From Limnohabitans sp. (lineage in GTDB: Bacteria; Pseudomonadota; Gammaproteobacteria; Burkholderiales; Burkholderiaceae_C): a DNA stretch of 64,000 bases. The notes under the pieces were generated by a model. The model did not search any database. It had not been told where the DNA came from and worked only from the letters and a program-made list of their open reading frames with translations. Below are positions 1-64,000 of this stretch, in pieces; the stretch's first letter is position 1; each line of letters starts with the position of its first letter. The DNA is taken from positions 1-64,000 of the forward strand of contig JAHEBO010000001.1 of the NCBI GenBank assembly GCA_024642215.1, given 5' to 3'. The position numbers and the translations under genes were made by a program.

Positions 1-288
1 GCCGACTCATTTGGCGAACGCGACGAGAGCTTGGTCCAAACCATGCCCAAGAAAGACTTTCCACCTGGCGTGAAAGTAGGCGGGCAGTTGCGGGGTCGCA
101 CCCCCGATGGCCGTGAAGCCATTTTCAATGTGGTCAAAATCAAGGGCGATACCGTGATGCTAGATGGCAATCATCCATGGGCAGGTCAAACTTTGCGTTT
201 CCAATTGAATGTGGTTGACGTGCGTGCGGCCATTCAAGAAGAGATTGAGCATCGCCATGTGCATGGTGCACATGGTCACCACCATTGA
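1..288 (+). CDS. slyD: FKBP-type peptidyl-prolyl cis-trans isomerase, SlyD-like (5' end missing)
   Basis: The reading frame is open from base 1, so the true start lies upstream of the window and only about the last 95 residues are present. The visible part carries the beta-rich SlyD insert/FKBP segment (GVKVGGQLRGRTPDGRE) and ends in a histidine-rich tail (HRHVHGAHGHHH). In SlyD proteins such a tail binds Ni or other metals. The family are cytoplasmic chaperone-isomerases. An internal TTG at 31 could be read as a start but would cut the domain. An intrinsic terminator follows directly. Family assignment is confident; the exact paralogue (SlyD or another FKBP) is less so. Confidence 0.85.
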   Translation, partial: ADSFGERDESLVQTMPKKDFPPGVKVGGQLRGRTPDGREAIFNVVKIKGDTVMLDGNHPWAGQTLRFQLNVVDVRAAIQEEIEHRHVHGAHGHHH

Positions 289-303
289 GCGTGTCTCTTT
301 AAC

Positions 304-331
304 AAAAAGCCTGCAGATGCAGGCTTTTTTT
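304..331. terminator. Bidirectional intrinsic terminator
   Basis: GCCTGC-agat-GCAGGC stem (309-324) flanked by A5 on the left and T7 on the right, so it can end transcription in both directions. It lies between the convergent slyD-like gene and the BPSS1780-family gene, whose stop codon it touches. Confidence 0.85.
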
Positions 332-1118
332 ACGCTTGTGTTTCGCTGCCGGGTGAGGGCAAGTCAAAGCAATCTTTGACGCTGAAATAGACCGAGGTGA
401 AAAACATCGCGGCCATGAGCAAAGCGCCTGGCATTAACACAGCGCCCGTGAGGTCGTTGCCCCCTAGCGCACTGCTGATGGTGAGGATGACGGTGGCACC
501 CACTACAAAAACGCCCACCCATGCCAAGAGGTAAACCGCAAACGCACCCAAGTTGCGCCAGCACGCCACAGCACTGAAAAACATGCTTTTAACAGGGGGA
601 ATGCCATGCCAATGAACCAATGCGGGTGCATGCCAAAACATCATGGACAACGGAATGTAGAGCACAGTGGCCAACCACATGGCCATTTGAAAGTCAGATG
701 CATTGACCACTTCAGGGGTGATAGGGGCATTGGCCAAGTAAACCTTTGCAAAACCACCACCATCCACCAGGGCGGAAACCAGCATCACGGCCAAAAAACT
801 GCCGGCGTAAAGCAAGCCCAAGGTGAGCATGGCTTTGAGGCGTTGTTGGCCGGCGCGAAAGGCAATCATGAGCACCGTAGGCATAGGGAATTTGCCTGAG
901 GCGGCTTGTTCAGTGGCCACCATGAGGCCCAGTGTGGCGGCTGGCAAAACCAGGAGTGCAACTGCTGCACCAATGACCGGAATCATGGACAAAACGGACA
1001 CCCACGCCATGAACAAAAAGAACAAGCCGGTAAATGCCAAGGGTTGTCGCCAAAAAGTGCGAATGCCTTGTTGAACCCAAATCAAGCCTTGTTTGGCTGG
1101 AACGATGTGAAGCTTCAT
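330..1118 (-). CDS. BPSS1780-family integral membrane protein, function unknown
   Basis: A 262-residue protein with about six hydrophobic segments and a basic, amphipathic N-terminus (KQGLIWVQQGIRTFWRQP). It resembles the BPSS1780 family found widely in Burkholderiales; no enzymatic motif is visible. Its start codon overlaps the stop of thrB (ATGA), so the two genes are translationally coupled and form a thrB-membrane protein pair, an arrangement I recall as common in this order. The function is unknown; involvement in threonine metabolism is only suggested by position. Confidence 0.75.
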   Translation of the reverse strand: MKLHIVPAKQGLIWVQQGIRTFWRQPLAFTGLFFLFMAWVSVLSMIPVIGAAVALLVLPAATLGLMVATEQAASGKFPMPTVLMIAFRAGQQRLKAMLTLGLLYAGSFLAVMLVSALVDGGGFAKVYLANAPITPEVVNASDFQMAMWLATVLYIPLSMMFWHAPALVHWHGIPPVKSMFFSAVACWRNLGAFAVYLLAWVGVFVVGATVILTISSALGGNDLTGAVLMPGALLMAAMFFTSVYFSVKDCFDLPSPGSETQA

Positions 1119-2071
1119 GCCCGGAGCTTAAGCGGAGAGGCTAGGCGAGCGCGCAATACCCGTTCGAAATGGGTGGGATCATGCGGCTTGAGCATGGCCG
1201 CATCACGCGGCAAATGGAAGTCCCACAGGCGGGAAATCCAGAAACGCAAAGCACCTGCACGCAGCATGGCCGGCAGCAGTTGACGCTCGGCTGGGCGCAA
1301 GGGGCGTACCGCTTGGTAGGCATCGATCATGGCTTTTGCGCGCTCTGCATGGTGTTGGCCTGTAGGCAAATCAATGCACCAATCGTTCAAACACACGGAC
1401 AAGTCAAACAACCAGGTATCGACGCCTGCAAAGTAGAAATCAAAAAAACCGGTGAGCTTGTTGCCGTCAAACATCACATTGTCGCGAAACAGGTCGGCGT
1501 GCACAGGGCCTTTGGGCAGGGCTTGATAAGCGGCGCCTTGCGCAATGTGATTTTGGTAGGCCAATTCGCTTTGCAGCAAACCAGATTGGGCCTCGTCCAA
1601 ATACGGCAAGACCACCGGCACGGTGTCGTTCCACCATGGCAGGCCGCGCAGGTTGGGTTGGCTGCGGTTGTAATCTTCGCCGGCCAAATGCATTCGAGCC
1701 AGCATGTCGCCTACAGCGGCGCAATGCACGGCTTCGGGCGCCAATTGGCTTTTGCCTAGAAGTCGGTTGACCACTGCAGCCGGTTTGTCGCACACGGTGT
1801 GCAAAATGTCGCCGTCGCGGTTGGCCGCAGGATTGGGCACGGGAATGCCTTTCTCGGCCAGATGTTTCATCAGAAACAAATAAAACGGCAGCTGCTCGTG
1901 GTTCAGGCGCTCGAACAGGGTCAGAACGTAGTCACCCAGGTCGGTGGTGGCGAAGTAGTTGGTGTTTTCAATGCCACCCTCGATGCCCCTTAACTCGGTC
2001 AGTGTGCCAAGGCCCAGTTGAGACATGAACTCGGCGGCTTGTTCTTCAGTAACGGGCGTAAAAACAGCCAT
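1115..2071 (-). CDS. thrB: Homoserine kinase (APH-fold ThrB)
   Basis: Phosphorylates L-homoserine with ATP in threonine biosynthesis, in the cytoplasm. At 318 residues it has the length of the proteobacterial aminoglycoside-phosphotransferase-like homoserine kinase, not the GHMP kinase type of E. coli. The catalytic segment HADLFRDNV is at residues 191-199 and the metal-binding GFFDFYF segment follows. The N-terminal EGGIENTNY loop (residues 31-39) matches the family's nucleotide-binding loop. It is the first gene of a two-gene operon and diverges from polA. Confidence 0.93.
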   Translation of the reverse strand: MAVFTPVTEEQAAEFMSQLGLGTLTELRGIEGGIENTNYFATTDLGDYVLTLFERLNHEQLPFYLFLMKHLAEKGIPVPNPAANRDGDILHTVCDKPAAVVNRLLGKSQLAPEAVHCAAVGDMLARMHLAGEDYNRSQPNLRGLPWWNDTVPVVLPYLDEAQSGLLQSELAYQNHIAQGAAYQALPKGPVHADLFRDNVMFDGNKLTGFFDFYFAGVDTWLFDLSVCLNDWCIDLPTGQHHAERAKAMIDAYQAVRPLRPAERQLLPAMLRAGALRFWISRLWDFHLPRDAAMLKPHDPTHFERVLRARLASPLKLRA

Positions 2072-2210
2072 GGTTTAAGGGTGGGTGAATAGGATGAAAA
2101 AAAGGCCCGAAGGCACAGCGAAACGCATGCCGAGATTGTAGAGGGTGTTGGCCCCAAATTTGCCCCGATTTGACTCGGCAAAACCCGTCTAGGACAGGCA
2201 CAATTGGGGC

Positions 2211-4997
2211 ATGAGCGACAAGAAAACCCTGCTGTTGGTGGATGGCTCCAGCTATCTGTACCGTGCATTCCATGCCATGCCCGATTTGAGGGCCGTGCCT
2301 GGCGACCCTGCCAGCCCTGCCACGGGCGCCATTCGCGGCATGATCAACATGATGGAGCGTTTGCGCAAAGACATTCCCGCCGAGTATGCGGTTTGCGTGT
2401 TTGACGCCAAGGGCCCCACCTTTCGGGATGAAATTTACCCCGAGTACAAACAAAACCGCAGCCCCATGCCCGACGATTTGCGCTCGCAAATTGAGCCCAT
2501 TCACGCCTTGGTTCGTTTGATGGGCTGGAAAGTGCTCGATGTGCCGGGCGTAGAAGCCGATGACGTGATTGGCACTTTGGCGGCGGTGGGTTCTTCGCAC
2601 GGCATCGAAGTCATTGTGTCCAGCGGCGACAAAGACTTGGCCCAGTTGGTCAATGAACACATCACCATCATCGACACCATGAATGGCAAGCGCCGCGACC
2701 TGGCTGGGGTGCAAGAGGAGTTTGGTGTCCCTGCCAACCTGATGCTGGACTACCAAATTTTGGTGGGCGATACAGTGGACAACGTACCGGGTGTGCAAAA
2801 GGTGGGTCCTAAAACTGCCGCCAAATTGTTACTGGAATATGGTTCGCTCGACAACTTGATGGCGCATGCCGATGAAGTGAAGGGTGTGGTGGGCGAAAAC
2901 CTGCGCAAAGCCGTCGATTGGCTGCCCACCGGTCGTCAGCTTTTGAAAATTCGCACCGATTGCGATTTGAACGGCTACGTGCCCGAGTTGCCTTCGCTTG
3001 AAACCATTCGCTTGGGTCAGCCCAACGAAGCCGATTTGTTGGCCTTCTACGAAAAGTATGGTTTCAAAGGCTTGGTTAGAAGCCGTGGTGCTGGTGCACC
3101 TGACTCCTCAGGTGCAAGCAAGCCCAACAAAGCTGCATTTGTGCCACAAGATGATTTGTTCGCAGAACCCGCGCCTGTGGTGACGGTCACCGGTGACAAA
3201 CATTACGAAACCATTTTGACCTGGGCGCAATTCGAAGCCTGGCTGCCCAAGTTGGATGCCGCTGAGTGCGTGGCCATCGACACCGAAACCACATCACTTG
3301 ACGCCATGCGCGCCGATTTGGTGGGCATCAGCTGGAGCGTGAAGCCTGGCGAAGCCGCCTACTTGCCCCTGCGCCATGATGGCCCCGATGCACCCGTGCA
3401 ATTGCCCATGAATGAAGTGCTTGCCAAACTCAAACCTTGGCTCGAAAACCCACTCAAACTCAAAGTAGGTCAGCACATCAAATACGACCGCCATGTGTTT
3501 GCCAATGTGGGCATTGAAGTGCGCGGTTATGCACACGACACCATGCTGCAAAGTTATGTGCTCGAAGTCCACAAGCCCCACAGCTTGACCAGCTTGGCAT
3601 TGCGACATGTGGGTCGCACGGGCATCACTTACGAAGATTTATGCGGCAAGGGCGCGCATCAAATTTCGTTTGCGCAAGTCGACGTTGAAAAAGCTTCTGA
3701 GTATTCATGTGAAGACTCAGACCAATGTTTGGATGTGCACGGTGTACTCTGGCCCCGCATTCAAGCCGACGCCAAATTGCACGCCATCTACGACATTGAA
3801 ATCGCCACCAGCGAAGCCTTGTTTCGCATTGAACGCAATGGCGTGTTGATTGATGGCCCCACCTTGGCTGCACAAAGCCAAGCACTGGGTCAGCGTATCT
3901 TGCAGCTCGAAACCGAAGCGTACGAAATTGCGGGTCAACCTTTCAATTTGAGCAGCCCCAAACAATTGGGCGAAATCTTTTTTGACAAATTGGGTTTACC
4001 CGTCATCAAGAAAACCGCAACGGGTGCGCGCAGTACCGATGAGGAAGTGCTTGAAAAGCTGGCAGAAGACTATCCCTTGCCCGCGCGCATCTTGGAACAC
4101 CGCAGTTTGTCCAAACTCAAAGGCACCTACACCGACAAGTTGGCGCAGATGGCTTTGCCCAGAACGGGCAGGGTGCACACACACTATGCGCAAGCTGTGG
4201 CAGTCACAGGACGTTTGTCCAGTAACGATCCCAATTTACAAAACATTCCCATTCGCACCGCTGAAGGGCGAAAAGTACGCGAAGCCTTTGTGGCACCTGT
4301 CGGTAGTTTGATTGCCAGTGCCGATTACTCACAAATTGAATTGCGCATCATGGCGCACCTCAGCGGCGATGAGGCTTTGCTGCGTGCGTTCCATCAAGGT
4401 TTGGATGTGCACAAAGCCACAGCTGCCGAGGTGTTTGGTTCTACACCAGACCAAGTGTCGAGCGAACAGCGCCGCTATGCCAAAACCATCAACTTTGGTT
4501 TGATCTACGGCATGAGTGCATTTGGTTTGGCCAAAGCCTTGGGCATCGACAACGGGGCCGCCAAAAATTACATCGAGCGCTACTTCCAGCGATTTGCGGG
4601 TGTGAAAAGGTACATGGATGAAACGCGCGAGCAAGCCAAGTCACAAGGCTATGTTGAAACGGTGTTTGGCCGTCGTCTGTATTTGCCAGAAATCAACTCA
4701 CCCAATGGCCCAAGACGGGCTGGTGCAGAGCGTGCGGCCATCAATGCGCCCATGCAGGGCACTGCTGCCGATTTGATCAAGCTGTCGATGATTGCCGTGC
4801 AAGCGGGCATTGACCGTGAGCAGCGCAAAACCAAAGTGATCATGCAAGTGCACGATGAATTGGTCTTTGAGGTGCCAGAGGATGAAGTGGAATGGCTCAA
4901 AGTGGCCGTGCCGAAATGGATGGCCGATGTGGCGGCCCTCAAGGTGCCCCTGCTTGCCGAAGTTGGCGTGGGTCTGAATTGGGATCAAGCACATTGA
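2211..4997 (+). CDS. polA: DNA polymerase I
   Basis: 928 residues, the usual full length for the three-domain enzyme of repair and Okazaki-fragment processing. An N-terminal 5'-3' exonuclease domain (about 1-310, LLLVDGSSYLYRAFHA near the start) is followed by a 3'-5' exonuclease domain with an intact DTETTSL motif near residue 360, so proofreading should be active. The C-terminal polymerase domain has motif A DYSQIELRIMAHLSGDE and motif C MQVHDELVFEV. Its stop overlaps the start of the next gene, which suggests co-transcription with the Nudix protein. Confidence 0.97.
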   Translation: MSDKKTLLLVDGSSYLYRAFHAMPDLRAVPGDPASPATGAIRGMINMMERLRKDIPAEYAVCVFDAKGPTFRDEIYPEYKQNRSPMPDDLRSQIEPIHALVRLMGWKVLDVPGVEADDVIGTLAAVGSSHGIEVIVSSGDKDLAQLVNEHITIIDTMNGKRRDLAGVQEEFGVPANLMLDYQILVGDTVDNVPGVQKVGPKTAAKLLLEYGSLDNLMAHADEVKGVVGENLRKAVDWLPTGRQLLKIRTDCDLNGYVPELPSLETIRLGQPNEADLLAFYEKYGFKGLVRSRGAGAPDSSGASKPNKAAFVPQDDLFAEPAPVVTVTGDKHYETILTWAQFEAWLPKLDAAECVAIDTETTSLDAMRADLVGISWSVKPGEAAYLPLRHDGPDAPVQLPMNEVLAKLKPWLENPLKLKVGQHIKYDRHVFANVGIEVRGYAHDTMLQSYVLEVHKPHSLTSLALRHVGRTGITYEDLCGKGAHQISFAQVDVEKASEYSCEDSDQCLDVHGVLWPRIQADAKLHAIYDIEIATSEALFRIERNGVLIDGPTLAAQSQALGQRILQLETEAYEIAGQPFNLSSPKQLGEIFFDKLGLPVIKKTATGARSTDEEVLEKLAEDYPLPARILEHRSLSKLKGTYTDKLAQMALPRTGRVHTHYAQAVAVTGRLSSNDPNLQNIPIRTAEGRKVREAFVAPVGSLIASADYSQIELRIMAHLSGDEALLRAFHQGLDVHKATAAEVFGSTPDQVSSEQRRYAKTINFGLIYGMSAFGLAKALGIDNGAAKNYIERYFQRFAGVKRYMDETREQAKSQGYVETVFGRRLYLPEINSPNGPRRAGAERAAINAPMQGTAADLIKLSMIAVQAGIDREQRKTKVIMQVHDELVFEVPEDEVEWLKVAVPKWMADVAALKVPLLAEVGVGLNWDQAH

Positions 4998-5890
4998 TGA
5001 AGACCAGCATTCAGAAATTTCAAAATGCCTTGGGCGATGCCGAAATGCAGGTGCTGCAGCAATGTTTGAAGCATGCCATGCAGCCTTTGCCAGAAGATGC
5101 CTTGCCTTGGTATTTGGGCCATGCAAATTCTCCTACGGGTTATCTCACGCCGGCTCATGCCAAGGTGATTCTGGATGTGCGCAAAGACTGGGTAGCCGTG
5201 CCGCATGGTTTGGTTTGGGATACACCAGATCACTCGCATGCATCGCGCAGTGTTGCATTGGCCAGTTTGGCTGCTGAATTGCGAGACCTTGGACAAGTTA
5301 CGGGCTGGCGCAATGAAGTATTCAGTTTCTGGCCCGATTCGGAAGTCTTAGTGAATGGTCGATGCGTTGAGCCTAACGGCACACTCAAAGCGTCATTTGA
5401 AATGGAACGAGCGGCCTATCGGTTTTTTGGTTTGCGCAGTCATGCTGTGCACGTCAATGGCTTTACCGCCGACGGATTTTTATGGTGTGGACGTCGCTCA
5501 CTCTCCAAGCCCACCGATCCTGGCATGCTTGACAACATGGCGGCAGGCGGTTTGCCCGTGGGTGAATCTTTGCAATCCTGTGGGGTCCGTGAAATGGCAG
5601 AAGAGGCTGGACTTTCGGCCGCATTGGCAATGACCGCCGCGCCCAACGGCCAAGTGACCACGTGCCGGTCTGTTGCCCGAGGCTGGCACCATGAAACTTT
5701 GTGGGTCTACAACTTGGTGGTACCTGCCGATGTTCAACCGGTCAATCAAGATGGTGAGGTGGCTGAGTTCAGTTTGCTGTCACCGCAGCAAGTGGTTCAA
5801 GCCATTGCTGCCAAGCGAATGACTGTTGATGCCTCCTGCGTCATTGCGCATGCGGTGCTGCATGCCGATTTCAGCGCCGAGAGTTGCTGA
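4997..5890 (+). CDS. Nudix hydrolase with N-terminal DUF4743-like domain
   Basis: 297 residues when read from the ATG at 4997, whose first base is the last base of the polA stop codon. A perfect Nudix box occupies residues about 184-206: G, five residues, E, seven residues, then REMAEEAGL. This is the Mg-dependent pyrophosphohydrolase signature. The N-terminal part resembles the DUF4743 domain found before Nudix domains in thiamine-pyrophosphokinase-type (Tnr3-like) proteins, so a nucleoside or thiamine diphosphate derivative is a possible substrate. An upstream in-frame start at 4892 lies inside polA and is rejected. Confidence 0.85.
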   Translation: MKTSIQKFQNALGDAEMQVLQQCLKHAMQPLPEDALPWYLGHANSPTGYLTPAHAKVILDVRKDWVAVPHGLVWDTPDHSHASRSVALASLAAELRDLGQVTGWRNEVFSFWPDSEVLVNGRCVEPNGTLKASFEMERAAYRFFGLRSHAVHVNGFTADGFLWCGRRSLSKPTDPGMLDNMAAGGLPVGESLQSCGVREMAEEAGLSAALAMTAAPNGQVTTCRSVARGWHHETLWVYNLVVPADVQPVNQDGEVAEFSLLSPQQVVQAIAAKRMTVDASCVIAHAVLHADFSAESC

Positions 5891-5912
5891 GAACTGACAA
5901 GTTGCCAGCGAG

Positions 5913-6665
5913 ATGGAATTAAGCCTTTATTCAATGGCGGTGGTGCTGCTGGGCTACTTCGTTTTGGGTACTGCAGGCTTTGGTTCTGCCTTGATCATCG
6001 TGCCACTGTTGGCTTGGGATTGGCCCTTGGCATTCGTGGTACCCATGGTCTTGTTGATCGATGTGCCTGCTGCTGTCTTGCATACAGGCTTGAATTTTCG
6101 GCAGGTCATGTGGCGCGAATTGCCGCCTTTGTTGCCTTCTGTCTTGGTGGGGGCTCTCACGGGGATTGGGCTGATGCATTGGACTCATGGTGATTGGCTC
6201 TTGTTGCTTTTGGGTGTTTATGTCATCTTCATTGGATGGCGTGGGCTGCAAGGCGCATCAAGCGTTGTTCAACTGAATGCATCTGCCATTCATTTTTCTG
6301 GCTTTGCCATGGGCTTGGTAGAAACCATGTTTGGCACAGCGGGCCCAGTCGTCATGTCATGGCTTTCACAACGATTATCGGATCCGTTTTTAATACGTGC
6401 CACCATGCCAATGACCATCATTGGTTTATCGTCCATCGCACTTGGCATGGTCGGGGCATCTGGTGGTTTGAGTGATGATGCCCTTTGGGCTGCATGGGTG
6501 TGCTTATTGCCGTTTGCGTTAGCAGGTGTTTGGTTGGGCCATCAATTTTCTCGGCAGATGTCTGCCGCCGTGCTTCGGCCCTTCATCTACGGTTTTTTGT
6601 GCCTGAGTGGTTTTGTTTTGTGCGCAAGAGCCCTGCGCGGGTTATATTCATTCCTTGCGAATTGA
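5913..6665 (+). CDS. TauE/SafE-family sulfite/organosulfonate exporter-like permease (TSUP)
   Basis: 250 residues and highly hydrophobic, with about eight predicted membrane segments. The first half carries the family signature GTAGFGSALIIVPLL, and a related GLVETMFGTAGPVVMSWL repeat lies near the middle, as expected for the duplicated TSUP fold. TSUP proteins move sulfite, sulfoacetate or related anions across the inner membrane. It sits at the edge of the sulfur-oxidation island, where an exporter for sulfite would fit, but the substrate cannot be read from the sequence. Confidence 0.8.
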   Translation: MELSLYSMAVVLLGYFVLGTAGFGSALIIVPLLAWDWPLAFVVPMVLLIDVPAAVLHTGLNFRQVMWRELPPLLPSVLVGALTGIGLMHWTHGDWLLLLLGVYVIFIGWRGLQGASSVVQLNASAIHFSGFAMGLVETMFGTAGPVVMSWLSQRLSDPFLIRATMPMTIIGLSSIALGMVGASGGLSDDALWAAWVCLLPFALAGVWLGHQFSRQMSAAVLRPFIYGFLCLSGFVLCARALRGLYSFLAN

Positions 6666-6674
6666 GAGTGGCAG

Positions 6675-7379
6675 ATGATCCCCATACATGTTGAATCAGC
6701 TTGGAAAGGTACTTCGGATTGCCGCGCCTGCGGTATCCGTGATTTGGTTTTGTTCGCTGATTTGAATGAAGATGATTTTGGGCTGATTCATGCACCCATT
6801 GATGACATGGCTTATCCTGTAAGCGGCTTGATTTATTCGGAAGGCGATAAGGCCTTGGGCGTGTTCACGCTGCGTCAAGGCATGGTCAAGTTGGTTCGAT
6901 CGACTGCAGATGGCCGAGAGCGCATCATTCGTGTTTTGCGTGCAGGCGATGTCGTGGGCATCGAGGCCCTGGCCACAGGGCATTACGATTCAGAAGCAGT
7001 GGCGCTCAATGATGTGAAGGTTTGCCGCATACCCTTAGGTGTGATGCACAACCTCAGTACACAATCCCCCAGACTTCACAACCGCTTGATGCAGAAGTGG
7101 CAGCAGGCTTTAAAAGGCGCAGATGATTGGCTGGCTGATTTAAATTTTGGAACCGCTCGCCAACGGGTTTCTAAATTCATTCTCAAAATGCGCCATGAAG
7201 ATCACCCCGATCAAAGCAACATGTTTTCTCGTGAAGACATGGGCGCCATGATGGACCTCAAACTTGAGACTGTCAGCCGCGAAGTCAGTGGCTTGGTACG
7301 CGAACAAGTGATTGAACCCCTCGATAAAGCAGGGCGGCTTTATCGCATTCAAAACGAAAATGCTTTGGTTTCCGCTTGA
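6675..7379 (+). CDS. Crp/Fnr-family transcription regulator with N-terminal CX2C
   Basis: 234 residues: an effector domain, a dimerisation helix and a C-terminal winged helix. The recognition helix contains LETVSR, which matches the ETISR core of E. coli FNR and predicts binding to TTGAT-N4-ATCAA sites. Cysteines are at 16, 19 and 117. FNR uses four (20, 23, 29 and 122), so the residue equivalent to Cys29 is absent and a normal 4Fe-4S cluster is uncertain. It starts 10 bases after the TSUP gene. FNR-like boxes occur nearby at 7596, 18992 and 28689. Oxygen, redox or sulfur-species sensing is inferred. Confidence 0.88.
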   Translation: MIPIHVESAWKGTSDCRACGIRDLVLFADLNEDDFGLIHAPIDDMAYPVSGLIYSEGDKALGVFTLRQGMVKLVRSTADGRERIIRVLRAGDVVGIEALATGHYDSEAVALNDVKVCRIPLGVMHNLSTQSPRLHNRLMQKWQQALKGADDWLADLNFGTARQRVSKFILKMRHEDHPDQSNMFSREDMGAMMDLKLETVSREVSGLVREQVIEPLDKAGRLYRIQNENALVSA

Positions 7380-7391
7380 ATGCAACAAACA

Positions 7392-7523
7392 TCAGGGTTT
7401 AGGACCTGTGGCCGACAAAAACAGTCGGAGAAAAAATACACCCATACCAATCATGAACATGATGCCGATGAAACTCATCAGGCCGTAGTCAGTGAAAAAC
7501 AAGTCGTGGAACAGTTTCATCAT
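7392..7523 (-). CDS. DUF3149-family single-span membrane protein (43 aa)
   Basis: A very small gene on the minus strand. It encodes about 42-43 residues beginning MMKLFHDLFFTDYGLMSF, with one long hydrophobic stretch (IGIMFMIGMGVFFLRLFL). This matches the layout of DUF3149 proteins, which keep an F-(S/T)-(T/D)-x-G-L-(M/L)-S motif before a single transmembrane helix. An AAGGAG ribosome-binding site lies 4-7 bases before the two possible ATG codons. An FNR-like box lies about 80 bases upstream. Function is unknown; small membrane proteins of this kind often act as accessory subunits of respiratory complexes. Confidence 0.75.
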   Translation of the reverse strand: MMKLFHDLFFTDYGLMSFIGIMFMIGMGVFFLRLFLSATGPKP

Positions 7524-7595
7524 TCTCTCCTTCTGTGTATTGCTGACATAGCAAAGTCAATGAACACATCTTGCGAGTGTTTCAGCAAGTTCACT

Positions 7596-7609
7596 TTGAT
7601 CTAAGTTAA
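7596..7609. promoter_or_regulatory. FNR-like box between DUF3149 and rhodanese genes
   Basis: TTGATCTAAGTTAA: the left half-site is perfect and the right half matches at 3 of 5 positions. Rightward, a TAAAGT hexamer lies 22 bases downstream (7632-7637), the spacing of class II FNR promoters. Leftward, CAAGAT lies at the same distance for the DUF3149 gene. The identical 14-mer recurs at 28689. Function is inferred from sequence only. Confidence 0.6.
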
Positions 7610-7639
7610 GTTTGAGCTTCGTTTTTTCACATAAAGTAC

Positions 7640-7669
7640 TGGACATTTAAATACCTGTGGGGGTATATT
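7640..7669 (+). promoter_or_regulatory. Candidate promoter of rhodanese gene with CsoR/CstR-type operator
   Basis: Possible -35 TGGACA (7640-7645), 18-base spacer, -10 TATATT (7664-7669). The operator-like repeat TACCT-GTGG-GGGTA (7652-7665, with A/T flanks 7651-7666) fills the spacer and overlaps the -10. This fits a CsoR-family repressor; the persulfide-sensing CstR branch is expected before a rhodanese gene. Confidence 0.6.
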
Positions 7670-7703
7670 AAAAGCCATTGACTTGATCAAAACAACTCGC
7701 AAA

Positions 7704-8084
7704 ATGAAAACACCCCACGACTTGGTCTCGACTGCCAAACAATCGGTCCTTGAAATTCCAATCGACAAAGCCCCTGAAGTCATTGCGCAAAACGACGTTT
7801 TGATCGACGTCCGTGAGTCTGAAGAGTTTCAGGCCGGGCATTTACCAGGTGCCATTCACATGTCCCGTGGCATGTTGGAATTCAAGCTCGCAGCCAATCC
7901 ACAGTTTCAATCGCGCGATCTCAAAATCACCTTGTATTGCAAAACCAGTGGCAGGGCTGCACTGTGTGCACAGTCATTGAAAGCAATGGGCTATTTCAAT
8001 GTGTGCTCCATTGCGGGCGGATTTGATGCATGGCAAGCAGCAGGCTTTCGAGTTGAGAAACCCGTTGATCCTTCCTTTGACTAA
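7704..8084 (+). CDS. Rhodanese-like sulfurtransferase (single domain)
   Basis: 126 residues from the ATG at 7704; a TTG 21 bases upstream is less likely. Single rhodanese domain with LIDVRESEEFQAGHLPGA (CH2A-like) and an active-site loop CKTSGRA whose Cys79 would carry the persulfide. There is no signal peptide, so it is cytoplasmic. It likely moves sulfane sulfur from persulfide or thiosulfate to a thiol acceptor. Its candidate promoter carries a CsoR/CstR-type operator, and the next gene encodes a CxxC AhpD-like protein. The acceptor is unknown. Confidence 0.88.
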   Translation: MKTPHDLVSTAKQSVLEIPIDKAPEVIAQNDVLIDVRESEEFQAGHLPGAIHMSRGMLEFKLAANPQFQSRDLKITLYCKTSGRAALCAQSLKAMGYFNVCSIAGGFDAWQAAGFRVEKPVDPSFD

Positions 8085-8107
8085 TCATTTTTTAAAAGAT
8101 CGACTTT

Positions 8108-8452
8108 ATGAGTACCTTTGAACATGCTGAGCTCATTCAAAACATCAATGAATGCCTCACACCTTTTCGTAAATCTCAGTCCGATGCGATGCAGGGGTTT
8201 GGGCAATTGGCACGCAGTGCAATGGCTGAAGGTGAAGTCAGTACCAAGCACAAAGAATTGATTGCTTTGGCGATTGGCATTACGCAGCACTGCTCTGGCT
8301 GTATCGGCTTTCATGTGAAGGCACTGTTGAAGTTAGGCTGTACACGCCAGGAGCTGGAAGAAATGTTGGCCGTGTGCCTGTACATGGGCGGCGGCCCGGC
8401 CTTGATGTACGCCGCTGAAGCCCTTAAAGCTTGGGATTCATTGGCCAGTTAA
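8108..8452 (+). CDS. Carboxymuconolactone decarboxylase/AhpD-like CxxC protein
   Basis: 114 residues of the CMD fold. The AhpD catalytic constellation is present: Glu50, Cys62-SG-Cys65 and His69, with the same spacing as E118/C130/C133/H137 of AhpD. This points to a thiol-disulfide or peroxide-reducing function and away from gamma-carboxymuconolactone decarboxylation. It lies 23 bases after the rhodanese gene, so the pair is probably co-transcribed. A role in reducing persulfide or peroxide in sulfur stress is inferred. Confidence 0.85.
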   Translation: MSTFEHAELIQNINECLTPFRKSQSDAMQGFGQLARSAMAEGEVSTKHKELIALAIGITQHCSGCIGFHVKALLKLGCTRQELEEMLAVCLYMGGGPALMYAAEALKAWDSLAS

Positions 8453-8478
8453 AAACCAGTTATTGTGCAATGCAGCAC

Positions 8479-8676
8479 TTAGGCTGACTTGCAGTTGTTG
8501 GTTTTGTATTTCTTTTGATAGCCATTCAGAAGTTTTTTGATGGCTTTGAGTGGCAAATTGCGAATCCACATGGGCAGGAAGCCTTGCGTCTTAAAAGCAA
8601 AGAGTGCAGACCATTTCGTCAGAGGACGAATCCAAGCCGTTGCTTGTAGAAACTCTTTTTGTTGTTCACTGTTCAT
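8479..8676 (-). CDS. Small hypothetical protein (65 aa)
   Basis: 65 residues, basic (rich in Lys), with a moderately hydrophobic centre (WSALFAFKTQGFLPMWI). Its start overlaps the stop of the methyltransferase gene (ATGA), and it is the last gene of the leftward sulfur transcription unit. I do not recognise a family. The coupling and the biased composition suggest a real gene and not a chance frame. Confidence 0.5.
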   Translation of the reverse strand: MNSEQQKEFLQATAWIRPLTKWSALFAFKTQGFLPMWIRNLPLKAIKKLLNGYQKKYKTNNCKSA

Positions 8677-9290
8677 GGTTTTTGCCCAACGTATCCCACC
8701 AATGCCGACATGCCGCTGTGGCCAGGACCTTCATCGACTTCTTGCAGGTAGGTTTGGAGGTCTAAAACTTTGTAGTCTTTGAATGAGGTGAGTAGGAGGG
8801 CTTCGTCATACAGATTTTCTAGAATGCCAGGACCCCCTGTCTTGTAGTGCATTTGGTCTCTGCCATACCCTTGAATGATGAGGGTGCCGCCAGGTTTAAG
8901 TGCAAAATTTAATTTTTCGAAGAGTTCCGTGCGAGGCCCTGGATCTGCAAACTGAAAGAAGATGCCAGCAATGGTGTCGTAGTGTTCGGCTTTCCAATCA
9001 AAGCTTTCCCAGTCGCTGCAATGAATGTTAACGCTGACCTGTTGTTTGTTTGCCAATTTCTTGGCTTTCTCAATCGCAACAGGCGAGAAGTCGAAGGCAT
9101 CTACATCAAACCCTTGAGAAGCTAGCCACACACTGTTGCGGCCTTCTCCGTCTGCAATTGACAAGGCCTTGCCTTTTTGAAGCAATGCTGTCTTGCCAGC
9201 CAAATATTGATTGGGTTTTTCACCAAAAAGGTAATTGACTGTGGAGAAGCGTTCGTTCCAACGCGCCAATGGGTTAGAAAATTGCGTCAT
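8673..9290 (-). CDS. Class I SAM-dependent methyltransferase
   Basis: 205 residues from the ATG at 9290, which overlaps the stop of the upstream rhodanese gene; a TTG 15 bases further upstream is less likely. Motif I appears as LSIADGEGRNSVWLAS, followed by an acidic residue after DVDAFDFS and a post-motif III segment LKPGGTLIIQGYG. It resembles TehB-like and thiol- or metalloid-directed methyltransferases. The substrate is unknown. Coupling to a rhodanese suggests a sulfur- or selenium-containing acceptor, but this is inference. Confidence 0.82.
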   Translation of the reverse strand: MTQFSNPLARWNERFSTVNYLFGEKPNQYLAGKTALLQKGKALSIADGEGRNSVWLASQGFDVDAFDFSPVAIEKAKKLANKQQVSVNIHCSDWESFDWKAEHYDTIAGIFFQFADPGPRTELFEKLNFALKPGGTLIIQGYGRDQMHYKTGGPGILENLYDEALLLTSFKDYKVLDLQTYLQEVDEGPGHSGMSALVGYVGQKP

Positions 9291-9634
9291 GTCAGGTTGC
9301 TCCAATTGCCAATGTTATGAACATTTCGGTAACCGTGTTTGAGCAACAGAAGTTTGGCCATGCCACTGCGTGAGCCGCTGGCACAGCACAGCACCACTGG
9401 TTTGTCTTTGGGTATTTCGCTCAATCGGCTGTTTAATTCAGACAGAGGAATGTTCAAAGTACCCGCTGCATTGGCATTGGCAAACTCTCCTACAGAGCGT
9501 ACATCGACAAGTGTGGCGCCTGCACTCTTCAATGCGGGCAGATCGGATTTCACTTGCTTGGCGCGCAGCCATTTGTATGTCCACCAAAGGATCAGAAGTA
9601 AAAACGGCCAGTATTCTTTGAAAAATTGTTCCAT
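9287..9634 (-). CDS. Membrane-anchored rhodanese-like protein
   Basis: 115 residues: an N-terminal transmembrane helix (WPFLLLILWWTYKWL, about residues 9-23) and a rhodanese domain with TLVDVRSVGEFA and the active-site loop CCASGSRS, catalytic Cys84. The domain is probably tethered to the inner membrane. It follows the DUF3422 gene by 20 bases and overlaps the methyltransferase gene, so it belongs to the same leftward operon. Confidence 0.85.
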   Translation of the reverse strand: MEQFFKEYWPFLLLILWWTYKWLRAKQVKSDLPALKSAGATLVDVRSVGEFANANAAGTLNIPLSELNSRLSEIPKDKPVVLCCASGSRSGMAKLLLLKHGYRNVHNIGNWSNLT

Positions 9635-9654
9635 CGTTGAATTTCTTTTGCTTG

Positions 9655-10980
9655 TTAAGTGTTGATTTGTTGGTGAATTTTTTGAATAGTTTTTCGCGCA
9701 AAGAACAAAACAAATGGAATCATCAAACCTGCAAATAATTCGGGGTTGATGTTCAAGCCCAAAGCTTTGAGAGCCTTGCCGATGTACACGGCCAAGCTCA
9801 CCACATAGTAAGTGATGGCAGCAATCGACAAGCCCTCTACCGTGGACTGCAGCCTGAGTTGAAGGGCTTGGCCGCGAGTTAGTTTTTCCAGCAGTAGTTG
9901 GTTGTGTTGCTCGGCCGCAATTTCGACGCGGGTACGCAGCAGCGCGCTGGCTCTGGCCACGCGTTCTGCCAAATTGCCCAGCCTGTCTGCAGTGGCATTG
10001 ACGGTTGCCATCGCAGGTGCCAAGCGGCGTTGCATGAACTCTCCCACCGTTTGAATGCCCGACAGGGGGTTCTCACGCATTTCGGAAATTCTCTCTAATA
10101 CGATGGCGTTGTAGGCCCGTGCAGCAGAAAATCTGTAGCTGTGCTCTGCCGTGGCACTTTCGACTTGGACGGCCAAGCCTGCCAAGTCTCTCAGCAGCAC
10201 ATCGTCAGTGTCAATTTGCTTTTCCAGTCTGTGCGTGATATTTACCAGTTGTGTTTCTGTGTGAGTCAATTTGGCACCCAAGCTTTTGGCCACCGGCAGG
10301 CTGAGCAATGCCATCATGCGATAGGTCTCCAGTTCTAGAAACCTTTGCGCCACACGACCCGCGCGGCTGGGCGAAGTCTCAGGTGAAGCCAGTATCAAAA
10401 CTCTTTCAAATCCTTGGGCGTCAATTCTCAAATTGGACAATAAATGAGAATGGGAACGGCCGTTGGCGTTGCGGCCCATTTGAGCGCCAATCAAGGGACT
10501 GTTGCCCAGCCATAATCTGGCGTGATTGAGCGCGTCCGAATCCTCCATGCCTTGATTGAGCATCACAAGCTGTATGGCGGTGATGGTTTTGCCAGGAATG
10601 CCTTGGATCCAGTCTGTGCCGGTAGCCATGGCCAGTGAAAGATCCGGGAATTCTTGACCCCACACCACAGAAGCAGGTAATTTTTGAATCAGGGTGTAGC
10701 GCGTGAACTCGGTATGGCGTTCCCAGATCAAACTGAAATCGTCGGTTTGGATCTGATAAAAATTTGCTTTTAAATTCTCAATGGCCAAATTGGATTGACC
10801 TGGTAGCAATTTCAAGTGTGCCAATTCATCGTGTGTAGAAACTTGTTCATTGATGACCGCCACGTAAAAGACCAGCGCAGGCAGCTCAATGAGGGCTGAT
10901 GGCCTGGTATGGATCTCGTTGTGAAGTGTCGCTCGCAAAGCCTCTTCTATAGGCAGTTTTGAACTGGTCGAACGGGTCAT
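9655..10980 (-). CDS. DUF3422-family membrane-anchored protein
   Basis: 441 residues. The N-terminal half contains the conserved LHNEIHTRPS and ERHTEFTRYT segments of DUF3422 proteins. A long helical central region probably forms coiled coil, and two hydrophobic segments near the C-terminus (AITYYVVSLAVYIGKAL and FAGLMIPFVLFFA) anchor it in the membrane. The function of the family is unknown. Position between the MBL hydrolase and a membrane rhodanese gives only a weak link to sulfur metabolism. Confidence 0.8.
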   Translation of the reverse strand: MTRSTSSKLPIEEALRATLHNEIHTRPSALIELPALVFYVAVINEQVSTHDELAHLKLLPGQSNLAIENLKANFYQIQTDDFSLIWERHTEFTRYTLIQKLPASVVWGQEFPDLSLAMATGTDWIQGIPGKTITAIQLVMLNQGMEDSDALNHARLWLGNSPLIGAQMGRNANGRSHSHLLSNLRIDAQGFERVLILASPETSPSRAGRVAQRFLELETYRMMALLSLPVAKSLGAKLTHTETQLVNITHRLEKQIDTDDVLLRDLAGLAVQVESATAEHSYRFSAARAYNAIVLERISEMRENPLSGIQTVGEFMQRRLAPAMATVNATADRLGNLAERVARASALLRTRVEIAAEQHNQLLLEKLTRGQALQLRLQSTVEGLSIAAITYYVVSLAVYIGKALKALGLNINPELFAGLMIPFVLFFARKTIQKIHQQINT

Positions 10981-11067
10981 GAGGATCCTTGCGCATCAGG
11001 CCATAGCGAGTCGCTACTGGCCATGCCAATTTGAATTTGCCTTGAAGCGCTTGTTTGTAAGGGCCAA

Positions 11068-12108
11068 TTAAAAAGCTTCTTTTTCAGCCTCTAAATAAGC
11101 AAGGCTGGTGTATTTGCCAATGTTGTTCTCAAAGCCCTGCATGTCTGTGGCACGTTTTTTTACGCGAGGATCATTGAGAACCATCTGTTTGGCTTCGGCC
11201 TCTGATTTGCCATCTTTGACGGCCTGCAAGCTGGGTTCCCAAATGCCCGCTAAAAACTGACCGTAGGTTTCCAGTAAATTTTTGGCAGGTTGGCCATGAC
11301 CCGGAAGCCACAACTGCTGGCCTGCGTTGTTGCTGAGCGCTTTGAAGTATTTGAATGTGCCTGGGTAGGAGCCGTCATCGATGTTGGCTATGCGGTTGGC
11401 CATGGCAATGTCGCCCACACTGGTCACTTTGTCTTGAACCACTTCAACACACAAGTCGGCATCGGTGTGGGCGCGTCCATAGTGATGCATGACCAAATCG
11501 ACATCGCCAAATTTGAACTTTTGTCCGTGCGTGACCAGTTTGTTGGGCGGAACAGCTTTGGTGCCTGCTGAAGACTGATTGGTCCAACGCTCCATCAAAA
11601 TGCGCCAAGTGTTGCCTTCGATGCCCTTAATGGTTTCTTGTGTTTTGGCCAATGCATAAATGGGCAGTTGTGAGCCATATTCTTCAGCAAATGCGTGATT
11701 GCCCAGCCAGTGATCACCATGAAAATGGCTGTTGAACACAGCGATGACGGGCAAGGGCGTCACTTTTTTGATCATGCGAATGGCCATTTGGCCAATTTGC
11801 AAAGAGCTGCCGGAATCCAAAATGATGACGCCGGCTGTGGTGACCACAAAGGTGACGTTGGACATCATGCCGCGATTCTCGGGCGTGGGAAATCCATCGG
11901 GTGCAAAGATCATCCACACATGCTTTGACAGTTGGATGGGGGGAATGTCTTTGACGGGTGGGCCAACCAAAAAGTCCTGCACATCTGCTGCAAAAGTTTT
12001 CACTTCTGGCCACATGCCTGCGATGACCATGCCAATTGCAGTTGCGCCTAAAAATGAGCGGCGTTTTAGCGTGGGGTGGGACATCGTTGTCGTTTTTAAA
12101 TCGGCCAT
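11068..12108 (-). CDS. MBL-fold metallo-hydrolase, SoxH-like, exported
   Basis: 346 residues with a Tat-like leader (KRRSFLGATAIG). The metallo-beta-lactamase zinc motif HFHGDH is at residues 128-133, and further ligand motifs (GRAHTDAD, SVGDIAMAN, LPGHGQP) follow in the right order. SoxH-like proteins are found at the end of many sox clusters; their substrate is not established, though a thioester, persulfide or thiosulfonate has been considered. A good AGGAG site precedes the ATG. It lies 12 bases downstream of soxB, so it is probably in the same operon. Confidence 0.85.
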   Translation of the reverse strand: MADLKTTTMSHPTLKRRSFLGATAIGMVIAGMWPEVKTFAADVQDFLVGPPVKDIPPIQLSKHVWMIFAPDGFPTPENRGMMSNVTFVVTTAGVIILDSGSSLQIGQMAIRMIKKVTPLPVIAVFNSHFHGDHWLGNHAFAEEYGSQLPIYALAKTQETIKGIEGNTWRILMERWTNQSSAGTKAVPPNKLVTHGQKFKFGDVDLVMHHYGRAHTDADLCVEVVQDKVTSVGDIAMANRIANIDDGSYPGTFKYFKALSNNAGQQLWLPGHGQPAKNLLETYGQFLAGIWEPSLQAVKDGKSEAEAKQMVLNDPRVKKRATDMQGFENNIGKYTSLAYLEAEKEAF

Positions 12109-12120
12109 GAACTGCTCCTG

Positions 12121-13857
12121 TTAAGCGACGTAACCTGGGTTGGGCAAACCACCCGTGATTTTGGGGGCGTTGAGTTGACGGGGCTTGATACGGCCGTTGG
12201 GTTGGGTTTTGAGCCATTGCTCGACCACTTCCCAGACTTGCTTGTTGCCTTGCGTGCGGGCTTCTTCGGCAACGGGTGCCCAACCCGCCACTTTGTATTT
12301 TTTACCAGACTCAATGAGCTTGCCGTTCAAACGCATCTCTTCAATGCGCTTGCCCATGCCTGCAGTGGGGTTGCATTGGTATTGCAAGCCGCCCACACGC
12401 ACCATGTCACCACCTTGTTGGTAGTAGGGGTCTGGGTTGAACAGGTTGTCGCAAACGTCTTCTAGAACCGTTTTGATGGTCTCGCCGGTCATTTCTGTGA
12501 CGGTGGCGAATGAGTAAGTGGTGGCGGTCATGTCCAGTAGCCATTCGCGCGTAATGGCTTGACCTGGCAAAAGAGTTGTGCCCCAGCGGAAGCCAGGTGA
12601 GAAAGCAATCTCCGCACCTTGAACATCCATCAAAGCATCGACCAACAATTGGTCGCCTGTGCCGTTGAAGTTGCCACGGCGATACAAGAGACCTTCAGAG
12701 ATGCCCAACTTTTCGTTTAACTTGCTCTCATAGGGGGCGCGAATTTTGGTGATGAGCGCATCCATCTCTTTGTCGGCTGGCAACATATTGGAGAACACAG
12801 GCAACAACTTGTAACGGAAATCGGTGACGCGTTTTTCTTTGACCTCAAAGTCGAGCACGCCCAAGAACTTTCCATTAGAGCCCGCGTTGGTCACGATGGT
12901 TTTGCCACCTTTATTGCTGACCAATGTGGCCACAGGCATGCCGTCATGGGTATGTCCACCCATGATGGCGTCGATGCCTGAAACTCTGCTGGCCATCTTC
13001 AAATCGACGTCCATGCCGTTGTGGCTTAAGACCACGACCACCTGCGCACCTTTACCTCGGGCTTCGTTCACCATGGCTTGCATGTTTTCGTCTTGAATGC
13101 CAAAGGCCCAATCGGCCACCATGTAGCGTGGGTTGGCAATGGGGGTGTAGGGGAAGGCTTGGCCGATGATGGCGCACTGCACACCATTGATTTCTTTGAT
13201 GACGTAGGGCTTGAAGACGGGGTCGCCAAAGTCTTGGGTCTTGATGTTTTGCGCCACAAATTCAACTTTGCCGGCAAAATCTTTTTCAACAATTTCTTTC
13301 ACGCGGTCCATGCCCAGGGTGAATTCCCAGTGGCCCGTCATCACGTCCACGCCCAATAATTTGCAGGCGTCAACCATGTCTTGGCCGTTGGTCCAAAGGC
13401 ATGTGCCTGAACCTTGCCATGTGTCACCGCCATCGAGCAACAAGGCACCTGGGCGGCTGGCTTTCATGCGTTTGACCAAGGTGGCCAAGTGTGCAAAGCC
13501 ACCGACCTTGCCATAGCGTGCTGCAGCTTTTTCGTAGTTCAGATAGGTGAGGGCATGGGCCTCTGAAGAACCTGGACGGATGTTGGCAAACTTCAGCAAA
13601 TGCTCCCCCACCAAGTGGGGCAAGTTGCCCTTCATGCTGCCCAAGCCCAGATTGATGCTGGGTTCACGGAAATAAATGGGTTTGAGTTGTGCGTGGCAAT
13701 CGGTCATGTGCAAGAAGGACACATTGCCAAACTTGGGAATGTCGTACAGACCGTTGGCGGCTGTTGCAGCATCTGCATCGGCGTAAGTGCCCATGCCCAA
13801 ACCGGCCATGGTGCCCGCGCCCATGACTTGCATAAATTCACGTTTCGAGAGGTTCAT
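12121..13857 (-). CDS. soxB: SoxB, thiosulfohydrolase
   Basis: 578 residues, full length. A 5'-nucleotidase-like dimetal phosphoesterase fold is shown by SFLHMTDCHAQLKP, GGDTWQGSGT and GGHTHDGMP. SoxB is the periplasmic Mn enzyme that releases sulfate from the SoxY-cysteine-S-sulfonate carrier. The N-terminus has a Tat-type layout (SKREFMQVMGAGTMAG) with a single Arg after Lys where the classical pair would be. A terminator separates it from soxX, so it may have a separate promoter or depend on readthrough. Confidence 0.95.
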   Translation of the reverse strand: MNLSKREFMQVMGAGTMAGLGMGTYADADAATAANGLYDIPKFGNVSFLHMTDCHAQLKPIYFREPSINLGLGSMKGNLPHLVGEHLLKFANIRPGSSEAHALTYLNYEKAAARYGKVGGFAHLATLVKRMKASRPGALLLDGGDTWQGSGTCLWTNGQDMVDACKLLGVDVMTGHWEFTLGMDRVKEIVEKDFAGKVEFVAQNIKTQDFGDPVFKPYVIKEINGVQCAIIGQAFPYTPIANPRYMVADWAFGIQDENMQAMVNEARGKGAQVVVVLSHNGMDVDLKMASRVSGIDAIMGGHTHDGMPVATLVSNKGGKTIVTNAGSNGKFLGVLDFEVKEKRVTDFRYKLLPVFSNMLPADKEMDALITKIRAPYESKLNEKLGISEGLLYRRGNFNGTGDQLLVDALMDVQGAEIAFSPGFRWGTTLLPGQAITREWLLDMTATTYSFATVTEMTGETIKTVLEDVCDNLFNPDPYYQQGGDMVRVGGLQYQCNPTAGMGKRIEEMRLNGKLIESGKKYKVAGWAPVAEEARTQGNKQVWEVVEQWLKTQPNGRIKPRQLNAPKITGGLPNPGYVA

Positions 13858-13885
13858 ACTTTTGTCTTCGCTAATATATGGTGAG

Positions 13886-13911
13886 CAAAAAAACCCGGAC
13901 GTGCCGGGTTT
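13886..13911 (-). terminator. Intrinsic terminator between soxX and soxB
   Basis: Read leftward: AACCCGG stem, 5-base loop, CCGGGTT and a run of eight T (13893-13886). It lies inside the sox gene series, just after soxX, so soxB and the genes after it may be transcribed at a lower level or from their own start. Confidence 0.8.
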
Positions 13912-13920
13912 CTAATGACG

Positions 13921-14583
13921 TTATTGGTTAACTGGGGATTTGGGATCTAACAACAAGCCCACCAGATGACGCACTTGCGTTTCTGTAAGGATGCCGCTGT
14001 GACCAGCACGAGGCATGTTGGAGCAAGCGTTGTAGGCTTTTGCATTCCAAATTTTGCCCCAGGTGTATTCCACAATCAGTTTGACTTCGGGGCTGTTTGG
14101 ATTGCTGACGCCGCGAATTTTTCCGTAGTTGTAGAGACTGGGGCCAATGGTGCCGTAAGAAATTTCTTTTGGGTCCATTTGGTGGCAGTTGTAGCAGTTG
14201 CCGCCATTCACAGTTTTTTCATCATCCGTGAAGGTGAGGCCGCGACCGTTTTGAGCAATCTTTTCGCCTTCTTTCCAATCGCCCAAAAACTTGCCATCGG
14301 ATGGCCACTTGATGGTTTTGAGATTGGCCGCTTCAATGGCACTGGTCGCTTTCTCGTCCAAGGGTTTGCCAGAGGCATCGGCTTCACTGCACGCCCGATT
14401 GGTTTCATCGGTATTCAAAATGCTGGCCTTGACGATGCCTTCGTCGCGGAATGAGGCTTTGACAATTTGCTGTGTGAGAGCATTCAGGTCAGCCACTGAG
14501 GGCGCTGAAGTGCAACCAACAGCCAGCAACATGACCGATGCAACAGCCAAGCCCGTGCGAAGTTTTGAATTCATTTTTTTCAT
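13921..14583 (-). CDS. soxX: SoxX, monoheme cytochrome c subunit of SoxAX (lipoprotein)
   Basis: 220 residues. One heme site, C130-YN-C133-H134, and a late CSNMPRAGHSG segment that supplies the distal Met. With SoxA it forms the SoxAX oxidase that conjugates thiosulfate to SoxY. The leader ends in a lipobox (LAVG-C24), so this SoxX is predicted to be membrane-anchored, where many are soluble. A GGAG site 8 bases before the ATG at 14583 supports the first of two nearby starts. It lies 15 bases after soxA. Confidence 0.93.
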   Translation of the reverse strand: MKKMNSKLRTGLAVASVMLLAVGCTSAPSVADLNALTQQIVKASFRDEGIVKASILNTDETNRACSEADASGKPLDEKATSAIEAANLKTIKWPSDGKFLGDWKEGEKIAQNGRGLTFTDDEKTVNGGNCYNCHQMDPKEISYGTIGPSLYNYGKIRGVSNPNSPEVKLIVEYTWGKIWNAKAYNACSNMPRAGHSGILTETQVRHLVGLLLDPKSPVNQ

Positions 14584-14598
14584 TGCATGGACTCCGAA

Positions 14599-15402
14599 TT
14601 AGCGCTTGATGGCTGGGGCGATGGAAGCAGAACCTTGTGAGTTCACGCCAAGGTACACACCCAATGCGATGGTGGCATCGCTGGCAAAACCAGGGTAGGG
14701 GAAGCGTTGCTGACGGTAGCAATCGTTGAGGCGTTGTTGCATGCCCCACATTTGACCATTGGACACGCGGTAGGCGGGCCATGCGGCAAAGCCAATGCCA
14801 TCGCCAGGATTTTTGGTGAGGTTGGGCAGGTCTTGGAGGCGAATGCGTTTGCCATCTTCCGCATGACATGAAGCGCACGAAAAGTCGTGCGGACCGCCAC
14901 GGAGGAAGAACAAACGTTTGCCCACTTCATAAAAAGTTTTTTCTGACGGATGGGCTTGGGACAAATTGAATTTCATGCCCTTAGATTCTGCGGCCAACCA
15001 AGTGGCCAAGGCCGTCATGTTGACTTGTTCGCCCTTTCCAAAAGGCGTCTTGGCAATTTCGGCTGCATTGAAGCCTTGCAAGGTTTCCATGCAGGTGAGC
15101 AAACGTGACTCCATGTCTTGAACACGGCCAGTGTCTGCAAAGTACTTGGGCAATTCAACAAAGGCACCCTTGTAAACACCGGGCCCTTTGCCTAAATCAC
15201 ATTTTTCAAGCGATGCATTTTTGGGGCCCCTTTTTTGAGTCCACAAACCTTCGCCCTTGGCTTCGAACAAGTCGGCAGGGTTGCCGTCTTGCAACATGGC
15301 TCGGTATTCATCAATGCCTTGACTGGCCGTTTTTTGAGCCAGGCTACCTAGGCTGAGGGTCATTAAACCTGCAGCCAATAAGACGTAGAGTGTTTGCTTC
15401 AT
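14599..15402 (-). CDS. soxA: SoxA, monoheme type
   Basis: 267 residues with a Sec signal peptide (cleavage near LGSLAQ). Only one CXXCH is present, C176-AS-C179-H180. In diheme SoxA an N-terminal heme would also be bound; here that site is represented by Cys68 and Cys104, which may form a disulfide. The catalytic cysteine that becomes the persulfide heme ligand is Cys228 in LNDCYRQQRFPYPG. It acts in the periplasm as part of SoxAX. Confidence 0.94.
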   Translation of the reverse strand: MKQTLYVLLAAGLMTLSLGSLAQKTASQGIDEYRAMLQDGNPADLFEAKGEGLWTQKRGPKNASLEKCDLGKGPGVYKGAFVELPKYFADTGRVQDMESRLLTCMETLQGFNAAEIAKTPFGKGEQVNMTALATWLAAESKGMKFNLSQAHPSEKTFYEVGKRLFFLRGGPHDFSCASCHAEDGKRIRLQDLPNLTKNPGDGIGFAAWPAYRVSNGQMWGMQQRLNDCYRQQRFPYPGFASDATIALGVYLGVNSQGSASIAPAIKR

Positions 15403-15480
15403 GGGCGCCTCAATGTGTCAACTTCAAAAACTGAAAAAGGGTGAAGATTGCGCTTCACCCTTGATGTGCAACTTGGTGGC

Positions 15481-15792
15481 TTAGGACACCGTTGCTTCGT
15501 CGGTACGGGTGTCGCCCTTGCTGTCTTTCCAAGTGACTGCAATTTTGTCACCGGCTTTGGCGCCTTTGACTGCAAATTGCAAAAATGGATTTTTGGAGAC
15601 AGCAGGTCCCCATTCGGCTGCCAGAACGGGTTTGCCGTTGTGCGTTGCTGTGACTTCTTGGATGTACCAAGCTGGTACTGTTTTGCCAGCGGCGTCTTTG
15701 CGCTGACCGGATTCCATTTCGTGACTCATCAGAACACGAACAGTTGCTTTGTCGCCAGAGGCTTGGGCGCGAATGCGCATTGGATCTGCCAT
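15481..15792 (-). CDS. soxZ: SoxZ, sulfur-carrier subunit
   Basis: 103 residues of the SoxZ immunoglobulin-like fold (MADPMRIRAQA... start, VLMSHEMESGQR, DSKGDTRTDEATVS end). It pairs with SoxY to present the sulfur-carrying arm to SoxAX, SoxB and SoxCD. It has no signal peptide and is expected to be exported with SoxY. It lies 44 bases after soxY and before soxA. Confidence 0.95.
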   Translation of the reverse strand: MADPMRIRAQASGDKATVRVLMSHEMESGQRKDAAGKTVPAWYIQEVTATHNGKPVLAAEWGPAVSKNPFLQFAVKGAKAGDKIAVTWKDSKGDTRTDEATVS

Positions 15793-15836
15793 TTTTTTCT
15801 CCTGAATATGTGTGAATGAACTAAGAGGTGAGGGGG

Positions 15837-16292
15837 TTAACCGCCACAGCCACCCAAAGTTACTTTGACTTCTTTCTTAGCGAACAAAGCCTTGCCGTCG
15901 GCCATGATGGCCACAGCGTAGACATCAGACGATTGGCCCATCTTGGCGCGTGTCGAGAAATTGGCATCTACCGCATCGCTCACGTGGAACATGGCCACCA
16001 ATGCTGCGGGGTTCTTTTCAACCAAGACCAAGATTTGCTTGACGCCTGCCAATGTGGTGCTGGCACCCAAAGGAACCACAGCGCCATTTTCTGCAATGTC
16101 AGGACCTGTGATGGAAACGTCTTTGCTTTCAGCAATGGCACCACCGCCATAGGCTTTAACCGCGTCTTGAACCGACTTGGCATCGAAGCCGGTTTTGTTA
16201 AATGCTGCGTGAGCAAATTGAGGGAAGCCAGCAGAAGCCAGCAAGCCTGCAACCACCATGCTCTGTTTGATTGTCTCGCGACGAGTTTGCAT
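15837..16292 (-). CDS. soxY: SoxY, thiosulfate oxidation carrier protein
   Basis: 151 residues. The C-terminus is the diagnostic GGCGG, so Cys149 is the covalent sulfur attachment site. The N-terminus has a Tat-type leader (QTRRETIKQSMVVAGLLAS), and export through Tat would carry SoxZ along. An AAGGAG site precedes the ATG. The 85-base gap from soxD contains TTGACT and TAGCAT 16 bases apart, which may be an internal promoter. Confidence 0.96.
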   Translation of the reverse strand: MQTRRETIKQSMVVAGLLASAGFPQFAHAAFNKTGFDAKSVQDAVKAYGGGAIAESKDVSITGPDIAENGAVVPLGASTTLAGVKQILVLVEKNPAALVAMFHVSDAVDANFSTRAKMGQSSDVYAVAIMADGKALFAKKEVKVTLGGCGG

Positions 16293-16377
16293 CTGATTCT
16301 CCTTGTGAATAAGTTGATGCTATTGAAATCTGCGTCAAAGTCAATGCAGTAAAACCTGATGAACTTTGACCTCGTTT

Positions 16378-17472
16378 TTACTTGTGACTGCCGTTGGCAA
16401 TCCACTCAGCGATGAGCTTCGCGTCTGCATCGCTTAAGTTTTGTGCAGGCATGGGGATTGCCCCCCAAACACCTGAACCACCTGACTTGATTTTGCCTGC
16501 AATGTAATCCACTTTGCCCGGATATTTTTTGGCAATGTCGTTGAAGCCAGGGCCTACAATTTTCTTATCGATTCCGTGGCATGCCGTACAGACATTTTTG
16601 CTCAACAAGGCCATGACAGCTTTGTTGTCAGATTTACCCTCTGCTGCTTTAGCGGGTGCGGCGGGCGATGTACTTGGCACAGGAGCGCTTGTACTTGTTT
16701 TACCAGTACTGCCTTCTGGTTTGGAGGTGTCGGCGCCTTTTTGCTGACCGACCATGCGATTTTGTTCACTCAAGTTGCCATGGGCGTTCCGAGCAAAGTC
16801 TGGCAAGAAGGAAGCCACTTTGGCTTCTGGTTTGCAATCCTTCATGCAAATCGTGTTTTGCGTGTCGGGTTTGTTGTTACCACCAAATTCTTTGCCAGGC
16901 CACATGGCGTGTGCTGTGGTCATGCCATTGCGGTTGGGCATGCGATTTTGCACCTCGGCAATGTTTTTGTTGGACAGCACAAAGTCATCGGGCACCACGC
17001 CTGCCAAGTTCAGCAAGAAGCCTGTGACGGCATAGACTTCTTCTGTGGTGAGTGTTTTGGGACTGGTCCATGGCATGGCACGGTTGATGTAGTCCCACAA
17101 AGTTGACACTGTGGCCACCTTCATGATGGTGGTGCGACCGGGGAAGTCTGTGCGCGTGAGGTTGGCGACACGGCCGGTTTTGATGTCTTCGGCAGTGGTG
17201 CCACCAATCAATGGGCTGAAGACCTCGTTGGATTCACCAAAAATACCGTGACATTGCGCACATTTGGCTTCCCACACATCTTGGCCTTTGGCCACAGAAC
17301 CAGAGCCTACAGGCAAGCCTTTAAAGTCGGGGCGAACATCAATGTCCCAGGCTGCAACTTCTTTGGGCGTGGCGTCTCGACCCACGCCAGGATATTTGGT
17401 GCTTTGTGCAAATGCCGAAGCCAATGACAGGCTGATGGCGATGGCCAGGACAATCTTAGGAAACTTGAACAT
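16378..17472 (-). CDS. soxD: SoxD, diheme cytochrome c of sulfane dehydrogenase
   Basis: 364 residues with a Sec signal peptide. There are two heme c sites: C71-AQ-C74-H75 in the first domain and C295-TA-C298-H299 in a C-terminal cytochrome c551-like domain. A Ser/Pro/Ala/Lys-rich linker (about 245-282) joins the domains. SoxD accepts electrons from SoxC as the outer sulfane atom of SoxY-bound sulfur is oxidised. Its start lies inside the end of soxC (17-base overlap), with a GAGGTG site, so translation is coupled. Confidence 0.94.
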   Translation of the reverse strand: MFKFPKIVLAIAISLSLASAFAQSTKYPGVGRDATPKEVAAWDIDVRPDFKGLPVGSGSVAKGQDVWEAKCAQCHGIFGESNEVFSPLIGGTTAEDIKTGRVANLTRTDFPGRTTIMKVATVSTLWDYINRAMPWTSPKTLTTEEVYAVTGFLLNLAGVVPDDFVLSNKNIAEVQNRMPNRNGMTTAHAMWPGKEFGGNNKPDTQNTICMKDCKPEAKVASFLPDFARNAHGNLSEQNRMVGQQKGADTSKPEGSTGKTSTSAPVPSTSPAAPAKAAEGKSDNKAVMALLSKNVCTACHGIDKKIVGPGFNDIAKKYPGKVDYIAGKIKSGGSGVWGAIPMPAQNLSDADAKLIAEWIANGSHK

Positions 17473-18844
17473 TTTTCACCTCGCCATTTTCTTGTACCAA
17501 CCATGACTGAATGGCATTGTTGTGATAGATCGAACGCGTACCACGCACATCGCGCAGTTGTTTGTACATGGGCTGGACATAGCCTGTTTCGTCTTGTGCG
17601 CGACTTTGGATGATGGCGGGTTTACCATCCCAGACCCAATCCAAATTGAAGCGCGTGAGGGCTTTTGACAACACCGGCGTTTCGAGTCTTGCTTGACGCC
17701 AGTTGCGTCCGCCATCGGTTGACACGTCGACGCGTTTGATCTTGCCTTTGCCCGACCAAGCCAAGCCTGTGATGTTGTAAAAGCCTTTGTCCAACAAAAC
17801 TTGGCCGCCGGAGGGGGTGGTGACCACGCTCTTGCATTCTTGAATGTTGGTGTACTGACGGTGCAAGCCACCGGGTTGCAAATCGATGTAGTGCACGGCT
17901 TCGTCTTTGGCGGCGTAAGGCTGATCACCCACTTCAATACGACGCAGGTATTTGACCCAGCTCACGCCTTGAACACCGGGTACAACCAAGCGCAAGGGGT
18001 AGCCATTTTCCGGACGCAGCATTTCGCCGTTTTGGCCATAGGCCACCAACACTTCACCTGATGTGATCAGGCTCATGGGAATGGTGCGTGTCATGGCTGA
18101 GCCGTCGCCGCCTTCAGCCAAAACAAACTTGCCATTTTTTAAATCTGCACCCGCCAACTCAAGCAGGGTGATGAGCGGTACGCCTGTAAATTCACTGCAA
18201 GACAACATCCCGTGTGTGTACTGCACAGTTGGCACAGCAACATTGCCCCAATCGACTGCCGTATTGGCGCCGCATTCAATGAAGTGGAAGCGTGAGACGG
18301 AGGGCAAGCGCATGATTTCGTCCATGGTGAAAACCTTTGGGTTTTTCACCATGCCGTTGATCATGAAGCGATGTTTGGAAGGATCAATGTCCCACCAGCC
18401 TTGGTGGTGACGTTCGAAGTGCAGGCCACTGGGCGTGACGATGCCAAACAAAGATTGCAGAGGTGCAAAAGACACGGAAGCTTGCGTGGTTTGTGTCAAA
18501 CCAGGGCTTTGGCGTCGTTGCAAATTGGCTTCGTACTTTGAGGGTTTGCCGTAACCTTCAGTGGCAACGCCTTGACCCAAGCCAGTGGCGTGCTCGGGTA
18601 ACTTCAAAATATTGGGGTCGCCACCCTCGGTAGGGATGGGGTTGCCTTGGGCCCAAGCGCCGGTGGGTGCGGAGACGGCCGCGACGCCAGCTGCAGTGGC
18701 TGTCGATGCAGCAGCAAAAGCACGTCGAATGAAATCGCGTCGACCTTGTTTGCCTTCAGCAAAGACTGTTTTCACATCGGCCGACGTCAGAAAATTTTCT
18801 GGTGCTTTTTGCACACGTCCTGAAGAATTGAATTGCTCTTTCAC
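17456..18844 (-). CDS. soxC: SoxC, molybdenum sulfane dehydrogenase subunit
   Basis: A 462-residue sulfite-oxidase-family protein. The molybdenum-ligating cysteine lies in RFHFIECGANTAVDWG (about Cys191), and a Tat leader (GRRDFIRRAFAAAS) directs export. I take the GTG at 18842-18844 as the start because AAGGAG lies 5 bases before it; a longer frame to 18901 adds residues that run into the promoter. With SoxD it oxidises the sulfane sulfur on SoxY, allowing complete oxidation of thiosulfate to sulfate without sulfur globules. It is the first gene of soxCDYZAXB. Confidence 0.94.
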   Translation of the reverse strand: MKEQFNSSGRVQKAPENFLTSADVKTVFAEGKQGRRDFIRRAFAAASTATAAGVAAVSAPTGAWAQGNPIPTEGGDPNILKLPEHATGLGQGVATEGYGKPSKYEANLQRRQSPGLTQTTQASVSFAPLQSLFGIVTPSGLHFERHHQGWWDIDPSKHRFMINGMVKNPKVFTMDEIMRLPSVSRFHFIECGANTAVDWGNVAVPTVQYTHGMLSCSEFTGVPLITLLELAGADLKNGKFVLAEGGDGSAMTRTIPMSLITSGEVLVAYGQNGEMLRPENGYPLRLVVPGVQGVSWVKYLRRIEVGDQPYAAKDEAVHYIDLQPGGLHRQYTNIQECKSVVTTPSGGQVLLDKGFYNITGLAWSGKGKIKRVDVSTDGGRNWRQARLETPVLSKALTRFNLDWVWDGKPAIIQSRAQDETGYVQPMYKQLRDVRGTRSIYHNNAIQSWLVQENGEVKNVQVS

Positions 18845-18887
18845 CCTATCTCCTTGTTGCGCATTTGTCAGCGCGCTGATGGCTGTC

Positions 18888-18908
18888 ATTATATAAGTCA
18901 ATACTTAT
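18888..18908 (-). promoter_or_regulatory. soxC promoter -10 with overlapping symmetric operator
   Basis: Read leftward: ATAAGT-ATTG-ACTTAT (18908-18893) runs straight into TATAAT (18893-18888). The same layout, with compensating changes that keep the symmetry, precedes the second yeeE gene. A repressor would block the -10 directly. The ArsR-type protein encoded at 27207 is a candidate. Confidence 0.6.
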
Positions 18909-18981
18909 TTATGAGTTGATTCTCTGTCCTGTGACTGAACACAGAATTACAAACTGAAGTGCCGATTGTGAAACGTGCGTC

Positions 18982-19015
18982 AGCAGCAGAATTGATTTAA
19001 ATCAATTCTGCTGCT
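18982..19015. promoter_or_regulatory. 34-base perfect palindrome containing a consensus FNR box
   Basis: Two 17-base arms are exactly complementary with no loop. The centre, TTGATTTAAATCAA (18992-19005), equals the FNR/Anr consensus. It lies 17 bases after the end of the FadL-like gene and about 138-148 bases upstream of the soxC start. There is no T-run, so a terminator is less likely than a protein-binding site, but an RNA hairpin at the end of the upstream transcript cannot be excluded. Confidence 0.6.
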
Positions 19016-19031
19016 AGGGCTTGCCAAGTAC

Positions 19032-20354
19032 TCAATAACGATAGCTTGCCAATACTTGCCAATTGTTTTGGCTGTGTGAAATGCTAGCGCTCGGTGTGGC
19101 CACGGTCACTTTGCCTGCATGCGACATGGCTGCATCTAATTGCCATTGCTTGTTGAGCTGATAGCTGGCACCCAAGGTCATGTGGTCTTCCACAATGGCA
19201 GGGAACAAGGGGTTGGTCATTTCTTTAGGAATGGGATTGCTTGCCAAATTCAAACCGCCGCGCAATGTCAAAACATCGTTTACTCGGTAGGCTGCGCCCA
19301 CAGAAACAACCGTTTGATCAGCCCAGTTTTGCGGCATCGCAAAGCTCACGCTGCCCCCCATGCCTGCACTGGTGTAGCTCATGGAGAATTGCTTCATCAC
19401 CTTGGACCATTCAACCCGTTTGACATCTGCTGCCAGAGTCAGTGCAGGGCTTGATTTGAACGCCATGCCGATGGCCAGTGTGGCGGGCATTTGGAAGTCC
19501 AAGACCTTGAGTTGTCCCACATCTGCAAAGCCGCCTGGTGCGCTCATGCTTGCGCCTTTGGCCGATGTTTTCATGTCACCTTGTGCGGTTTTCAAGTGAT
19601 AGCTTGCGCCCAGCGTCATGTCGGGCGTGGCTTGGTAAGTCATGCCCAGCTTGCCAGTCCAACCTGTGGCTGTGGCGGCGCCACTGAAGTCGCTGGTGTT
19701 TGAAAAGTCGATGCGAGCCCAAGGCGCTTGTGCGAGCTGGGGCAAGGCCATGCCTAGATTGCCAGAGGGCATGCCATTGACCATGCCACCCAATTGGGCA
19801 CCTGTGGCCGCCATTTTCATGTCTAAATTGGACCAGGCAAAGTCCAGTGTGGCACCCACATTCAACTTGTCGTTGACTTGCATGGCAACAGGAAATAGCA
19901 CGCGTCCCACGCTGAGTTCCGAGCGAACATCAGAGCCAGAGCCCATGGCCAATGCCGAGTTTGCGGCGTATTCAGTTCCCATGCCGCCTTGACCAAACAT
20001 GCCAACACCATAAGTCAGGGAGCCAGCTTTGCGAACCCAGCCAAAGGCGGGCATGACATAAGACGTTCCGCCAGAGTTGGCTGTGGGAAAGCCAGGAATG
20101 GATGTGCTCACTTTGGGGCCTAAAACTCCCAAGGCCAAATCGAAGCGGGTGCCATCAGGCCCCATTTGCAAGGTGGCTGGGTTGTTCATCATGGCCGCCG
20201 TACCATTTTCAATGGCAGTTGCTGCGCCGCCCATGGCCAGCGCCACAGGGCCATAGCCTTCCAAAATCATGCCGTTGGTGGCCCAAGCAGACGTACCCGT
20301 CATCAAGATGGCGGCAGCGATGGCTGTGGTATTTTTTTTAAATTGGATGTGCAT
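19032..20354 (-). CDS. OmpP1/FadL-family outer-membrane transport protein
   Basis: 440 residues with a Sec signal peptide ending near GTSAWA and the FadL-type opening ATNGMILEGYGPVALAMGGAATA, then alternating beta-strand segments to a C-terminal aromatic end (SYRY). Members of this family let hydrophobic compounds cross the outer membrane. AGGAGG lies 6-8 bases before the ATG. It lies directly upstream of soxC and downstream of a DUF302 lipoprotein, so a sulfur-related cargo, such as polysulfide or elemental sulfur, is a plausible but untested role. Fatty acid or aromatic uptake is the alternative. Confidence 0.88.
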   Translation of the reverse strand: MHIQFKKNTTAIAAAILMTGTSAWATNGMILEGYGPVALAMGGAATAIENGTAAMMNNPATLQMGPDGTRFDLALGVLGPKVSTSIPGFPTANSGGTSYVMPAFGWVRKAGSLTYGVGMFGQGGMGTEYAANSALAMGSGSDVRSELSVGRVLFPVAMQVNDKLNVGATLDFAWSNLDMKMAATGAQLGGMVNGMPSGNLGMALPQLAQAPWARIDFSNTSDFSGAATATGWTGKLGMTYQATPDMTLGASYHLKTAQGDMKTSAKGASMSAPGGFADVGQLKVLDFQMPATLAIGMAFKSSPALTLAADVKRVEWSKVMKQFSMSYTSAGMGGSVSFAMPQNWADQTVVSVGAAYRVNDVLTLRGGLNLASNPIPKEMTNPLFPAIVEDHMTLGASYQLNKQWQLDAAMSHAGKVTVATPSASISHSQNNWQVLASYRY

Positions 20355-20372
20355 GTTGTCTCCTCCTGAATA

Positions 20373-20948
20373 TTAAATTTCGCCTTTAGAGGCACGTTCC
20401 ATCATTTCCCAGATGGTGTCTCTGACGGCATTGGCTTCTTCTTTCAAGGGGGAGGGCAATTTGCGACCCATCTTGACCATCATGTCCATGTTGAGGGTGT
20501 AGAGCCACAAGCCATCTTCTTTTTCAACCACGGTGACGCGGCAGGGCAGGTAGGCAGCCATGTGTGGGCTGAAGTCCACCATGCGGCGGGCAGTTGTGGG
20601 TGTGCAGAAAGAGTAGACGGTGAGTAACTTCTGCTTTTGGCCTGTACGTGCTTCAAGTTCTTTTGACAAAGGCAAGGTGCCGACGTCTTTCATGTTGCGC
20701 TCAGTGGCGACCTGCTTCAGGATTTGTTCGATGTCGTTGGGGGTCACGCCCTTGGCAACTTTGCGTTCCCAAGTGGTTGCAACTGCAATGTCACCTTCGG
20801 CTTCAACCCAGCGATCCCACATGCGACTGGCTTCAGCCCCCGCACCACTTTCTAATTTTGTCATGGTGCTAATTGTTCCGCAGCCTGTCAGCATCAAGCT
20901 GGCTGTCATTGCAGCGGCCAAGGTGGCTTGCTTTAATCCAAATCGCAT
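20373..20948 (-). CDS. DUF302-domain lipoprotein
   Basis: 191 residues. The leader ends in the lipobox LTG-C23. The DUF302 domain follows; two cysteines (in YSFCTP and YLPCRV) lie in it. DUF302 proteins are frequent near sulfur-oxidation genes, but no activity is established. The gene has a GGAG site and lies 18 bases upstream of the FadL-like gene. The 144-base upstream gap carries two tandem CsoR/CstR-type operators, so control by a persulfide- or copper-sensing repressor is likely. Confidence 0.82.
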   Translation of the reverse strand: MRFGLKQATLAAAMTASLMLTGCGTISTMTKLESGAGAEASRMWDRWVEAEGDIAVATTWERKVAKGVTPNDIEQILKQVATERNMKDVGTLPLSKELEARTGQKQKLLTVYSFCTPTTARRMVDFSPHMAAYLPCRVTVVEKEDGLWLYTLNMDMMVKMGRKLPSPLKEEANAVRDTIWEMMERASKGEI

Positions 20949-21035
20949 ATGGGTTCTCCTGTTTGATCATTCGCAACTGTCAAGACTTGCGTGCATTCGC
21001 AGGTCTCCAGTGGATGCCGGATCATCAGGGAAAAA

Positions 21036-21072
21036 AACCCATAGGGGTATCCGAAAATACCCTAGGGGGTAA
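21036..21072. promoter_or_regulatory. Two tandem CsoR/CstR-type operators
   Basis: Leftward strand: TACCC-CCTA-GGGTA (21071-21058) and TACCC-CTAT-GGGTT (21049-21036). Their centres are 22 bases apart, two helical turns, so both would face the same side of DNA. They lie between a small cytochrome c gene and the DUF302 gene. A third copy overlaps the rhodanese promoter at 7651. Confidence 0.65.
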
Positions 21073-21092
21073 GGTAAGCTGGATGTCAGTCT

Positions 21093-21407
21093 TTATTTGA
21101 ATTTGTAATGGTCACGATTCAAAACAGCGGCAACAGCGGTGACTTCTTCTGGGAAAAAGCCCAAATTGAGTTCGGTGTTGCACTGCTCTACCATGCCTCT
21201 TAAAAATCCTGGGGTGTTGATGCGGCCTTGTGGCTTGTACATGGCACTGCCATTGCCGCCCACGCGTTTTTGATGGCAGCTGTCGCAGTTGTTTTGGGCG
21301 ATGAGCTGTGTGCCTAATTTCAAGTCGGCATCTTTGAAGAGGGCAGGTTGAGCCATGGCAACGTTGCTCAAAAGAAAACCGGCCAGTGCGAATGTTTGAA
21401 GGTTCAT
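21093..21407 (-). CDS. Small periplasmic monoheme cytochrome c
   Basis: 104 residues with a Sec signal peptide (cleavage near VAMAQ) and one heme motif C41-DS-C44-H45. A further cysteine (MVEQCN) lies in the C-terminal half. It is shorter than the usual class I cytochrome c (about 80-110 mature residues; about 84 here) and may act as an electron acceptor for Sox or for an unknown oxidoreductase. A TATATT (-10) lies about 20 bases upstream of the ATG. It is followed by the DUF302 gene on the same strand. Confidence 0.85.
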   Translation of the reverse strand: MNLQTFALAGFLLSNVAMAQPALFKDADLKLGTQLIAQNNCDSCHQKRVGGNGSAMYKPQGRINTPGFLRGMVEQCNTELNLGFFPEEVTAVAAVLNRDHYKFK

Positions 21408-21544
21408 GTCAATCTCTGCTCGTGAAATATATAACCAGTGGCTAATTTAACGGATGGCTGCTGGGGCAGGCGCCGCCAGATGACCACCTATTTCTAGGTG
21501 CTTTCCCCATGCACTCAGGGGGGTTTTGTTTGAATGCCCAGTGT

Positions 21545-22054
21545 TCAGCCGCGCAACGACTTTCTGGCCAATGCGATGCGTTCATCCAAGTAGGCACCAT
21601 AAAAGTCAGGCAAGTAACCACCTTCCATGCGCTCGACCAACTCTTGTCCTTTGGGTCCTAGGAAGATCAGGGTGGGGGCGATGCTGACGCGCCATTGCTT
21701 GACCCATTGGTCGTGGGTTTGCATTTGGCCGTTGATGCCTTTGAGTTGAAGGTCACTTCTCATGTCCACTTGAACGATGGGAAATCCTTGTTTTTGCATG
21801 GGGCTGAGGTAACTTTCTCTGGCCATTTTGCAAAATGGGCAACCCGCTAAGCTGACCATGACGATCAAGGGCTCTTTGGCTTTCAGGGCTTTTTCAAGTT
21901 CATCCGGTAGCGACGTTGCAACAGGCAGTATGGCCGGTGCAGCTTGGCTTTGAAGGGGCAAGCCCAATAAGGTGCTGGTGAGGCTCAAACCTAGGCGAGA
22001 TACACACGTTCTGCGTGTGATGAGGGCCTGAGAAGCGTCAGAGAGTGGGTGCAT
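21545..22054 (-). CDS. Exported thioredoxin-fold protein (SoxW-like)
   Basis: 169 residues from the ATG at 22054; a TTG six bases upstream is less likely. A leader with paired Arg (ITRRTCVSRLGLSL) precedes a thioredoxin fold with C72-PF-C75 in SLAGCPFCKMARES. It is probably a periplasmic thiol reductase like SoxW, which keeps SoxY cysteine or cytochrome heme cysteines reduced. It diverges from the first yeeE gene. The exact partner is unknown. Confidence 0.82.
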   Translation of the reverse strand: MHPLSDASQALITRRTCVSRLGLSLTSTLLGLPLQSQAAPAILPVATSLPDELEKALKAKEPLIVMVSLAGCPFCKMARESYLSPMQKQGFPIVQVDMRSDLQLKGINGQMQTHDQWVKQWRVSIAPTLIFLGPKGQELVERMEGGYLPDFYGAYLDERIALARKSLRG

Positions 22055-22180
22055 GGGCAATGAGGGTGAAAAAAAGGGACAATCTAAGGCTTTCTGCTGT
22101 TTAAAGCAGATCCAGTGGCCTCCCGTTTTGAAGGGGCAACTTTCGATATATCAGTGCATGGTGAATTATTGGGGAACTTT

Positions 22181-23245
22181 GTGAATCTCGCAAGTCTTTT
22201 GGAAACCTACGGTGATCATTGGATCTTGGCCCTGGGTGGGGCTGTGATTGGGCTCTTGTTTGGCTTCAGCGCACAGCGGTCTAAATTTTGTGCCAGGGCT
22301 GCAGTGATTGAATGCTGTGAGGGGCAATGGCGGCAAAGATTTGCAGGATGGATGCTGGCTTTTGCTGTGGCCATGTTGATGGTGCAACTTGCCATGTTGT
22401 TGGGATTTTTAAAGCCTGAAAGCGCTAGACACTTGGGCGCACAAGGCAGCATCTCTGGCGCTGTGTTGGGCGGCCTGATGTTTGGGGTTGGCATGATCAT
22501 GACCCGCGGTTGTGCAAGCCGATTGATCATTCTTTCCGGTAATGGAAATTTACGCGCTTTGCTATCCGGTTTGGTGTTTGCAGTGACTGTGCAAGCCACC
22601 ATTTCAGGGGCGTTGGCGCCAGTTCGCCAATACATGGCATCTTGGTGGTTGGTTGATGGTGGACCGCAGCGAAATATGCTCAACGCATTAGGCACATCCT
22701 CTTGGATGGGCTTGGCCATTGGCTTGCTTTTTTTAGGCATCGCTGTTTGGCGTTTCCGAGCCACAGCAGGTGGTCCCAAGCCCTTGGTACTGGGGAACGT
22801 ATTTGTTGGCGTGGCCATTGCACTGGGTTGGTTTTTTACGCAATGGATTGCCAGTGCGTCATTTGAACCTATTCCACTTCAAAGTCTTTCCTTCAGCAGC
22901 TCTTCTGCCGAGTGGTTAACCCGTGTGCTCTACACCGACACGGCGCCGCGATTTGGCTTTGATGCAGGCTTGTTGCCCAGCGTTTTCGCAGGTTCTTTCA
23001 TTGCCGCGTTTTTATTTGGAGAATTCAAATTTGAAGGTTTCCAAACTGAAAACAAATTAGGCCACTACCTCACGGGTGCTGTTTTGATGGGCTTTGGTGC
23101 TGTGTTGGCGGGCGGCTGCACAGTGGGTGCTGGCATGTCAGGTGGTGTGGTGTTTTCCAACACGGCATGGTTAACACTGCTGTCTATCATGGGGGGGGCT
23201 GCATTGACCTATCGTTTTCTCAGGTCGATTGGCGCACCGACCTAA
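22181..23245 (+). CDS. YeeE/YedE-family transporter (thiosulfate uptake-like), copy 1
   Basis: 354 residues from the GTG at 22181, chosen because GGGGA precedes it and it aligns with the start of the neighbouring paralogue; a frame from 22115 would add 22 residues. It has about nine membrane segments. Cysteines conserved in TsuA-type thiosulfate channels are present: SKFC, RGCASRL and GGCTVGAGMSGG. These pass thiosulfate by a thiol relay in the family. The two adjacent copies are tandem paralogues. It diverges from the SoxW-like gene. Confidence 0.87.
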   Translation: MNLASLLETYGDHWILALGGAVIGLLFGFSAQRSKFCARAAVIECCEGQWRQRFAGWMLAFAVAMLMVQLAMLLGFLKPESARHLGAQGSISGAVLGGLMFGVGMIMTRGCASRLIILSGNGNLRALLSGLVFAVTVQATISGALAPVRQYMASWWLVDGGPQRNMLNALGTSSWMGLAIGLLFLGIAVWRFRATAGGPKPLVLGNVFVGVAIALGWFFTQWIASASFEPIPLQSLSFSSSSAEWLTRVLYTDTAPRFGFDAGLLPSVFAGSFIAAFLFGEFKFEGFQTENKLGHYLTGAVLMGFGAVLAGGCTVGAGMSGGVVFSNTAWLTLLSIMGGAALTYRFLRSIGAPT

Positions 23246-23318
23246 ATCCAGCCTTGCAAAGTCAGGCGGGCTTTTGACGCATGTCAATTTGACCGAGCTG
23301 CTTACTGGTAGCATCCTT

Positions 23319-23339
23319 ATCAGTCCATACTGATATAAC
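23319..23339 (+). promoter_or_regulatory. Promoter element of second yeeE gene with symmetric operator
   Basis: ATCAGT-CCAT-ACTGAT (23319-23334) runs into TATAAC (23334-23339), 11 bases before the GTG start. Layout and most bases match the soxC promoter. A weaker version (ATCAGT-GCAT-GGTGAAT) lies before the first yeeE gene at 22150. Confidence 0.55.
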
Positions 23340-23350
23340 GAGGATTGTCC

Positions 23351-24424
23351 GTGAGCATTGCACTTAACGAAGTGGTCGAAATATACGGCGAAGGCACCGT
23401 TTTGGCCATCGGTGGCGCTGTCATTGGTGTGCTCTTTGGGTTCTTTGCGCAACGTTCCAAATTTTGTCTTCGTGCCGCTGTCATTGATTTTTGGCATGGC
23501 CATTTCAAAGACAAACTTTCAATTTGGTTACTGGCTTTTTCTGCTGCAGTCATCGGAACGCAAGCTTTGGTTTTGTGGGGCGGATTGGACAGCAGTGGTG
23601 CGCGTCAAATTGCAGCGCGCGGCAGTTTGTCGGGTGCCATTGTGGGTGGCTTGATGTTTGGCGTTGGCATGATCTTGACGCGGGGTTGTGCCAGTCGCTT
23701 GCTCATTCTGTCGGCCAATGGCAATTTACGCGCTTTACTCTCTGGATTGATTTTTGCCGTGGTTGCGCAGTCGAGTTTGTCGGGGGCACTGATGCCCGCC
23801 AGAATCGCCATCAGCGAATGGTCAACTTTGGATGGCGGTCCTGGCCGCGATTTGTTGGCCATGGCTGGCGCCGGTCACATGACTGGATTGGCAATCGGTT
23901 TGTTGAGTTTTGTCATTGCCATTTATTTTGTCAGCCGCAGCACCAGCAAGCCTGTGATGCTGTGGGTGGGCGGTATTGGCACTGGTTTGTCAGTGGCTGC
24001 TGCATGGGGCTTCACGCAATGGGTGGCCAAAAATTCATTTGAACCGATTCAAATTCAAGGACTGACCTTCAGTGGCCCCTCCGCTGAGTGGTTGATGCGC
24101 GTGTTGCAATCGCCTGCACCCAAAATTGGTTTTGAATTTGGCTTATTGCCTGGCGTGTTTTTAGGATCCTTCTTGGGTGCCTTGGCTGGAAAGGAGTTTC
24201 AACTCGAAGGATTTAAAGATGGCTACAGCATGCGCCGTTATATTGTGGGCGCAGTGCTGATGGGCTTTGGGTCGATGCTGGCTGGCGGCTGTGCCATTGG
24301 TGCAGGCGTCACGGGTGGCGCTATTTTTGCACTCACAGCTTGGGTGACCCTGGTCGGCATGTGGCTAGGTGCAGGGCTGACGGATCGCTGGTTAGATTCG
24401 CCAGCCACGCACAGGCACCCTTAA
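23351..24424 (+). CDS. YeeE/YedE-family transporter (thiosulfate uptake-like), copy 2
   Basis: 357 residues from the GTG at 23351 (GAGGA six bases upstream). Its cysteine motifs SKFC, RGCASRL and GGCAIGAGVTGG match copy 1, and long stretches are clearly homologous (for example GNLRALLSG in both). It has a separate candidate promoter and operator. It ends 13 bases from the convergent cytochrome c gene. Sulfur-anion import is likely; whether both copies carry thiosulfate, or one carries another species, cannot be told. Confidence 0.87.
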   Translation: MSIALNEVVEIYGEGTVLAIGGAVIGVLFGFFAQRSKFCLRAAVIDFWHGHFKDKLSIWLLAFSAAVIGTQALVLWGGLDSSGARQIAARGSLSGAIVGGLMFGVGMILTRGCASRLLILSANGNLRALLSGLIFAVVAQSSLSGALMPARIAISEWSTLDGGPGRDLLAMAGAGHMTGLAIGLLSFVIAIYFVSRSTSKPVMLWVGGIGTGLSVAAAWGFTQWVAKNSFEPIQIQGLTFSGPSAEWLMRVLQSPAPKIGFEFGLLPGVFLGSFLGALAGKEFQLEGFKDGYSMRRYIVGAVLMGFGSMLAGGCAIGAGVTGGAIFALTAWVTLVGMWLGAGLTDRWLDSPATHRHP

Positions 24425-24436
24425 AAACGCTGAGGT

Positions 24437-25048
24437 TTATTTGCTGCTGAGATATTCGGCCACTGCCGCCATTTCAAGGGGCGACATTTTGACCACAATG
24501 GCATGCATCACGGCATTGTCATTGTTGCGTTCACGCGTGTTGAAATGCTTCAATTGTGTTTCTGTATACACCGCAAATTGACTGGCCAAGCGAGGCAAAG
24601 TGGCTGTGCCCTTTGCATCTGCGCCATGGCAGCTTGCGCATGCAGGTAATCCGCTGAATTTGTTGCCATTGTGGAAAATATAGTTGCCAACTGCAGCCAG
24701 ACCGGCATCTTTGGGCGCTTCAACGGGCACACTTTGTTTTTCAAAGAATTTGCCGACGGCCAGCATCTCGTCAGGGCTGAGCTTGGCCACCATGTCGCGC
24801 ATGGCCGTGCTTTTGCGTGCACCACTTTTGAAGTTGGCCAGTTGTTTGGCAATGTACTCATGATGCTGACCGGCCAAGCGCGGAAACACCTCACTGGATG
24901 AATCACCTTCTGCACCATGGCAGAGAAAACAAGAGCCAGAAATGATTTTCTTGGCCCTTGCTTCATCGGCTTGTGCCATGGCTGTTAAGCAAAAGCTGAG
25001 TGAAGTGAAGGCCGCAGCCAAGAACTTCACAATGGATGCGATCTTCAT
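24437..25048 (-). CDS. Diheme cytochrome c, c4-type
   Basis: 203 residues with a Sec signal peptide. Two heme sites in repeated domains: C40-FL-C43-H44 and C137-AS-C140-H141, the c4 layout. It follows the flavoprotein gene by 9 bases, so it is probably its electron acceptor or the heme subunit of a flavocytochrome c sulfide dehydrogenase. The neighbouring small cytochrome at 26351 is an alternative for that role. Confidence 0.88.
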   Translation of the reverse strand: MKIASIVKFLAAAFTSLSFCLTAMAQADEARAKKIISGSCFLCHGAEGDSSSEVFPRLAGQHHEYIAKQLANFKSGARKSTAMRDMVAKLSPDEMLAVGKFFEKQSVPVEAPKDAGLAAVGNYIFHNGNKFSGLPACASCHGADAKGTATLPRLASQFAVYTETQLKHFNTRERNNDNAVMHAIVVKMSPLEMAAVAEYLSSK

Positions 25049-25057
25049 AGTGCCAAC

Positions 25058-26341
25058 TTATGCCAGAGTGTCTGCCCAAATATTGCGTGCCCATGCCATG
25101 GCATAGCGGCCTTCCAATTCGTTGGCAGCGCTGGAAACGCCGCCCGAACCGGGCACTGCAAGCATGGTTTTCTTGTCGGCGTCGTAAGCATGCACACTGG
25201 CCACGTGAACCACATCTTCAGAGCTGACAAAACTGTAGCAAGTGTTGTTGTAGATAGGCATGTTGTTGGGCGTTTTGCCGCTCAACAATGCAACCACTGC
25301 TGCTGCACAAGTTTTACCGTGTTGATTGGCCATGTGACCCGATTTGGGCATGGCGGGCGCAATTTGAATGGAATCACCCAACACGTGAATGTTTTTGGCA
25401 GCCTTCGATTCAAAGGTGAGGAAGTCGACTTCGCACCAGCGTTTGTTGGCCGTGGCCAAGCCAGATTTGACGGCAATTTCGCCGGCACGCATGGGCGGAA
25501 TGACGTTTAACACATTGGCTTTGACATCGTCGTTGAATTCAAATTTCAAGGTGTTGGTGGCTGAATCAACATCCACGGCGTTGTGTTTGCCACGGTACTC
25601 GACAATGCCCTTGTAGCGTTCAGCCCAAGCTTTTTTGAACAACGGTCCTTTGGAAGTGACATCGTCGTTGGCATCCAAAATCAGAACCTTGCTTTTGGGC
25701 TTTGCTTTGCTGAAGTACTCTGCCACTTGGCATGCACGCTCGTAAGGGCCAGGAGGGCAGCGGTAGGGTGCCAATGGAATGGACAATGCGTAGACGCCGC
25801 CATCGGGCATGGCCTCCAATTGTTTGCGCAATGCCACAGTTTGAGCACCCGCTTTCCAAGCGTGGAGCACTTTGTCTTGAGCACCGGCCTTGTTCAGTCC
25901 TGGCAGTGCGTCGAACATGAAGTCAACACCTGGTGACAGAATCAATCGATCGTAGGGCACTTCAGAGCCACCCGCCAATTTGACGATGCGTTTGTCAGGA
26001 TCAATTTGGGTGACGTAGTCTTTGACCAAATTCACGCCATGGCGTTTGACCAAATTGTCGTAAGACGTGGTGATGTCGGCCATGGTTTTGCTGCCGCCAA
26101 TGACCAAATTGGAGATGGGGCAGGAGATGAAGCTGGCATTGGGTTCAATCAAGGTGACTTGAATGCCGTAGTCTGACCACATGCGGACATATTTTGCAGC
26201 GGTCGCACCGCCGTAGCCACCGCCCACCACCACAACTTTGGGACCATTGCCACCGGCGGTGCTTGCACAGCCAGACATCAGACCCATTGCGCCCAAAGCA
26301 GAAGTTGCAGAAGCAGTTTGAATAAATTGACGACGTTTCAT
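25058..26341 (-). CDS. fccB: Flavocytochrome c sulfide dehydrogenase flavoprotein subunit (FccB/SoxF-like)
   Basis: 427 residues. An FAD-binding GGGYGGATAAKY motif lies near residue 40, and the redox-active cysteines are in CPISNLVIGG and YRCPPGPYERA, as in FccB. The leader is a Tat signal (KRRQFIQ) that ends in a lipobox-like LMSGC, so a lipidated periplasmic form is possible. FccB oxidises sulfide to sulfur or polysulfide and passes electrons to a cytochrome c. AAGGAG precedes the ATG. It is in an operon with two cytochromes and DsrE. Confidence 0.92.
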   Translation of the reverse strand: MKRRQFIQTASATSALGAMGLMSGCASTAGGNGPKVVVVGGGYGGATAAKYVRMWSDYGIQVTLIEPNASFISCPISNLVIGGSKTMADITTSYDNLVKRHGVNLVKDYVTQIDPDKRIVKLAGGSEVPYDRLILSPGVDFMFDALPGLNKAGAQDKVLHAWKAGAQTVALRKQLEAMPDGGVYALSIPLAPYRCPPGPYERACQVAEYFSKAKPKSKVLILDANDDVTSKGPLFKKAWAERYKGIVEYRGKHNAVDVDSATNTLKFEFNDDVKANVLNVIPPMRAGEIAVKSGLATANKRWCEVDFLTFESKAAKNIHVLGDSIQIAPAMPKSGHMANQHGKTCAAAVVALLSGKTPNNMPIYNNTCYSFVSSEDVVHVASVHAYDADKKTMLAVPGSGGVSSAANELEGRYAMAWARNIWADTLA

Positions 26342-26350
26342 GACAACTCC

Positions 26351-26662
26351 TTATTTTTTCTGTGCTGCAAAGTAAGTTGCAATGGCCACGATTTGTTCAT
26401 CGCTATAACCCTTGGACAATTGATGCATGATGGTTGCAGGCTTGCGGCCTGCTTTGAAGTCCATCATTTTCTTCACGATGTCGTCTTTGTTGGCGCCTGC
26501 CAAAGCTTCATTGCCAGACTCGGCACGACCATTGGTGCCATGGCAGTTAGAACAACCAGCTGCCCAGCTGCGAACTTGCAAGGGATCGGGGGCATTGGTT
26601 TGAGCCTGAGCGCTGGTGGCAACGCTGAGAAGCGCAGCGCCAAAATAGAGCCAGTTTTTCAT
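26351..26662 (-). CDS. Small monoheme cytochrome c (FccA/SoxE-like)
   Basis: 103 residues from the ATG at 26662, which gives a clean signal peptide (MKNWLYFGAALLSVATSAQA); ATGs further upstream at 26674 and 26716 are alternatives. One heme, C37-SN-C40-H41, and a C-terminal Met-containing helix. It lies 9 bases from fccB and after a DsrE gene, so it is probably the heme partner of the flavoprotein. Confidence 0.85.
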   Translation of the reverse strand: MKNWLYFGAALLSVATSAQAQTNAPDPLQVRSWAAGCSNCHGTNGRAESGNEALAGANKDDIVKKMMDFKAGRKPATIMHQLSKGYSDEQIVAIATYFAAQKK

Positions 26663-26712
26663 ATGATTTGACATGTTGGAAGAATATAAAAATGAACAGT
26701 TCGGGTCTTGGT

Positions 26713-27138
26713 TCAAGGTCGGATGTAAACAAAGCCAGATTTAGCTTGTAAGTTTGCAACCTCAGCAACGCCTGAGGGCACAACAGAGGCTTCCATTACC
26801 ACTTTTTCTTTTGGAATTTTTCGGGTTTCAAGTGTGTTGTTGCAGACATTGAATTTCACGCCTTTGGTGGCCAAATCACCAATGGTGCCTGCAAAGGGTT
26901 GTCCGGAAGGTGTCATGGCACCCTCCAATAAAAAGTCAATGCCAGGGCCATGGGTGACCACGGTGATTTGGGCCTTGGGGTCGGCGGACAGGTGGTTGCG
27001 AATATTGCCCATCGCCCGCGCAGCTTGGGCCAAGCCCTCGTTCAAGTGGTAAACCACTTTGGTTTGAGCGTGCGACGCTGCGGTGAAGCACAAAGCGAGA
27101 GACAGTCCGCATGCACGGATCAAAGACATGGTATTCAT
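26713..27138 (-). CDS. Exported DsrE-family sulfur-carrier protein
   Basis: 141 residues with a Sec signal peptide (cleavage near ASHAQT) and a DsrE/DsrF-like fold: KVVYHLNEG, ITVVTHGPGIDFLL and NVCNNTLETRKI. The cysteine in the last segment matches the carrier cysteine position of the family. Most DsrE proteins are cytoplasmic, so a periplasmic form suggests it accepts sulfane sulfur from FccB. AAGGAA lies seven bases before the ATG. It probably heads or continues the arsR-dsrE-cyt-fccB-cyt operon. Confidence 0.84.
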   Translation of the reverse strand: MNTMSLIRACGLSLALCFTAASHAQTKVVYHLNEGLAQAARAMGNIRNHLSADPKAQITVVTHGPGIDFLLEGAMTPSGQPFAGTIGDLATKGVKFNVCNNTLETRKIPKEKVVMEASVVPSGVAEVANLQAKSGFVYIRP

Positions 27139-27206
27139 TAGCCGTTCCTTATTTATCTAGATGTTAATCCGGCGCGAAGGGACTTTGGCACAGTACTAAC
27201 CCGACT

Positions 27207-27551
27207 TCAAACTGACTCGAGACTTTCAGTGGCAATTTGCGTGCAGACGGCGCGGCAGAGGTCCACAAAGCTTGGATTGGCAATGCTGTAATAAATTTGA
27301 ACGCCATCTCTGCGTTTTTGGAGAATGCCCGCTTGGTAAAGGGTGCTGAGATGCTGCGACATATTTGATTGAGTGGTGTCGACCTCTTCCAGCAACTCGC
27401 TGACATTTTTTTCTCCAACACACAAGCAACTCATGATGCGCAAACGCATTGGCGCAGACATGACGCGAAAGATTTCAGCGGCACGATTGAAGGTGGCGTC
27501 GTCTTTTTCGAGAGTGTCGAATTGAATGGTTTTGTTGCTTTTCGCTTTCAT
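27207..27551 (-). CDS. ArsR/SmtB-family repressor, SqrR/BigR-like
   Basis: 114 residues of winged-helix DNA-binding protein (recognition region QSNMSQHLSTLYQAGIL). Cysteines at 42, 44, 99 and 103 lie in helix 2 and the C-terminal helix, the places where SqrR and BigR keep the pair that forms a tetrasulfide upon persulfide exposure; metal-site motifs of ArsR are not obvious. It is encoded next to sulfide-oxidation genes and diverges from the PCu(A)C gene. It is the likely local regulator of sulfur genes; the binding site is not proven. Confidence 0.87.
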   Translation of the reverse strand: MKAKSNKTIQFDTLEKDDATFNRAAEIFRVMSAPMRLRIMSCLCVGEKNVSELLEEVDTTQSNMSQHLSTLYQAGILQKRRDGVQIYYSIANPSFVDLCRAVCTQIATESLESV

Positions 27552-27708
27552 GGTTTGAAATATAGCCTGAAACCGTCATTTTGATTGCTCTCACTTTTTG
27601 CCATAATTGCGTCACGGGCATGCAGTGGATGTCCAAGATCTCGGCAACTGCGACATGACTTGTGGTGAAACGACTCACGTTGCACTAAAGTCAACCAAGG
27701 AAAAACCA

Positions 27709-28164
27709 ATGAAAACTTTGAAATTGACAGCGCTTGTGATGGGCGTTTTGTGGGCTGCTACTGCAGCGGCTCAGGTTGCTGTGGTGGCCGAGCCTTGGGC
27801 GCGTGCAACTGTTCAAGGACAAAAGGCAACAGGTGCCTTCATGAAAATCACCTCCAAAGAAGGTGCCAAACTGGTGGGTGTGAGCAGCCCTGCTGCGGGT
27901 GTCACTGAAATTCATGAAATGAAAATGGAAAAGGACGTCATGAAGATGGCCCCCATCAAGTTCTTGGAGATTCCGGCTGGCAAGTCTGTGGAGCTCAAGT
28001 CGGGTAGCTATCACGTCATGTTGATGGACCTGAAAGCTCCGTTGGCTGACAGTTCTGTGGTGCCCGTAACCCTCAGCTTTGAAAATGCAAAGGGTGTGAA
28101 GTCTCAAATTGACTTACAAGTTCCCGTGAAAACGATGAACATGCAACAACAACACAAGCATTGA
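27709..28164 (+). CDS. PCu(A)C copper chaperone
   Basis: 151 residues from the ATG at 27709; a longer frame adds an unlikely N-terminus. Sec signal peptide (cleavage near ATAAAQ). The copper-binding H(M)X10MX21HXM-type motif is present in EIHEMKMEKDVMKM and SYHVMLMD, and the C-terminus ends MQQQHKH. This periplasmic chaperone delivers Cu(I) to the CuA site of cytochrome c oxidase. Its presence beside cytochrome genes fits assembly of the terminal oxidase that takes electrons from sulfur oxidation. Confidence 0.9.
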   Translation: MKTLKLTALVMGVLWAATAAAQVAVVAEPWARATVQGQKATGAFMKITSKEGAKLVGVSSPAAGVTEIHEMKMEKDVMKMAPIKFLEIPAGKSVELKSGSYHVMLMDLKAPLADSSVVPVTLSFENAKGVKSQIDLQVPVKTMNMQQQHKH

Positions 28165-28167
28165 TCT

Positions 28168-28602
28168 TCAAACGGCCATTTGGGACTGAACCCATTTGGC
28201 CAAGTCGGATGCCGAACGTGCACCAGAAATTCGGGACACTTCTTTGCCGCCCTTGAACATTGCCACCGTGGGTATGCTGCGAATGTTGTGCTTGGCGCCC
28301 ACCTCTTGGTGCGCCTCTGTGTCCACTTTCACAAATCGGGCGTGTGGCTCCAACATGGCGCACGCCTTTTCATATTCGGGTGCCATCATGCGACAAGGGC
28401 CACACCAAGGTGCCCAGAAGTCGACGACCACAGGGACCTCGCTTTTTGCAATTTGGGCCGCCAAGCCAATAGACGTTAGGCTAGCAGGGTGCTTGTCAAA
28501 CAAAGGCTTGTGACAACTGCCGCAAGACAACTCAGCTTCTAATTGGTCCGTTGCAACTCGGTTGGTGCTGTTGCAGTGAGGGCAAACCAAGTGTGTTTTC
28601 AT
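28168..28602 (-). CDS. trxC: Thioredoxin 2 (TrxC)
   Basis: 144 residues from the ATG at 28602 (AAGGAA seven bases upstream); a start at 28632 is less likely. An N-terminal zinc ribbon with C7-PH-C10 and C27-GS-C30 precedes a thioredoxin domain with the WCGPC active site (C67/C70). TrxC is a cytoplasmic disulfide reductase linked to oxidative stress and may also reduce persulfides here. It converges with the PCu(A)C gene and diverges from OsmC. Confidence 0.94.
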   Translation of the reverse strand: MKTHLVCPHCNSTNRVATDQLEAELSCGSCHKPLFDKHPASLTSIGLAAQIAKSEVPVVVDFWAPWCGPCRMMAPEYEKACAMLEPHARFVKVDTEAHQEVGAKHNIRSIPTVAMFKGGKEVSRISGARSASDLAKWVQSQMAV

Positions 28603-28688
28603 GTCGATTCCTTTTAACGTCCTCTGATTCAAATGGCGCTTGTTTGTTGCTTTTCAAGGTCATCATGATGCATTCTTCACGGCAGGAA

Positions 28689-28730
28689 TTGATCTAAGTT
28701 AAATCTCAATGGGCTGGATTCCCTAAGAAT
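28689..28730 (+). promoter_or_regulatory. FNR-like promoter of the OsmC gene
   Basis: FNR-like box TTGATCTAAGTTAA (28689-28702), identical to the copy at 7596, followed after 21-22 bases by TAAGAAT (28724-28730) as -10. This is class II FNR/Anr spacing, and the site is 84-97 bases upstream of the OsmC start. It also lies upstream of trxC on the other strand. Confidence 0.6.
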
Positions 28731-28785
28731 GGCGGTGTGCATTGTTGTTTCTGCAAGCAGCCACATCTTATGGAGGCGTTCATTC

Positions 28786-29238
28786 ATGTCAGAAAAAACC
28801 ATTACCGTTGAACTTCGCCAACGCTCAAAATACCAATTTAACATTGAATTCAGCGAAGGCATGCCGCAGCTGATGACAGATGAGCCGGTACCTTTGGGTG
28901 AAGGCAAGGGGCCAACACCTGTTCATTTGCTGGCTGCAGCTGTAGGCAATTGCCTGAGTGATGCTTTGTATTTTGCGCTGGCCAAGTTCAAGCAATCGCC
29001 AGAGCCTATTCATACCGTGGTGAATGCGGAAGTTGGGCGCAATGCAGAAGGGCGCATGCGTGTTCTGCGGATAGAAGCCAAATTGCATTTGGGTGTGGAG
29101 GCAGACCAACTTGAACACCTTGATCGCGTGCTATCGCAATTCGAAGATTTTTGTACTGTGACGCAAAGTGTGGGGCAGGGCATTCCCATTCACACGCGTG
29201 TTTTGGATTCAAAGGGTGTCATTTTGAAAGGCCCTTGA
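28786..29238 (+). CDS. OsmC-family redox protein
   Basis: 150 residues from the ATG at 28786 (GGAGG 10 bases upstream). The OsmC thiol pair is present: Cys56 in AVGNCLSDA and Cys123 in EDFCTVTQSV. OsmC-type proteins reduce organic hydroperoxides and some also reduce persulfides. The upstream FNR-like box suggests expression under low oxygen. It converges on the antiporter gene. Confidence 0.88.
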   Translation: MSEKTITVELRQRSKYQFNIEFSEGMPQLMTDEPVPLGEGKGPTPVHLLAAAVGNCLSDALYFALAKFKQSPEPIHTVVNAEVGRNAEGRMRVLRIEAKLHLGVEADQLEHLDRVLSQFEDFCTVTQSVGQGIPIHTRVLDSKGVILKGP

Positions 29239-29280
29239 CGGTTCATTCAATCGGCGCAAAATGAATCCATTCACTTCGGG

Positions 29281-30546
29281 TCAAAGGGGCAGAAATTTCA
29301 AAGCAAGGGCTGCGATCAATGTGGGCAGCAATGCCCCGCCCAATAAGCCTAGCGCACTGATGCTTGCATTTTGAAATCCCTTCTTGAGCAAGGCAGCGCC
29401 TGCAGGGTTGGGTGCGTTGGCGATCACCGTGAGGCCACCGCCTGCAACGGCGCCTGCCACCAAGTTGTATTTGGCTTCGTCTGAAAGGCCTTCAATCAAA
29501 GAGCCCAAGTAGGTCAGGGCCGCATTGTCTGTGATGGCGGTCAGCCCCAATGCGCTGCCAAACAAAGCGTTGGGCGAAAGTTGGGTGAGCAGCGGTTGCA
29601 GCCACCACTGTTGCATGCCGCCAATCACCACCAAGCCCGCTAGGAAAAATGCAACCAGCAGCGCTTCTTTGAGGATCAAAGGGTTTTGGTGCTTGGGGTA
29701 GGCATGCGTCACACCTAAAAACAATAAAAATAAACCCAAAAACGCCACAGGGTAATGACCCAACACCACAACGCCTGCTAACAAAGCCAGATGGCTCAAG
29801 ACCAATGAGACAGGCACGGGGGCGATGCTTGAATTTTTGATATCGATCGGTTCTTTTTGCAGGTAAGGCTTGAGTGCATAAGCTGCCAGGCTGGCATTGA
29901 TCACCACAGCTACTGCCGATTTCCAACCAAAATTCAAAAGCATCCATGCGGAGTCCCACTGCCACGTGCTGGCCACCATCAGCACTGGCGGTGCGGCAAA
30001 TGACGTGAGAGTGCCCCCAATAGAGACGTTCACGAACAACACACCCAGTGTGAAATACTTGAGTCGCTCGGGCACCTTGGCATGAAATACCAGAGGTGCC
30101 AGCATCAGGGCTGCCAGCGTCATGGCTGCAGGCTCTGTGATCAAAGAACCAATCAAAGGCACGATGGCAAGTCCCATCCATGTGCGAACCAAGCTGGTGG
30201 GCAAGGGGACGCGTGATGCCATCGCACTGACAAGCTGTGTGACAGCAAACAAGACAGGGCGTGAAGCCGCCATGACCATCACCACAAACACAAACAAGGG
30301 TTCTGTGTAATGGCGTGACTCGGCATACGCCAGTGCTGCGGGACCACCTTGGAGGACTGCCATGGCACCGACCAAGATAAAAGCCCAAAAGCCGAAGACC
30401 ACTTCAACTTCGCTCAGCAAATGAAGAAGCCCAGAATGCTTGGGATAACTTTTGGCCAGAGCCGCAAAATAACTGACGGAGAAAGTATGGAGCAGTGCCA
30501 GCGCAAAGATGAGCGCAGCGATGTGTTCAATTTGCAAGGAGAACAT
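29281..30546 (-). CDS. Putative Na+/H+ antiporter (PF07399-type membrane protein)
   Basis: 421 residues with about twelve hydrophobic segments. The middle carries NVSIGGTLTSFAAPPVLMVAS and the end TAITDNAALTYLGSLIEGL, motifs of the ion-transporter superfamily with the conserved acidic residue in TDNA. It matches the putative Na+/H+ antiporter family common in Burkholderiales. Transport specificity is not demonstrated for most members. It closes the sulfur island on its right side and is separated from the phosphonate operon by 176 bases without a gene. Confidence 0.78.
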   Translation of the reverse strand: MFSLQIEHIAALIFALALLHTFSVSYFAALAKSYPKHSGLLHLLSEVEVVFGFWAFILVGAMAVLQGGPAALAYAESRHYTEPLFVFVVMVMAASRPVLFAVTQLVSAMASRVPLPTSLVRTWMGLAIVPLIGSLITEPAAMTLAALMLAPLVFHAKVPERLKYFTLGVLFVNVSIGGTLTSFAAPPVLMVASTWQWDSAWMLLNFGWKSAVAVVINASLAAYALKPYLQKEPIDIKNSSIAPVPVSLVLSHLALLAGVVVLGHYPVAFLGLFLLFLGVTHAYPKHQNPLILKEALLVAFFLAGLVVIGGMQQWWLQPLLTQLSPNALFGSALGLTAITDNAALTYLGSLIEGLSDEAKYNLVAGAVAGGGLTVIANAPNPAGAALLKKGFQNASISALGLLGGALLPTLIAALALKFLPL

Positions 30547-30721
30547 TTGTGTCAGGTCGAGCGAAGTCCGCGAGGCGGCCCGACCATCGCATGAACCTGC
30601 TATTCCCTTTGAACAGCACCCAAGACAAATCTTATATAGATTGAATTAACTGTGTGTTTCAAGGTCTATTGCAAACTGAGTGGGTGAGCAGGCAGGGGAG
30701 GTTGCAAACCTGCCTTGTTGG

Positions 30722-31381
30722 TTAAAACCATTCAATTTGTGGCCAACCCCGCTTGGCCGCTTCGGCGCGCAGTTTGACGTCGCCTTGCGTCACAGTGGCA
30801 TGCGTGACGGCCTCTAGCAAGGGGAGGTCGTTGATGGAGTCGCTGTAGCCCCAGGTTTCCAATTGTTCCCACTGCAAGTCTTGCGCATTGCACCAAGCTT
30901 TGAGTCGCGTCACTTTGCCTTCGCGCATGTTCAGCACGCCTTGCGTTCGTCCCGTGAACAAGCCTTCATGGACCTCGGCCTCTGTGGCAATTAAATCTTG
31001 AACACCCAAATAAGCTGCGGTGAGTTCAGTGATGAAACGGTTGGTGGCAGTGGTCATGACCACGCGGTCGCCATTGACTTGGTGTGATTCGATTTGAGCT
31101 TTGCCGCCAGCGCACAAGCGCGGAATTACCCAATCATTCAAAAATTCATGGCGCAGCGGTTCCCAATCTTGCGGTGATTTCAAGGTCAAGGTGCCAATGT
31201 AGAACTCACAAAAGGCCTGCACATCGACGGCACCCGATTTGTAGTCGTGCGCCATGGCCTCGTTCTTGGCCGAGAAGATGGCTTTGTCAAGAAAGCCTTT
31301 GTCGATCAGGAAGTCGCACCACAGCTGATCGCTGTCACCATCGAGCAGGGTGTGGTCTAAGTCAAACAGGGCCAGACGCAT
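30722..31381 (-). CDS. HAD-superfamily phosphatase (subfamily IB, SerB/PHOSPHO-like)
   Basis: 219 residues from the ATG at 31381; longer frames reach into the upstream gene. HAD motif I is MRLALFDLDHTLLDGD, motif II MTTATN, and motif IV GYSDSINDLPLL, so it is a phosphomonoesterase with a helical IB cap. The start lies one base after the aldehyde dehydrogenase stop. It is the last gene of the long leftward operon. The substrate is not known; a phosphorylated amino alcohol or phosphoserine would fit the operon. Confidence 0.85.
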   Translation of the reverse strand: MRLALFDLDHTLLDGDSDQLWCDFLIDKGFLDKAIFSAKNEAMAHDYKSGAVDVQAFCEFYIGTLTLKSPQDWEPLRHEFLNDWVIPRLCAGGKAQIESHQVNGDRVVMTTATNRFITELTAAYLGVQDLIATEAEVHEGLFTGRTQGVLNMREGKVTRLKAWCNAQDLQWEQLETWGYSDSINDLPLLEAVTHATVTQGDVKLRAEAAKRGWPQIEWF

Positions 31382-31382
31382 G

Positions 31383-32768
31383 TCAGTTGCTGCGCAGGTG
31401 CCAGGCTTTAGGGCGTGTGAAGGTGGCCAAACCTTCGCGTGACAAGGTGAGGCCAACACCGGAGTGGCCGTAGCCACTCCAAGGCAGGCGAGGGCTGACG
31501 CGGTCGCAGCAGTTCCAGTACACCGTGCCCGCGCGAACTTGAGACAGCACGTCGCGTGCATGTTCTTCATTGGGCGTATAAACACCCGCAGTTAAGCCGT
31601 ATTGCGTGTCGTTCATCAGGCGCACAGCTTCGGCATCGTCGCTGACTTTTTGGATGCCGATGATGGGACCAAAACTTTCTTCACGCATGAGGGTCATGCT
31701 GTGATTCACATTGTCAAAGACCGTGGCTTCAAACCAATTGCCTTTGCCACCCATGGGGCCCTTACTGCGCTGACCGCCGATCAAGCAACGAGCACCTTTT
31801 GCTTTAGCGTCGGCAATTTGATCTTCCAGCACTTTGAGTTGCGGTGCGCGTGTGAGGGGGCCGAGGTACGTGTCAGCTGCCATGGGGTCACCCATTTTGA
31901 ACGTGCGGATGGTGTCGACCAAGGCTTCGACAAATTTGTCATGAATGCTGGCATGCACATAAATGCGTTCAACCGAACAGCAGCTTTGTCCTGCGTTGTA
32001 CATGGCACCATCTGCCAATGATTGTGCCGCGGCAACGGGATCTGCATCGGCACAGACGTAGGTGGGATCTTTGCCGCCCAACTCCAACTGCAGTTTGGTC
32101 ATGCGCGGGCCCATCACGTTGGCAATGTGTTGGCCGGTGGCCAAAGAGCCTGTAAAGAACATGCCATCGAGTTGCTGTGCTAACAAGGCATTGCCTGTGT
32201 CGGCTGCGCCAATGAGCGTGGCAAAGACATCTGCGGGAATGCCCGCTTCGTGCAACAAACGGCCCATGGCCAAGCCGCTCATGGCCGCAAATTCGGAGGG
32301 CTTGTACAAAATGGCATTGCCCATGAGCAAGCCTGGTACAAACACATTGCCACCCACAAACCAGGGATAGTTCCAGGCGGAAATGTTGCCAATCAAACCC
32401 AAAGGAATGTGTTGAATTTGCTCGCACATACCGTCTTGGTTGAAGACCGTCTCGGTTTTGAGAATGCCTTCAGCTTCAGCCAAAAAGAAATCAACACGGC
32501 CTAGGAAACCATTCAGTTCATTGCGAGAATGGCCCAAGGGTTTGCCGGTTTCTTGCGTCATGATTTTGGCAAGGTCGTCCAGCTGCGTTTGGACCAAAGC
32601 ACGGAAACGTTGGATACAGGCCATGCGATCTGACAAAGGTGTGGCCGCCCAAGCAGCTTGTGCATTGCGCGCTTTTTGCGCTTTCAGGGCCACGGCAGCG
32701 CCATCGTCGATGGGCAGTTGGGTGATCAGTTCTTCGGTGGCGGGGTTGATGACGTCAAGCAGTTTCAT
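31383..32768 (-). CDS. Aldehyde dehydrogenase family protein (NAD(P)-dependent)
   Basis: 461 residues. The catalytic cysteine is in YNAGQSCCSVERI, the catalytic Glu in LQLELGGKDPTY, and the nucleotide-binding segment FFTGSLATGQ is intact. It oxidises an aldehyde to the acid. It lies between an amidotransferase gene and a phosphatase in the same operon as a glutamine-synthetase-like gene, an arrangement like the Puu pathway, where the aldehyde is a gamma-glutamyl intermediate. The exact substrate is unknown. Confidence 0.9.
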   Translation of the reverse strand: MKLLDVINPATEELITQLPIDDGAAVALKAQKARNAQAAWAATPLSDRMACIQRFRALVQTQLDDLAKIMTQETGKPLGHSRNELNGFLGRVDFFLAEAEGILKTETVFNQDGMCEQIQHIPLGLIGNISAWNYPWFVGGNVFVPGLLMGNAILYKPSEFAAMSGLAMGRLLHEAGIPADVFATLIGAADTGNALLAQQLDGMFFTGSLATGQHIANVMGPRMTKLQLELGGKDPTYVCADADPVAAAQSLADGAMYNAGQSCCSVERIYVHASIHDKFVEALVDTIRTFKMGDPMAADTYLGPLTRAPQLKVLEDQIADAKAKGARCLIGGQRSKGPMGGKGNWFEATVFDNVNHSMTLMREESFGPIIGIQKVSDDAEAVRLMNDTQYGLTAGVYTPNEEHARDVLSQVRAGTVYWNCCDRVSPRLPWSGYGHSGVGLTLSREGLATFTRPKAWHLRSN

Positions 32769-32813
32769 AGGTGTCCAATGGGTTCAATGTCTGAGTTGGC
32801 CAATTCAGCTTTC

Positions 32814-33599
32814 TCAAGCTGTAGGCTTGTGGCGGGCTGCATTCAAAAAATCGGTCAGGATGGGGCTGTCGTCTAAAGTGCCCAGTGAAGGCTTGTGAAA
32901 TTCTGGATGCCACTGCACCGCAGCCACATAAGCTTTGCCTTGATGCCGTATGGCTTCGGGGATGCGATCGTGAGGGCAGTAGGCCTCCACCACAAAGTTG
33001 GGTGCCAGATCTTTCACACCTTGGTGGTGAATGCTGTTGACCTTGGCTTTTTGGGTGCCGCCTAGTAGTTTCGATAATTTGCTGTTGGGATCGAACGCAA
33101 CGTCGTGCATGTTGAGGTCGTATTGCACGCCGTCACGGTGCATCAAGGCTTCAGGCCTTTGAGTGGCAATGTCTTGGTACAAAGTGCCGCCAAACGCCAC
33201 GTTGATCATTTGCATGCCACGGCACACGCCCAACACGGGTTTGCCTGCGGCCACAAAGGCTTCAATTAATTTCTTTTCATAGGCGTCGCGGACGCGGTCG
33301 CCTGTCCAGCGCGGGTCCATGACTTCTTCGCCGTAACTGCCTGGCCACACATCACTGCCGCCCATCAGCACCACACCATCTAGCCAGTCGGCGTAATCTG
33401 CAATCTGCGCATCGCCCACTTGCGTATCGCCTTCAGGCGAAGGAATCATGACCGCCAGATCGCCTTGCGACATGACCCAATGAGCCACTGATTGTTCAAT
33501 GTACTGAAGCGTCTTGCCTTTGAAAATTGGACGCTCATTGTCTGGGTGGAAAAAGCAAGCCGAGATGCCAATTTTGAGTCGTTTGGAATTGGAGGACAT
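32814..33599 (-). CDS. Class I glutamine amidotransferase, PuuD-like gamma-glutamyl hydrolase
   Basis: 261 residues of the gamma-glutamyl-GABA hydrolase family. The nucleophile is Cys126 in VLGVCRGMQMIN, and the His/Glu pair is in AVQWHPEFH near residue 240. Family enzymes cleave gamma-glutamyl amides to glutamate and the free amine or amino acid. It is placed between an Fe-alcohol dehydrogenase and an aldehyde dehydrogenase, consistent with the last step of a gamma-glutamylated pathway. Confidence 0.88.
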   Translation of the reverse strand: MSSNSKRLKIGISACFFHPDNERPIFKGKTLQYIEQSVAHWVMSQGDLAVMIPSPEGDTQVGDAQIADYADWLDGVVLMGGSDVWPGSYGEEVMDPRWTGDRVRDAYEKKLIEAFVAAGKPVLGVCRGMQMINVAFGGTLYQDIATQRPEALMHRDGVQYDLNMHDVAFDPNSKLSKLLGGTQKAKVNSIHHQGVKDLAPNFVVEAYCPHDRIPEAIRHQGKAYVAAVQWHPEFHKPSLGTLDDSPILTDFLNAARHKPTA

Positions 33600-33617
33600 G
33601 AATGCCTAAGCCTTCAA

Positions 33618-34751
33618 TTACATCGCAGCCTTGAACAGCATTTCAAAATCGGCTGCAGTGCAAGGACGAGGGTTGGTTTGATGGCAAATGTCGGCGGTGG
33701 CAATTTCAACCAAGCGCGCCATGTGTTCTGGCTTCACGCCATGAGTGGACAAGCTGCCTGTGATGCCGATGGACGCTTTCAATTCTTTGAGCCATGTCAC
33801 GAAGGCACTGCCGCCGCCTTTGACATTGCAAACATGGGCCAGTTCATTGAATTTTTCAGGCACGGCTTCGTAGTTCCAAGCCATCACCACATCGATCATC
33901 AGCGCATTGGCCAAGCCGTGGTGCATGTCGACCACCGCACCCAGGGCATGTGCGCAAGAGTGCACCGCACCCAAATCTTTTTGGAACGCAATGGCGCCCA
34001 TCATGGACGACATCATCATGTCGCTGCGGGCTTTGAGGTTGCTAGGCTCGTGGACGGCAGTGTGCAGCGCTGCTGCGCCAATGCGTGTGCCTTCCAAGGC
34101 GATGCCATCACACAAGGGGTGGTAGGCAGGTGACAAGTAGCTTTCAATGTTGTGCGTCAGCGCATCCATGCCGGTGGCTGCGGTAATTTTGCCGGGCAAG
34201 CCCACGGTCAATTCTGGATCTGCAAAAACCGTTTGTGCCAACAACTTGGGATGGAAGATCACGCGCTTTTGGTGTGTGTCGTCTTCGCTGACCACGCTAG
34301 AGCGGCCCACTTCAGAGCCTGTGCCTGAGGTGGTGGGCAAGGCCACAAAGTAAGGCAGGGCACCCGTGATGCTGCGCACTTTGGGATGGTCCCATGCGTA
34401 TTCCAAGATGGGGCCGTCATGAGTGGCTGACAAGCCCACCACTTTTGCCACATCCAATGAAGCACCGCCGCCCAAACCAATCACGCAATCGGCCTTGTGT
34501 GCATTGAAAGCGACACCGCCTGCCGTGACTTGTGACGCGGTGGGGTTGCCATGCACGCCTGCATAAACGGCCACATCCAAGCCGCCTAAGTGGCTGATGA
34601 ACTCTGCCATGAGTGGCAAATCTGCCATGGCTTTGTCGGTCACGATGAGTGGGCGCTTGTAGCCTAAATCTTGGAGGTGTTTGCCAACCAACTTGCGGGC
34701 GCCCACACCAAAGTGAATGGGGGTGGGGAAGGAGAATTTATCAATGTTCAT
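33618..34751 (-). CDS. Iron-containing alcohol dehydrogenase (group III)
   Basis: 377 residues from the ATG at 34751; an upstream TTG/ATG frame is less likely. The NAD-binding GLGGGASLD motif lies in the N-terminal half, and the metal ligands are in HSCAHALG and HHGLANA of the C-terminal half. It interconverts an alcohol and an aldehyde. It follows the glutamine-synthetase-like gene by 26 bases. In the normal Puu pathway an amine oxidase (PuuB) holds this position, so an alcohol substrate is suggested. Confidence 0.9.
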   Translation of the reverse strand: MNIDKFSFPTPIHFGVGARKLVGKHLQDLGYKRPLIVTDKAMADLPLMAEFISHLGGLDVAVYAGVHGNPTASQVTAGGVAFNAHKADCVIGLGGGASLDVAKVVGLSATHDGPILEYAWDHPKVRSITGALPYFVALPTTSGTGSEVGRSSVVSEDDTHQKRVIFHPKLLAQTVFADPELTVGLPGKITAATGMDALTHNIESYLSPAYHPLCDGIALEGTRIGAAALHTAVHEPSNLKARSDMMMSSMMGAIAFQKDLGAVHSCAHALGAVVDMHHGLANALMIDVVMAWNYEAVPEKFNELAHVCNVKGGGSAFVTWLKELKASIGITGSLSTHGVKPEHMARLVEIATADICHQTNPRPCTAADFEMLFKAAM

Positions 34752-34777
34752 GAAGGCGTCCAGTTTGATCTGAAAAA

Positions 34778-36151
34778 TTAAATGATTTCGAAATAGCGCT
34801 TGAGTTCCCAATCGGTCACGCCATCGAGCCATTGGCGCCACTCCCATTCACGGGTGGCGGCAAAGTGATCCACAAATGTATCGCCTAACCAATCGCGTGC
34901 CACTTTGGATTGTTGGAAATTGCGGGTGGTTTCGATCAGTGTGCGGGGTGCACGGGGAATGTTCTCGGCGCCACCGTTGGTGCCATGAATGGCTGGTGCG
35001 GTGAGTTTCATGCCTTTTTCCACTCCGTCTAAACCTGCCGCAATAACGGCAGCCATGGCCAGGTAGGGGTTGACGTCGGCACCAGGGCAACGTGTTTCAA
35101 GACGTGTCGATTTGGGTGAACCCGAAATGACGCGGAAGCTGGCTGTGCGGTTGTCGATGCCCCAAGTGGGCTTCACAGGTGCCCAGAAGCCATCCACCAA
35201 GCGCTTGTAGCTGTTGATGGTGGGCCAGAACATGGGGGCAAATTCCATCAAGTGCGCAACTTGGCCCGCCAAGTAACTTTCAAACACTTTGCTCATGCCA
35301 TGACGGCCTTTGGCGTCGGCAAACAAATTCTTTTTGCCATCGCTCAGGCTTTGGTGAATGTGGCCACTGCAGCCAGGCAACGCGGCATTCCACTTGGCCA
35401 TGAAGCTGGGCATGATGCCAAAGCGTGCGCCAATTTCTTTGGTGCCGGTTTTGAACAAAATGGCGCGGTCGGCTTGGGTGAGCGCATCGCTGAAGGCAAT
35501 GGCCGCTTCGTAAACGCCGGGTCCTGTTTCGGTGTGCAGGCCTTCAATCGGAACGCCAAACTGAAGCATTTCATCTTGGATGGCATTGAAGAACTCGCGG
35601 TTTTGGTTCATGCGCAGCAAAGAGTAACCAAACATGCCAGGCGTCAAAGGCGTCGGGTCGACCCCTTTTTTGTGCTGCCATGAATGAGAGTCTTCTAAGA
35701 AGTTGAACCATTCAAACTCCATGCCGCACATGGGGTTCACACCCAATTTTTCGGCGCGCTTCAAGACTTTCTTCAAAGTTTGGCGAGGACACAAGGGATG
35801 GGGCGTGCCATCGCTGTTGACAAACTCGCCAATGAAAAAGGGCACATTGTTGTCCCAAGGCACGTTGCGCGCTGTGTTCAAGTCCAAGCGTGCCAGCGCA
35901 TCTGGAAAGCCATGTTGCCAGCCTGTAAATGTGGTGTTGTCGTAACACTGATCGGACGAGTCCCAGCCAAACACCACGTCACAAAAGCCAAAGCCACCAG
36001 CAGGATAGGGCTCTGCTGCACCTTTGAATTTGTCGATGTGCAAATACTTGCCACGCAATATGCCGTCAATGTCACTCACAGCCACTTTGACTTTTTGAGC
36101 GCCACTTTTATCAACCGCTTTGAGTGCGGGGTGTACTTTGGAGGTGGCCAT
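34778..36151 (-). CDS. Glutamine-synthetase-family protein, PuuA/gamma-glutamylamide-synthetase-like
   Basis: 457 residues with the beta-grasp and catalytic domains of glutamine synthetase. The family segments MCGMEFEWFNF, GPGVYEAA and GCSGHIHQSLSDG are visible. Housekeeping GlnA has an adenylylated Tyr motif that I do not see here, so this is the type that joins glutamate to an amine other than ammonia. It lies 36 bases after phnW, in the same operon as amidotransferase and aldehyde dehydrogenase. The substrate amine is unknown; ethanolamine or a related amino alcohol is a candidate. Confidence 0.85.
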   Translation of the reverse strand: MATSKVHPALKAVDKSGAQKVKVAVSDIDGILRGKYLHIDKFKGAAEPYPAGGFGFCDVVFGWDSSDQCYDNTTFTGWQHGFPDALARLDLNTARNVPWDNNVPFFIGEFVNSDGTPHPLCPRQTLKKVLKRAEKLGVNPMCGMEFEWFNFLEDSHSWQHKKGVDPTPLTPGMFGYSLLRMNQNREFFNAIQDEMLQFGVPIEGLHTETGPGVYEAAIAFSDALTQADRAILFKTGTKEIGARFGIMPSFMAKWNAALPGCSGHIHQSLSDGKKNLFADAKGRHGMSKVFESYLAGQVAHLMEFAPMFWPTINSYKRLVDGFWAPVKPTWGIDNRTASFRVISGSPKSTRLETRCPGADVNPYLAMAAVIAAGLDGVEKGMKLTAPAIHGTNGGAENIPRAPRTLIETTRNFQQSKVARDWLGDTFVDHFAATREWEWRQWLDGVTDWELKRYFEII

Positions 36152-36187
36152 GGTCTGTCCTTTACAAATTCAATGCGCTAACAAGCA

Positions 36188-37303
36188 TCAAGCGGGTGCG
36201 CCGCTGGCAATGCCCAATTCTTTCAATGTGAGTGCCACGGCGTGCACGGCTTGTTGCATTTCAATGGGGCCAATGGCACCAATGCAACCCACACGGAAAG
36301 TTTCAATTTCAGTCAGCTTACCGGGGTACAAAATGAAGCCATGCTTTTTGGCGGCTTCGTAGAATTTTCTAAACTCGTAATTGGCGTCGGCTGGCGCATG
36401 GAAGGTCACGATGATGGGCGCTTGCACTGAAGGGTCTAAGTAGGGTTTAAAGCCCAAGGCAGCCATGCCTTCTACCAAAGTTTTGTAATTGCTTTGATAG
36501 CGTTTTAAGCGCGCAGGCTGACCGCCTTCATCTTCAAATTGCTGAATGGCTTCGGCCAACGCCACCATCACGTGGGTGGGCGGTGTGAAGCGCCACTGGC
36601 CGGTCTTTTCCATGTACACATATTGGTCGTGCAAGTCCATGGCCAAGGAGGTATTGTTGCCTGCACAACTGTCAAGGATCGCTTTGCGAATGAACACAAA
36701 GCCCATGCCTGGTACGCCTTCCAAACACTTGCCACTGGCGGCAATGAGGGCATCAAAGCGGGTGGTGCGCGCATCAATTTCAATGGCAGCAAAGGAGCTC
36801 ATGGCATCGACAATCAAGCCCTTGTTGTGCTTTTCGCAAACCTTGGCCACATCATGCAATGGGTTCAAAACACCAGCACCGGTTTCGCAGTGAATCAAAA
36901 CCACGTGCGTGATGCTAGGGTCTTTGTTGAGCAAAGTTTCAAGTTCAGCAGGGGAGACGGCTTTGTCTTCCGCAGTGGGCACAACTGTGGTTTTGCGACC
37001 CATCATGGTGGACAGTTTGGCAGCGCGTTTGCAATAAGCCCCGTTGTCTAGAACCAAGATGTGACCGCTGGGGGGCACCACGGTGGCAACAGCTGCTTCA
37101 ACGCTGAAGGTGCCGCTGCCCTGCAAAGGGACCACCACGTGTGAGTCGTGGCCATGAACAATGTTCAGCAAGCTTTTGCGCACGCGCGCAGTGACAGCAA
37201 TGAAATCGTTGTCCCAAGAACCCCAATCGCGCAGCATGGCCAGCTTGGTGCGCAATGTGGTGGTGAGGGGGCCGGGGGTCAGAAGAATGGCTTCGCGTTG
37301 CAT
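36188..37303 (-). CDS. phnW: 2-Aminoethylphosphonate-pyruvate transaminase
   Basis: 371 residues of the class V aminotransferase fold. PLP lysine is in [11 protein letters not shown], and the cofactor segment [13 protein letters not shown] and VDAMSSFAA match the PhnW type. It converts AEP and pyruvate to phosphonoacetaldehyde and alanine. It lies 60 bases after the permease gene in the AEP importer operon, and phnA and phnY for the following steps are on the other side of phnR. Context makes the assignment strong. Confidence 0.93.
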
Positions 37304-37362
37304 GGTGAAAATGTCTTTGTCGTTAAAGTGATTTTAAAAATGGCTTGATATCGGTGCAGAAA

Positions 37363-39060
37363 TTATCGAACGCGCCAAGCTTGTGTCCGCTTGTCCACAA
37401 ACCAGCTTAGCAGCGCAAACAAAAAGGTGGCAACGGTGGAAATTAAACCAATGAGCACCGCCATGGCTGCTGCGGCACCAATGTCGCCGGCTTCGTCCAA
37501 ATTTAAAATGGCAATGGACGCCACCTTGGTTTCGGGTGAGTACAAAAACACCACCGCAGAGATGGTGGTCATGGCATTGATGAAGAAATAACGCGCAATG
37601 TCCACCATGGCAGGCGTACAAATGGGCAAGGTGACACGCCAGAAAGTTTTGTAAAACGGTACTTTGAGCGAGGCGCTGACCGATTCAAATTCCGCATCCA
37701 AGGATTTCAATGCCGTGGTGGCCGTGAGGTGCCCAGTGGTGTAAAAGTGAACGATGGTGCAAAGCGTTAGCAAGGCCATACTTTGGTACATGCCATGCAA
37801 GGGGTTGTTGGGCATGTTGAAGAAAAAGATATAGCCCAAGCCCAAAACCAAACCAGGCACAGCCATCGGTACCACGGCCAGCAATTGAAGTGGTGCGCGC
37901 ACAGCGTTCATGCCTTTGGTTTTCTCCAGCAAATAGGCTGTGACAAAGACCAAGAGGGTGCCAAAGAAGGCGGTGCCGCTGGCCATTTTCAAACTGTTGA
38001 CAAAACCTTCGCCCACTTCACCATCCACCAACCCCAAGGTGTAGTGACGCAAGCTGGGTGTGAGGTCGTAAGGCCAGAAGCTGGCAAACGAGGCAAACAC
38101 GGCCATGCCCAGCATGGCCAGCATCAGGATGGCAATGAATGTGCAATAAACCAGCATGATGGCATCGTGCCGCGCATCGGGTTTGGGCTGATAGGCCACA
38201 GCGCGTGCACTGAGCATGGCCGTTTGGCGCGCGCTCACATAACGATCAACTGCAAAGCTCAAAATTGCAGGGGAGAGCAGCAGCAAAGCCACCACCGAGC
38301 CTTTGGAGAAGTCTTGCTGGCCAATGACCAGCTTGAAAATATCGGTGGCCATCATGTTGAAGTTGCCGCCGATCACTTTGGGAATGCCAAAGTCAGTCAT
38401 GACCAAGGTGAAGCTGACCAAGGAGGCTGAAATCAAACCGTACTTTGCACCAGGCAGCGTGATGGTGAAAAACTTGCGTTGTGTGCTGGTGCCCAATGCA
38501 TCGGCCGCCTCGTACAAGCGCGCATCGGCCAAAGCCAGGGCAGTGACCAAAATCATGAGCACATGGGGAAAGGCGGCAAAGCACTCAGCAACTACAACAC
38601 CTGCAGCGCCGTAAATTTGTTCAATGCCGACGGCTTGCATGGCGTCTTTTAAAACGCCCTGATTGCCAAACCAATAAATAAGGGAGATGGCCGACAACAA
38701 AGAGGGCGCCAGCAAAGGAATCAGGCTGATAGATCGGAACAAAGATTTGCCTGGCATGCAACTGCGGGTGAGGGCGTAGGCAAACACAAATGCCAAGGGC
38801 ACCACAATGAGCGTCACCAGCAGAGACACCCAAACACTGTTCCATAAGCTGTGCAGCAAGGAAGGTGTTTGTAAATAGCTCAAAAAATTGCGAAGGCCAA
38901 CAAACTGCCCTTGATCGTCTTGTGCCGCTTGTTGCAGGATGGCCAGCAAAGGTGCGGCCAAAAAGGCCAGCAGGATCAACAGAACCATGGTCAGCCCTGC
39001 AAAGCCAAACCACTCACTCCAATGCGTGCGTTGCTTCACTTGATTTAATGCGAGAGTCAT
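37363..39060 (-). CDS. Phosphonate (AEP) ABC transporter, fused permease
   Basis: 565 residues with about twelve membrane segments and two binding-protein-dependent permease domains in one chain. The EAA-type loops are in EAADALGTSTQRKFFTITLPGAKYG-like and SASLKVPFYKTFWRVTLP segments. Together with the adjacent ATPase and solute-binding protein it resembles the AEP transporter type of Burkholderiales that replaces separate PhnU and PhnV. It sits 7 bases from the ATPase gene. Confidence 0.88.
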   Translation of the reverse strand: MTLALNQVKQRTHWSEWFGFAGLTMVLLILLAFLAAPLLAILQQAAQDDQGQFVGLRNFLSYLQTPSLLHSLWNSVWVSLLVTLIVVPLAFVFAYALTRSCMPGKSLFRSISLIPLLAPSLLSAISLIYWFGNQGVLKDAMQAVGIEQIYGAAGVVVAECFAAFPHVLMILVTALALADARLYEAADALGTSTQRKFFTITLPGAKYGLISASLVSFTLVMTDFGIPKVIGGNFNMMATDIFKLVIGQQDFSKGSVVALLLLSPAILSFAVDRYVSARQTAMLSARAVAYQPKPDARHDAIMLVYCTFIAILMLAMLGMAVFASFASFWPYDLTPSLRHYTLGLVDGEVGEGFVNSLKMASGTAFFGTLLVFVTAYLLEKTKGMNAVRAPLQLLAVVPMAVPGLVLGLGYIFFFNMPNNPLHGMYQSMALLTLCTIVHFYTTGHLTATTALKSLDAEFESVSASLKVPFYKTFWRVTLPICTPAMVDIARYFFINAMTTISAVVFLYSPETKVASIAILNLDEAGDIGAAAAMAVLIGLISTVATFLFALLSWFVDKRTQAWRVR

Positions 39061-39067
39061 GCCTGAG

Positions 39068-40138
39068 TTAAAACAATTTGATGCGCTCTGGCATCAGTTT
39101 GAGAGGAAGCGTTGACCCGGCTTGCAAGTTTTGCTCGGCTAAAAAGTTAAGAGACAAATAAACCGTGAGGGCTTTGTTGGACAGCGCAGGTGCCATGACA
39201 TGCACATGGCAAAACGCACCTAAAAATTCAATCTCATGAATGGTGGCTTGAAACACGCAGGCATCGCCAGCCAAGATGGGACGGGCCAAAACATCTTCTG
39301 GTCGCAAATACACTTTGACATCGCCTGCAGGCTGATTTTTAGCGGGTATGTCCTCTAATGGAATTCGCATCTCGCCCAGTTCCAATTCTTGGCCAGTCAC
39401 TTTGCCAGTTAAGACGTTCACTTGGCCCACAAAATCTGCCACGAAAGCGCTGGCAGGTTCTCTGTAAATTTCGGTAGGTGTTCCCACTTGTTCAATGCAG
39501 CCGTGGTTCATGACCACGATGCGATCGGCCATGCTCAAAGCCTCCTCTTGATCGTGCGTCACCATGATGGTGGTCACGCCCAAGCTTTGTTGCAAAGATC
39601 TGATTTCTTCTCGCAGCCGAACGCGTTCCAGTGCATCGAGCGCTGACAAAGGTTCGTCGAGTAACAACAAGCCGGGCGAGGTGGCCAAGGCACGGGCCAA
39701 GGCAATGCGCTGTTGTTGACCGCCGGAGAGTTGACTGGGGTATTTGGTGCCGCTGCCTGGCAGACCGACCAATGTCAATAATTCTTGGACGCGTTGTTGA
39801 ACGACGTTTCGCGCTACTTTGCGATTGACCAAGCCATAGGCCACATTGTCCGCAATGCTGAGGTTGGGGAACAGTGCGTAACTTTGAAAGACGATGCCGT
39901 AATCCCTTTCTGCGGGATGGGCTGTGGAGATGTCCTTGCCAGCTTGATGGATGACTCCGCGCGTTTGCACTTCAAGCCCTGCAATGATGCGCAGCAGGGT
40001 TGTTTTGCCGCAGCCTGACGGGCCTAAGAAGCACACCAATTCACCAGGAACAATGTCCAGGTTGATGTCTTGCAAGGCAACAAAGTTGCCGAAGGCTTTG
40101 TGAAGGTGTGTAAGAGAAAGATAGGGGCTTGCAGACAT
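39068..40138 (-). CDS. Phosphonate (AEP) ABC transporter, ATP-binding protein
   Basis: 356 residues from the ATG at 40138; the frame from 40168 runs through a terminator. Walker A GPSGCGKTT, signature LSGGQQQR and Walker B LLLLDEP are in order, followed by a C-terminal regulatory (TOBE-like) domain. It powers AEP uptake with the fused permease. It is separated from the solute-binding gene by an intrinsic terminator at 40150-40180. Confidence 0.9.
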   Translation of the reverse strand: MSASPYLSLTHLHKAFGNFVALQDINLDIVPGELVCFLGPSGCGKTTLLRIIAGLEVQTRGVIHQAGKDISTAHPAERDYGIVFQSYALFPNLSIADNVAYGLVNRKVARNVVQQRVQELLTLVGLPGSGTKYPSQLSGGQQQRIALARALATSPGLLLLDEPLSALDALERVRLREEIRSLQQSLGVTTIMVTHDQEEALSMADRIVVMNHGCIEQVGTPTEIYREPASAFVADFVGQVNVLTGKVTGQELELGEMRIPLEDIPAKNQPAGDVKVYLRPEDVLARPILAGDACVFQATIHEIEFLGAFCHVHVMAPALSNKALTVYLSLNFLAEQNLQAGSTLPLKLMPERIKLF

Positions 40139-40149
40139 GAGTGACCAAC

Positions 40150-40180
40150 AAAAAGGCCGCCTTGGCAAGGCCAGGCGGCC
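40150..40180 (-). terminator. Intrinsic terminator between AEP solute-binding and ATPase genes
   Basis: Read leftward: GGCCGCCT stem, 10-base loop, AGGCGGCC and five T. It lies after the solute-binding gene and just before the ATPase gene. Partial termination would give more binding protein than membrane components, a common arrangement in ABC operons. Confidence 0.8.
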
Positions 40181-40192
40181 GTTTGGTGAAAA

Positions 40193-41224
40193 TTAACGCT
40201 TTTCTGATTTGCCGTTGTAACGTGCATTCCATTCGGTCAGGATGCGCTCACGTTGGTCTGCGGCATATTTGAAGTCCAATTTGACCAAGCGTGACTCGTA
40301 ATCTTTAGGCACGTTGGGCAATGGGTCTGCAACACCTGGGTGTGCAGTGATAGCGAAGTTTTTGCCATACAGTCTCATGGCATCTTTGCTAGAAGCCCAG
40401 TCGGCCAATTTCTTGGCAGCGTCCAATTTTTTGGTGCCTTTGTGGATGGCAAAAGATTCCAAATCCCAGCCCAAGCCTTCTTTGGGGAAGACCAAGTCAA
40501 TGGGTGCGCCTTTGGCTTTGTTGGCGTTGGCACGGTATTCGAAGGCAATGCCCACCACATACTCGCCGCTAGACGCCATGTTGCAAGGCTTGGAGCCAGA
40601 GTGGGTGTACTGCGCAATGTTTTCATGCAGGCCGTCCATGTATTTCCAGCCGCCGCCTTTGCCGTTTTGATCACCAAACAAGGTGAGCCAAGCAATGACG
40701 TCAAAGTAGCCGGTGCCACTTGACGCGGGGTTGGGCATGACGATTTGGCCTTTGTAAACAGGCTTGGTCAGATCTTTCCATGTCTCTGGCTTTGGAATGT
40801 TGCGCTTCTTGGCTTCAATGGTGTTGAAGCAAATGGTGGCACCCCAAACGTCCATGCCCCACCAGGCCGGTACTTTGGCTGGATCTCGGTACTGCGGCAT
40901 GATGGCGTCCAAATTGAGTGGCGCATAGGGCTCGAGCATGCCGTTTTTGTTCATCAATTCGAGGCTGGTGGCGGCAACGCCCATGACCGCATCGGCTTGG
41001 GGGTTGGCTTTTTCAGCCAGCAGTTTGGCTGTGATCACGCCTGTAGAGTCACGCACCCATTTGAGTTCAATCTCTGGGTAAACCTTGTTGAAGCCTTCTT
41101 GATAGGCCTTCAATTGGTCGACTTCCAACGCTGTGTAGACCAGCAGTTGGGTTTTTTGAGCCCAGGCCATCGAGCCTAGCAACAGACCGCCCACCAAAAG
41201 GGCAGATTTGTAAAGTGCGCGCAT
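40193..41224 (-). CDS. Phosphonate (AEP) ABC transporter, solute-binding protein
   Basis: 343 residues with a Sec signal peptide (cleavage near SMAWAQ) and the Fbp-type periplasmic binding fold (LLVYTALEVDQLKAYQ, GVAATSLELMNKNGML). The extracellular substrate-binding type 1 fold is used by AEP binders of the phosphonate loci. It is the first gene of the leftward operon and diverges from phnR. Iron or other anion binding is an alternative, but context favours AEP. Confidence 0.88.
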   Translation of the reverse strand: MRALYKSALLVGGLLLGSMAWAQKTQLLVYTALEVDQLKAYQEGFNKVYPEIELKWVRDSTGVITAKLLAEKANPQADAVMGVAATSLELMNKNGMLEPYAPLNLDAIMPQYRDPAKVPAWWGMDVWGATICFNTIEAKKRNIPKPETWKDLTKPVYKGQIVMPNPASSGTGYFDVIAWLTLFGDQNGKGGGWKYMDGLHENIAQYTHSGSKPCNMASSGEYVVGIAFEYRANANKAKGAPIDLVFPKEGLGWDLESFAIHKGTKKLDAAKKLADWASSKDAMRLYGKNFAITAHPGVADPLPNVPKDYESRLVKLDFKYAADQRERILTEWNARYNGKSEKR

Positions 41225-41338
41225 ACGTCATCCTTATCAAGTTAAAACCAACTACTTTCCACGCCCGCTGTGACAGCGTTGTGACAAGCCCGTGAAAATC
41301 ATTGGAATCGAAGATTTGCGGCATGTCAATTGTTTTTT

Positions 41339-41358
41339 GTAAATTGTTGACAATTTAC
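41339..41358. promoter_or_regulatory. Candidate PhnR (GntR) operator
   Basis: Perfect 9-base inverted repeat GTAAATTGT-TG-ACAATTTAC, matching the TTGT-N-ACAA type of GntR/FadR operators. It is centred about 33 bases before the phnR start and lies between the divergent phnR and AEP importer genes, where it could control both directions. Confidence 0.65.
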
Positions 41359-41381
41359 CAAGTTGTGATCAAATTCGGTGC

Positions 41382-43345
<1,964 letters not shown>

Positions 43346-43363
43346 GTTTTAAAGGCTAAAGTC

Positions 43364-44821
43364 ATGAGTCAAGTCGAACAATTCATCCAAGACCATCAGC
43401 TCAATGCCATGCGAATTGGCGGCAAAAAGGTGGGTGCAGGCCGCGATCGTTTCATTGAAGTGTTCAACCCTTATACCGAACAACGCATCGGTACGGTACC
43501 CAAAGCGACCTTGGAAGAAGTGCGCGAGGCGTATGCCTTGGCGCATGCTTACAAACCCAAGCTGTCACGTTTTGACCGCGCGGCTATTTTGAACAAGGCC
43601 GCTGCATTGGTACGCGACCAATTGGACGACATTGCCAACCTGATTTCTGCTGAAGCAGGTTTGTGCCTAAAAGATGCGGTGTATGAGGCGGGTCGTGTCA
43701 GCGATGTGTTGCTGTTTGGCGCGCAAGAAGTTCTCAAAGACGATGGGCAAATTTTCAGCTGCGATTTAACGCACCATGGCAAACAGCGCCGTGTTTACAC
43801 GCAGCGTGCACCCTTGTTGGGGGTTATCACAGCCATCACGCCGTTTAACCATCCCATGAACCAAGTGGCCCACAAAGTGATTCCGAGTGTGGCCACCAAC
43901 AACCGCATGGTTTTAAAGCCCTCTGAGAAGGTGCCGTACTCTGCCATTTACTTTGCAGACTTGCTGTACGAGGCTGGCTTGCCCCCCGAGATGCTCAGTG
44001 TCATCACGGGCGACCCTCGTGAAATTGCCGATGAAATGCTCACACACCCTGCGGTGGATTTGATCACCTTCACGGGTGGTGTGGCCATTGGCAAATACAT
44101 TGCTGACAAAGCCGGCTACCGACGCATCGTGTTGGAGTTGGGAGGCAACGATCCGCTCATCGTGATGGAAGATGCCGACTTGGAAGAGGCTTCCAATTTG
44201 GCCGTTCAAGGTTCGTACAAAAATTCGGGCCAACGATGCACTGCGGTCAAACGCATGCTGGTGCACCAAGCGGTTGCCCAAGACTTTACCGATTTGGTGG
44301 TGCAAAAAACCAAGGCCTGGTCTTATGGTGATCCTTCCGACAAAGACAACTTGATGGGCACCGTGATCGACGAAGCCGCTGCCAAGTTCTTTGAGTCCCG
44401 TGTGAACGATGCCATTGCCAAGGGTGCCCGTTTGCTGGTGGGCAATCAGCGCCGAGGCGCTTTGTACTCGCCCACTGTGGTGGACCAGGTTAGTCCTGAG
44501 ATGCTGCTGGTGAAAGAAGAAACCTTCGGCCCTGTGTCACCCATTATTCAATTCAAAAACATCGATGAAGCCATTCAAATTGCCAACGGCACGGTCTATG
44601 GTTTGTCGAGTGGTGTGTGCACCAACCGCATGGATTACATCGTTCGCTTTGTGAACGAGTTGCAAATGGGCAGCGTCAACGTTCGCGAAGTACCTGGCTA
44701 CCGTTTAGAGCTCACTCCTTTTGGTGGCATCAAAGATTCTGGTTTGGGCTACAAAGAAGGCGTACAGGAAGCCATGAAGAGCTTTACCAACATCAAAACC
44801 TATTCAATGCCCTGGGCTTGA
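43364..44821 (+). CDS. phnY: Phosphonoacetaldehyde dehydrogenase
   Basis: 485 residues of the aldehyde dehydrogenase fold: catalytic Cys in NSGQRCTAVKRM, Glu in VLELGGNDPLI, cofactor segment FTGGVAIGKY. It oxidises the product of PhnW to phosphonoacetate, the PhnA substrate. Tight linkage with phnA supports this specific role over other aldehyde dehydrogenases. It ends four bases before the Na/Pi transporter. Confidence 0.93.
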   Translation: MSQVEQFIQDHQLNAMRIGGKKVGAGRDRFIEVFNPYTEQRIGTVPKATLEEVREAYALAHAYKPKLSRFDRAAILNKAAALVRDQLDDIANLISAEAGLCLKDAVYEAGRVSDVLLFGAQEVLKDDGQIFSCDLTHHGKQRRVYTQRAPLLGVITAITPFNHPMNQVAHKVIPSVATNNRMVLKPSEKVPYSAIYFADLLYEAGLPPEMLSVITGDPREIADEMLTHPAVDLITFTGGVAIGKYIADKAGYRRIVLELGGNDPLIVMEDADLEEASNLAVQGSYKNSGQRCTAVKRMLVHQAVAQDFTDLVVQKTKAWSYGDPSDKDNLMGTVIDEAAAKFFESRVNDAIAKGARLLVGNQRRGALYSPTVVDQVSPEMLLVKEETFGPVSPIIQFKNIDEAIQIANGTVYGLSSGVCTNRMDYIVRFVNELQMGSVNVREVPGYRLELTPFGGIKDSGLGYKEGVQEAMKSFTNIKTYSMPWA

Positions 44822-44825
44822 AAAT

Positions 44826-46481
44826 ATGCACAACCTCCTGAACCTGCTGGCCGCCATTGCACTGTTGGTGTGGGGTACGCACACAGTGCGAACAGGCATC
44901 TTGCGAGTACTGGGCGCATCCTTGCGTGAGTTGCTGGCCAGTGGTGTGAAGAAGCCGGTCTGGGCGTTTGTGTCGGGTGTGGGTGTTAGCAGCTTGTTGC
45001 AATCGAGTACCGCGACTTGCTTGATCGTGAGCTCATTTGTGGGGCAGGGCATCTTTTTAACCTCCACGGCTTTGGTCATGATGTTGGGGGCTGATGTCGG
45101 CACCAGCTTGATGGCCCTGATGTTCTCATTCGATTTGAGCTGGCTCTCGCCGTTGTTGATTGTGGTGGGCGTGGCTGTGTTTGTGGCAAATCAAAACAAC
45201 ACATGGGGTCGATGGGGGCGTGTGGCCATCGGCTTGGGTTTGATGACATTGGCTTTGCACCTGATTGTGGAAGCCACACGACCCATCACCCAGTCGAATG
45301 GCATGCATGTGCTGCTCAGTGTGCTGCCCAATGATCCCGTGATTTTGATTCTCATTGGTGCGTTGTTGACCGTCATTTCCTACTCCAGCTTGGCCATGGT
45401 GTTGTTAACGGCCACGTTGTGTCAAACGCAAGTGGTGTCCTTGCCGATGGCTTTGGGATTGGTGCTGGGTGCCAATTTGGGCAGTGGCTTGCTGGCCTTC
45501 TTGACCATGTCCAAATCGGCGCCTGATGTGCGGCGAGTTCCCATGGGCAATTTGATGTTCAAGGCCCTTGGTTGTGCGCTGGCTGTACCTTTCTTGGGCT
45601 TTTACATTCCCGCTGCAGACGACCTTCAAGCTTTGGGCTTTGATGCTGTGGTGAGTTTTCATTTCTTGTTCAATGTATTGCTCTCGCTCTCGATGGTGAT
45701 GTTCACAGGCCCATTGGGTGAATGGTTAACGCGATATTTGCCAGCCAACAAGGTGGACGGCAGCAAAGTACAGCCAAAGTATTTAGATCCCACAGCACTC
45801 AGCACACCTTCGTTGGCCATTGCGTGTGCTGCGCGAGAGGCCTTGCACCAAGCCGATGTGGTGGAGACCATGTTGCGCGGCATTGTGCCGGTGATACAAA
45901 ACGACGATTCCGAATTGGCCGCCAGGTTGCGTGAAATGGACGATGGGGTCGATGATTTGTATTCCGCCATCAAGTTTTACTTGACGCAAATTTCGCGCGA
46001 GGCCTTGTCTCAAAGAGAAGGCCAGCGTTGGGCTGACATCATGTCATTTGCCATTAACATGGAGCAGGTCGGCGACATCATTGAGCGTGTGCTGCAAGAC
46101 ATTGAAGATAAAAAAATTGCCAAAGGCCGGAAGTTTTCGGAAGCGGGTTTTTCTGAAATTGAAGATTTACACCAACGCTTGGTGGCCAATCTGCAATTGG
46201 GCATGAGTGTATTTTTGGACGGTGGTGTGCGCAACGCCCAAACGCTGCTTGAACAAAAAGTTCAGTTTCGGAATTTGGAACATGAATACGCCAGCCGCCA
46301 TTTGGCGCGCTTGCAAGAAAACACCCCGCAAAGCATTGGCACCAGTTCTTTGCACATCGATTTGATCAGCGATTTGAAGCGCATCAATTCGCACATCTGC
46401 TCGATCGCTTACCCCATTTTGGAGCAGGCAGGGGCGTTGACCAGTACACGCCTGAAGCAGCCAGACCTCTTGTCTGACTGA
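44826..46481 (+). CDS. Na/Pi cotransporter family protein (NptA-like) with PhoU-like domain
   Basis: 551 residues. The QSSTAT motif (SLLQSSTATCLIVSS) and its second repeat copy in the membrane half identify the Na/Pi II family; the C-terminal third is a soluble PhoU-like helical region. In a phosphonate operon it may export or balance the phosphate released by PhnA. Direction of transport cannot be read. Confidence 0.87.
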   Translation: MHNLLNLLAAIALLVWGTHTVRTGILRVLGASLRELLASGVKKPVWAFVSGVGVSSLLQSSTATCLIVSSFVGQGIFLTSTALVMMLGADVGTSLMALMFSFDLSWLSPLLIVVGVAVFVANQNNTWGRWGRVAIGLGLMTLALHLIVEATRPITQSNGMHVLLSVLPNDPVILILIGALLTVISYSSLAMVLLTATLCQTQVVSLPMALGLVLGANLGSGLLAFLTMSKSAPDVRRVPMGNLMFKALGCALAVPFLGFYIPAADDLQALGFDAVVSFHFLFNVLLSLSMVMFTGPLGEWLTRYLPANKVDGSKVQPKYLDPTALSTPSLAIACAAREALHQADVVETMLRGIVPVIQNDDSELAARLREMDDGVDDLYSAIKFYLTQISREALSQREGQRWADIMSFAINMEQVGDIIERVLQDIEDKKIAKGRKFSEAGFSEIEDLHQRLVANLQLGMSVFLDGGVRNAQTLLEQKVQFRNLEHEYASRHLARLQENTPQSIGTSSLHIDLISDLKRINSHICSIAYPILEQAGALTSTRLKQPDLLSD

Positions 46482-46513
46482 TTCCCTAATCATCACATCA
46501 GTCCAGGACGCAC

Positions 46514-47065
46514 ATGGCTCTAAGCTTAGACGACATAGAAAAATTGTTTGAACAAAAGGGCCATGAGCAATACACCGGCGAGCCCGTGACCATGTTGCAG
46601 CATGCCTTGCAATCAGGCTATTTGGGCGAACAAGAGGGTGCCAGCGATGAGCTGGTTACCGCTGCCTTTCTGCATGATTTGGGGCATTTGCTGCACGACC
46701 TGGGCGAGACGCCCAGCTTGCATGGCGTAGACGATGTGCATCAGTACCGAGTGGTGCCATTTTTGCGGGGCTTATTTTCAGATGCCGTCATTGACGCCAT
46801 TCAGAGACACGTCGATGCCAAGCGCTATTTGTGCGCAGTGCGTCCAGCTTATTACGAAGGCCTGTCAGAGGATTCCAAGCGCAGTTTGAAACTGCAGGGT
46901 GGCATTTTTTCAAATGAAGAGGCTGACAGGTTCATCGCTGAACCAAGTGCACCGGATGCTGTGCGTTTGCGATTGTGGGACGATTTGGCAAAGCAACCTA
47001 CACTTGAAACACCAGGCCTTTCTCACTACATGCAAATCGCAAGACGCTGCGCATTGAAGGCATAA
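46514..47065 (+). CDS. PhnZ-like HD-domain diiron oxygenase
   Basis: 183 residues. Residues matching the PhnZ dioxygenase are all in place: metal ligands His30, His54, Asp55, His76, His99 and Asp156, and the substrate-gating Tyr20 and Glu23. PhnZ cleaves 2-amino-1-hydroxyethylphosphonate to glycine and phosphate. Its usual partner, the 2-oxoglutarate hydroxylase that makes that substrate, is not in this window, so this may use hydroxy-AEP from the environment or a different substrate. It lies inside the phn operon. Confidence 0.82.
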   Translation: MALSLDDIEKLFEQKGHEQYTGEPVTMLQHALQSGYLGEQEGASDELVTAAFLHDLGHLLHDLGETPSLHGVDDVHQYRVVPFLRGLFSDAVIDAIQRHVDAKRYLCAVRPAYYEGLSEDSKRSLKLQGGIFSNEEADRFIAEPSAPDAVRLRLWDDLAKQPTLETPGLSHYMQIARRCALKA

Positions 47066-47072
47066 CCGGGCC

Positions 47073-47909
47073 ATGACCTGGTCTGTTTTGTTCATTGTAT
47101 TGTTGGGTGCATTGCTGCATGCCAGCTGGAATGCGTTGGTCAAGTCGAGCACTGACAAAACCTTGGACACTGCGCTGATCCATGTGCTGTGTTCTGTTTT
47201 GGCCATGCCCGTGTGCTGGTATGTGGGGCCACCACCGCCTGAATCTTGGCCCTATATTTTGGGGTCTTTGGTGGTGCATGTCGGGTATTACTTTGCTTTG
47301 GCGGGGGCCTACAAGCATGGTGATTTAGGCCTGACTTACCCCTTGATGCGAGGCACCGCGCCTATGTTGGTGGCCATTGCTTCCTTTAGCTTAATGGGTG
47401 AAGCCTTGTCGTCTTTGGCATGGTTGGGAGTTGCGTGCATTTGCGGGGGCGTTTTGCTGCTGGGCTTTACCAAGGCGTGGTGGTCGCATCGCAAAGCCAT
47501 CCTGTTTGCGCTCAGTAATGCGGTGTTGATTGCCATCTACACCGTGATCGATGCCAAAGGTGCACGCAATTCTGGTCATGTGGCGCAGTACATCAGCATG
47601 TTGTTTGTGCTCGATGGTTGGCCCTTCGCCGTCTTGGTATTTGTTCAACGCAAAGGCCAAGTTTGGCCCTATGTGCGCACGCGTTGGCCGGTGGCCATGG
47701 GCGGTGCTTGTGCATCGATTGGCTCTTATGCCATTGCCTTGTGGGCCATGACGGTGGCGCCGGTTGCCATGGTGGCGGCACTGCGTGAAACCTCGGTTTT
47801 CTTTGCGGCACTCATTGGCGCTTGGTTCTTGAAAGAGGTTTGGACGCGTCAGAGAATTGCCGGCACTGTCGCCATTTTGTCTGGGGTGGCCGCACTTCGT
47901 TTGGGTTAA
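47073..47909 (+). CDS. EamA/DMT-family membrane transporter linked to phosphonate genes
   Basis: 278 residues, about ten hydrophobic segments with two EamA-type repeats (WNALVKSSTDKTLDTA near the start, YPLMRGTAPMLVAIASF in the middle). A distinctive DMT member is often found in phosphonate utilisation loci of Burkholderiales, and this gene matches that setting. It may export a toxic intermediate or amino acid. It starts seven bases after the HD gene. Confidence 0.82.
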   Translation: MTWSVLFIVLLGALLHASWNALVKSSTDKTLDTALIHVLCSVLAMPVCWYVGPPPPESWPYILGSLVVHVGYYFALAGAYKHGDLGLTYPLMRGTAPMLVAIASFSLMGEALSSLAWLGVACICGGVLLLGFTKAWWSHRKAILFALSNAVLIAIYTVIDAKGARNSGHVAQYISMLFVLDGWPFAVLVFVQRKGQVWPYVRTRWPVAMGGACASIGSYAIALWAMTVAPVAMVAALRETSVFFAALIGAWFLKEVWTRQRIAGTVAILSGVAALRLG

Positions 47910-47926
47910 TTCAATCAGGATTCATC

Positions 47927-50344
47927 ATGGCAACACAACAGTTTCCAACGCAAGCCAAAATTGTGATTGTGGGCGGCGGCATCGCCGGTTGCTCGGTGGC
48001 CTATCACTTGGCCAAGCTGGGACAGACCGATGTGGTTTTACTGGAGCAAGGTAAGTTAACCAGCGGCACCACTTGGCATGCCGCAGGTTTGGTGGGGCAA
48101 ATGCGTCCCAACCGCAACATGACGCGCATGAGCAAATACGGCATTGAACTTTATTCAACGCTGGAAGCTGAAACGGGTTTGGCCACCGGTTGGAAACAAT
48201 GCGGCAGTGTCAACGTGGCACGCACACCCGAGCGCATGAAAGTTTTGCGCAAACAAATTGCCTTGGCCCGCAGCTTTGGTGTGGAAGTTCATGAAATCAC
48301 GCCTCAAGAAGTCGGAGAGCGTGCGCCCTTGTTACGCACCGATGACTTGGTGGGCGGCATTTGGATTCCTGGCGATGGCAAGGCCAATCCGGCAGACTTG
48401 TGCATGTCTTTGGCCAAAGGTGCACGCCAGAAGGGCGTGAAAATATTTGAAGACATTGAAGTGACGGGTGTTGACTTGCACGAAGGCCGTGTCAAAGGCG
48501 TCAAAACCAAACAGGGCGACATTCAGTGTGACATCTTGGTCAACTGCGCCGGTCAATGGGCACGTCAATTTGGTCTATTGGCGGGTGTCAATGTGCCTTT
48601 GTATTCAGCCGAACATTTCTACATCGTCACTGACAAGATCGAGGGAATCCACCCCATGTGGCCCGTGGTACGCGACCCGGATGGCTACATTTATTACAAA
48701 GAAGAAGTGGGTGGTTTGGTGATGGGGGGCTTTGAGCCTGTGGCCAAACCCTGGAATGTGCATCCCATTCCTTCCACCTTCCAATTTGAATTGTTGGGCG
48801 AAGATTGGGACCAGTTTGAAATCTTGATGGAAAACGCCATTCAACGCACGCCTTGTCTAGAAACAGCCAAGGTCAAAATGCTATTGAATGGTCCCGAAAG
48901 TTTCACGCCCGACGGCAATTTTATTTTGGGTGAAGCACCTGAAGTCCGTAATTATTTTGTCTGTGCTGGATTCAATTCAGCTGGCATTGCCAATTCGGGT
49001 GGCGCGGGTCGCTTGATGGCCGAATGGATTGTGGGCGGCGAGCCCAGCGTTGATTTATGGGATGTGGATGTGCGGCGTTTTGGTTCCTTCACAGGCAACC
49101 GAAAAGCGCTTTCCGAGAGAACTGCAGAAACATTGGGCTTGCACTATGCCATGCGCTGGCCCCGTCAAGAATTGCAAACGGTACGGCCTTTGCGTTGCTC
49201 GCCACTCTATGACATCTTGGCGGCGAAGGGTGCAGAATTTGGCAGCAAAAATGGATGGGAGCGAGTCAACTACTTCAGGCCTGCTGGCGCTGCGCCTGCG
49301 CGTGACACCCTGGACACCCCCGACTGGTTGCCATGGATGCAAGCCGAGCAGAAAGCCACGCGCGAAGCCGTGGCGCTCTATGATCAAAGTTCATTCTCGA
49401 AGTTGTGGGTGAACGGACCAGACGCGCTGAATTTCTTGCAACACATGTGTGCCAATGAGATCGATGTGGCCATCGGCAAAATGGTCTACACACCTTTGCT
49501 CAATGACCGGGGTGGTTTTGAGAGTGACCTGACGGTGATTCGTTGGGCCACCGATCGATTCATGATCGTGACGGGTTCGGGCCAAACCACGCGCGACCTC
49601 GATTGGTTGCAACGCCATGTGTCTTCCGAGATGCGTGTCTCTGTCAACGATGTGTCGGCGCAGTATTGCGTGTTGTCTTTGATGGGGCCCCGTTCAGCTG
49701 AGTTGATGGCGCGTGTGTGCCCAGACGACTTGTCGCCACAGAGTTTGCCGTTTGCACACACCAGAGAGATTGATCTGGGCCATGCCAAAGTGCGCGCAGC
49801 GCGCATGAGCTATGTGGGTGGTCCAGGATACGAGCTGTACGTGCCAGTTGAAATGACGCGCCATGTGTATCTGACTTTGCAAGGTGCGGGTGCCGATTTG
49901 GGTTTGCGGGATGCCGGTTATTACGCACTGGATGCTTTGCGCATTGAACGCCAACGAAGAGCATGGGGCGCTGAAATGGGCCCCGATGAAACGCCCTTTG
50001 AGGCAGGCCTTTGGGCCGGTGTCAAATTGGACAAAACGACAGAATTCAAAGGTCAAAAGGCATTGCTCGCGCGCAAATCGCAAGCCCACTTGAGCCTCGA
50101 CAAAAAGCTGGTCAAAATTGTGGCCAAAGATCCGCAGCATTATTTGTGGGGTGGCGAGCCGTTGAATGTGAACGGTGAATTTGTCGGGGAAATTACATCG
50201 GCAGGGTGGGGTTATGAAGTTGGTGCCATGGTGGCCCTGGGTTACATCCGAGGTGATTGGGCACGCCAACCTATCGAACACTTGCAGGCCCAGGCCGAGC
50301 TGTGGGGCGTGCCCATCGATGTGGTGATTCATGAAGCCATCTAA
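47927..50344 (+). CDS. FAD-dependent oxidoreductase, dimethylglycine/sarcosine dehydrogenase-like (DAO-GcvT)
   Basis: 805 residues from the ATG at 47927. N-terminal FAD domain with VIVGGGIAGCSVAYHL; His51 in TTWHAAGLVG is the site of covalent FAD in dimethylglycine and sarcosine dehydrogenases. The C-terminal half holds GcvT folate-binding and GcvT-C domains (RDAGYYALDALRIERQRRAW in shorter segments; GQKALLARK). It would demethylate an N-methylated amine and pass the methyl to tetrahydrofolate. Position in the phn operon suggests N-methyl-AEP or glycine-related products as substrates, an inference. Confidence 0.85.
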   Translation: MATQQFPTQAKIVIVGGGIAGCSVAYHLAKLGQTDVVLLEQGKLTSGTTWHAAGLVGQMRPNRNMTRMSKYGIELYSTLEAETGLATGWKQCGSVNVARTPERMKVLRKQIALARSFGVEVHEITPQEVGERAPLLRTDDLVGGIWIPGDGKANPADLCMSLAKGARQKGVKIFEDIEVTGVDLHEGRVKGVKTKQGDIQCDILVNCAGQWARQFGLLAGVNVPLYSAEHFYIVTDKIEGIHPMWPVVRDPDGYIYYKEEVGGLVMGGFEPVAKPWNVHPIPSTFQFELLGEDWDQFEILMENAIQRTPCLETAKVKMLLNGPESFTPDGNFILGEAPEVRNYFVCAGFNSAGIANSGGAGRLMAEWIVGGEPSVDLWDVDVRRFGSFTGNRKALSERTAETLGLHYAMRWPRQELQTVRPLRCSPLYDILAAKGAEFGSKNGWERVNYFRPAGAAPARDTLDTPDWLPWMQAEQKATREAVALYDQSSFSKLWVNGPDALNFLQHMCANEIDVAIGKMVYTPLLNDRGGFESDLTVIRWATDRFMIVTGSGQTTRDLDWLQRHVSSEMRVSVNDVSAQYCVLSLMGPRSAELMARVCPDDLSPQSLPFAHTREIDLGHAKVRAARMSYVGGPGYELYVPVEMTRHVYLTLQGAGADLGLRDAGYYALDALRIERQRRAWGAEMGPDETPFEAGLWAGVKLDKTTEFKGQKALLARKSQAHLSLDKKLVKIVAKDPQHYLWGGEPLNVNGEFVGEITSAGWGYEVGAMVALGYIRGDWARQPIEHLQAQAELWGVPIDVVIHEAI

Positions 50345-50407
50345 AGGCTGCTGCAGACAGGCATAATTTGGGCTGTGCCCCGTGCATGTCTGGGCGTAGG
50401 AATATGA

Positions 50408-51253
50408 ATGACTTTATTGGCTATTTTGTTGGGCACCCTGGCTGCGGGCATTGGCAGCGTGTGGCTGGCGGCTTGGCTTAGCTTTGGCATTGTGAGCCGC
50501 TATACGCAGCACATGCTCAGTTTGGCGGCTGGCGCTTTGCTCGCCACGGCCTTTTTGCACCTGTTGCCTGAGGCCTTTGAGGCTGGCGTTGAACCCCACA
50601 ACCTGTTTGTCACGTTGCTGTTTGGTTTGCTGTTTTTCTTCTTGCTAGACAAAGCCGAGTTGTGGCACCACGGACATGAGCACCACCATGGCGATGCGCA
50701 CCATGGTCATCAGGGTCACCATCACGACGATGCGCATGATCACGCGCATTCAGCCGACGCGTCACTCCATCACGACGCACATGCCAAACCGATGTCGGGT
50801 GGTTGGGCCATTCTGGCGGGCGACAGCGTGCATTGCTTTGGCGATGGTGTTCTGATCGCTTCTGCCTTCATGGTCGATTTGCGTTTGGGCATTGTGGCTG
50901 CATTGGCTGTGTTGGCGCACGAAGTGCCGCACCACATGGGCGATTTGGTGGTGTTGCGACAGGGCTCTGGTAGCCGGCAAACGGCTATTTTGAAAGTGAC
51001 TTTGGCGGGTGCCATCACCGCACTTGGCGGCATCATGGGCTATGCGCTGCTGGACCAACTTCACGGTATCTTGCCCTACATGCTGACGATGGCCAGCAGC
51101 AGTTTCATTTATGTGGCATTGGCCGACTTGATTCCACAATTGCAAAAACGCCTCAGCTCGCGCGAGACAGCCTCACAAATTGTTTGGCTCACTGCAGGTA
51201 TCGGCTTGGTCAGTGGCGTGAGCATGTTGGCGCATTCCTCAAGCCTTCACTGA
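50408..51253 (+). CDS. ZIP-family metal ion transporter
   Basis: 281 residues with eight membrane segments and a long His-rich loop (about 95-130) that would bind zinc or another divalent metal. The ZIP signature helix segments FGDGVLIASAF and AHEVPHHMGDLVVL carry the metal ligands. It probably brings Zn or Fe into the cytoplasm. The gap to the previous gene is 64 bases, so it may be the last gene of the operon; PhnA and the HD oxygenase both need metals. Confidence 0.88.
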   Translation: MTLLAILLGTLAAGIGSVWLAAWLSFGIVSRYTQHMLSLAAGALLATAFLHLLPEAFEAGVEPHNLFVTLLFGLLFFFLLDKAELWHHGHEHHHGDAHHGHQGHHHDDAHDHAHSADASLHHDAHAKPMSGGWAILAGDSVHCFGDGVLIASAFMVDLRLGIVAALAVLAHEVPHHMGDLVVLRQGSGSRQTAILKVTLAGAITALGGIMGYALLDQLHGILPYMLTMASSSFIYVALADLIPQLQKRLSSRETASQIVWLTAGIGLVSGVSMLAHSSSLH

Positions 51254-51296
51254 CACCCTGACATCGCCATGCTGCTTTTTGCTGCGCAGGATGGAT

Positions 51297-52154
51297 TCAG
51301 GACTTGGCGCAGGGCAGGCCAGGTGTGTTGCACCACTCGCTCCAGCTGCCTGGATACAAACGGGTCACGCCTAAGCCAGCCAATTCCATGGCCAAAATGT
51401 TGGGCACCGTACTGACGCCACTGCCGCAGTGATGCACTACCGTAGATGCCGGCCGGCCGGCCAAGAGTGTTTCAAATTCTGCGCGCAGCAGTTCCGGTGA
51501 TTTGAAAAATCCTTCGGCGGTAAGGTTTTCATTGAAGGGGCGGTTGAGGGCGCCAGGAATGTGGCCTGCAACGGGGTCAATGGGTTCCATTTCACCGCGA
51601 TAGCGCGCAGCACCACGGGCATCGATGACGGTGAGGTTTGCATGGCCTACTTGCGGCGCCAGCTGGGCGGTACTGACCCATTCGCGAAGTGCAGGCTTCA
51701 ATGCAAATGATGCAGTTGATTGCGTTGGCGCCGCAGCGCCTGATTCAACAGCACCGCCGGCTGCTTGCCAAGCTTGCAAACCACCGTCTAACACGGCCAC
51801 ACCGTCGTGACCCAACCATTTCAGCATCCACCACAAACGGCCGCAATAGTTGGCACCATTGCGGTCGTAGACCACGGCTTGCATGTCATTGGTGAAACCT
51901 AAACTGCCAAGCCACTCGGCAACAGTTTCCCGCGCAGGGAGTGGATGACGGCCACCATTCACGGCCGTTGTGCCGTGTGTACTGAGGTTGCGATCTAAAT
52001 GAGCTTGTTGCGACCCTTGAATGCGTACCGTTTCAAACATCACATCGGCCATTTCGGGTTTCATCAAATCGCAGCTGCAGTCAAACACCATGAAGGCTTG
52101 CCCAGAGCTTTGCAGGTCTTTGAGTTGTTGGACGGAAATGAGGGTGGTGAACAT
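51297..52154 (-). CDS. Two-domain sulfurtransferase (thiosulfate/3-mercaptopyruvate type)
   Basis: 285 residues from the ATG at 52154, which has GAAAGG nine bases upstream; an ATG nine bases earlier overlaps that site. Two rhodanese domains; the active-site Cys lies in VVHHCGSGVSTVPN of the second, inactive-like first domain contains VVYDRNGANYCGRLWWML. CGSGVS is the mercaptopyruvate-type loop (CGSGVT). It acts on 3-mercaptopyruvate or thiosulfate in the cytoplasm. It is apart from the main sulfur island. Confidence 0.9.
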   Translation of the reverse strand: MFTTLISVQQLKDLQSSGQAFMVFDCSCDLMKPEMADVMFETVRIQGSQQAHLDRNLSTHGTTAVNGGRHPLPARETVAEWLGSLGFTNDMQAVVYDRNGANYCGRLWWMLKWLGHDGVAVLDGGLQAWQAAGGAVESGAAAPTQSTASFALKPALREWVSTAQLAPQVGHANLTVIDARGAARYRGEMEPIDPVAGHIPGALNRPFNENLTAEGFFKSPELLRAEFETLLAGRPASTVVHHCGSGVSTVPNILAMELAGLGVTRLYPGSWSEWCNTPGLPCAKS

Positions 52155-52183
52155 CGGATGCATCCTTTCAGGGTCAATGGACT

Positions 52184-53071
52184 TTAATGGTCTTCAATGG
52201 GAATGTCTGTCGCGTTGCGCGCACGCAGTACAGTGGCGGCAATGGCACTGATCACAATCACACAAATGCCCGCCCAGCCAATCCATGGGATTTGGTCGCC
52301 AAACAAAAAAAGGCCAAACAGCGCAGAAAACACAATGCCTGAATATTGCAAATTGGCCACCACCATGGTGGCGCCGTCGTTGTAAGCGCGGGTCATGCAC
52401 CATTGGCCTAAAGCGGCCAAAATGCCCATGGGCAGCAGCAACCATGCTTGAGGCCAAACCCATTCGCTGGTACCCGTAAAGAGCATGCAGATGGCGCCTG
52501 TGACGGTGGCGCCCAAAGAGAAGTAAAACACCGTGCGCTCAACGGGCTCTCCTTCGCGTCCCAAGGCGGCAACTTGTAAATAGGCCATGGCGGCAATCAT
52601 CCCTGACGACACGCCCACCAAGCCTGCAAATATTTGGTTTTGTTCAAAGGTGGGGCGCAAAATCATGATCACACCCACAAAGCCCACCAGCACTGTGAGG
52701 GCCACTGGAATTTGTTGTTTGGCGTTTTGCAGGGACCCCGCCCAAATGGTGCTGCCCACCAAAAACGCCGCCACCCAAACACCGCTCATGTAGTTCAGTG
52801 TCATGGCGGTGGCCAATGGCAAATAAGCAATGGCATAAAACCATGCGGCTAAAGAAGTGACGCCCACCACGGAGCGCCACAGATGCATTTTGGGTACGGG
52901 CGTTTTGAGGGTGATGCCTTTGCGTTGGCAAGCAATGACCATGATCAAGGTGCCAATGGCACCGCGGTAGCAGACCAATTCAAAGGTGTTGAAATGCGTG
53001 GCTGCAAACTTGACGCACACACTCATGGTTGAGAAAAACAGCGAGGCCAGAACCATCCAGAGTGCTTGCAT
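52184..53071 (-). CDS. EamA/DMT-family transporter
   Basis: 295 residues with about ten hydrophobic segments and two EamA repeats (VCVKFAATHFNTFELVCYRG region and AYNDGATMVVANLQYSGIVFS in shorter segments). It belongs to the RhaT/EamA exporters; the substrate is not predictable. It ends 20 bases before the sulfurtransferase start and begins five bases after the Rieske gene stop, so the three leftward genes may be co-transcribed. Confidence 0.85.
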   Translation of the reverse strand: MQALWMVLASLFFSTMSVCVKFAATHFNTFELVCYRGAIGTLIMVIACQRKGITLKTPVPKMHLWRSVVGVTSLAAWFYAIAYLPLATAMTLNYMSGVWVAAFLVGSTIWAGSLQNAKQQIPVALTVLVGFVGVIMILRPTFEQNQIFAGLVGVSSGMIAAMAYLQVAALGREGEPVERTVFYFSLGATVTGAICMLFTGTSEWVWPQAWLLLPMGILAALGQWCMTRAYNDGATMVVANLQYSGIVFSALFGLFLFGDQIPWIGWAGICVIVISAIAATVLRARNATDIPIEDH

Positions 53072-53076
53072 GCGTG

Positions 53077-54210
53077 TCAGTCAGAAAGGGCGTCGCCCAT
53101 TTTTCGTCGGTACCATTCGTGAAAATGTTGCATGCCATCTTCCATGGGGCTTTGGTACGGCCCTACTTCGTTGTCGCCGCGCTTGAACAAGGCTTTGCGA
53201 CCCGCGTCCATGCGTTCGCCAATTTCATCGTCCTCGATGCAGGTTTCCATGTAGGCGGCTTGCTGTGCTTCTACGAACTCGCGCTCAAAGGCCACAATTT
53301 CTTCGGGATAGTAAAACTCCACCATGTTCAGCGTTTTTTCGGGGCTGATGGGGTGAAGTGTAGAGACCGTTAGAACGTGTGGGTACCACTCCACCATGAT
53401 GTGCGGGTAGTAGGTGAGCCAGATGGCGCCGAATTCGGGAACGGCACCTTGACGGTATTGCATGAGTTGCTCTTGCCAGCGTTTGTAGACGGGGCTGCCC
53501 GCCTTGCCTAAACGGTTGGCAATGCCCACGGTTTGAACTGAAAATTCTTTTTGGAATTGCCAACTGAGGTCGTCGCAAGTGACGAAATTGCCTAAGCCCG
53601 GGTGGAAGGGCTCAACGTGATAGTCCTCGAGGTAAACCTCGATGAAGGTTTTCCAGTTGTAGTTGCACTCGTGCATTTCAACGTGGTCGAGCTTAAAGCC
53701 CGTGAAGTCGAGGGCAGCGCGAGGACCCATGCCGGCTAAATCGGCTGTCACATCGCGGCCATTGCCTTCAAAGAGCAAGCCATTCCATTCTTGGAGTGGG
53801 TAGTTTTGGAGGTTGAGGCAAGGGTCTTGCGCAAAATGAGGTGCACCCAGCAAATTGCCAGAGGGTGCATAGGTCCAGCGGTGAAGCGGGCAAACAATGT
53901 TGCCACCCGCGCTGCCCTTTTGTTGGGTATGAAGTGAACCACGACCTTGCAGCATGACCGCTTGTCGGTGCCTGCAAATGTTGGAGATCAATTCGACGCC
54001 GCGCTCGGACCGAACCAAGGCACGGCCACCGGCCTCTTGGGGCAGGGCATGGTAGTCCCCGATGTCGGGAACGGACAGTTGATGACCCACATACTTGGGG
54101 CCTTGCTGAAAAATGCTTTTCAGCTCGCGCTGAAACAGCGCGTCATCAAAGTAGCTTGAAACTGGTAGTTGGCTTGCGGCCTGCTGCAGTTGAAGACTTA
54201 AATCAGACAT
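53077..54210 (-). CDS. Rieske-type aromatic ring-hydroxylating dioxygenase, alpha-subunit-like
   Basis: 377 residues. Rieske motif: C-R-H in SNICRHRQAVM and C-P-L-H in IVCPLHRWTY. A catalytic domain follows with the mononuclear iron site expected after YLEDYHVEPFHPGLGNF. This Burkholderiales gene is commonly found divergent from xseB-ispA-dxs. The true substrate is not known; it lacks a visible reductase partner here. A strong terminator-like hairpin lies in its 5' leader. Confidence 0.88.
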   Translation of the reverse strand: MSDLSLQLQQAASQLPVSSYFDDALFQRELKSIFQQGPKYVGHQLSVPDIGDYHALPQEAGGRALVRSERGVELISNICRHRQAVMLQGRGSLHTQQKGSAGGNIVCPLHRWTYAPSGNLLGAPHFAQDPCLNLQNYPLQEWNGLLFEGNGRDVTADLAGMGPRAALDFTGFKLDHVEMHECNYNWKTFIEVYLEDYHVEPFHPGLGNFVTCDDLSWQFQKEFSVQTVGIANRLGKAGSPVYKRWQEQLMQYRQGAVPEFGAIWLTYYPHIMVEWYPHVLTVSTLHPISPEKTLNMVEFYYPEEIVAFEREFVEAQQAAYMETCIEDDEIGERMDAGRKALFKRGDNEVGPYQSPMEDGMQHFHEWYRRKMGDALSD

Positions 54211-54281
54211 GGGTGACCTGACCTAGAGACTCCCCCTATGAAGGGGCAGGGACAATGCGGGGCCTTGAGGGCTGACCGCGA

Positions 54282-54302
54282 AAAAAACGGACCGAAGTCC
54301 GC
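54282..54302 (-). terminator. Terminator-like hairpin in the leader of the Rieske gene
   Basis: Read leftward: CGGAC-TTCG-GTCCG, a stem closed by the extra-stable UUCG tetraloop, then seven T. It is located 72-92 bases upstream of the start codon of the Rieske gene on the same strand. It could be an attenuator or stop antisense transcripts from xseB. Confidence 0.7.
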
Positions 54303-54384
54303 GATGAAGGGCAATTGTACCCGCTGGTCAGCAATTTAGGGTTGAAGACGCCCTAAAATGCCCATCTTTAGAACGAATCAAGCC

Positions 54385-54639
54385 ATGCCCAAAGCCACTC
54401 CCTCCTCAGCCAAAGCACAGGCCCCCCAGGCTGCTCCTGAAAGCTACGAAGAGGCGGTTCAGGAGCTAGAACAGTTGCTGGCCAAACTGGAGTCAGGTCA
54501 ATTGCCACTGGACCAGTTGCTCACCCACTACCAGCGCGGAGCCACCTTGTTGGCCTATTGCCGTGAACGTCTGGCGGCCATCGAAAATCAAATCAGTGTC
54601 CTAGATGAGGGCAGTTTGAAACCTTGGGACGGCGTATGA
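54385..54639 (+). CDS. xseB: Exodeoxyribonuclease VII small subunit
   Basis: 84 residues from the ATG at 54385, or 93 if the ATG at 54358 is used. The XseB motif ([26 protein letters not shown] in shorter segments) and the coiled-coil layout are typical. It binds XseA to give the single-strand exonuclease. The stop overlaps the ispA start (ATGA), which matches the conserved xseB-ispA-dxs order. Confidence 0.92.
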
Positions 54640-55583
54640 ACAAGTCTTTGATGGCTGAATTCAGTTTCAAAACGTGGGCCGATGCCAGGCTGGCGCAGGT
54701 TGAACAAGTTTTAAAACAAGGCATCGATGGCCATGCACCCGCAGGTTTGGGTGAGGCCATGCGCTATGCAGTCCTGGATGGTGGCAAACGCTTGCGTCCC
54801 TTGTTGGTGTTGGCTGCAGCAGAGGCGGTCGGTGTTGATTTGGAAGCGGCCAATTTTGCCGACCAAGCTTCTACTGTGGCGGCGTTTCGTGCAGCTTGTG
54901 CTGTGGAGTTGATTCATGCGTACTCTTTGGTGCACGATGACATGCCCTGCATGGACAACGATGTATTGCGCCGCGGCAAGCCTACGGTTCATGTGCAGTA
55001 TGGCGAAGCCCAAGCTTTGTTGGTAGGCGATGGTTTACAAGCCTTGGCCTTTGAATTTCTCACCCCTTTAGATGGCAGCACCGACTTGCAAGTGCAAGCT
55101 TTGCAAGTGGGTTTGTTGGCCCGTGCTGCTGGTTACCAAGGCATGGCCGGTGGCCAAGCGATTGACTTGGCCAGTGTGGGGCTGCCCCTGACCGAAGCAC
55201 AATTGCGCCAAATGCATCGCCTCAAAACAGGCGCGCTGTTGTTGTGCAGCGTGCAATTGGGTGCGGTCAGTGCGGGCAAGCCCAGTACAGTGGTGTCAGA
55301 AGCACTGGCGCACTATGCACAAGCCTTGGGCTTGGCCTTCCAAGTGGTGGACGACATTTTGGATGTCACCTCCGACTCGGCCACACTTGGCAAAACGGCG
55401 GGCAAAGATGCTGCCGCAGACAAACCCACTTACGTGTCTTTGCTGGGTCTTGCGTCAGCGCAAAAACTGGCAGAACAACTTCATGCAGAATCGCTGGCTG
55501 CCCTTGATGCCAGTGGTTTGAATGCCACCGCCACAGCCGCCCTGCGTGCCTTGGCCAGCCAAGTGGTGGAACGGAAAAATTAA
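54636..55583 (+). CDS. ispA: (2E,6E)-farnesyl diphosphate synthase
   Basis: 315 residues from the ATG at 54636, which overlaps the xseB stop. Aspartate-rich motifs: [10 protein letters not shown] (first) and QVVDDILDV (second), with DGGKRLRP near the start. It condenses IPP and DMAPP to FPP in the cytoplasm. It ends one base before the dxs start, so isoprenoid genes are co-expressed. Confidence 0.95.
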
Positions 55584-55584
55584 C

Positions 55585-57429
55585 ATGCTTGAATCGATTC
55601 ATTCACCCGCCGATCTGCGAAAACTGCCGCGTGCTGATTTGCCGCGTGTGGCCGCCGATGTGCGTCAATGTGTGCTCGACAATGTGTCGAAGACGGGTGG
55701 TCACTTAAGTTCTAATCTGGGAACGGTCGAGCTGACGGTGGCTTTGCACTACGTTTTCAACACGCCCGAAGACCGCATTGTGTGGGACGTTGGCCATCAA
55801 ACTTATCCGCACAAAATTCTCACGGGTCGTCGTGAACGCATGCCAAGCTTGCGTCAATTGGGCGGCTTGTCTGGCTTTCCCCGTCGCGATGAAAGTGAAT
55901 ACGACACGTTTGGCACAGCACACTCTTCGACCAGTATTTCTGCAGCCTTGGGCATGGCCATTGCGGCACGCCAAAAGGGCGAGTCACGCCATGCGATTGC
56001 GGTCATTGGCGATGGCGCCATGACAGCGGGCATGGCCTTTGAAGCCATGAACAACGCAGGCATTGAAGATTGCAAATTGTTGGTGATCTTGAATGACAAC
56101 GACATGTCGATCAGCCCACCGGTTGGGGCGCTGAATCGCTACTTGGCGCAACTGATGAGTGGTCGTTTTTATTCAACGGCCAAGAACATGGGCAAGAACG
56201 TTTTAAAGAGCGCACCGCCTTTGTTTGAACTGGCCAAGCGCTTTGAACAACACGCCAAAGGCATGGTGGTACCGGCCACGATGTTTGAGCAATTTGGTTT
56301 CAACTACATTGGCCCCATCGATGGCCATGATTTGGACTCGCTCATTCCCACGCTGGAAAACATCAAGCAACTCAAGGGCCCTCAGTTCCTGCACGTCATT
56401 ACCAAAAAAGGGCAAGGCTACAAACTGGCTGAGGACGATCCCGTGAACTATCACGGTCCTGGCAAGTTCGACCCCAAGGTGGGTTTGGTGCCCGCAGCGA
56501 CGGCTCCCAAGCCTGCTTTCATGCACATCTTTGGCCAGTGGCTTTGTGACATGGCCGCCCAAGATACGCGTCTGGTGGGCATCACACCTGCCATGCGCGA
56601 AGGTTCGGGCATGGTGGAGTTTCACAAGCGCTTTCCCGATCGTTATTACGATGTGGGCATTGCCGAACAGCATGCCGTGACGTTTGCCGCCGGCTTGGCC
56701 TGTGAAGGCCTGAAGCCGGTGGTGGCCATCTACTCCACGTTCTTGCAGCGGGGTTATGACCAATTGATTCACGACGTGGCCTTGCAAAATTTACCTGTGG
56801 TGTTTGCCTTGGACCGCGCAGGTTTGGTCGGCGCCGATGGTGCAACCCATGCAGGTGCATACGACATTGCATTTTTGCGCTGCATTCCCAACATGTCGGT
56901 GGCATGTCCCAGTGATGAGCGTGAATGCCGTTTGTTGCTCAGCACGGCTTATGCGCAAAATCACCCAGTGGCAGTGCGCTACCCCCGCGGGGCGGGTGTG
57001 GGCGTTGAAGCAGGTCATGGATTGGACACGCTTGAATTGGGCAAGGCAGAAATCAGGCGTGAAGGCAAAGACCTTTGCATTTTGGCCTTTGGCACGCTTC
57101 TTTATCCGGCTTTGCAGGTTGCTGAGAAGCTCAATGCCACTGTCGTCAACATGCGTTGGGCCAAGCCCTTAGACATTGACATGGTTCTGAGAATGGCAGC
57201 CAGACATCATCACTTGGTGACCCTCGAGGATGCCTGCGTGATGGGAGGGGCTGGCAGTGCTGTTTGCGAGACGCTTCAAAGTGCGGGTGTTTTAAAACCT
57301 GTCTTGAGCTTGGGTCTTTCTGACGAGTTCATTGAGCATGGCGATCCCGCCAAATTGATGGCTTTACAGGGCTTGGATGCCGTCGGTATAGAGGCATCGA
57401 TCCGAAAAAAGTGGCCCTCAGCCGTCTGA
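55585..57429 (+). CDS. dxs: 1-Deoxy-D-xylulose-5-phosphate synthase
   Basis: 614 residues from the ATG at 55585. The thiamine diphosphate motif is [18 protein letters not shown] ... NDNDMSI, and the transketolase central segment [16 protein letters not shown] and [15 protein letters not shown] are present. It forms DXP from pyruvate and glyceraldehyde 3-phosphate, first step of the MEP pathway. A stem (57428-57444) and a later T-rich run follow the stop, perhaps a weak terminator. Confidence 0.97.
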
Positions 57430-57500
57430 AGGGTAAACCCCTTCGGTCTTGGCTTTAATTTTTTTTACAATCAACGGTCATTACTTTTCCTGGAGTCTTT

Positions 57501-58118
57501 ATGGAATCCCTGTTAGCGCTGTCCAAACGGATAGACAGATTCAGTGAGTGGGTGGGTCGTTGGGTGGCTTGGTTGGTTTTGGCCGCCGTGCTCATCAGCG
57601 CTGGCAATGCCGTGGTTCGCAAAGCCTTCAATACCAGCTCGAATGCTTTTCTTGAAATTCAATGGTACTTGTTTGCTGCTGTTTTCATGTTGGCTGCGGG
57701 CTACACCTTGATGCGCCAAGAGCACGTCAAGATTGACGTCGTTTCAGGTCGTTTTTCCAAGCGGACACAAATTTGGATCGACATCGTGGGCATCTGCTGC
57801 TTCTTGCTGCCCTTCGTTTACTACATCATCAAGTTGGCCATGCCATTGGTCATCAATGCTTTTGTAACGCACGAAATGTCCTCCAATGCTGGTGGTCTTA
57901 TTCGCTGGCCCGTGTTTGCTTTGTTGCCATTGGGTTTGTTGTTCTTGGGCATTCAAGCTATTTCTGAGCTCATCAAGCGCGTGGCGTTCTTGAAGGGCAT
58001 GATTCCCGACCCCAGTAAAAAACAGGGTGCCAAAACACCCGAAGAAGAATTCGCAGAGTTCTTGTTGCAAAAAGAAGTTGCTGCCCGTGAAGCTGCACAA
58101 ATGGGAGCCCAAAAATGA
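57501..58118 (+). CDS. TRAP transporter small permease (DctQ-type)
   Basis: 205 residues with four membrane segments and the DctQ signature (NTSSNAFLEIQWYLFAAVFMLAAGYTL in shorter segments). The C-terminus extends about 40 residues as a charged helix. It overlaps the large permease gene by four bases. With DctM and the binding protein it forms a Na-coupled tripartite uptake system. Confidence 0.92.
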   Translation: MESLLALSKRIDRFSEWVGRWVAWLVLAAVLISAGNAVVRKAFNTSSNAFLEIQWYLFAAVFMLAAGYTLMRQEHVKIDVVSGRFSKRTQIWIDIVGICCFLLPFVYYIIKLAMPLVINAFVTHEMSSNAGGLIRWPVFALLPLGLLFLGIQAISELIKRVAFLKGMIPDPSKKQGAKTPEEEFAEFLLQKEVAAREAAQMGAQK

Positions 58119-59836
58119 CCGAGTTCTTGATCGCCAACATGGCGCCTATCATGTTCGTGTCGCTCATCTTGTTTTTGATGTTCGGCTACGCAGTTACTTT
58201 CTCTTTGGCCGCTTGCGGTCTGTTCTTTGGTTTTGTCGGTGTTGAACTGGGTGTGATTCAAGCCACCTTCTTGCAAAGCTTGCCGCTTCGCATGTTTGGC
58301 ATCATGCAAAACGACACTTTGCTGGCCATTCCGTTCTTTACCTTCATGGGATTGATCTTGGAACGCTCGGGCATGGCGGAAGACTTGCTCGATACCATTG
58401 GTCAGTTGTTTGGCCCTATCCGTGGTGGCTTGGCCTATGCCGTTATTTTGGTGGGTGCCATGTTGGCTGCCACCACTGGTGTGGTGGCGGCTTCCGTGAT
58501 TTCCATGGGCCTCATTTCATTGCCCATCATGCTACGCTACGGCTATGATCGCCGCATCGCGGGTGGTGTGATTGCTGCCTCAGGTACTTTGGCGCAGATC
58601 ATTCCACCTTCCTTGGTGTTGATTGTGTTGGCCGACCAATTGGGCAAGAGCGTGGGCGACCTCTACAAAGGCGCTTTCATTCCAGGCTTTGTACTCACAA
58701 CTTTGTATGTGGGTTATATCGTGTTGGTCAGCTTCATACGTCCTCAGTGGGTGCCAGCCTTGCCTTTGGAAGCTCGTACCATCAAGGAAGATGATGGCAC
58801 TTCAGGTTTGCGCTCTTTGTCCATCTTGACCCTCATTTCCGTGGCCATGTCCATTGGATTTGCCAAGTGGTTGCCAGACACAACACCTTTGGACGAAACC
58901 ATTGTGGTCTCCATGTGCGTAGGCGTCGGCTTTGCCTTCTTCGCATCCTTGGTCAACAAAATGGCCAAGCTGGGTCTTTTGTCCAACATGGCTGAGCGTG
59001 TCACCTTTGTGTTGATTCCGCCCTTGGCTTTGATCTTCTTGGTCTTGGGAACCATTTTCCTGGGCATTGCAACGCCTACCGAAGGTGGCGCGATGGGTGC
59101 TGTGGGCGCATTGATCATGGCCTTGGCGCGTAACCGCATCGATATGAAATTGATTCGCCAAGCCATGGACTCCACCATGAAGCTGTCTTGCTTCGTGTTG
59201 TTCATCCTGATTGGCGCCACCGTGTTCAGCTTGGCATTCCAAGGTGTGGACGGCCCTGTGTGGGTTGAGCACTTGCTGTCTGGTTTGCCTGGCGGTCAGT
59301 TGGGCTTCCTCATTGTGGTCAACATCTTGGTGTTTGTCTTGGCCTTCTTCTTGGATTTCTTTGAACTGGCCTTCATCATCATCCCGCTCATCGGCCCTGT
59401 GGCTGAAAAATTGGGCATCGATTTGGTGTGGTTCGGTGTATTGTTGGCTGTGAACATGCAGACTTCCTTCATGCACCCACCCTTTGGTTTTGCGTTGTTC
59501 TATCTGCGTAGCGTGGCGCCAGTCGAAGATTACATTGACCGTGTTACCAAAAAGACCATTAAGAAGGTCACCATTGAAGACATCTATTGGGGTGCTGTGC
59601 CCTTCGTGATCATCCAGGTCATCATGGTTGCACTGATCATTGCCTTCCCAGGCTTGGTGTCCAGTGGCCTCACCAAAGAGCCAACAGTTGACGCCGAAGC
59701 GGTCCTCATGCAAATGCGTGCTGACACCGCTACAGATGAAGCCGATGCCGCGAAGACCGAGACAGCAGGTCAAGAGGTTGACCCTGTCAAAGCTTTGATG
59801 GAATCGATGAAAGACGATCAGGGTAAGAAACCTTGA
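58115..59836 (+). CDS. TRAP transporter large permease (DctM-type)
   Basis: 573 residues with about 12-13 membrane segments. DctM motifs such as AAVSMGLISLPIMLRYGYD-like and GTLAQIIPPSLVLIVLADQLG are seen. The C-terminus carries an extra acidic tail (about 60 residues, Asp/Glu/Thr rich), longer than in the usual member. It is followed by two terminators. Confidence 0.93.
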   Translation: MTEFLIANMAPIMFVSLILFLMFGYAVTFSLAACGLFFGFVGVELGVIQATFLQSLPLRMFGIMQNDTLLAIPFFTFMGLILERSGMAEDLLDTIGQLFGPIRGGLAYAVILVGAMLAATTGVVAASVISMGLISLPIMLRYGYDRRIAGGVIAASGTLAQIIPPSLVLIVLADQLGKSVGDLYKGAFIPGFVLTTLYVGYIVLVSFIRPQWVPALPLEARTIKEDDGTSGLRSLSILTLISVAMSIGFAKWLPDTTPLDETIVVSMCVGVGFAFFASLVNKMAKLGLLSNMAERVTFVLIPPLALIFLVLGTIFLGIATPTEGGAMGAVGALIMALARNRIDMKLIRQAMDSTMKLSCFVLFILIGATVFSLAFQGVDGPVWVEHLLSGLPGGQLGFLIVVNILVFVLAFFLDFFELAFIIIPLIGPVAEKLGIDLVWFGVLLAVNMQTSFMHPPFGFALFYLRSVAPVEDYIDRVTKKTIKKVTIEDIYWGAVPFVIIQVIMVALIIAFPGLVSSGLTKEPTVDAEAVLMQMRADTATDEADAAKTETAGQEVDPVKALMESMKDDQGKKP

Positions 59837-59849
59837 TACGCTGAACTGC

Positions 59850-59880
59850 CAGCACCTCCCACAAAGAGGTGCTGTTTTTT
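59850..59880 (+). terminator. Intrinsic terminator after dctM
   Basis: CAGCACCTC stem (59850-59858), 7-base loop, GAGGTGCTG (59866-59874) and six T. It ends the rightward TRAP permease operon. Confidence 0.9.
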
Positions 59881-59888
59881 CAAGCAAC

Positions 59889-59914
59889 AAAAAACCCGCC
59901 TAGGCGGGTTTTTT
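59889..59914. terminator. Bidirectional intrinsic terminator
   Basis: Six A, CCCGCCTAGGCGGG self-complementary stem, six T. It works for both strands and separates the convergent dctM and dctP genes. Confidence 0.88.
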
Positions 59915-59953
59915 GTTGGGGACCTTCAAGGTCCCCTGAGCCTTGGCTGTGAA

Positions 59954-61042
59954 TTACAGCTTCTGGCGTTCCATGAAGTTGTTCATGCCAGACTCAGCCA
60001 AGCTGAACCACTGGTTGGCTTCACGACGGAAGTTGGAGTAGTCAGCGAAGATTTTCTTCCAGGCTGGGTTGGTGTTGTTCAAGTCGGCATACACCTCTTG
60101 TGAAGACTTGAAGGCAGCGTCCATCACATCTTTGGGGAAGGCACGCAATTTGGCGCCTTGACCAATCAGTGTTTTGAGGGCTGCTGGGTTTTTGTAGTCG
60201 TACTTGGCTTGCATGTCGGTGTGTGCATAGGCTGCAGCACATTCAACGATGGCTTTGTACTCGTTAGACAAACCTTCGAAAGCCTTTTGGTTGACGTACA
60301 AGGCCAACTGTGGGCCCACTTCCCAGAAACCAGGGAAGTAGTAGTTAGGTGCCACTTTGTTCAGACCCAATTTGAGGTCGTCATAAGGGCCAACCCACTC
60401 GGCTGCGTCGATGGTGCCTTTTTCCAGAGATTGATAAATCTCGCCACCAGGAATGTTTTGGGGGACAACGCCCAGGGGTTCCAGCACTTTGCCGCCGAAA
60501 CCACCCACACGGAACTTCAGACCTTTCATATCGGCCAAAGATTTGATCTCTTTGCGATACCAGCCGCCCATTTGAACGCCTGTGTTGCCCATTGGGAAGT
60601 TAACGATGCCCACTTTGGCGTAGAACTCACGGAACAGCTTCAAGCCATTGCCTTCGTACATCCAAGCAGTCATTTGGCGGCTGTTGAGGCCGAAAGGAAT
60701 GGCGCAATCCAAAGCGTATGTTGGGTCTTTGCCGAAGAAGTAGTAAGGCGCAGTGTTGGCCATTTCAACGGTACCGTTGGACACGCCGTCGAGCACGCCG
60801 AATGCAGGCATCAATTCGCCGGCAGCGTGAGTGGTGATGGTGAACTTGCCGCCAGACAATTCGCCAACTTTCTTGGCAAACACGTCGCAAACACCAAACA
60901 ATGTGTCGAGTGATTTGGGGAAGCTAGAGGCAATGCGCCAGCGCAGTGTTGCTTGAGCGTGAACCGCTGGGGCTACGCCTGCGGCCAAGACGCCAGCAAT
61001 ACCGGCATTTTTGATAAGGGAACGACGATCCATGGGGTTCAC
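59954..61042 (-). CDS. TRAP transporter solute-binding protein (DctP, 2-oxoacid-type)
   Basis: 362 residues with a Tat-type leader (MDRRSLIKNAGIAGVLAAG, start possibly at the ATG at 61033). Motifs GLKFRVGGFGGKVLEPLG and AAEWVGPYDDLKLG resemble the TakP/lactate-binding branch, which suggests 2-oxoacids or lactate as cargo; the Arg that binds the carboxylate is in KFRVGG. It is convergent to the permease genes, so its level is set separately. Confidence 0.9.
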   Translation of the reverse strand: MNPMDRRSLIKNAGIAGVLAAGVAPAVHAQATLRWRIASSFPKSLDTLFGVCDVFAKKVGELSGGKFTITTHAAGELMPAFGVLDGVSNGTVEMANTAPYYFFGKDPTYALDCAIPFGLNSRQMTAWMYEGNGLKLFREFYAKVGIVNFPMGNTGVQMGGWYRKEIKSLADMKGLKFRVGGFGGKVLEPLGVVPQNIPGGEIYQSLEKGTIDAAEWVGPYDDLKLGLNKVAPNYYFPGFWEVGPQLALYVNQKAFEGLSNEYKAIVECAAAYAHTDMQAKYDYKNPAALKTLIGQGAKLRAFPKDVMDAAFKSSQEVYADLNNTNPAWKKIFADYSNFRREANQWFSLAESGMNNFMERQKL

Positions 61043-61161
61043 TCCGGAAGTCTAGGTTAATGAATTCAGGACGCCAAGGCGACACTGATGACTGTTGACA
61101 GTCATGACCGTATTGTAAGAAATTTGAGAACCAAATTTGCGCGGGTTTTCCCTGCGCTAGA

Positions 61162-62301
61162 TCAAGGATCAAGCGGCTGTTGTCGGGGTTTTAAGTTCCA
61201 CCAAGGCAGCTCTTTTCGCAGGGAGTGAACTTTGCCCGATTGATTGGTTTGATAGCCCGGCATTTTTTGCAGGCTTGTTTGCCAATCGTGGTCCTCTAAG
61301 TACTGCCTCAGTGCAGCGACAGGTGGGGAGTCCAAAGCACTTTTGAGGCAAGCCAACCAATAGTTTTCAGTTGCCAGGGGAATGAAATCAAGGCCGGTTG
61401 CCAGTGCAGCACTTTCGATGGCCAAGCCGGCATCTGCTTGGCCTGAAGCAATACAGGTGGCCACTGCACTGTGAGACAGTTCTTGCCTATCATAGCCTTT
61501 GAGTTGTTCGGGCTGGATGTTTTGATTGATCAGCAATTCATCTAGCAGCAAGCGTGTACCCGTTCCCAGTCCGCGATTGACGTACCGAAACCTGCCATTC
61601 ACGACATCCTGTAGGGTTTGAATGTTCAAAGGATTGCCTGCCTTGACCAGCAAGCCTTGTGTACGCTTGGCAAAACCAATCAGTTTGTGGTGGCCCGGTT
61701 TGAGGAGAGGCTTGTAAGTGACTGCGGACAGGCTTTTGTCTTTGGGTTGAGACAAGGTGTGAAACCCCGCAATCTCGCAGCGACCTTCGTTCAAAGCCCG
61801 AATGGCATCAACGCTGCCACAAAACCGAATGTCAAGATGCAAAGCTTGGCGTGCAGTGGACTCCCTGAGTCGGACCAAGGCATCGTCGTGGCTGGCATAA
61901 AGCGTCAAGAGGTGGGCTTCTGGGTCAAAGGCGACCGCAAAGGTCCGCTCAATTTCCGCCAGCAGGGATTCAATCGGCGCTGCAAGGCGGGCCTGGGCCT
62001 GTCTTTCGGCCCACAACAGCTTGCTCGCAAACTCAGACAGCTCTGCCGGCATGCCTTTTTCCCAAACGATCAAGTTTTGATTCAGGCGCTGCTCCCATTT
62101 TTTCAACTCACCCCAAACATGACGGTATGACATGTTGAGCGATTTGGCCGCAGCAGCAATGGAGCCTTGCTCGCGCACGGCCTGAAGCAAGTCCATCAGG
62201 GGGTTGCGCAACAAAGCCTGCTGCCGATGTTTTGACACATCGGCAGTTGAAGAGGGGGTGTATTCAGGTCCCCAAGCGTAAGAAAGTTCAATTTTTGGCA
62301 A
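61162..62301 (-). CDS. ModE-like HTH regulator fused to a periplasmic-binding-type domain
   Basis: 379 residues if the TTG at 62301 is used. The N-terminal winged helix (LLQAVREQGSIAAAAKSLNMSYRHVWGELKKWE, given here only as positions about 39-71) resembles ModE/LysR-type. The C-terminal two-thirds resemble an oxyanion-binding PBP-type-II domain without a signal peptide. It is the one-component type expected to sense molybdate or tungstate. It diverges from the tungstate-type transporter genes by 134 bases. Confidence 0.83.
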   Translation of the reverse strand: MPKIELSYAWGPEYTPSSTADVSKHRQQALLRNPLMDLLQAVREQGSIAAAAKSLNMSYRHVWGELKKWEQRLNQNLIVWEKGMPAELSEFASKLLWAERQAQARLAAPIESLLAEIERTFAVAFDPEAHLLTLYASHDDALVRLRESTARQALHLDIRFCGSVDAIRALNEGRCEIAGFHTLSQPKDKSLSAVTYKPLLKPGHHKLIGFAKRTQGLLVKAGNPLNIQTLQDVVNGRFRYVNRGLGTGTRLLLDELLINQNIQPEQLKGYDRQELSHSAVATCIASGQADAGLAIESAALATGLDFIPLATENYWLACLKSALDSPPVAALRQYLEDHDWQTSLQKMPGYQTNQSGKVHSLRKELPWWNLKPRQQPLDP

Positions 62302-62434
62302 GGCTCAAGTGTGCCTCATTTAAGCCAGGGTTCTTGGGGTGTGAGGGGTGCCCTATGCACCGCATTTCATAGTTGTACACCCGCCTGGTTCAGGTTATTT
62401 AAAACGGCTAGCATCGCGGCAAGTTTTAACCTTT

Positions 62435-63172
62435 ATGAACACCTTCACAGACAGCGCGTTGACCGCGTTTCAGCTCATCACTTCCATGGATCCTGGTCTT
62501 TGGACCATTGCGGTCAGATCATTGGGTGTCAGTGCCACAGCGTGTTTGATCGGGTGTATGTTGGGCGTGGCCTTTGGCGCTTATTTGGGTGTTTCACATT
62601 TTGCTGGCAAAACGATGGTGCTGACGGTCTTGAACACCTTCTTGGCACTTCCCTCCGTGGTGGTGGGTTTGGTCATTTACTTGTTGTTGTCGCGCACGGG
62701 CCCTTTGGGTTCCTTGGGCTGGTTGTTCAGTTTCAAAGCCATGGTGTTGGCGCAAGTCGTATTGGTGGTGCCCGTGGCAGCCGCCTTGAGCCGCCAAGTG
62801 GTGGAAGATGCAGAGTCTGCGCATGGCGAGCAATGGCGTTCATTGGGTGCAGGCAACTTGGTGCGTTGCCTGCTGCTGGCTTGGAACGAACGCTTTGCGT
62901 TGCTGACAGTCATCGTGGCTTGTTTTGGTCGTGCGATCTCAGAGGTGGGCGCCGTCATGATTGTGGGTGGCAACATTGATGGCTTTACGCGCGTGATGAC
63001 CACGGCCATTGCGCTAGAAACCAGCAAGGGTGATTTGCCTTTGGCCTTGGCGCTAGGTTTGGTGCTGCTTGCCATCGTGGGTTGCTTGAATGTGATGTTG
63101 GCCTTGTTTCGTTATGGGCAAGATCGTCACCGGCAATCGCAGCCCACCAGTTTGCGAGGCTGGGTGGCATGA
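62435..63172 (+). CDS. Tungstate/molybdate-type ABC transporter permease (TupB-like)
   Basis: 245 residues from the ATG at 62435. About six membrane segments with the EAA loop SRQVVEDAESAHGEQWRSLGAG and the signature LNTFLALPSVVVGLVIYLLL (TupB rather than ModB-like). It forms the channel with the next two genes. Stop overlaps the start of the ATPase gene (ATGA). Confidence 0.88.
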   Translation: MNTFTDSALTAFQLITSMDPGLWTIAVRSLGVSATACLIGCMLGVAFGAYLGVSHFAGKTMVLTVLNTFLALPSVVVGLVIYLLLSRTGPLGSLGWLFSFKAMVLAQVVLVVPVAAALSRQVVEDAESAHGEQWRSLGAGNLVRCLLLAWNERFALLTVIVACFGRAISEVGAVMIVGGNIDGFTRVMTTAIALETSKGDLPLALALGLVLLAIVGCLNVMLALFRYGQDRHRQSQPTSLRGWVA

Positions 63173-63891
63173 AACCTCTTATTTCTTTGAAACAGGTGGG
63201 CCTGAAATTGGGCCATGTGCAAGCTTTGAGCCATGTCACTTTGTCCATCCATGAGGGTGAGCAAGTGGCATTGATTGGGGCCAATGGTTCTGGCAAAAGC
63301 ACCTTGCTGCGCGTTTTGAATGGACTCCATCGCGTCACTGAAGGTGCTATGCATTTGGCCCCTTGCCGCCAGGCCATGTTGTTTCAGCGGCCCCACATGT
63401 TGCGCACCAGCAGTTTGAACAATGTGGCCATTGGTTTGTGGCTTGACCGCAGTTTAGGACTGAGTTGGCAGCAAGCCAAGTTGCGTGCTTTGGATGCTTT
63501 GTCTTTGGTGGGTTTGGCTGGCGTTAAATCTCAAAACGCAGCCACCTTGTCTGGCGGGCAACAACAACGCTTGGCCTTGGCAAGAGCTTGGGCGAAAGGC
63601 CCCGAATTGTTGTTTTTAGATGAGCCTACTGCCAGCTTAGATCCGCCTGCCAAAAGAGAAATTGAAGCCTTGGTGCATCAATTGATCGAGCCTCAAGCCA
63701 CCAAGCCTGCCACCACACTTGTGTTTGCGAGTCATAACTTGGGGCAGGTGAAACGATGGGCGAGCCGCGTCATTTACATCGAACAAGGCCGCGTGATGGC
63801 TGACTTGCCGACCACAGATTTTTTCAACGCCGAGTGTTTGAAACAACACAGTTATCAGGCCTTTTTATTTCTTCAAGGAGAAACTTCATGA
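63169..63891 (+). CDS. Tungstate-type ABC transporter ATPase (TupC-like)
   Basis: 240 residues from the ATG at 63169. Walker A GANGSGKST, signature LSGGQQQR, Walker B LLFLDEP. It lacks a C-terminal Mop/TOBE domain, unlike ModC, consistent with the Tup branch. Start overlaps the permease stop and its stop overlaps the next start. Confidence 0.9.
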   Translation: MKPLISLKQVGLKLGHVQALSHVTLSIHEGEQVALIGANGSGKSTLLRVLNGLHRVTEGAMHLAPCRQAMLFQRPHMLRTSSLNNVAIGLWLDRSLGLSWQQAKLRALDALSLVGLAGVKSQNAATLSGGQQQRLALARAWAKGPELLFLDEPTASLDPPAKREIEALVHQLIEPQATKPATTLVFASHNLGQVKRWASRVIYIEQGRVMADLPTTDFFNAECLKQHSYQAFLFLQGETS

Positions 63892-64000
63892 CTTCCACTC
63901 TCAAAGTGACATCTCACACAACATGGCTGCGCGCCATCACCTTGGGACTTTCGGTTTGGGCCTTCAGTTCCCAGGGCTTGGCCCAATCCATTGTGATGTC
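63888..64000 (+). CDS. Tungstate-type ABC transporter solute-binding protein (3' end outside window)
   Basis: Starts at the ATG at 63888 (AAGGAG eight bases upstream) and is open to the window end; 37 full codons are visible. They encode a signal peptide-like N-terminus (WLRAITLGLSVWAFSSQGLAQ, cleavage near LAQ, total fewer than 40 residues seen). By position after TupB/TupC-like genes it should be the TupA-like binding protein. The cargo domain is not in the window. Confidence 0.75.
   Translation, partial: MTSTLKVTSHTTWLRAITLGLSVWAFSSQGLAQSIVM

Follow-up and report, generated by a model that had tools for sequence, protein, structure and literature searches.

A gene run joining a 2-aminoethylphosphonate importer, a putative ethanolamine gamma-glutamylation set and a HAD phosphatase in Limnohabitans sp.

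Organization of the gene run

The window considered here, a 64,000-nucleotide stretch of a Limnohabitans sp. contig (JAHEBO010000001.1), derives from a relative of lake and soil Burkholderiales. It contains a run of genes on the minus strand in the order phnS2-T2-U2-W, a glutamine synthetase-like (GS-like) gene, Fe-alcohol dehydrogenase (ADH), PuuD-like hydrolase, aldehyde dehydrogenase (ALDH) and HAD phosphatase, and, divergent from it, a second phn unit:

40193..41224, minus: PhnS2, substrate-binding protein of an AEP-type ABC importer (TIGR03261, 478 bits, cut-off 393)
39068..40168, minus: PhnT2 ATPase (TIGR03265, 497 bits, cut-off 458)
37363..39060, minus: PhnU2 permease (TIGR03262, 793 bits, cut-off 593)
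36188..37303, minus: PhnW, 2-aminoethylphosphonate:pyruvate transaminase (TIGR02326, 487 bits, cut-off 401)
34778..36151, minus: GS-like ligase, proposed gamma-glutamylethanolamide synthetase (PF00120, 308 bits; below glutamine synthetase cut-offs; W323)
33618..34751, minus: iron-type alcohol dehydrogenase, proposed gamma-glutamylethanolamide dehydrogenase (PF00465 and PF25137)
32814..33599, minus: class C26 (PuuD-like) hydrolase, proposed gamma-glutamylglycine hydrolase (PF07722, 184 bits; motifs GVCRG and QWHPE)
31383..32768, minus: aldehyde dehydrogenase, proposed to act on the gamma-glutamyl aldehyde (PF00171, 435 bits; motif GQSCC)
30722..31381, minus: HAD-IB phosphatase, proposed phosphoethanolamine phosphatase (TIGR01490, 118 bits, cut-off 98; motifs DLDHT, TTATN, REGKV and YSDSIND)
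41382..42116, plus: PhnR-like GntR regulator (TIGR03338, 268.9 bits, just under the cut-off of 271.5)
42128..43345, plus: PhnA phosphonoacetate hydrolase (TIGR02335, 582 bits, cut-off 408)
43364..44821, plus: PhnY phosphonoacetaldehyde dehydrogenase (TIGR03250, 846 bits, cut-off 636)
44826..46481, plus: Na/Pi cotransporter-like protein (TIGR00704, 236 bits, cut-off 210)
46514..47065, plus: phosphonate-degradation HD-domain oxygenase, Phn-HD (TIGR03276, 234 bits, cut-off 215)
47073..47909, plus: EamA-type membrane protein, phosphonate-associated (TIGR03340, 234 bits, below the cut-off of 288)

The first-pass annotation had described the gene set as following an AEP (2-aminoethylphosphonate) importer and phnW at short gaps, and this arrangement is confirmed: all genes of the run are present and intact, with intergenic gaps of 1-59 bases (PhnU2-PhnW, 59; PhnW-GS, 36; GS-ADH, 26; ADH-PuuD, 18; PuuD-ALDH, 45; ALDH-HAD, 1). 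The Fe-ADH begins with ATG at 34751, and the HAD start is placed at 31381 rather than at the ORF start of 31585 because the family model matches from residue 1. A scan for promoters and terminators gave counts no higher than in shuffled sequence.

PhnS2, PhnT2, PhnU2 and PhnW all score above their curated NCBIfam cut-offs, as do PhnA, PhnY and Phn-HD in the divergent unit. All three enzymes of the PhnW-PhnY-PhnA AEP pathway are thus encoded, and the phnR-phnA-phnY unit is predicted to complete AEP breakdown. Genes, order, families, motifs and co-occurrences are taken here from the sequence; substrates we infer.

Recurrence of the gene order

The whole order recurs in other genomes of the genus (G006, G020, G034, G284, G290 and G299, and, split over two contigs, G011), and is therefore not a product of chance. 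To this extent it is conserved, but the distribution is patchy, with close GS orthologs (91% identity or more) in 5 of the 35 same-genus relatives searched. Of 80 GS-ortholog loci (genome contigs), 28 have phn genes within the stretch retrieved, whereas no more than 30 of 250 genomes sampled from Burkholderiales contain a PhnS2 match at all. Linkage to phn genes recurs in several genera, so that the set is not separated from them in all relatives, an outcome that the first-pass annotation had named as refuting its reading; environmental isolates that carry the unit include Polaromonas sp. OV174 (L053) and Ramlibacter sp. WS9 (L051). Nor is the linkage universal, since 23 of 39 decidable loci have no importer upstream.

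Some variation exists even among importer-linked loci. PuuD is absent from 4 of 16 (L063, L065, L070 and L076), and L070 has neither ADH nor ALDH. A replacement gamma-glutamyl hydrolase downstream of HAD was considered for L063 and L065 and rejected, the next genes resembling a TPR protein and an aminotransferase (L065). Another importer-linked locus, L069, carries the importer, PhnW, GS and ADH, with no PuuD, ALDH or HAD in 8.6 kb.

The GS-like ligase and its probable substrate

The GS-like protein falls well below the cut-offs for ammonia-using glutamine synthetases (218 of 429 bits for TIGR00653; 221 of 470 for TIGR03105). Its metal ligands (E145, E147, E208, E215, H264 and E352) are invariant in the 20 aligned sequences, and a fold search returned glutamine synthetases and glutamate-amine ligases among the matches listed. 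At the position of E327, which is Glu in the GlnA of the same genome, the protein has Trp (W323); Trp also occupies this position in PauA7 (W296), and Phe does so in GlnA4. Encoded with the ligase are the ADH, the ALDH and the gamma-glutamyl hydrolase. Plasmid copies of the GS at 44-45% identity reside in the order RpiR-GS-ALDH-amidotransferase on B. vietnamiensis pBVIE01 and GS-ALDH-FeADH-"GMP synthase" on an L. lytica plasmid.

Orthologous loci provide a further indication of the substrate. An ethanolamine permease gene of the TIGR00908 family is present at 10 of the 80 loci, where no phn genes are in view, in records named as three phyla and above the TIGR00908 cut-off in five cases, and none of the ten has a phn importer upstream. 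An EutR-like regulator is found at 7 of the 80, in one case (L053) between PhnW and GS. A search of the window's own genome for EutB and TIGR00908 returned a match to neither.

Taken together, the scores below the ammonia cut-offs, the Trp at the E327 position and the ethanolamine permeases make the published route from ethanolamine through gamma-glutamyl intermediates to glycine the most likely chemistry. The first-pass annotation had proposed this route, and the altered active site, the set of four enzymes and the permeases beside orthologous sets support it well; there is good reason to expect that ethanolamine is the substrate of the ligase. The novelty of this system lies elsewhere, since the chemistry itself is already described (PMC6529630, PMC10132767).

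The HAD phosphatase accompanies the importer

The HAD gene is present at all 16 decidable loci with an importer upstream and at none of the 23 without one (Fisher p = 2.7e-11, uncorrected for relatedness), where decidable loci make up 39 of the 80 and the 41 undecided include L069. When relatedness is allowed for, the association reduces to three independent pairs on starred branches, of which two or three, depending on the pairing, run the same way and none the opposite way (median sign-test p = 0.25).

The position of the gene varies. In G246 it lies between PhnW and GS, and in G275 it adjoins PhnW away from the GS set; here no importer is visible, the search having returned a portion of PhnU2 but no PhnS2, yet the PhnW-HAD pair is kept. 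HAD is also retained in G003 after loss of GS, ADH and ALDH, and HAD-IB genes occur within phn operons showing no GS set in G028 and G669. The exceptions in G003, G028 and G669 show that HAD goes with the phn side rather than with the ligase. HAD is absent from L110, where the importer is downstream on the opposite strand, and none is in view at L091 and L093, where PhnW is so placed.

Two other roles for the phosphatase were considered. In the scan of genomes from the taxonomic order, 20 importer loci were judgeable and had no GS set beside them (from the 30 PhnS2 genomes, with G101, G145, G186, G242 and G269 left out), and none carried a match to the window HAD; a general role of the enzyme in AEP breakdown is therefore not supported, even though G028 and G669 have HAD-IB genes in phn operons. 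Nor is it favored as the cell's histidinol phosphatase, because it scores 229 bits against NF052360 (cut-off 280), within the 214-235 bits of the operon copies, because a separate copy in the same genome reaches that cut-off (280.6 bits), and because a copy above it exists in 45 of 60 relatives searched. In a phylogenetic tree, the window HAD and the other linked copies form one group (SH-aLRT 98) apart from the housekeeping paralogue. Its sole PDB match, 3fvv, is an uncharacterised protein. That this putative phosphatase would free ethanolamine from a phosphate ester, as the first-pass annotation proposed, is supported at the level of gene context by its strong co-occurrence with the phn importer.

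A distinct clade of PhnS2

The window PhnS2 belongs to a clade (100/99) with other GS- or HAD-linked copies, in which residues such as N235, F258, H261 and T293 are fixed (22 of 22, compared with 0 of 24 others), although any long stem would be expected to show such residues. Among the three closest homologues with solved structures, two (AfuA and P5PA) are binders of phosphate esters. An alignment with AfuA by eye, which is weak evidence, places T293 beside the position of Gln269 and N235 a few residues past those of His205 and Asp206, while the SSGT motif, which lies at the phosphate end, is retained. A predicted PhnS2 model was too poor (mean pLDDT 63.7) for placing the clade-fixed residues. 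AepX, another AEP-binding protein that may or may not group with PhnS2, is described as highly specific for AEP (PMC8316502), which weighs against a wider substrate range of the importer.

A proposed scavenging unit and its alternatives

The organization of the run suggests that this bacterium may take up and use two look-alike lipid-headgroup phosphorus compounds. On balance we lean toward reading it as one scavenging unit for the isosteric headgroups AEP and phosphoethanolamine. The PhnS2T2U2 importer would bring in AEP and, in this clade, O-phosphoethanolamine as well. PhnW, PhnY and PhnA would convert AEP into acetate and phosphate, and HAD would cut phosphoethanolamine to phosphate and ethanolamine. 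The GS-like enzyme would then ligate ethanolamine to glutamate, the product would be oxidized by Fe-ADH and then ALDH, and the PuuD-like hydrolase would split gamma-glutamylglycine into glycine and glutamate. That phosphoethanolamine is the substrate of both HAD and the importer is about evenly balanced. More tentatively, and with slightly less than even confidence, the importer clade may have broadened its specificity to include phosphoethanolamine and acquired a cytoplasmic HAD phosphatase, so that one operon mineralizes phosphonate and phosphate-ester headgroups, with uptake modules (ethanolamine permease and EutR-like regulator, or importer and HAD) swapped repeatedly before a single ethanolamine pathway.

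Conceivably, ethanolamine and AEP are simply used side by side, with ethanolamine entering by diffusion or an EamA-type protein and HAD serving another imported ester (phosphocholine or phosphoserine) or a phosphonate step. The HAD-IB genes of G028 and G669 and the retention of HAD in G003 accord with this, as does a TIGR03340-type protein just upstream of GS at L072, L074, L077, L082 and L088, where no phn genes are in view. We regard such co-location as unlikely, and it leaves unexplained why HAD is missing at each of the 23 decidable GS loci that have no upstream importer and at the 20 judgeable importer loci, found in the scan of the taxonomic order, that have no GS set beside them.

Degradation of another amino alcohol or amine, such as propanolamine, alaninol or a polyamine, is less probable still. 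Plasmid relatives of the GS at 38-40% identity include proteins named IpuC (gamma-glutamylisopropylamide synthetase), and polyamine-type ABC genes adjoin the set at L049, L052, L060 and L064; against this stand the permease-family genes at 10 of 80 loci, and a polyamine would need an amine oxidase or transaminase where the set has an alcohol dehydrogenase. Ligation of glutamate to phosphoethanolamine or AEP, with HAD dephosphorylating the gamma-glutamyl intermediate, would fit both the arrangement of the genes and the occurrence of HAD among them, yet seems highly improbable: at L052, L060 and L064 a GS 83-84% identical to that of the window occurs with an ethanolamine permease in the absence of HAD (the L049 stretch is too short to judge), and AEP is already served by PhnW, PhnY and PhnA.

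Should the scavenging-unit reading be true, these bacteria could turn phosphoethanolamine directly into phosphate and glycine inside the cell, and metagenomic counts of AEP importer genes would in part reflect phospholipid-headgroup use. In the published marine route, the ester is cut outside the cell (PMC10132767). The PhnS2 clade, with fixed changes beside unchanged relatives, offers a concrete test of importer specificity.

Comparison with known systems

The new part is the coupling of the ethanolamine set and HAD to the phn importer. No paper linking these was found in the literature searched, and three papers on phosphonates do not use the term "glutamine synthetase" in their main text (PMC8154272, PMC10590968, PMC10574752). 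Relative to the hydrolytic PhnW-PhnY-PhnA AEP pathway, the enzymes and importer of the window pass the curated models, and the ethanolamine set and HAD are additions.

The Puu pathway of E. coli degrades putrescine by glutamate ligation, two oxidations and hydrolysis, and includes an amine oxidase step. The window set shares this reaction order and a hydrolase from the same Pfam family, but an alcohol dehydrogenase replaces the amine oxidase (PuuB was looked for among the genes of the run, and none was found), and the PuuA and PuuD equivalog cut-offs are missed (171 bits against 650 for PuuA, 94 against 266 for PuuD).

The GlnA4 pathway of Streptomyces coelicolor likewise combines a GS-like gamma-glutamylethanolamide synthetase with predicted dehydrogenases and an amidohydrolase, and the ammonia-site glutamate is replaced in both GlnA4 and the window protein (PMC6529630). 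That cluster contains a short-chain dehydrogenase where the window has an Fe-ADH and, as listed in that paper, is without phosphonate genes or a phosphatase, unlike the window (PMC6529630). In Phaeobacter sp. MED193, an operon for ethanolamine gamma-glutamylation (RpiR, GGAH, EtoVWX, ETAGA, GAADDH and GETADH) is described in which a gamma-glutamylase, a pair of dehydrogenases and a hydrolase carry out the same four reactions, and it is likewise tied to phosphoethanolamine use (PMC10132767). By that description, Phaeobacter imports ethanolamine through a TRAP system and has a phosphatase outside the cell (PMC10132767), whereas the window unites PhnW, a cytoplasmic HAD and an ABC importer of the AEP type in one run.

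Organization of the phn gene run

All genes named in the first-pass annotation were found in a single minus-strand run, which is flanked by a divergent unit of further phosphonate genes. These features, together with three others in the window, are as follows.

30722-41224, minus strand: PhnS2, PhnT2 and PhnU2 (importer of the 2-aminoethylphosphonate, AEP, type), PhnW (AEP:pyruvate transaminase), GS-like ligase, iron alcohol dehydrogenase (ADH), class C26 (PuuD-like) hydrolase, aldehyde dehydrogenase (ALDH), HAD-IB phosphatase
41382-47909, divergent: PhnR-like regulator, PhnA, PhnY, Na/Pi transporter-like protein, HD oxygenase, EamA-type protein
47822-50344, immediately 3′ of the phn unit: fusion of an FAD oxidoreductase with GCV_T domains, resembling sarcosine/dimethylglycine dehydrogenase
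12121-13857: SoxB thiosulfohydrolase
25058-26341: flavocytochrome c sulfide dehydrogenase-like gene

From PhnS2 to HAD, the successive intergenic gaps are 24, 7, 59, 36, 26, 18, 45 and 1 bases, where the 26-base GS-ADH gap is based on an ADH start at 34751 and the HAD start is set at 31381 because the family model match begins at the first residue. PhnW, PhnY and PhnA constitute a complete AEP route, and the remaining genes are therefore unnecessary for AEP. Relatives of the FAD-GCV_T oxidoreductase also occur in the fetched stretches of loci L086, L099, L109 and L122. The SoxB and flavocytochrome c genes may reflect oxidation of reduced sulfur by the organism.

The ligase and its likely substrate

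The pathway of the GS set (ligase, ADH, hydrolase and ALDH) is of a known kind, and ethanolamine is likely its substrate. The ligase scores below the curated-model cut-offs for glutamine synthetase (types I and III) and gamma-glutamylputrescine synthetase, while retaining the metal ligands. At the ammonia-site position E327 it carries Trp, versus Glu in GlnA of the same genome; for PauA7 the residue reported at this position is Trp, and for GlnA4 it is Phe (PMC6529630). The route described in PMC6529630 and PMC10132767 runs from ethanolamine through gamma-glutamylethanolamide, the aldehyde and gamma-glutamylglycine to glycine. Ligation of ethanolamine in vitro is reported for GlnA4 (PMC6529630) and ethanolamine binding for EtoX (PMC10132767), and the later steps are described there as predictions. 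For Phaeobacter, induction of the proteins is reported, and its genes are described as close to a pathway shown to exist in Chromohalobacter salexigens and Agrobacterium (PMC10132767).

Orthologous loci were collected by a search that used six aligned GS proteins as query, and the best 80 of 575 confirmed loci were retained, a sample that consequently leans to close relatives. Among these best 80, an ethanolamine-permease-family gene lies near GS in 10 (L049, L052, L060, L064, L080, L081, L102, L111, L116 and L118), with five of the permeases above the TIGR00908 cut-off of 381.75 and five scoring 360-376. A further marker, present in seven of the best 80, is a regulator called only EutR-like because the single one scored falls under its cut-off (144 versus 319). 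Neither EutB nor TIGR00908 (E 1e-30) has a match in the genome holding the window (93% complete) or in the 21 same-genus genomes searched. At five loci (L072, L074, L077, L082 and L088), with phn genes not in view, a relative of the EamA-type protein (TIGR03340 type) is divergent and just upstream of GS, and may serve the ethanolamine pathway as a carrier. At L048 and L054, the GS set is preceded by a permease of the amino-acid type and by a PhnR-like regulator (53-54%), other phn genes not being in view.

Linkage of the GS set to phn genes

Of the best 80 loci, 28 have phn genes within the stretch that was fetched. An order-wide draw of 250 genomes contained PhnS2 in 30 and, at E ≤1e-90, a GS relative in 25. 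Occurrence of the set within the genus is patchy (5/35 relatives searched have a close GS ortholog), and the whole gene order, whose conservation the first-pass annotation had proposed to check, is kept in six same-genus genomes. On a 94-row GS tree, the label for importer linkage requires nine changes, at least four of them on starred branches, so this linkage has been gained or lost several times. In genome G246, HAD is placed between PhnW and GS. At L070 (8850-10907), importer, PhnW and GS are followed directly by HAD, without ADH, PuuD or ALDH. At L041 (from 9006) and L180 (from 2028), the PuuD gene matches as two separate pieces, which may reflect an interruption or a misassembly.

PhnS2 proteins with a GS or HAD link fall into one clade (100/99; 22 of 46 tree rows), and N235, F258, H261 and T293 occur in 22/22 of them versus 0/24 others. 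In a same-genus draw of 60 genomes, 11 carry this PhnS2 type at ≥92% identity; HAD is found in nine, in G011 on a different contig from PhnS2, and in G287 and G306 the contigs end too early for a call.

Association of the phosphatase with the importer

The importer side was considered decidable if a locus showed the importer, a permease or 4.5 kb of sequence upstream of GS, and the HAD side if it showed HAD, or ALDH plus 750 bases beyond. Both rules are satisfied by 39 of the best 80 loci: 16 have importer and HAD, none the importer without HAD, none HAD without an upstream importer, and 23 neither (Fisher p 2.7e-11, for related rather than independent sequences). Starred branches supply three independent pairs, two or three of which agree, with none opposite (median p 0.25). 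The 23 include L110, L091 and L093, with phn genes downstream on the opposite strand. Among the 41 left-out loci, L069 has importer, PhnW, GS and ADH but neither ALDH nor HAD across 8.6 kb, and counting it gives HAD in 16/17 importer loci; L042 has the importer and ends inside the set; and six have HAD with upstream sequence too short (L050, where the end of a PhnW is visible, L056, L079, L087, L099 and L113). PhnW without importer or HAD occurs at L045 and L149 (G274). Linked HAD proteins cluster in a single group (32 rows; SH-aLRT 98), separate from housekeeping copies.

Of the 30 genomes with PhnS2 in the order-wide draw, 24 were fetched besides that of the window and five left out. At 21 of these loci (L124-L144) no GS set is seen alongside, and in 20 of them (without L130, only 3 kb long) the window HAD has no match. 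A class-wide draw of 369 genomes yielded four further importers, with HAD in L187 (G669) and none in view in L185, L186 and L188. Several exceptions weaken the simplest form of our reading. G003, of the same genus (L145, 3269-9767), retains the importer and PhnW along with HAD (91%) and a PuuD-like gene of greater divergence (67%); GS, ADH and ALDH are missing there. Phn operons that contain PhnX but no GS set carry HAD-IB genes in a same-class genome (G669; L187, 14635-15360) and a further genus member (G028; L146, 9398-10069). In G275 (L159, 12745-14498), HAD follows PhnW; PhnU2 is present only in part, about 9 kb off, PhnS2 has no match in the genome, and the GS set is further away on the same contig.

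HAD thus accompanies the phn side rather than the ligase, which fits an importer-delivered phosphate ester. The pattern also allows plain co-location, a less probable reading whereby ethanolamine enters otherwise and HAD serves another imported phosphate ester or a phosphonate step. The three nearest solved proteins to PhnS2 include AfuA and P5PA, whose ligands are sugar phosphates and pyridoxal phosphate, respectively. Counting against phosphoethanolamine import, AepX, another AEP-binding protein and possibly of one family with PhnS2, is reported to be highly specific for AEP (PMC8316502). Judged from sequence, phosphoethanolamine import and cleavage appears the best explanation for the tie between HAD and importer: the importer would bring in phosphoethanolamine, which HAD would cleave.

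Relation to known systems

The joining of an ethanolamine pathway with an AEP importer, PhnW and a HAD phosphatase was not found in the open-access literature searched. With its dedicated HAD, the arrangement is a variant of a known pathway.
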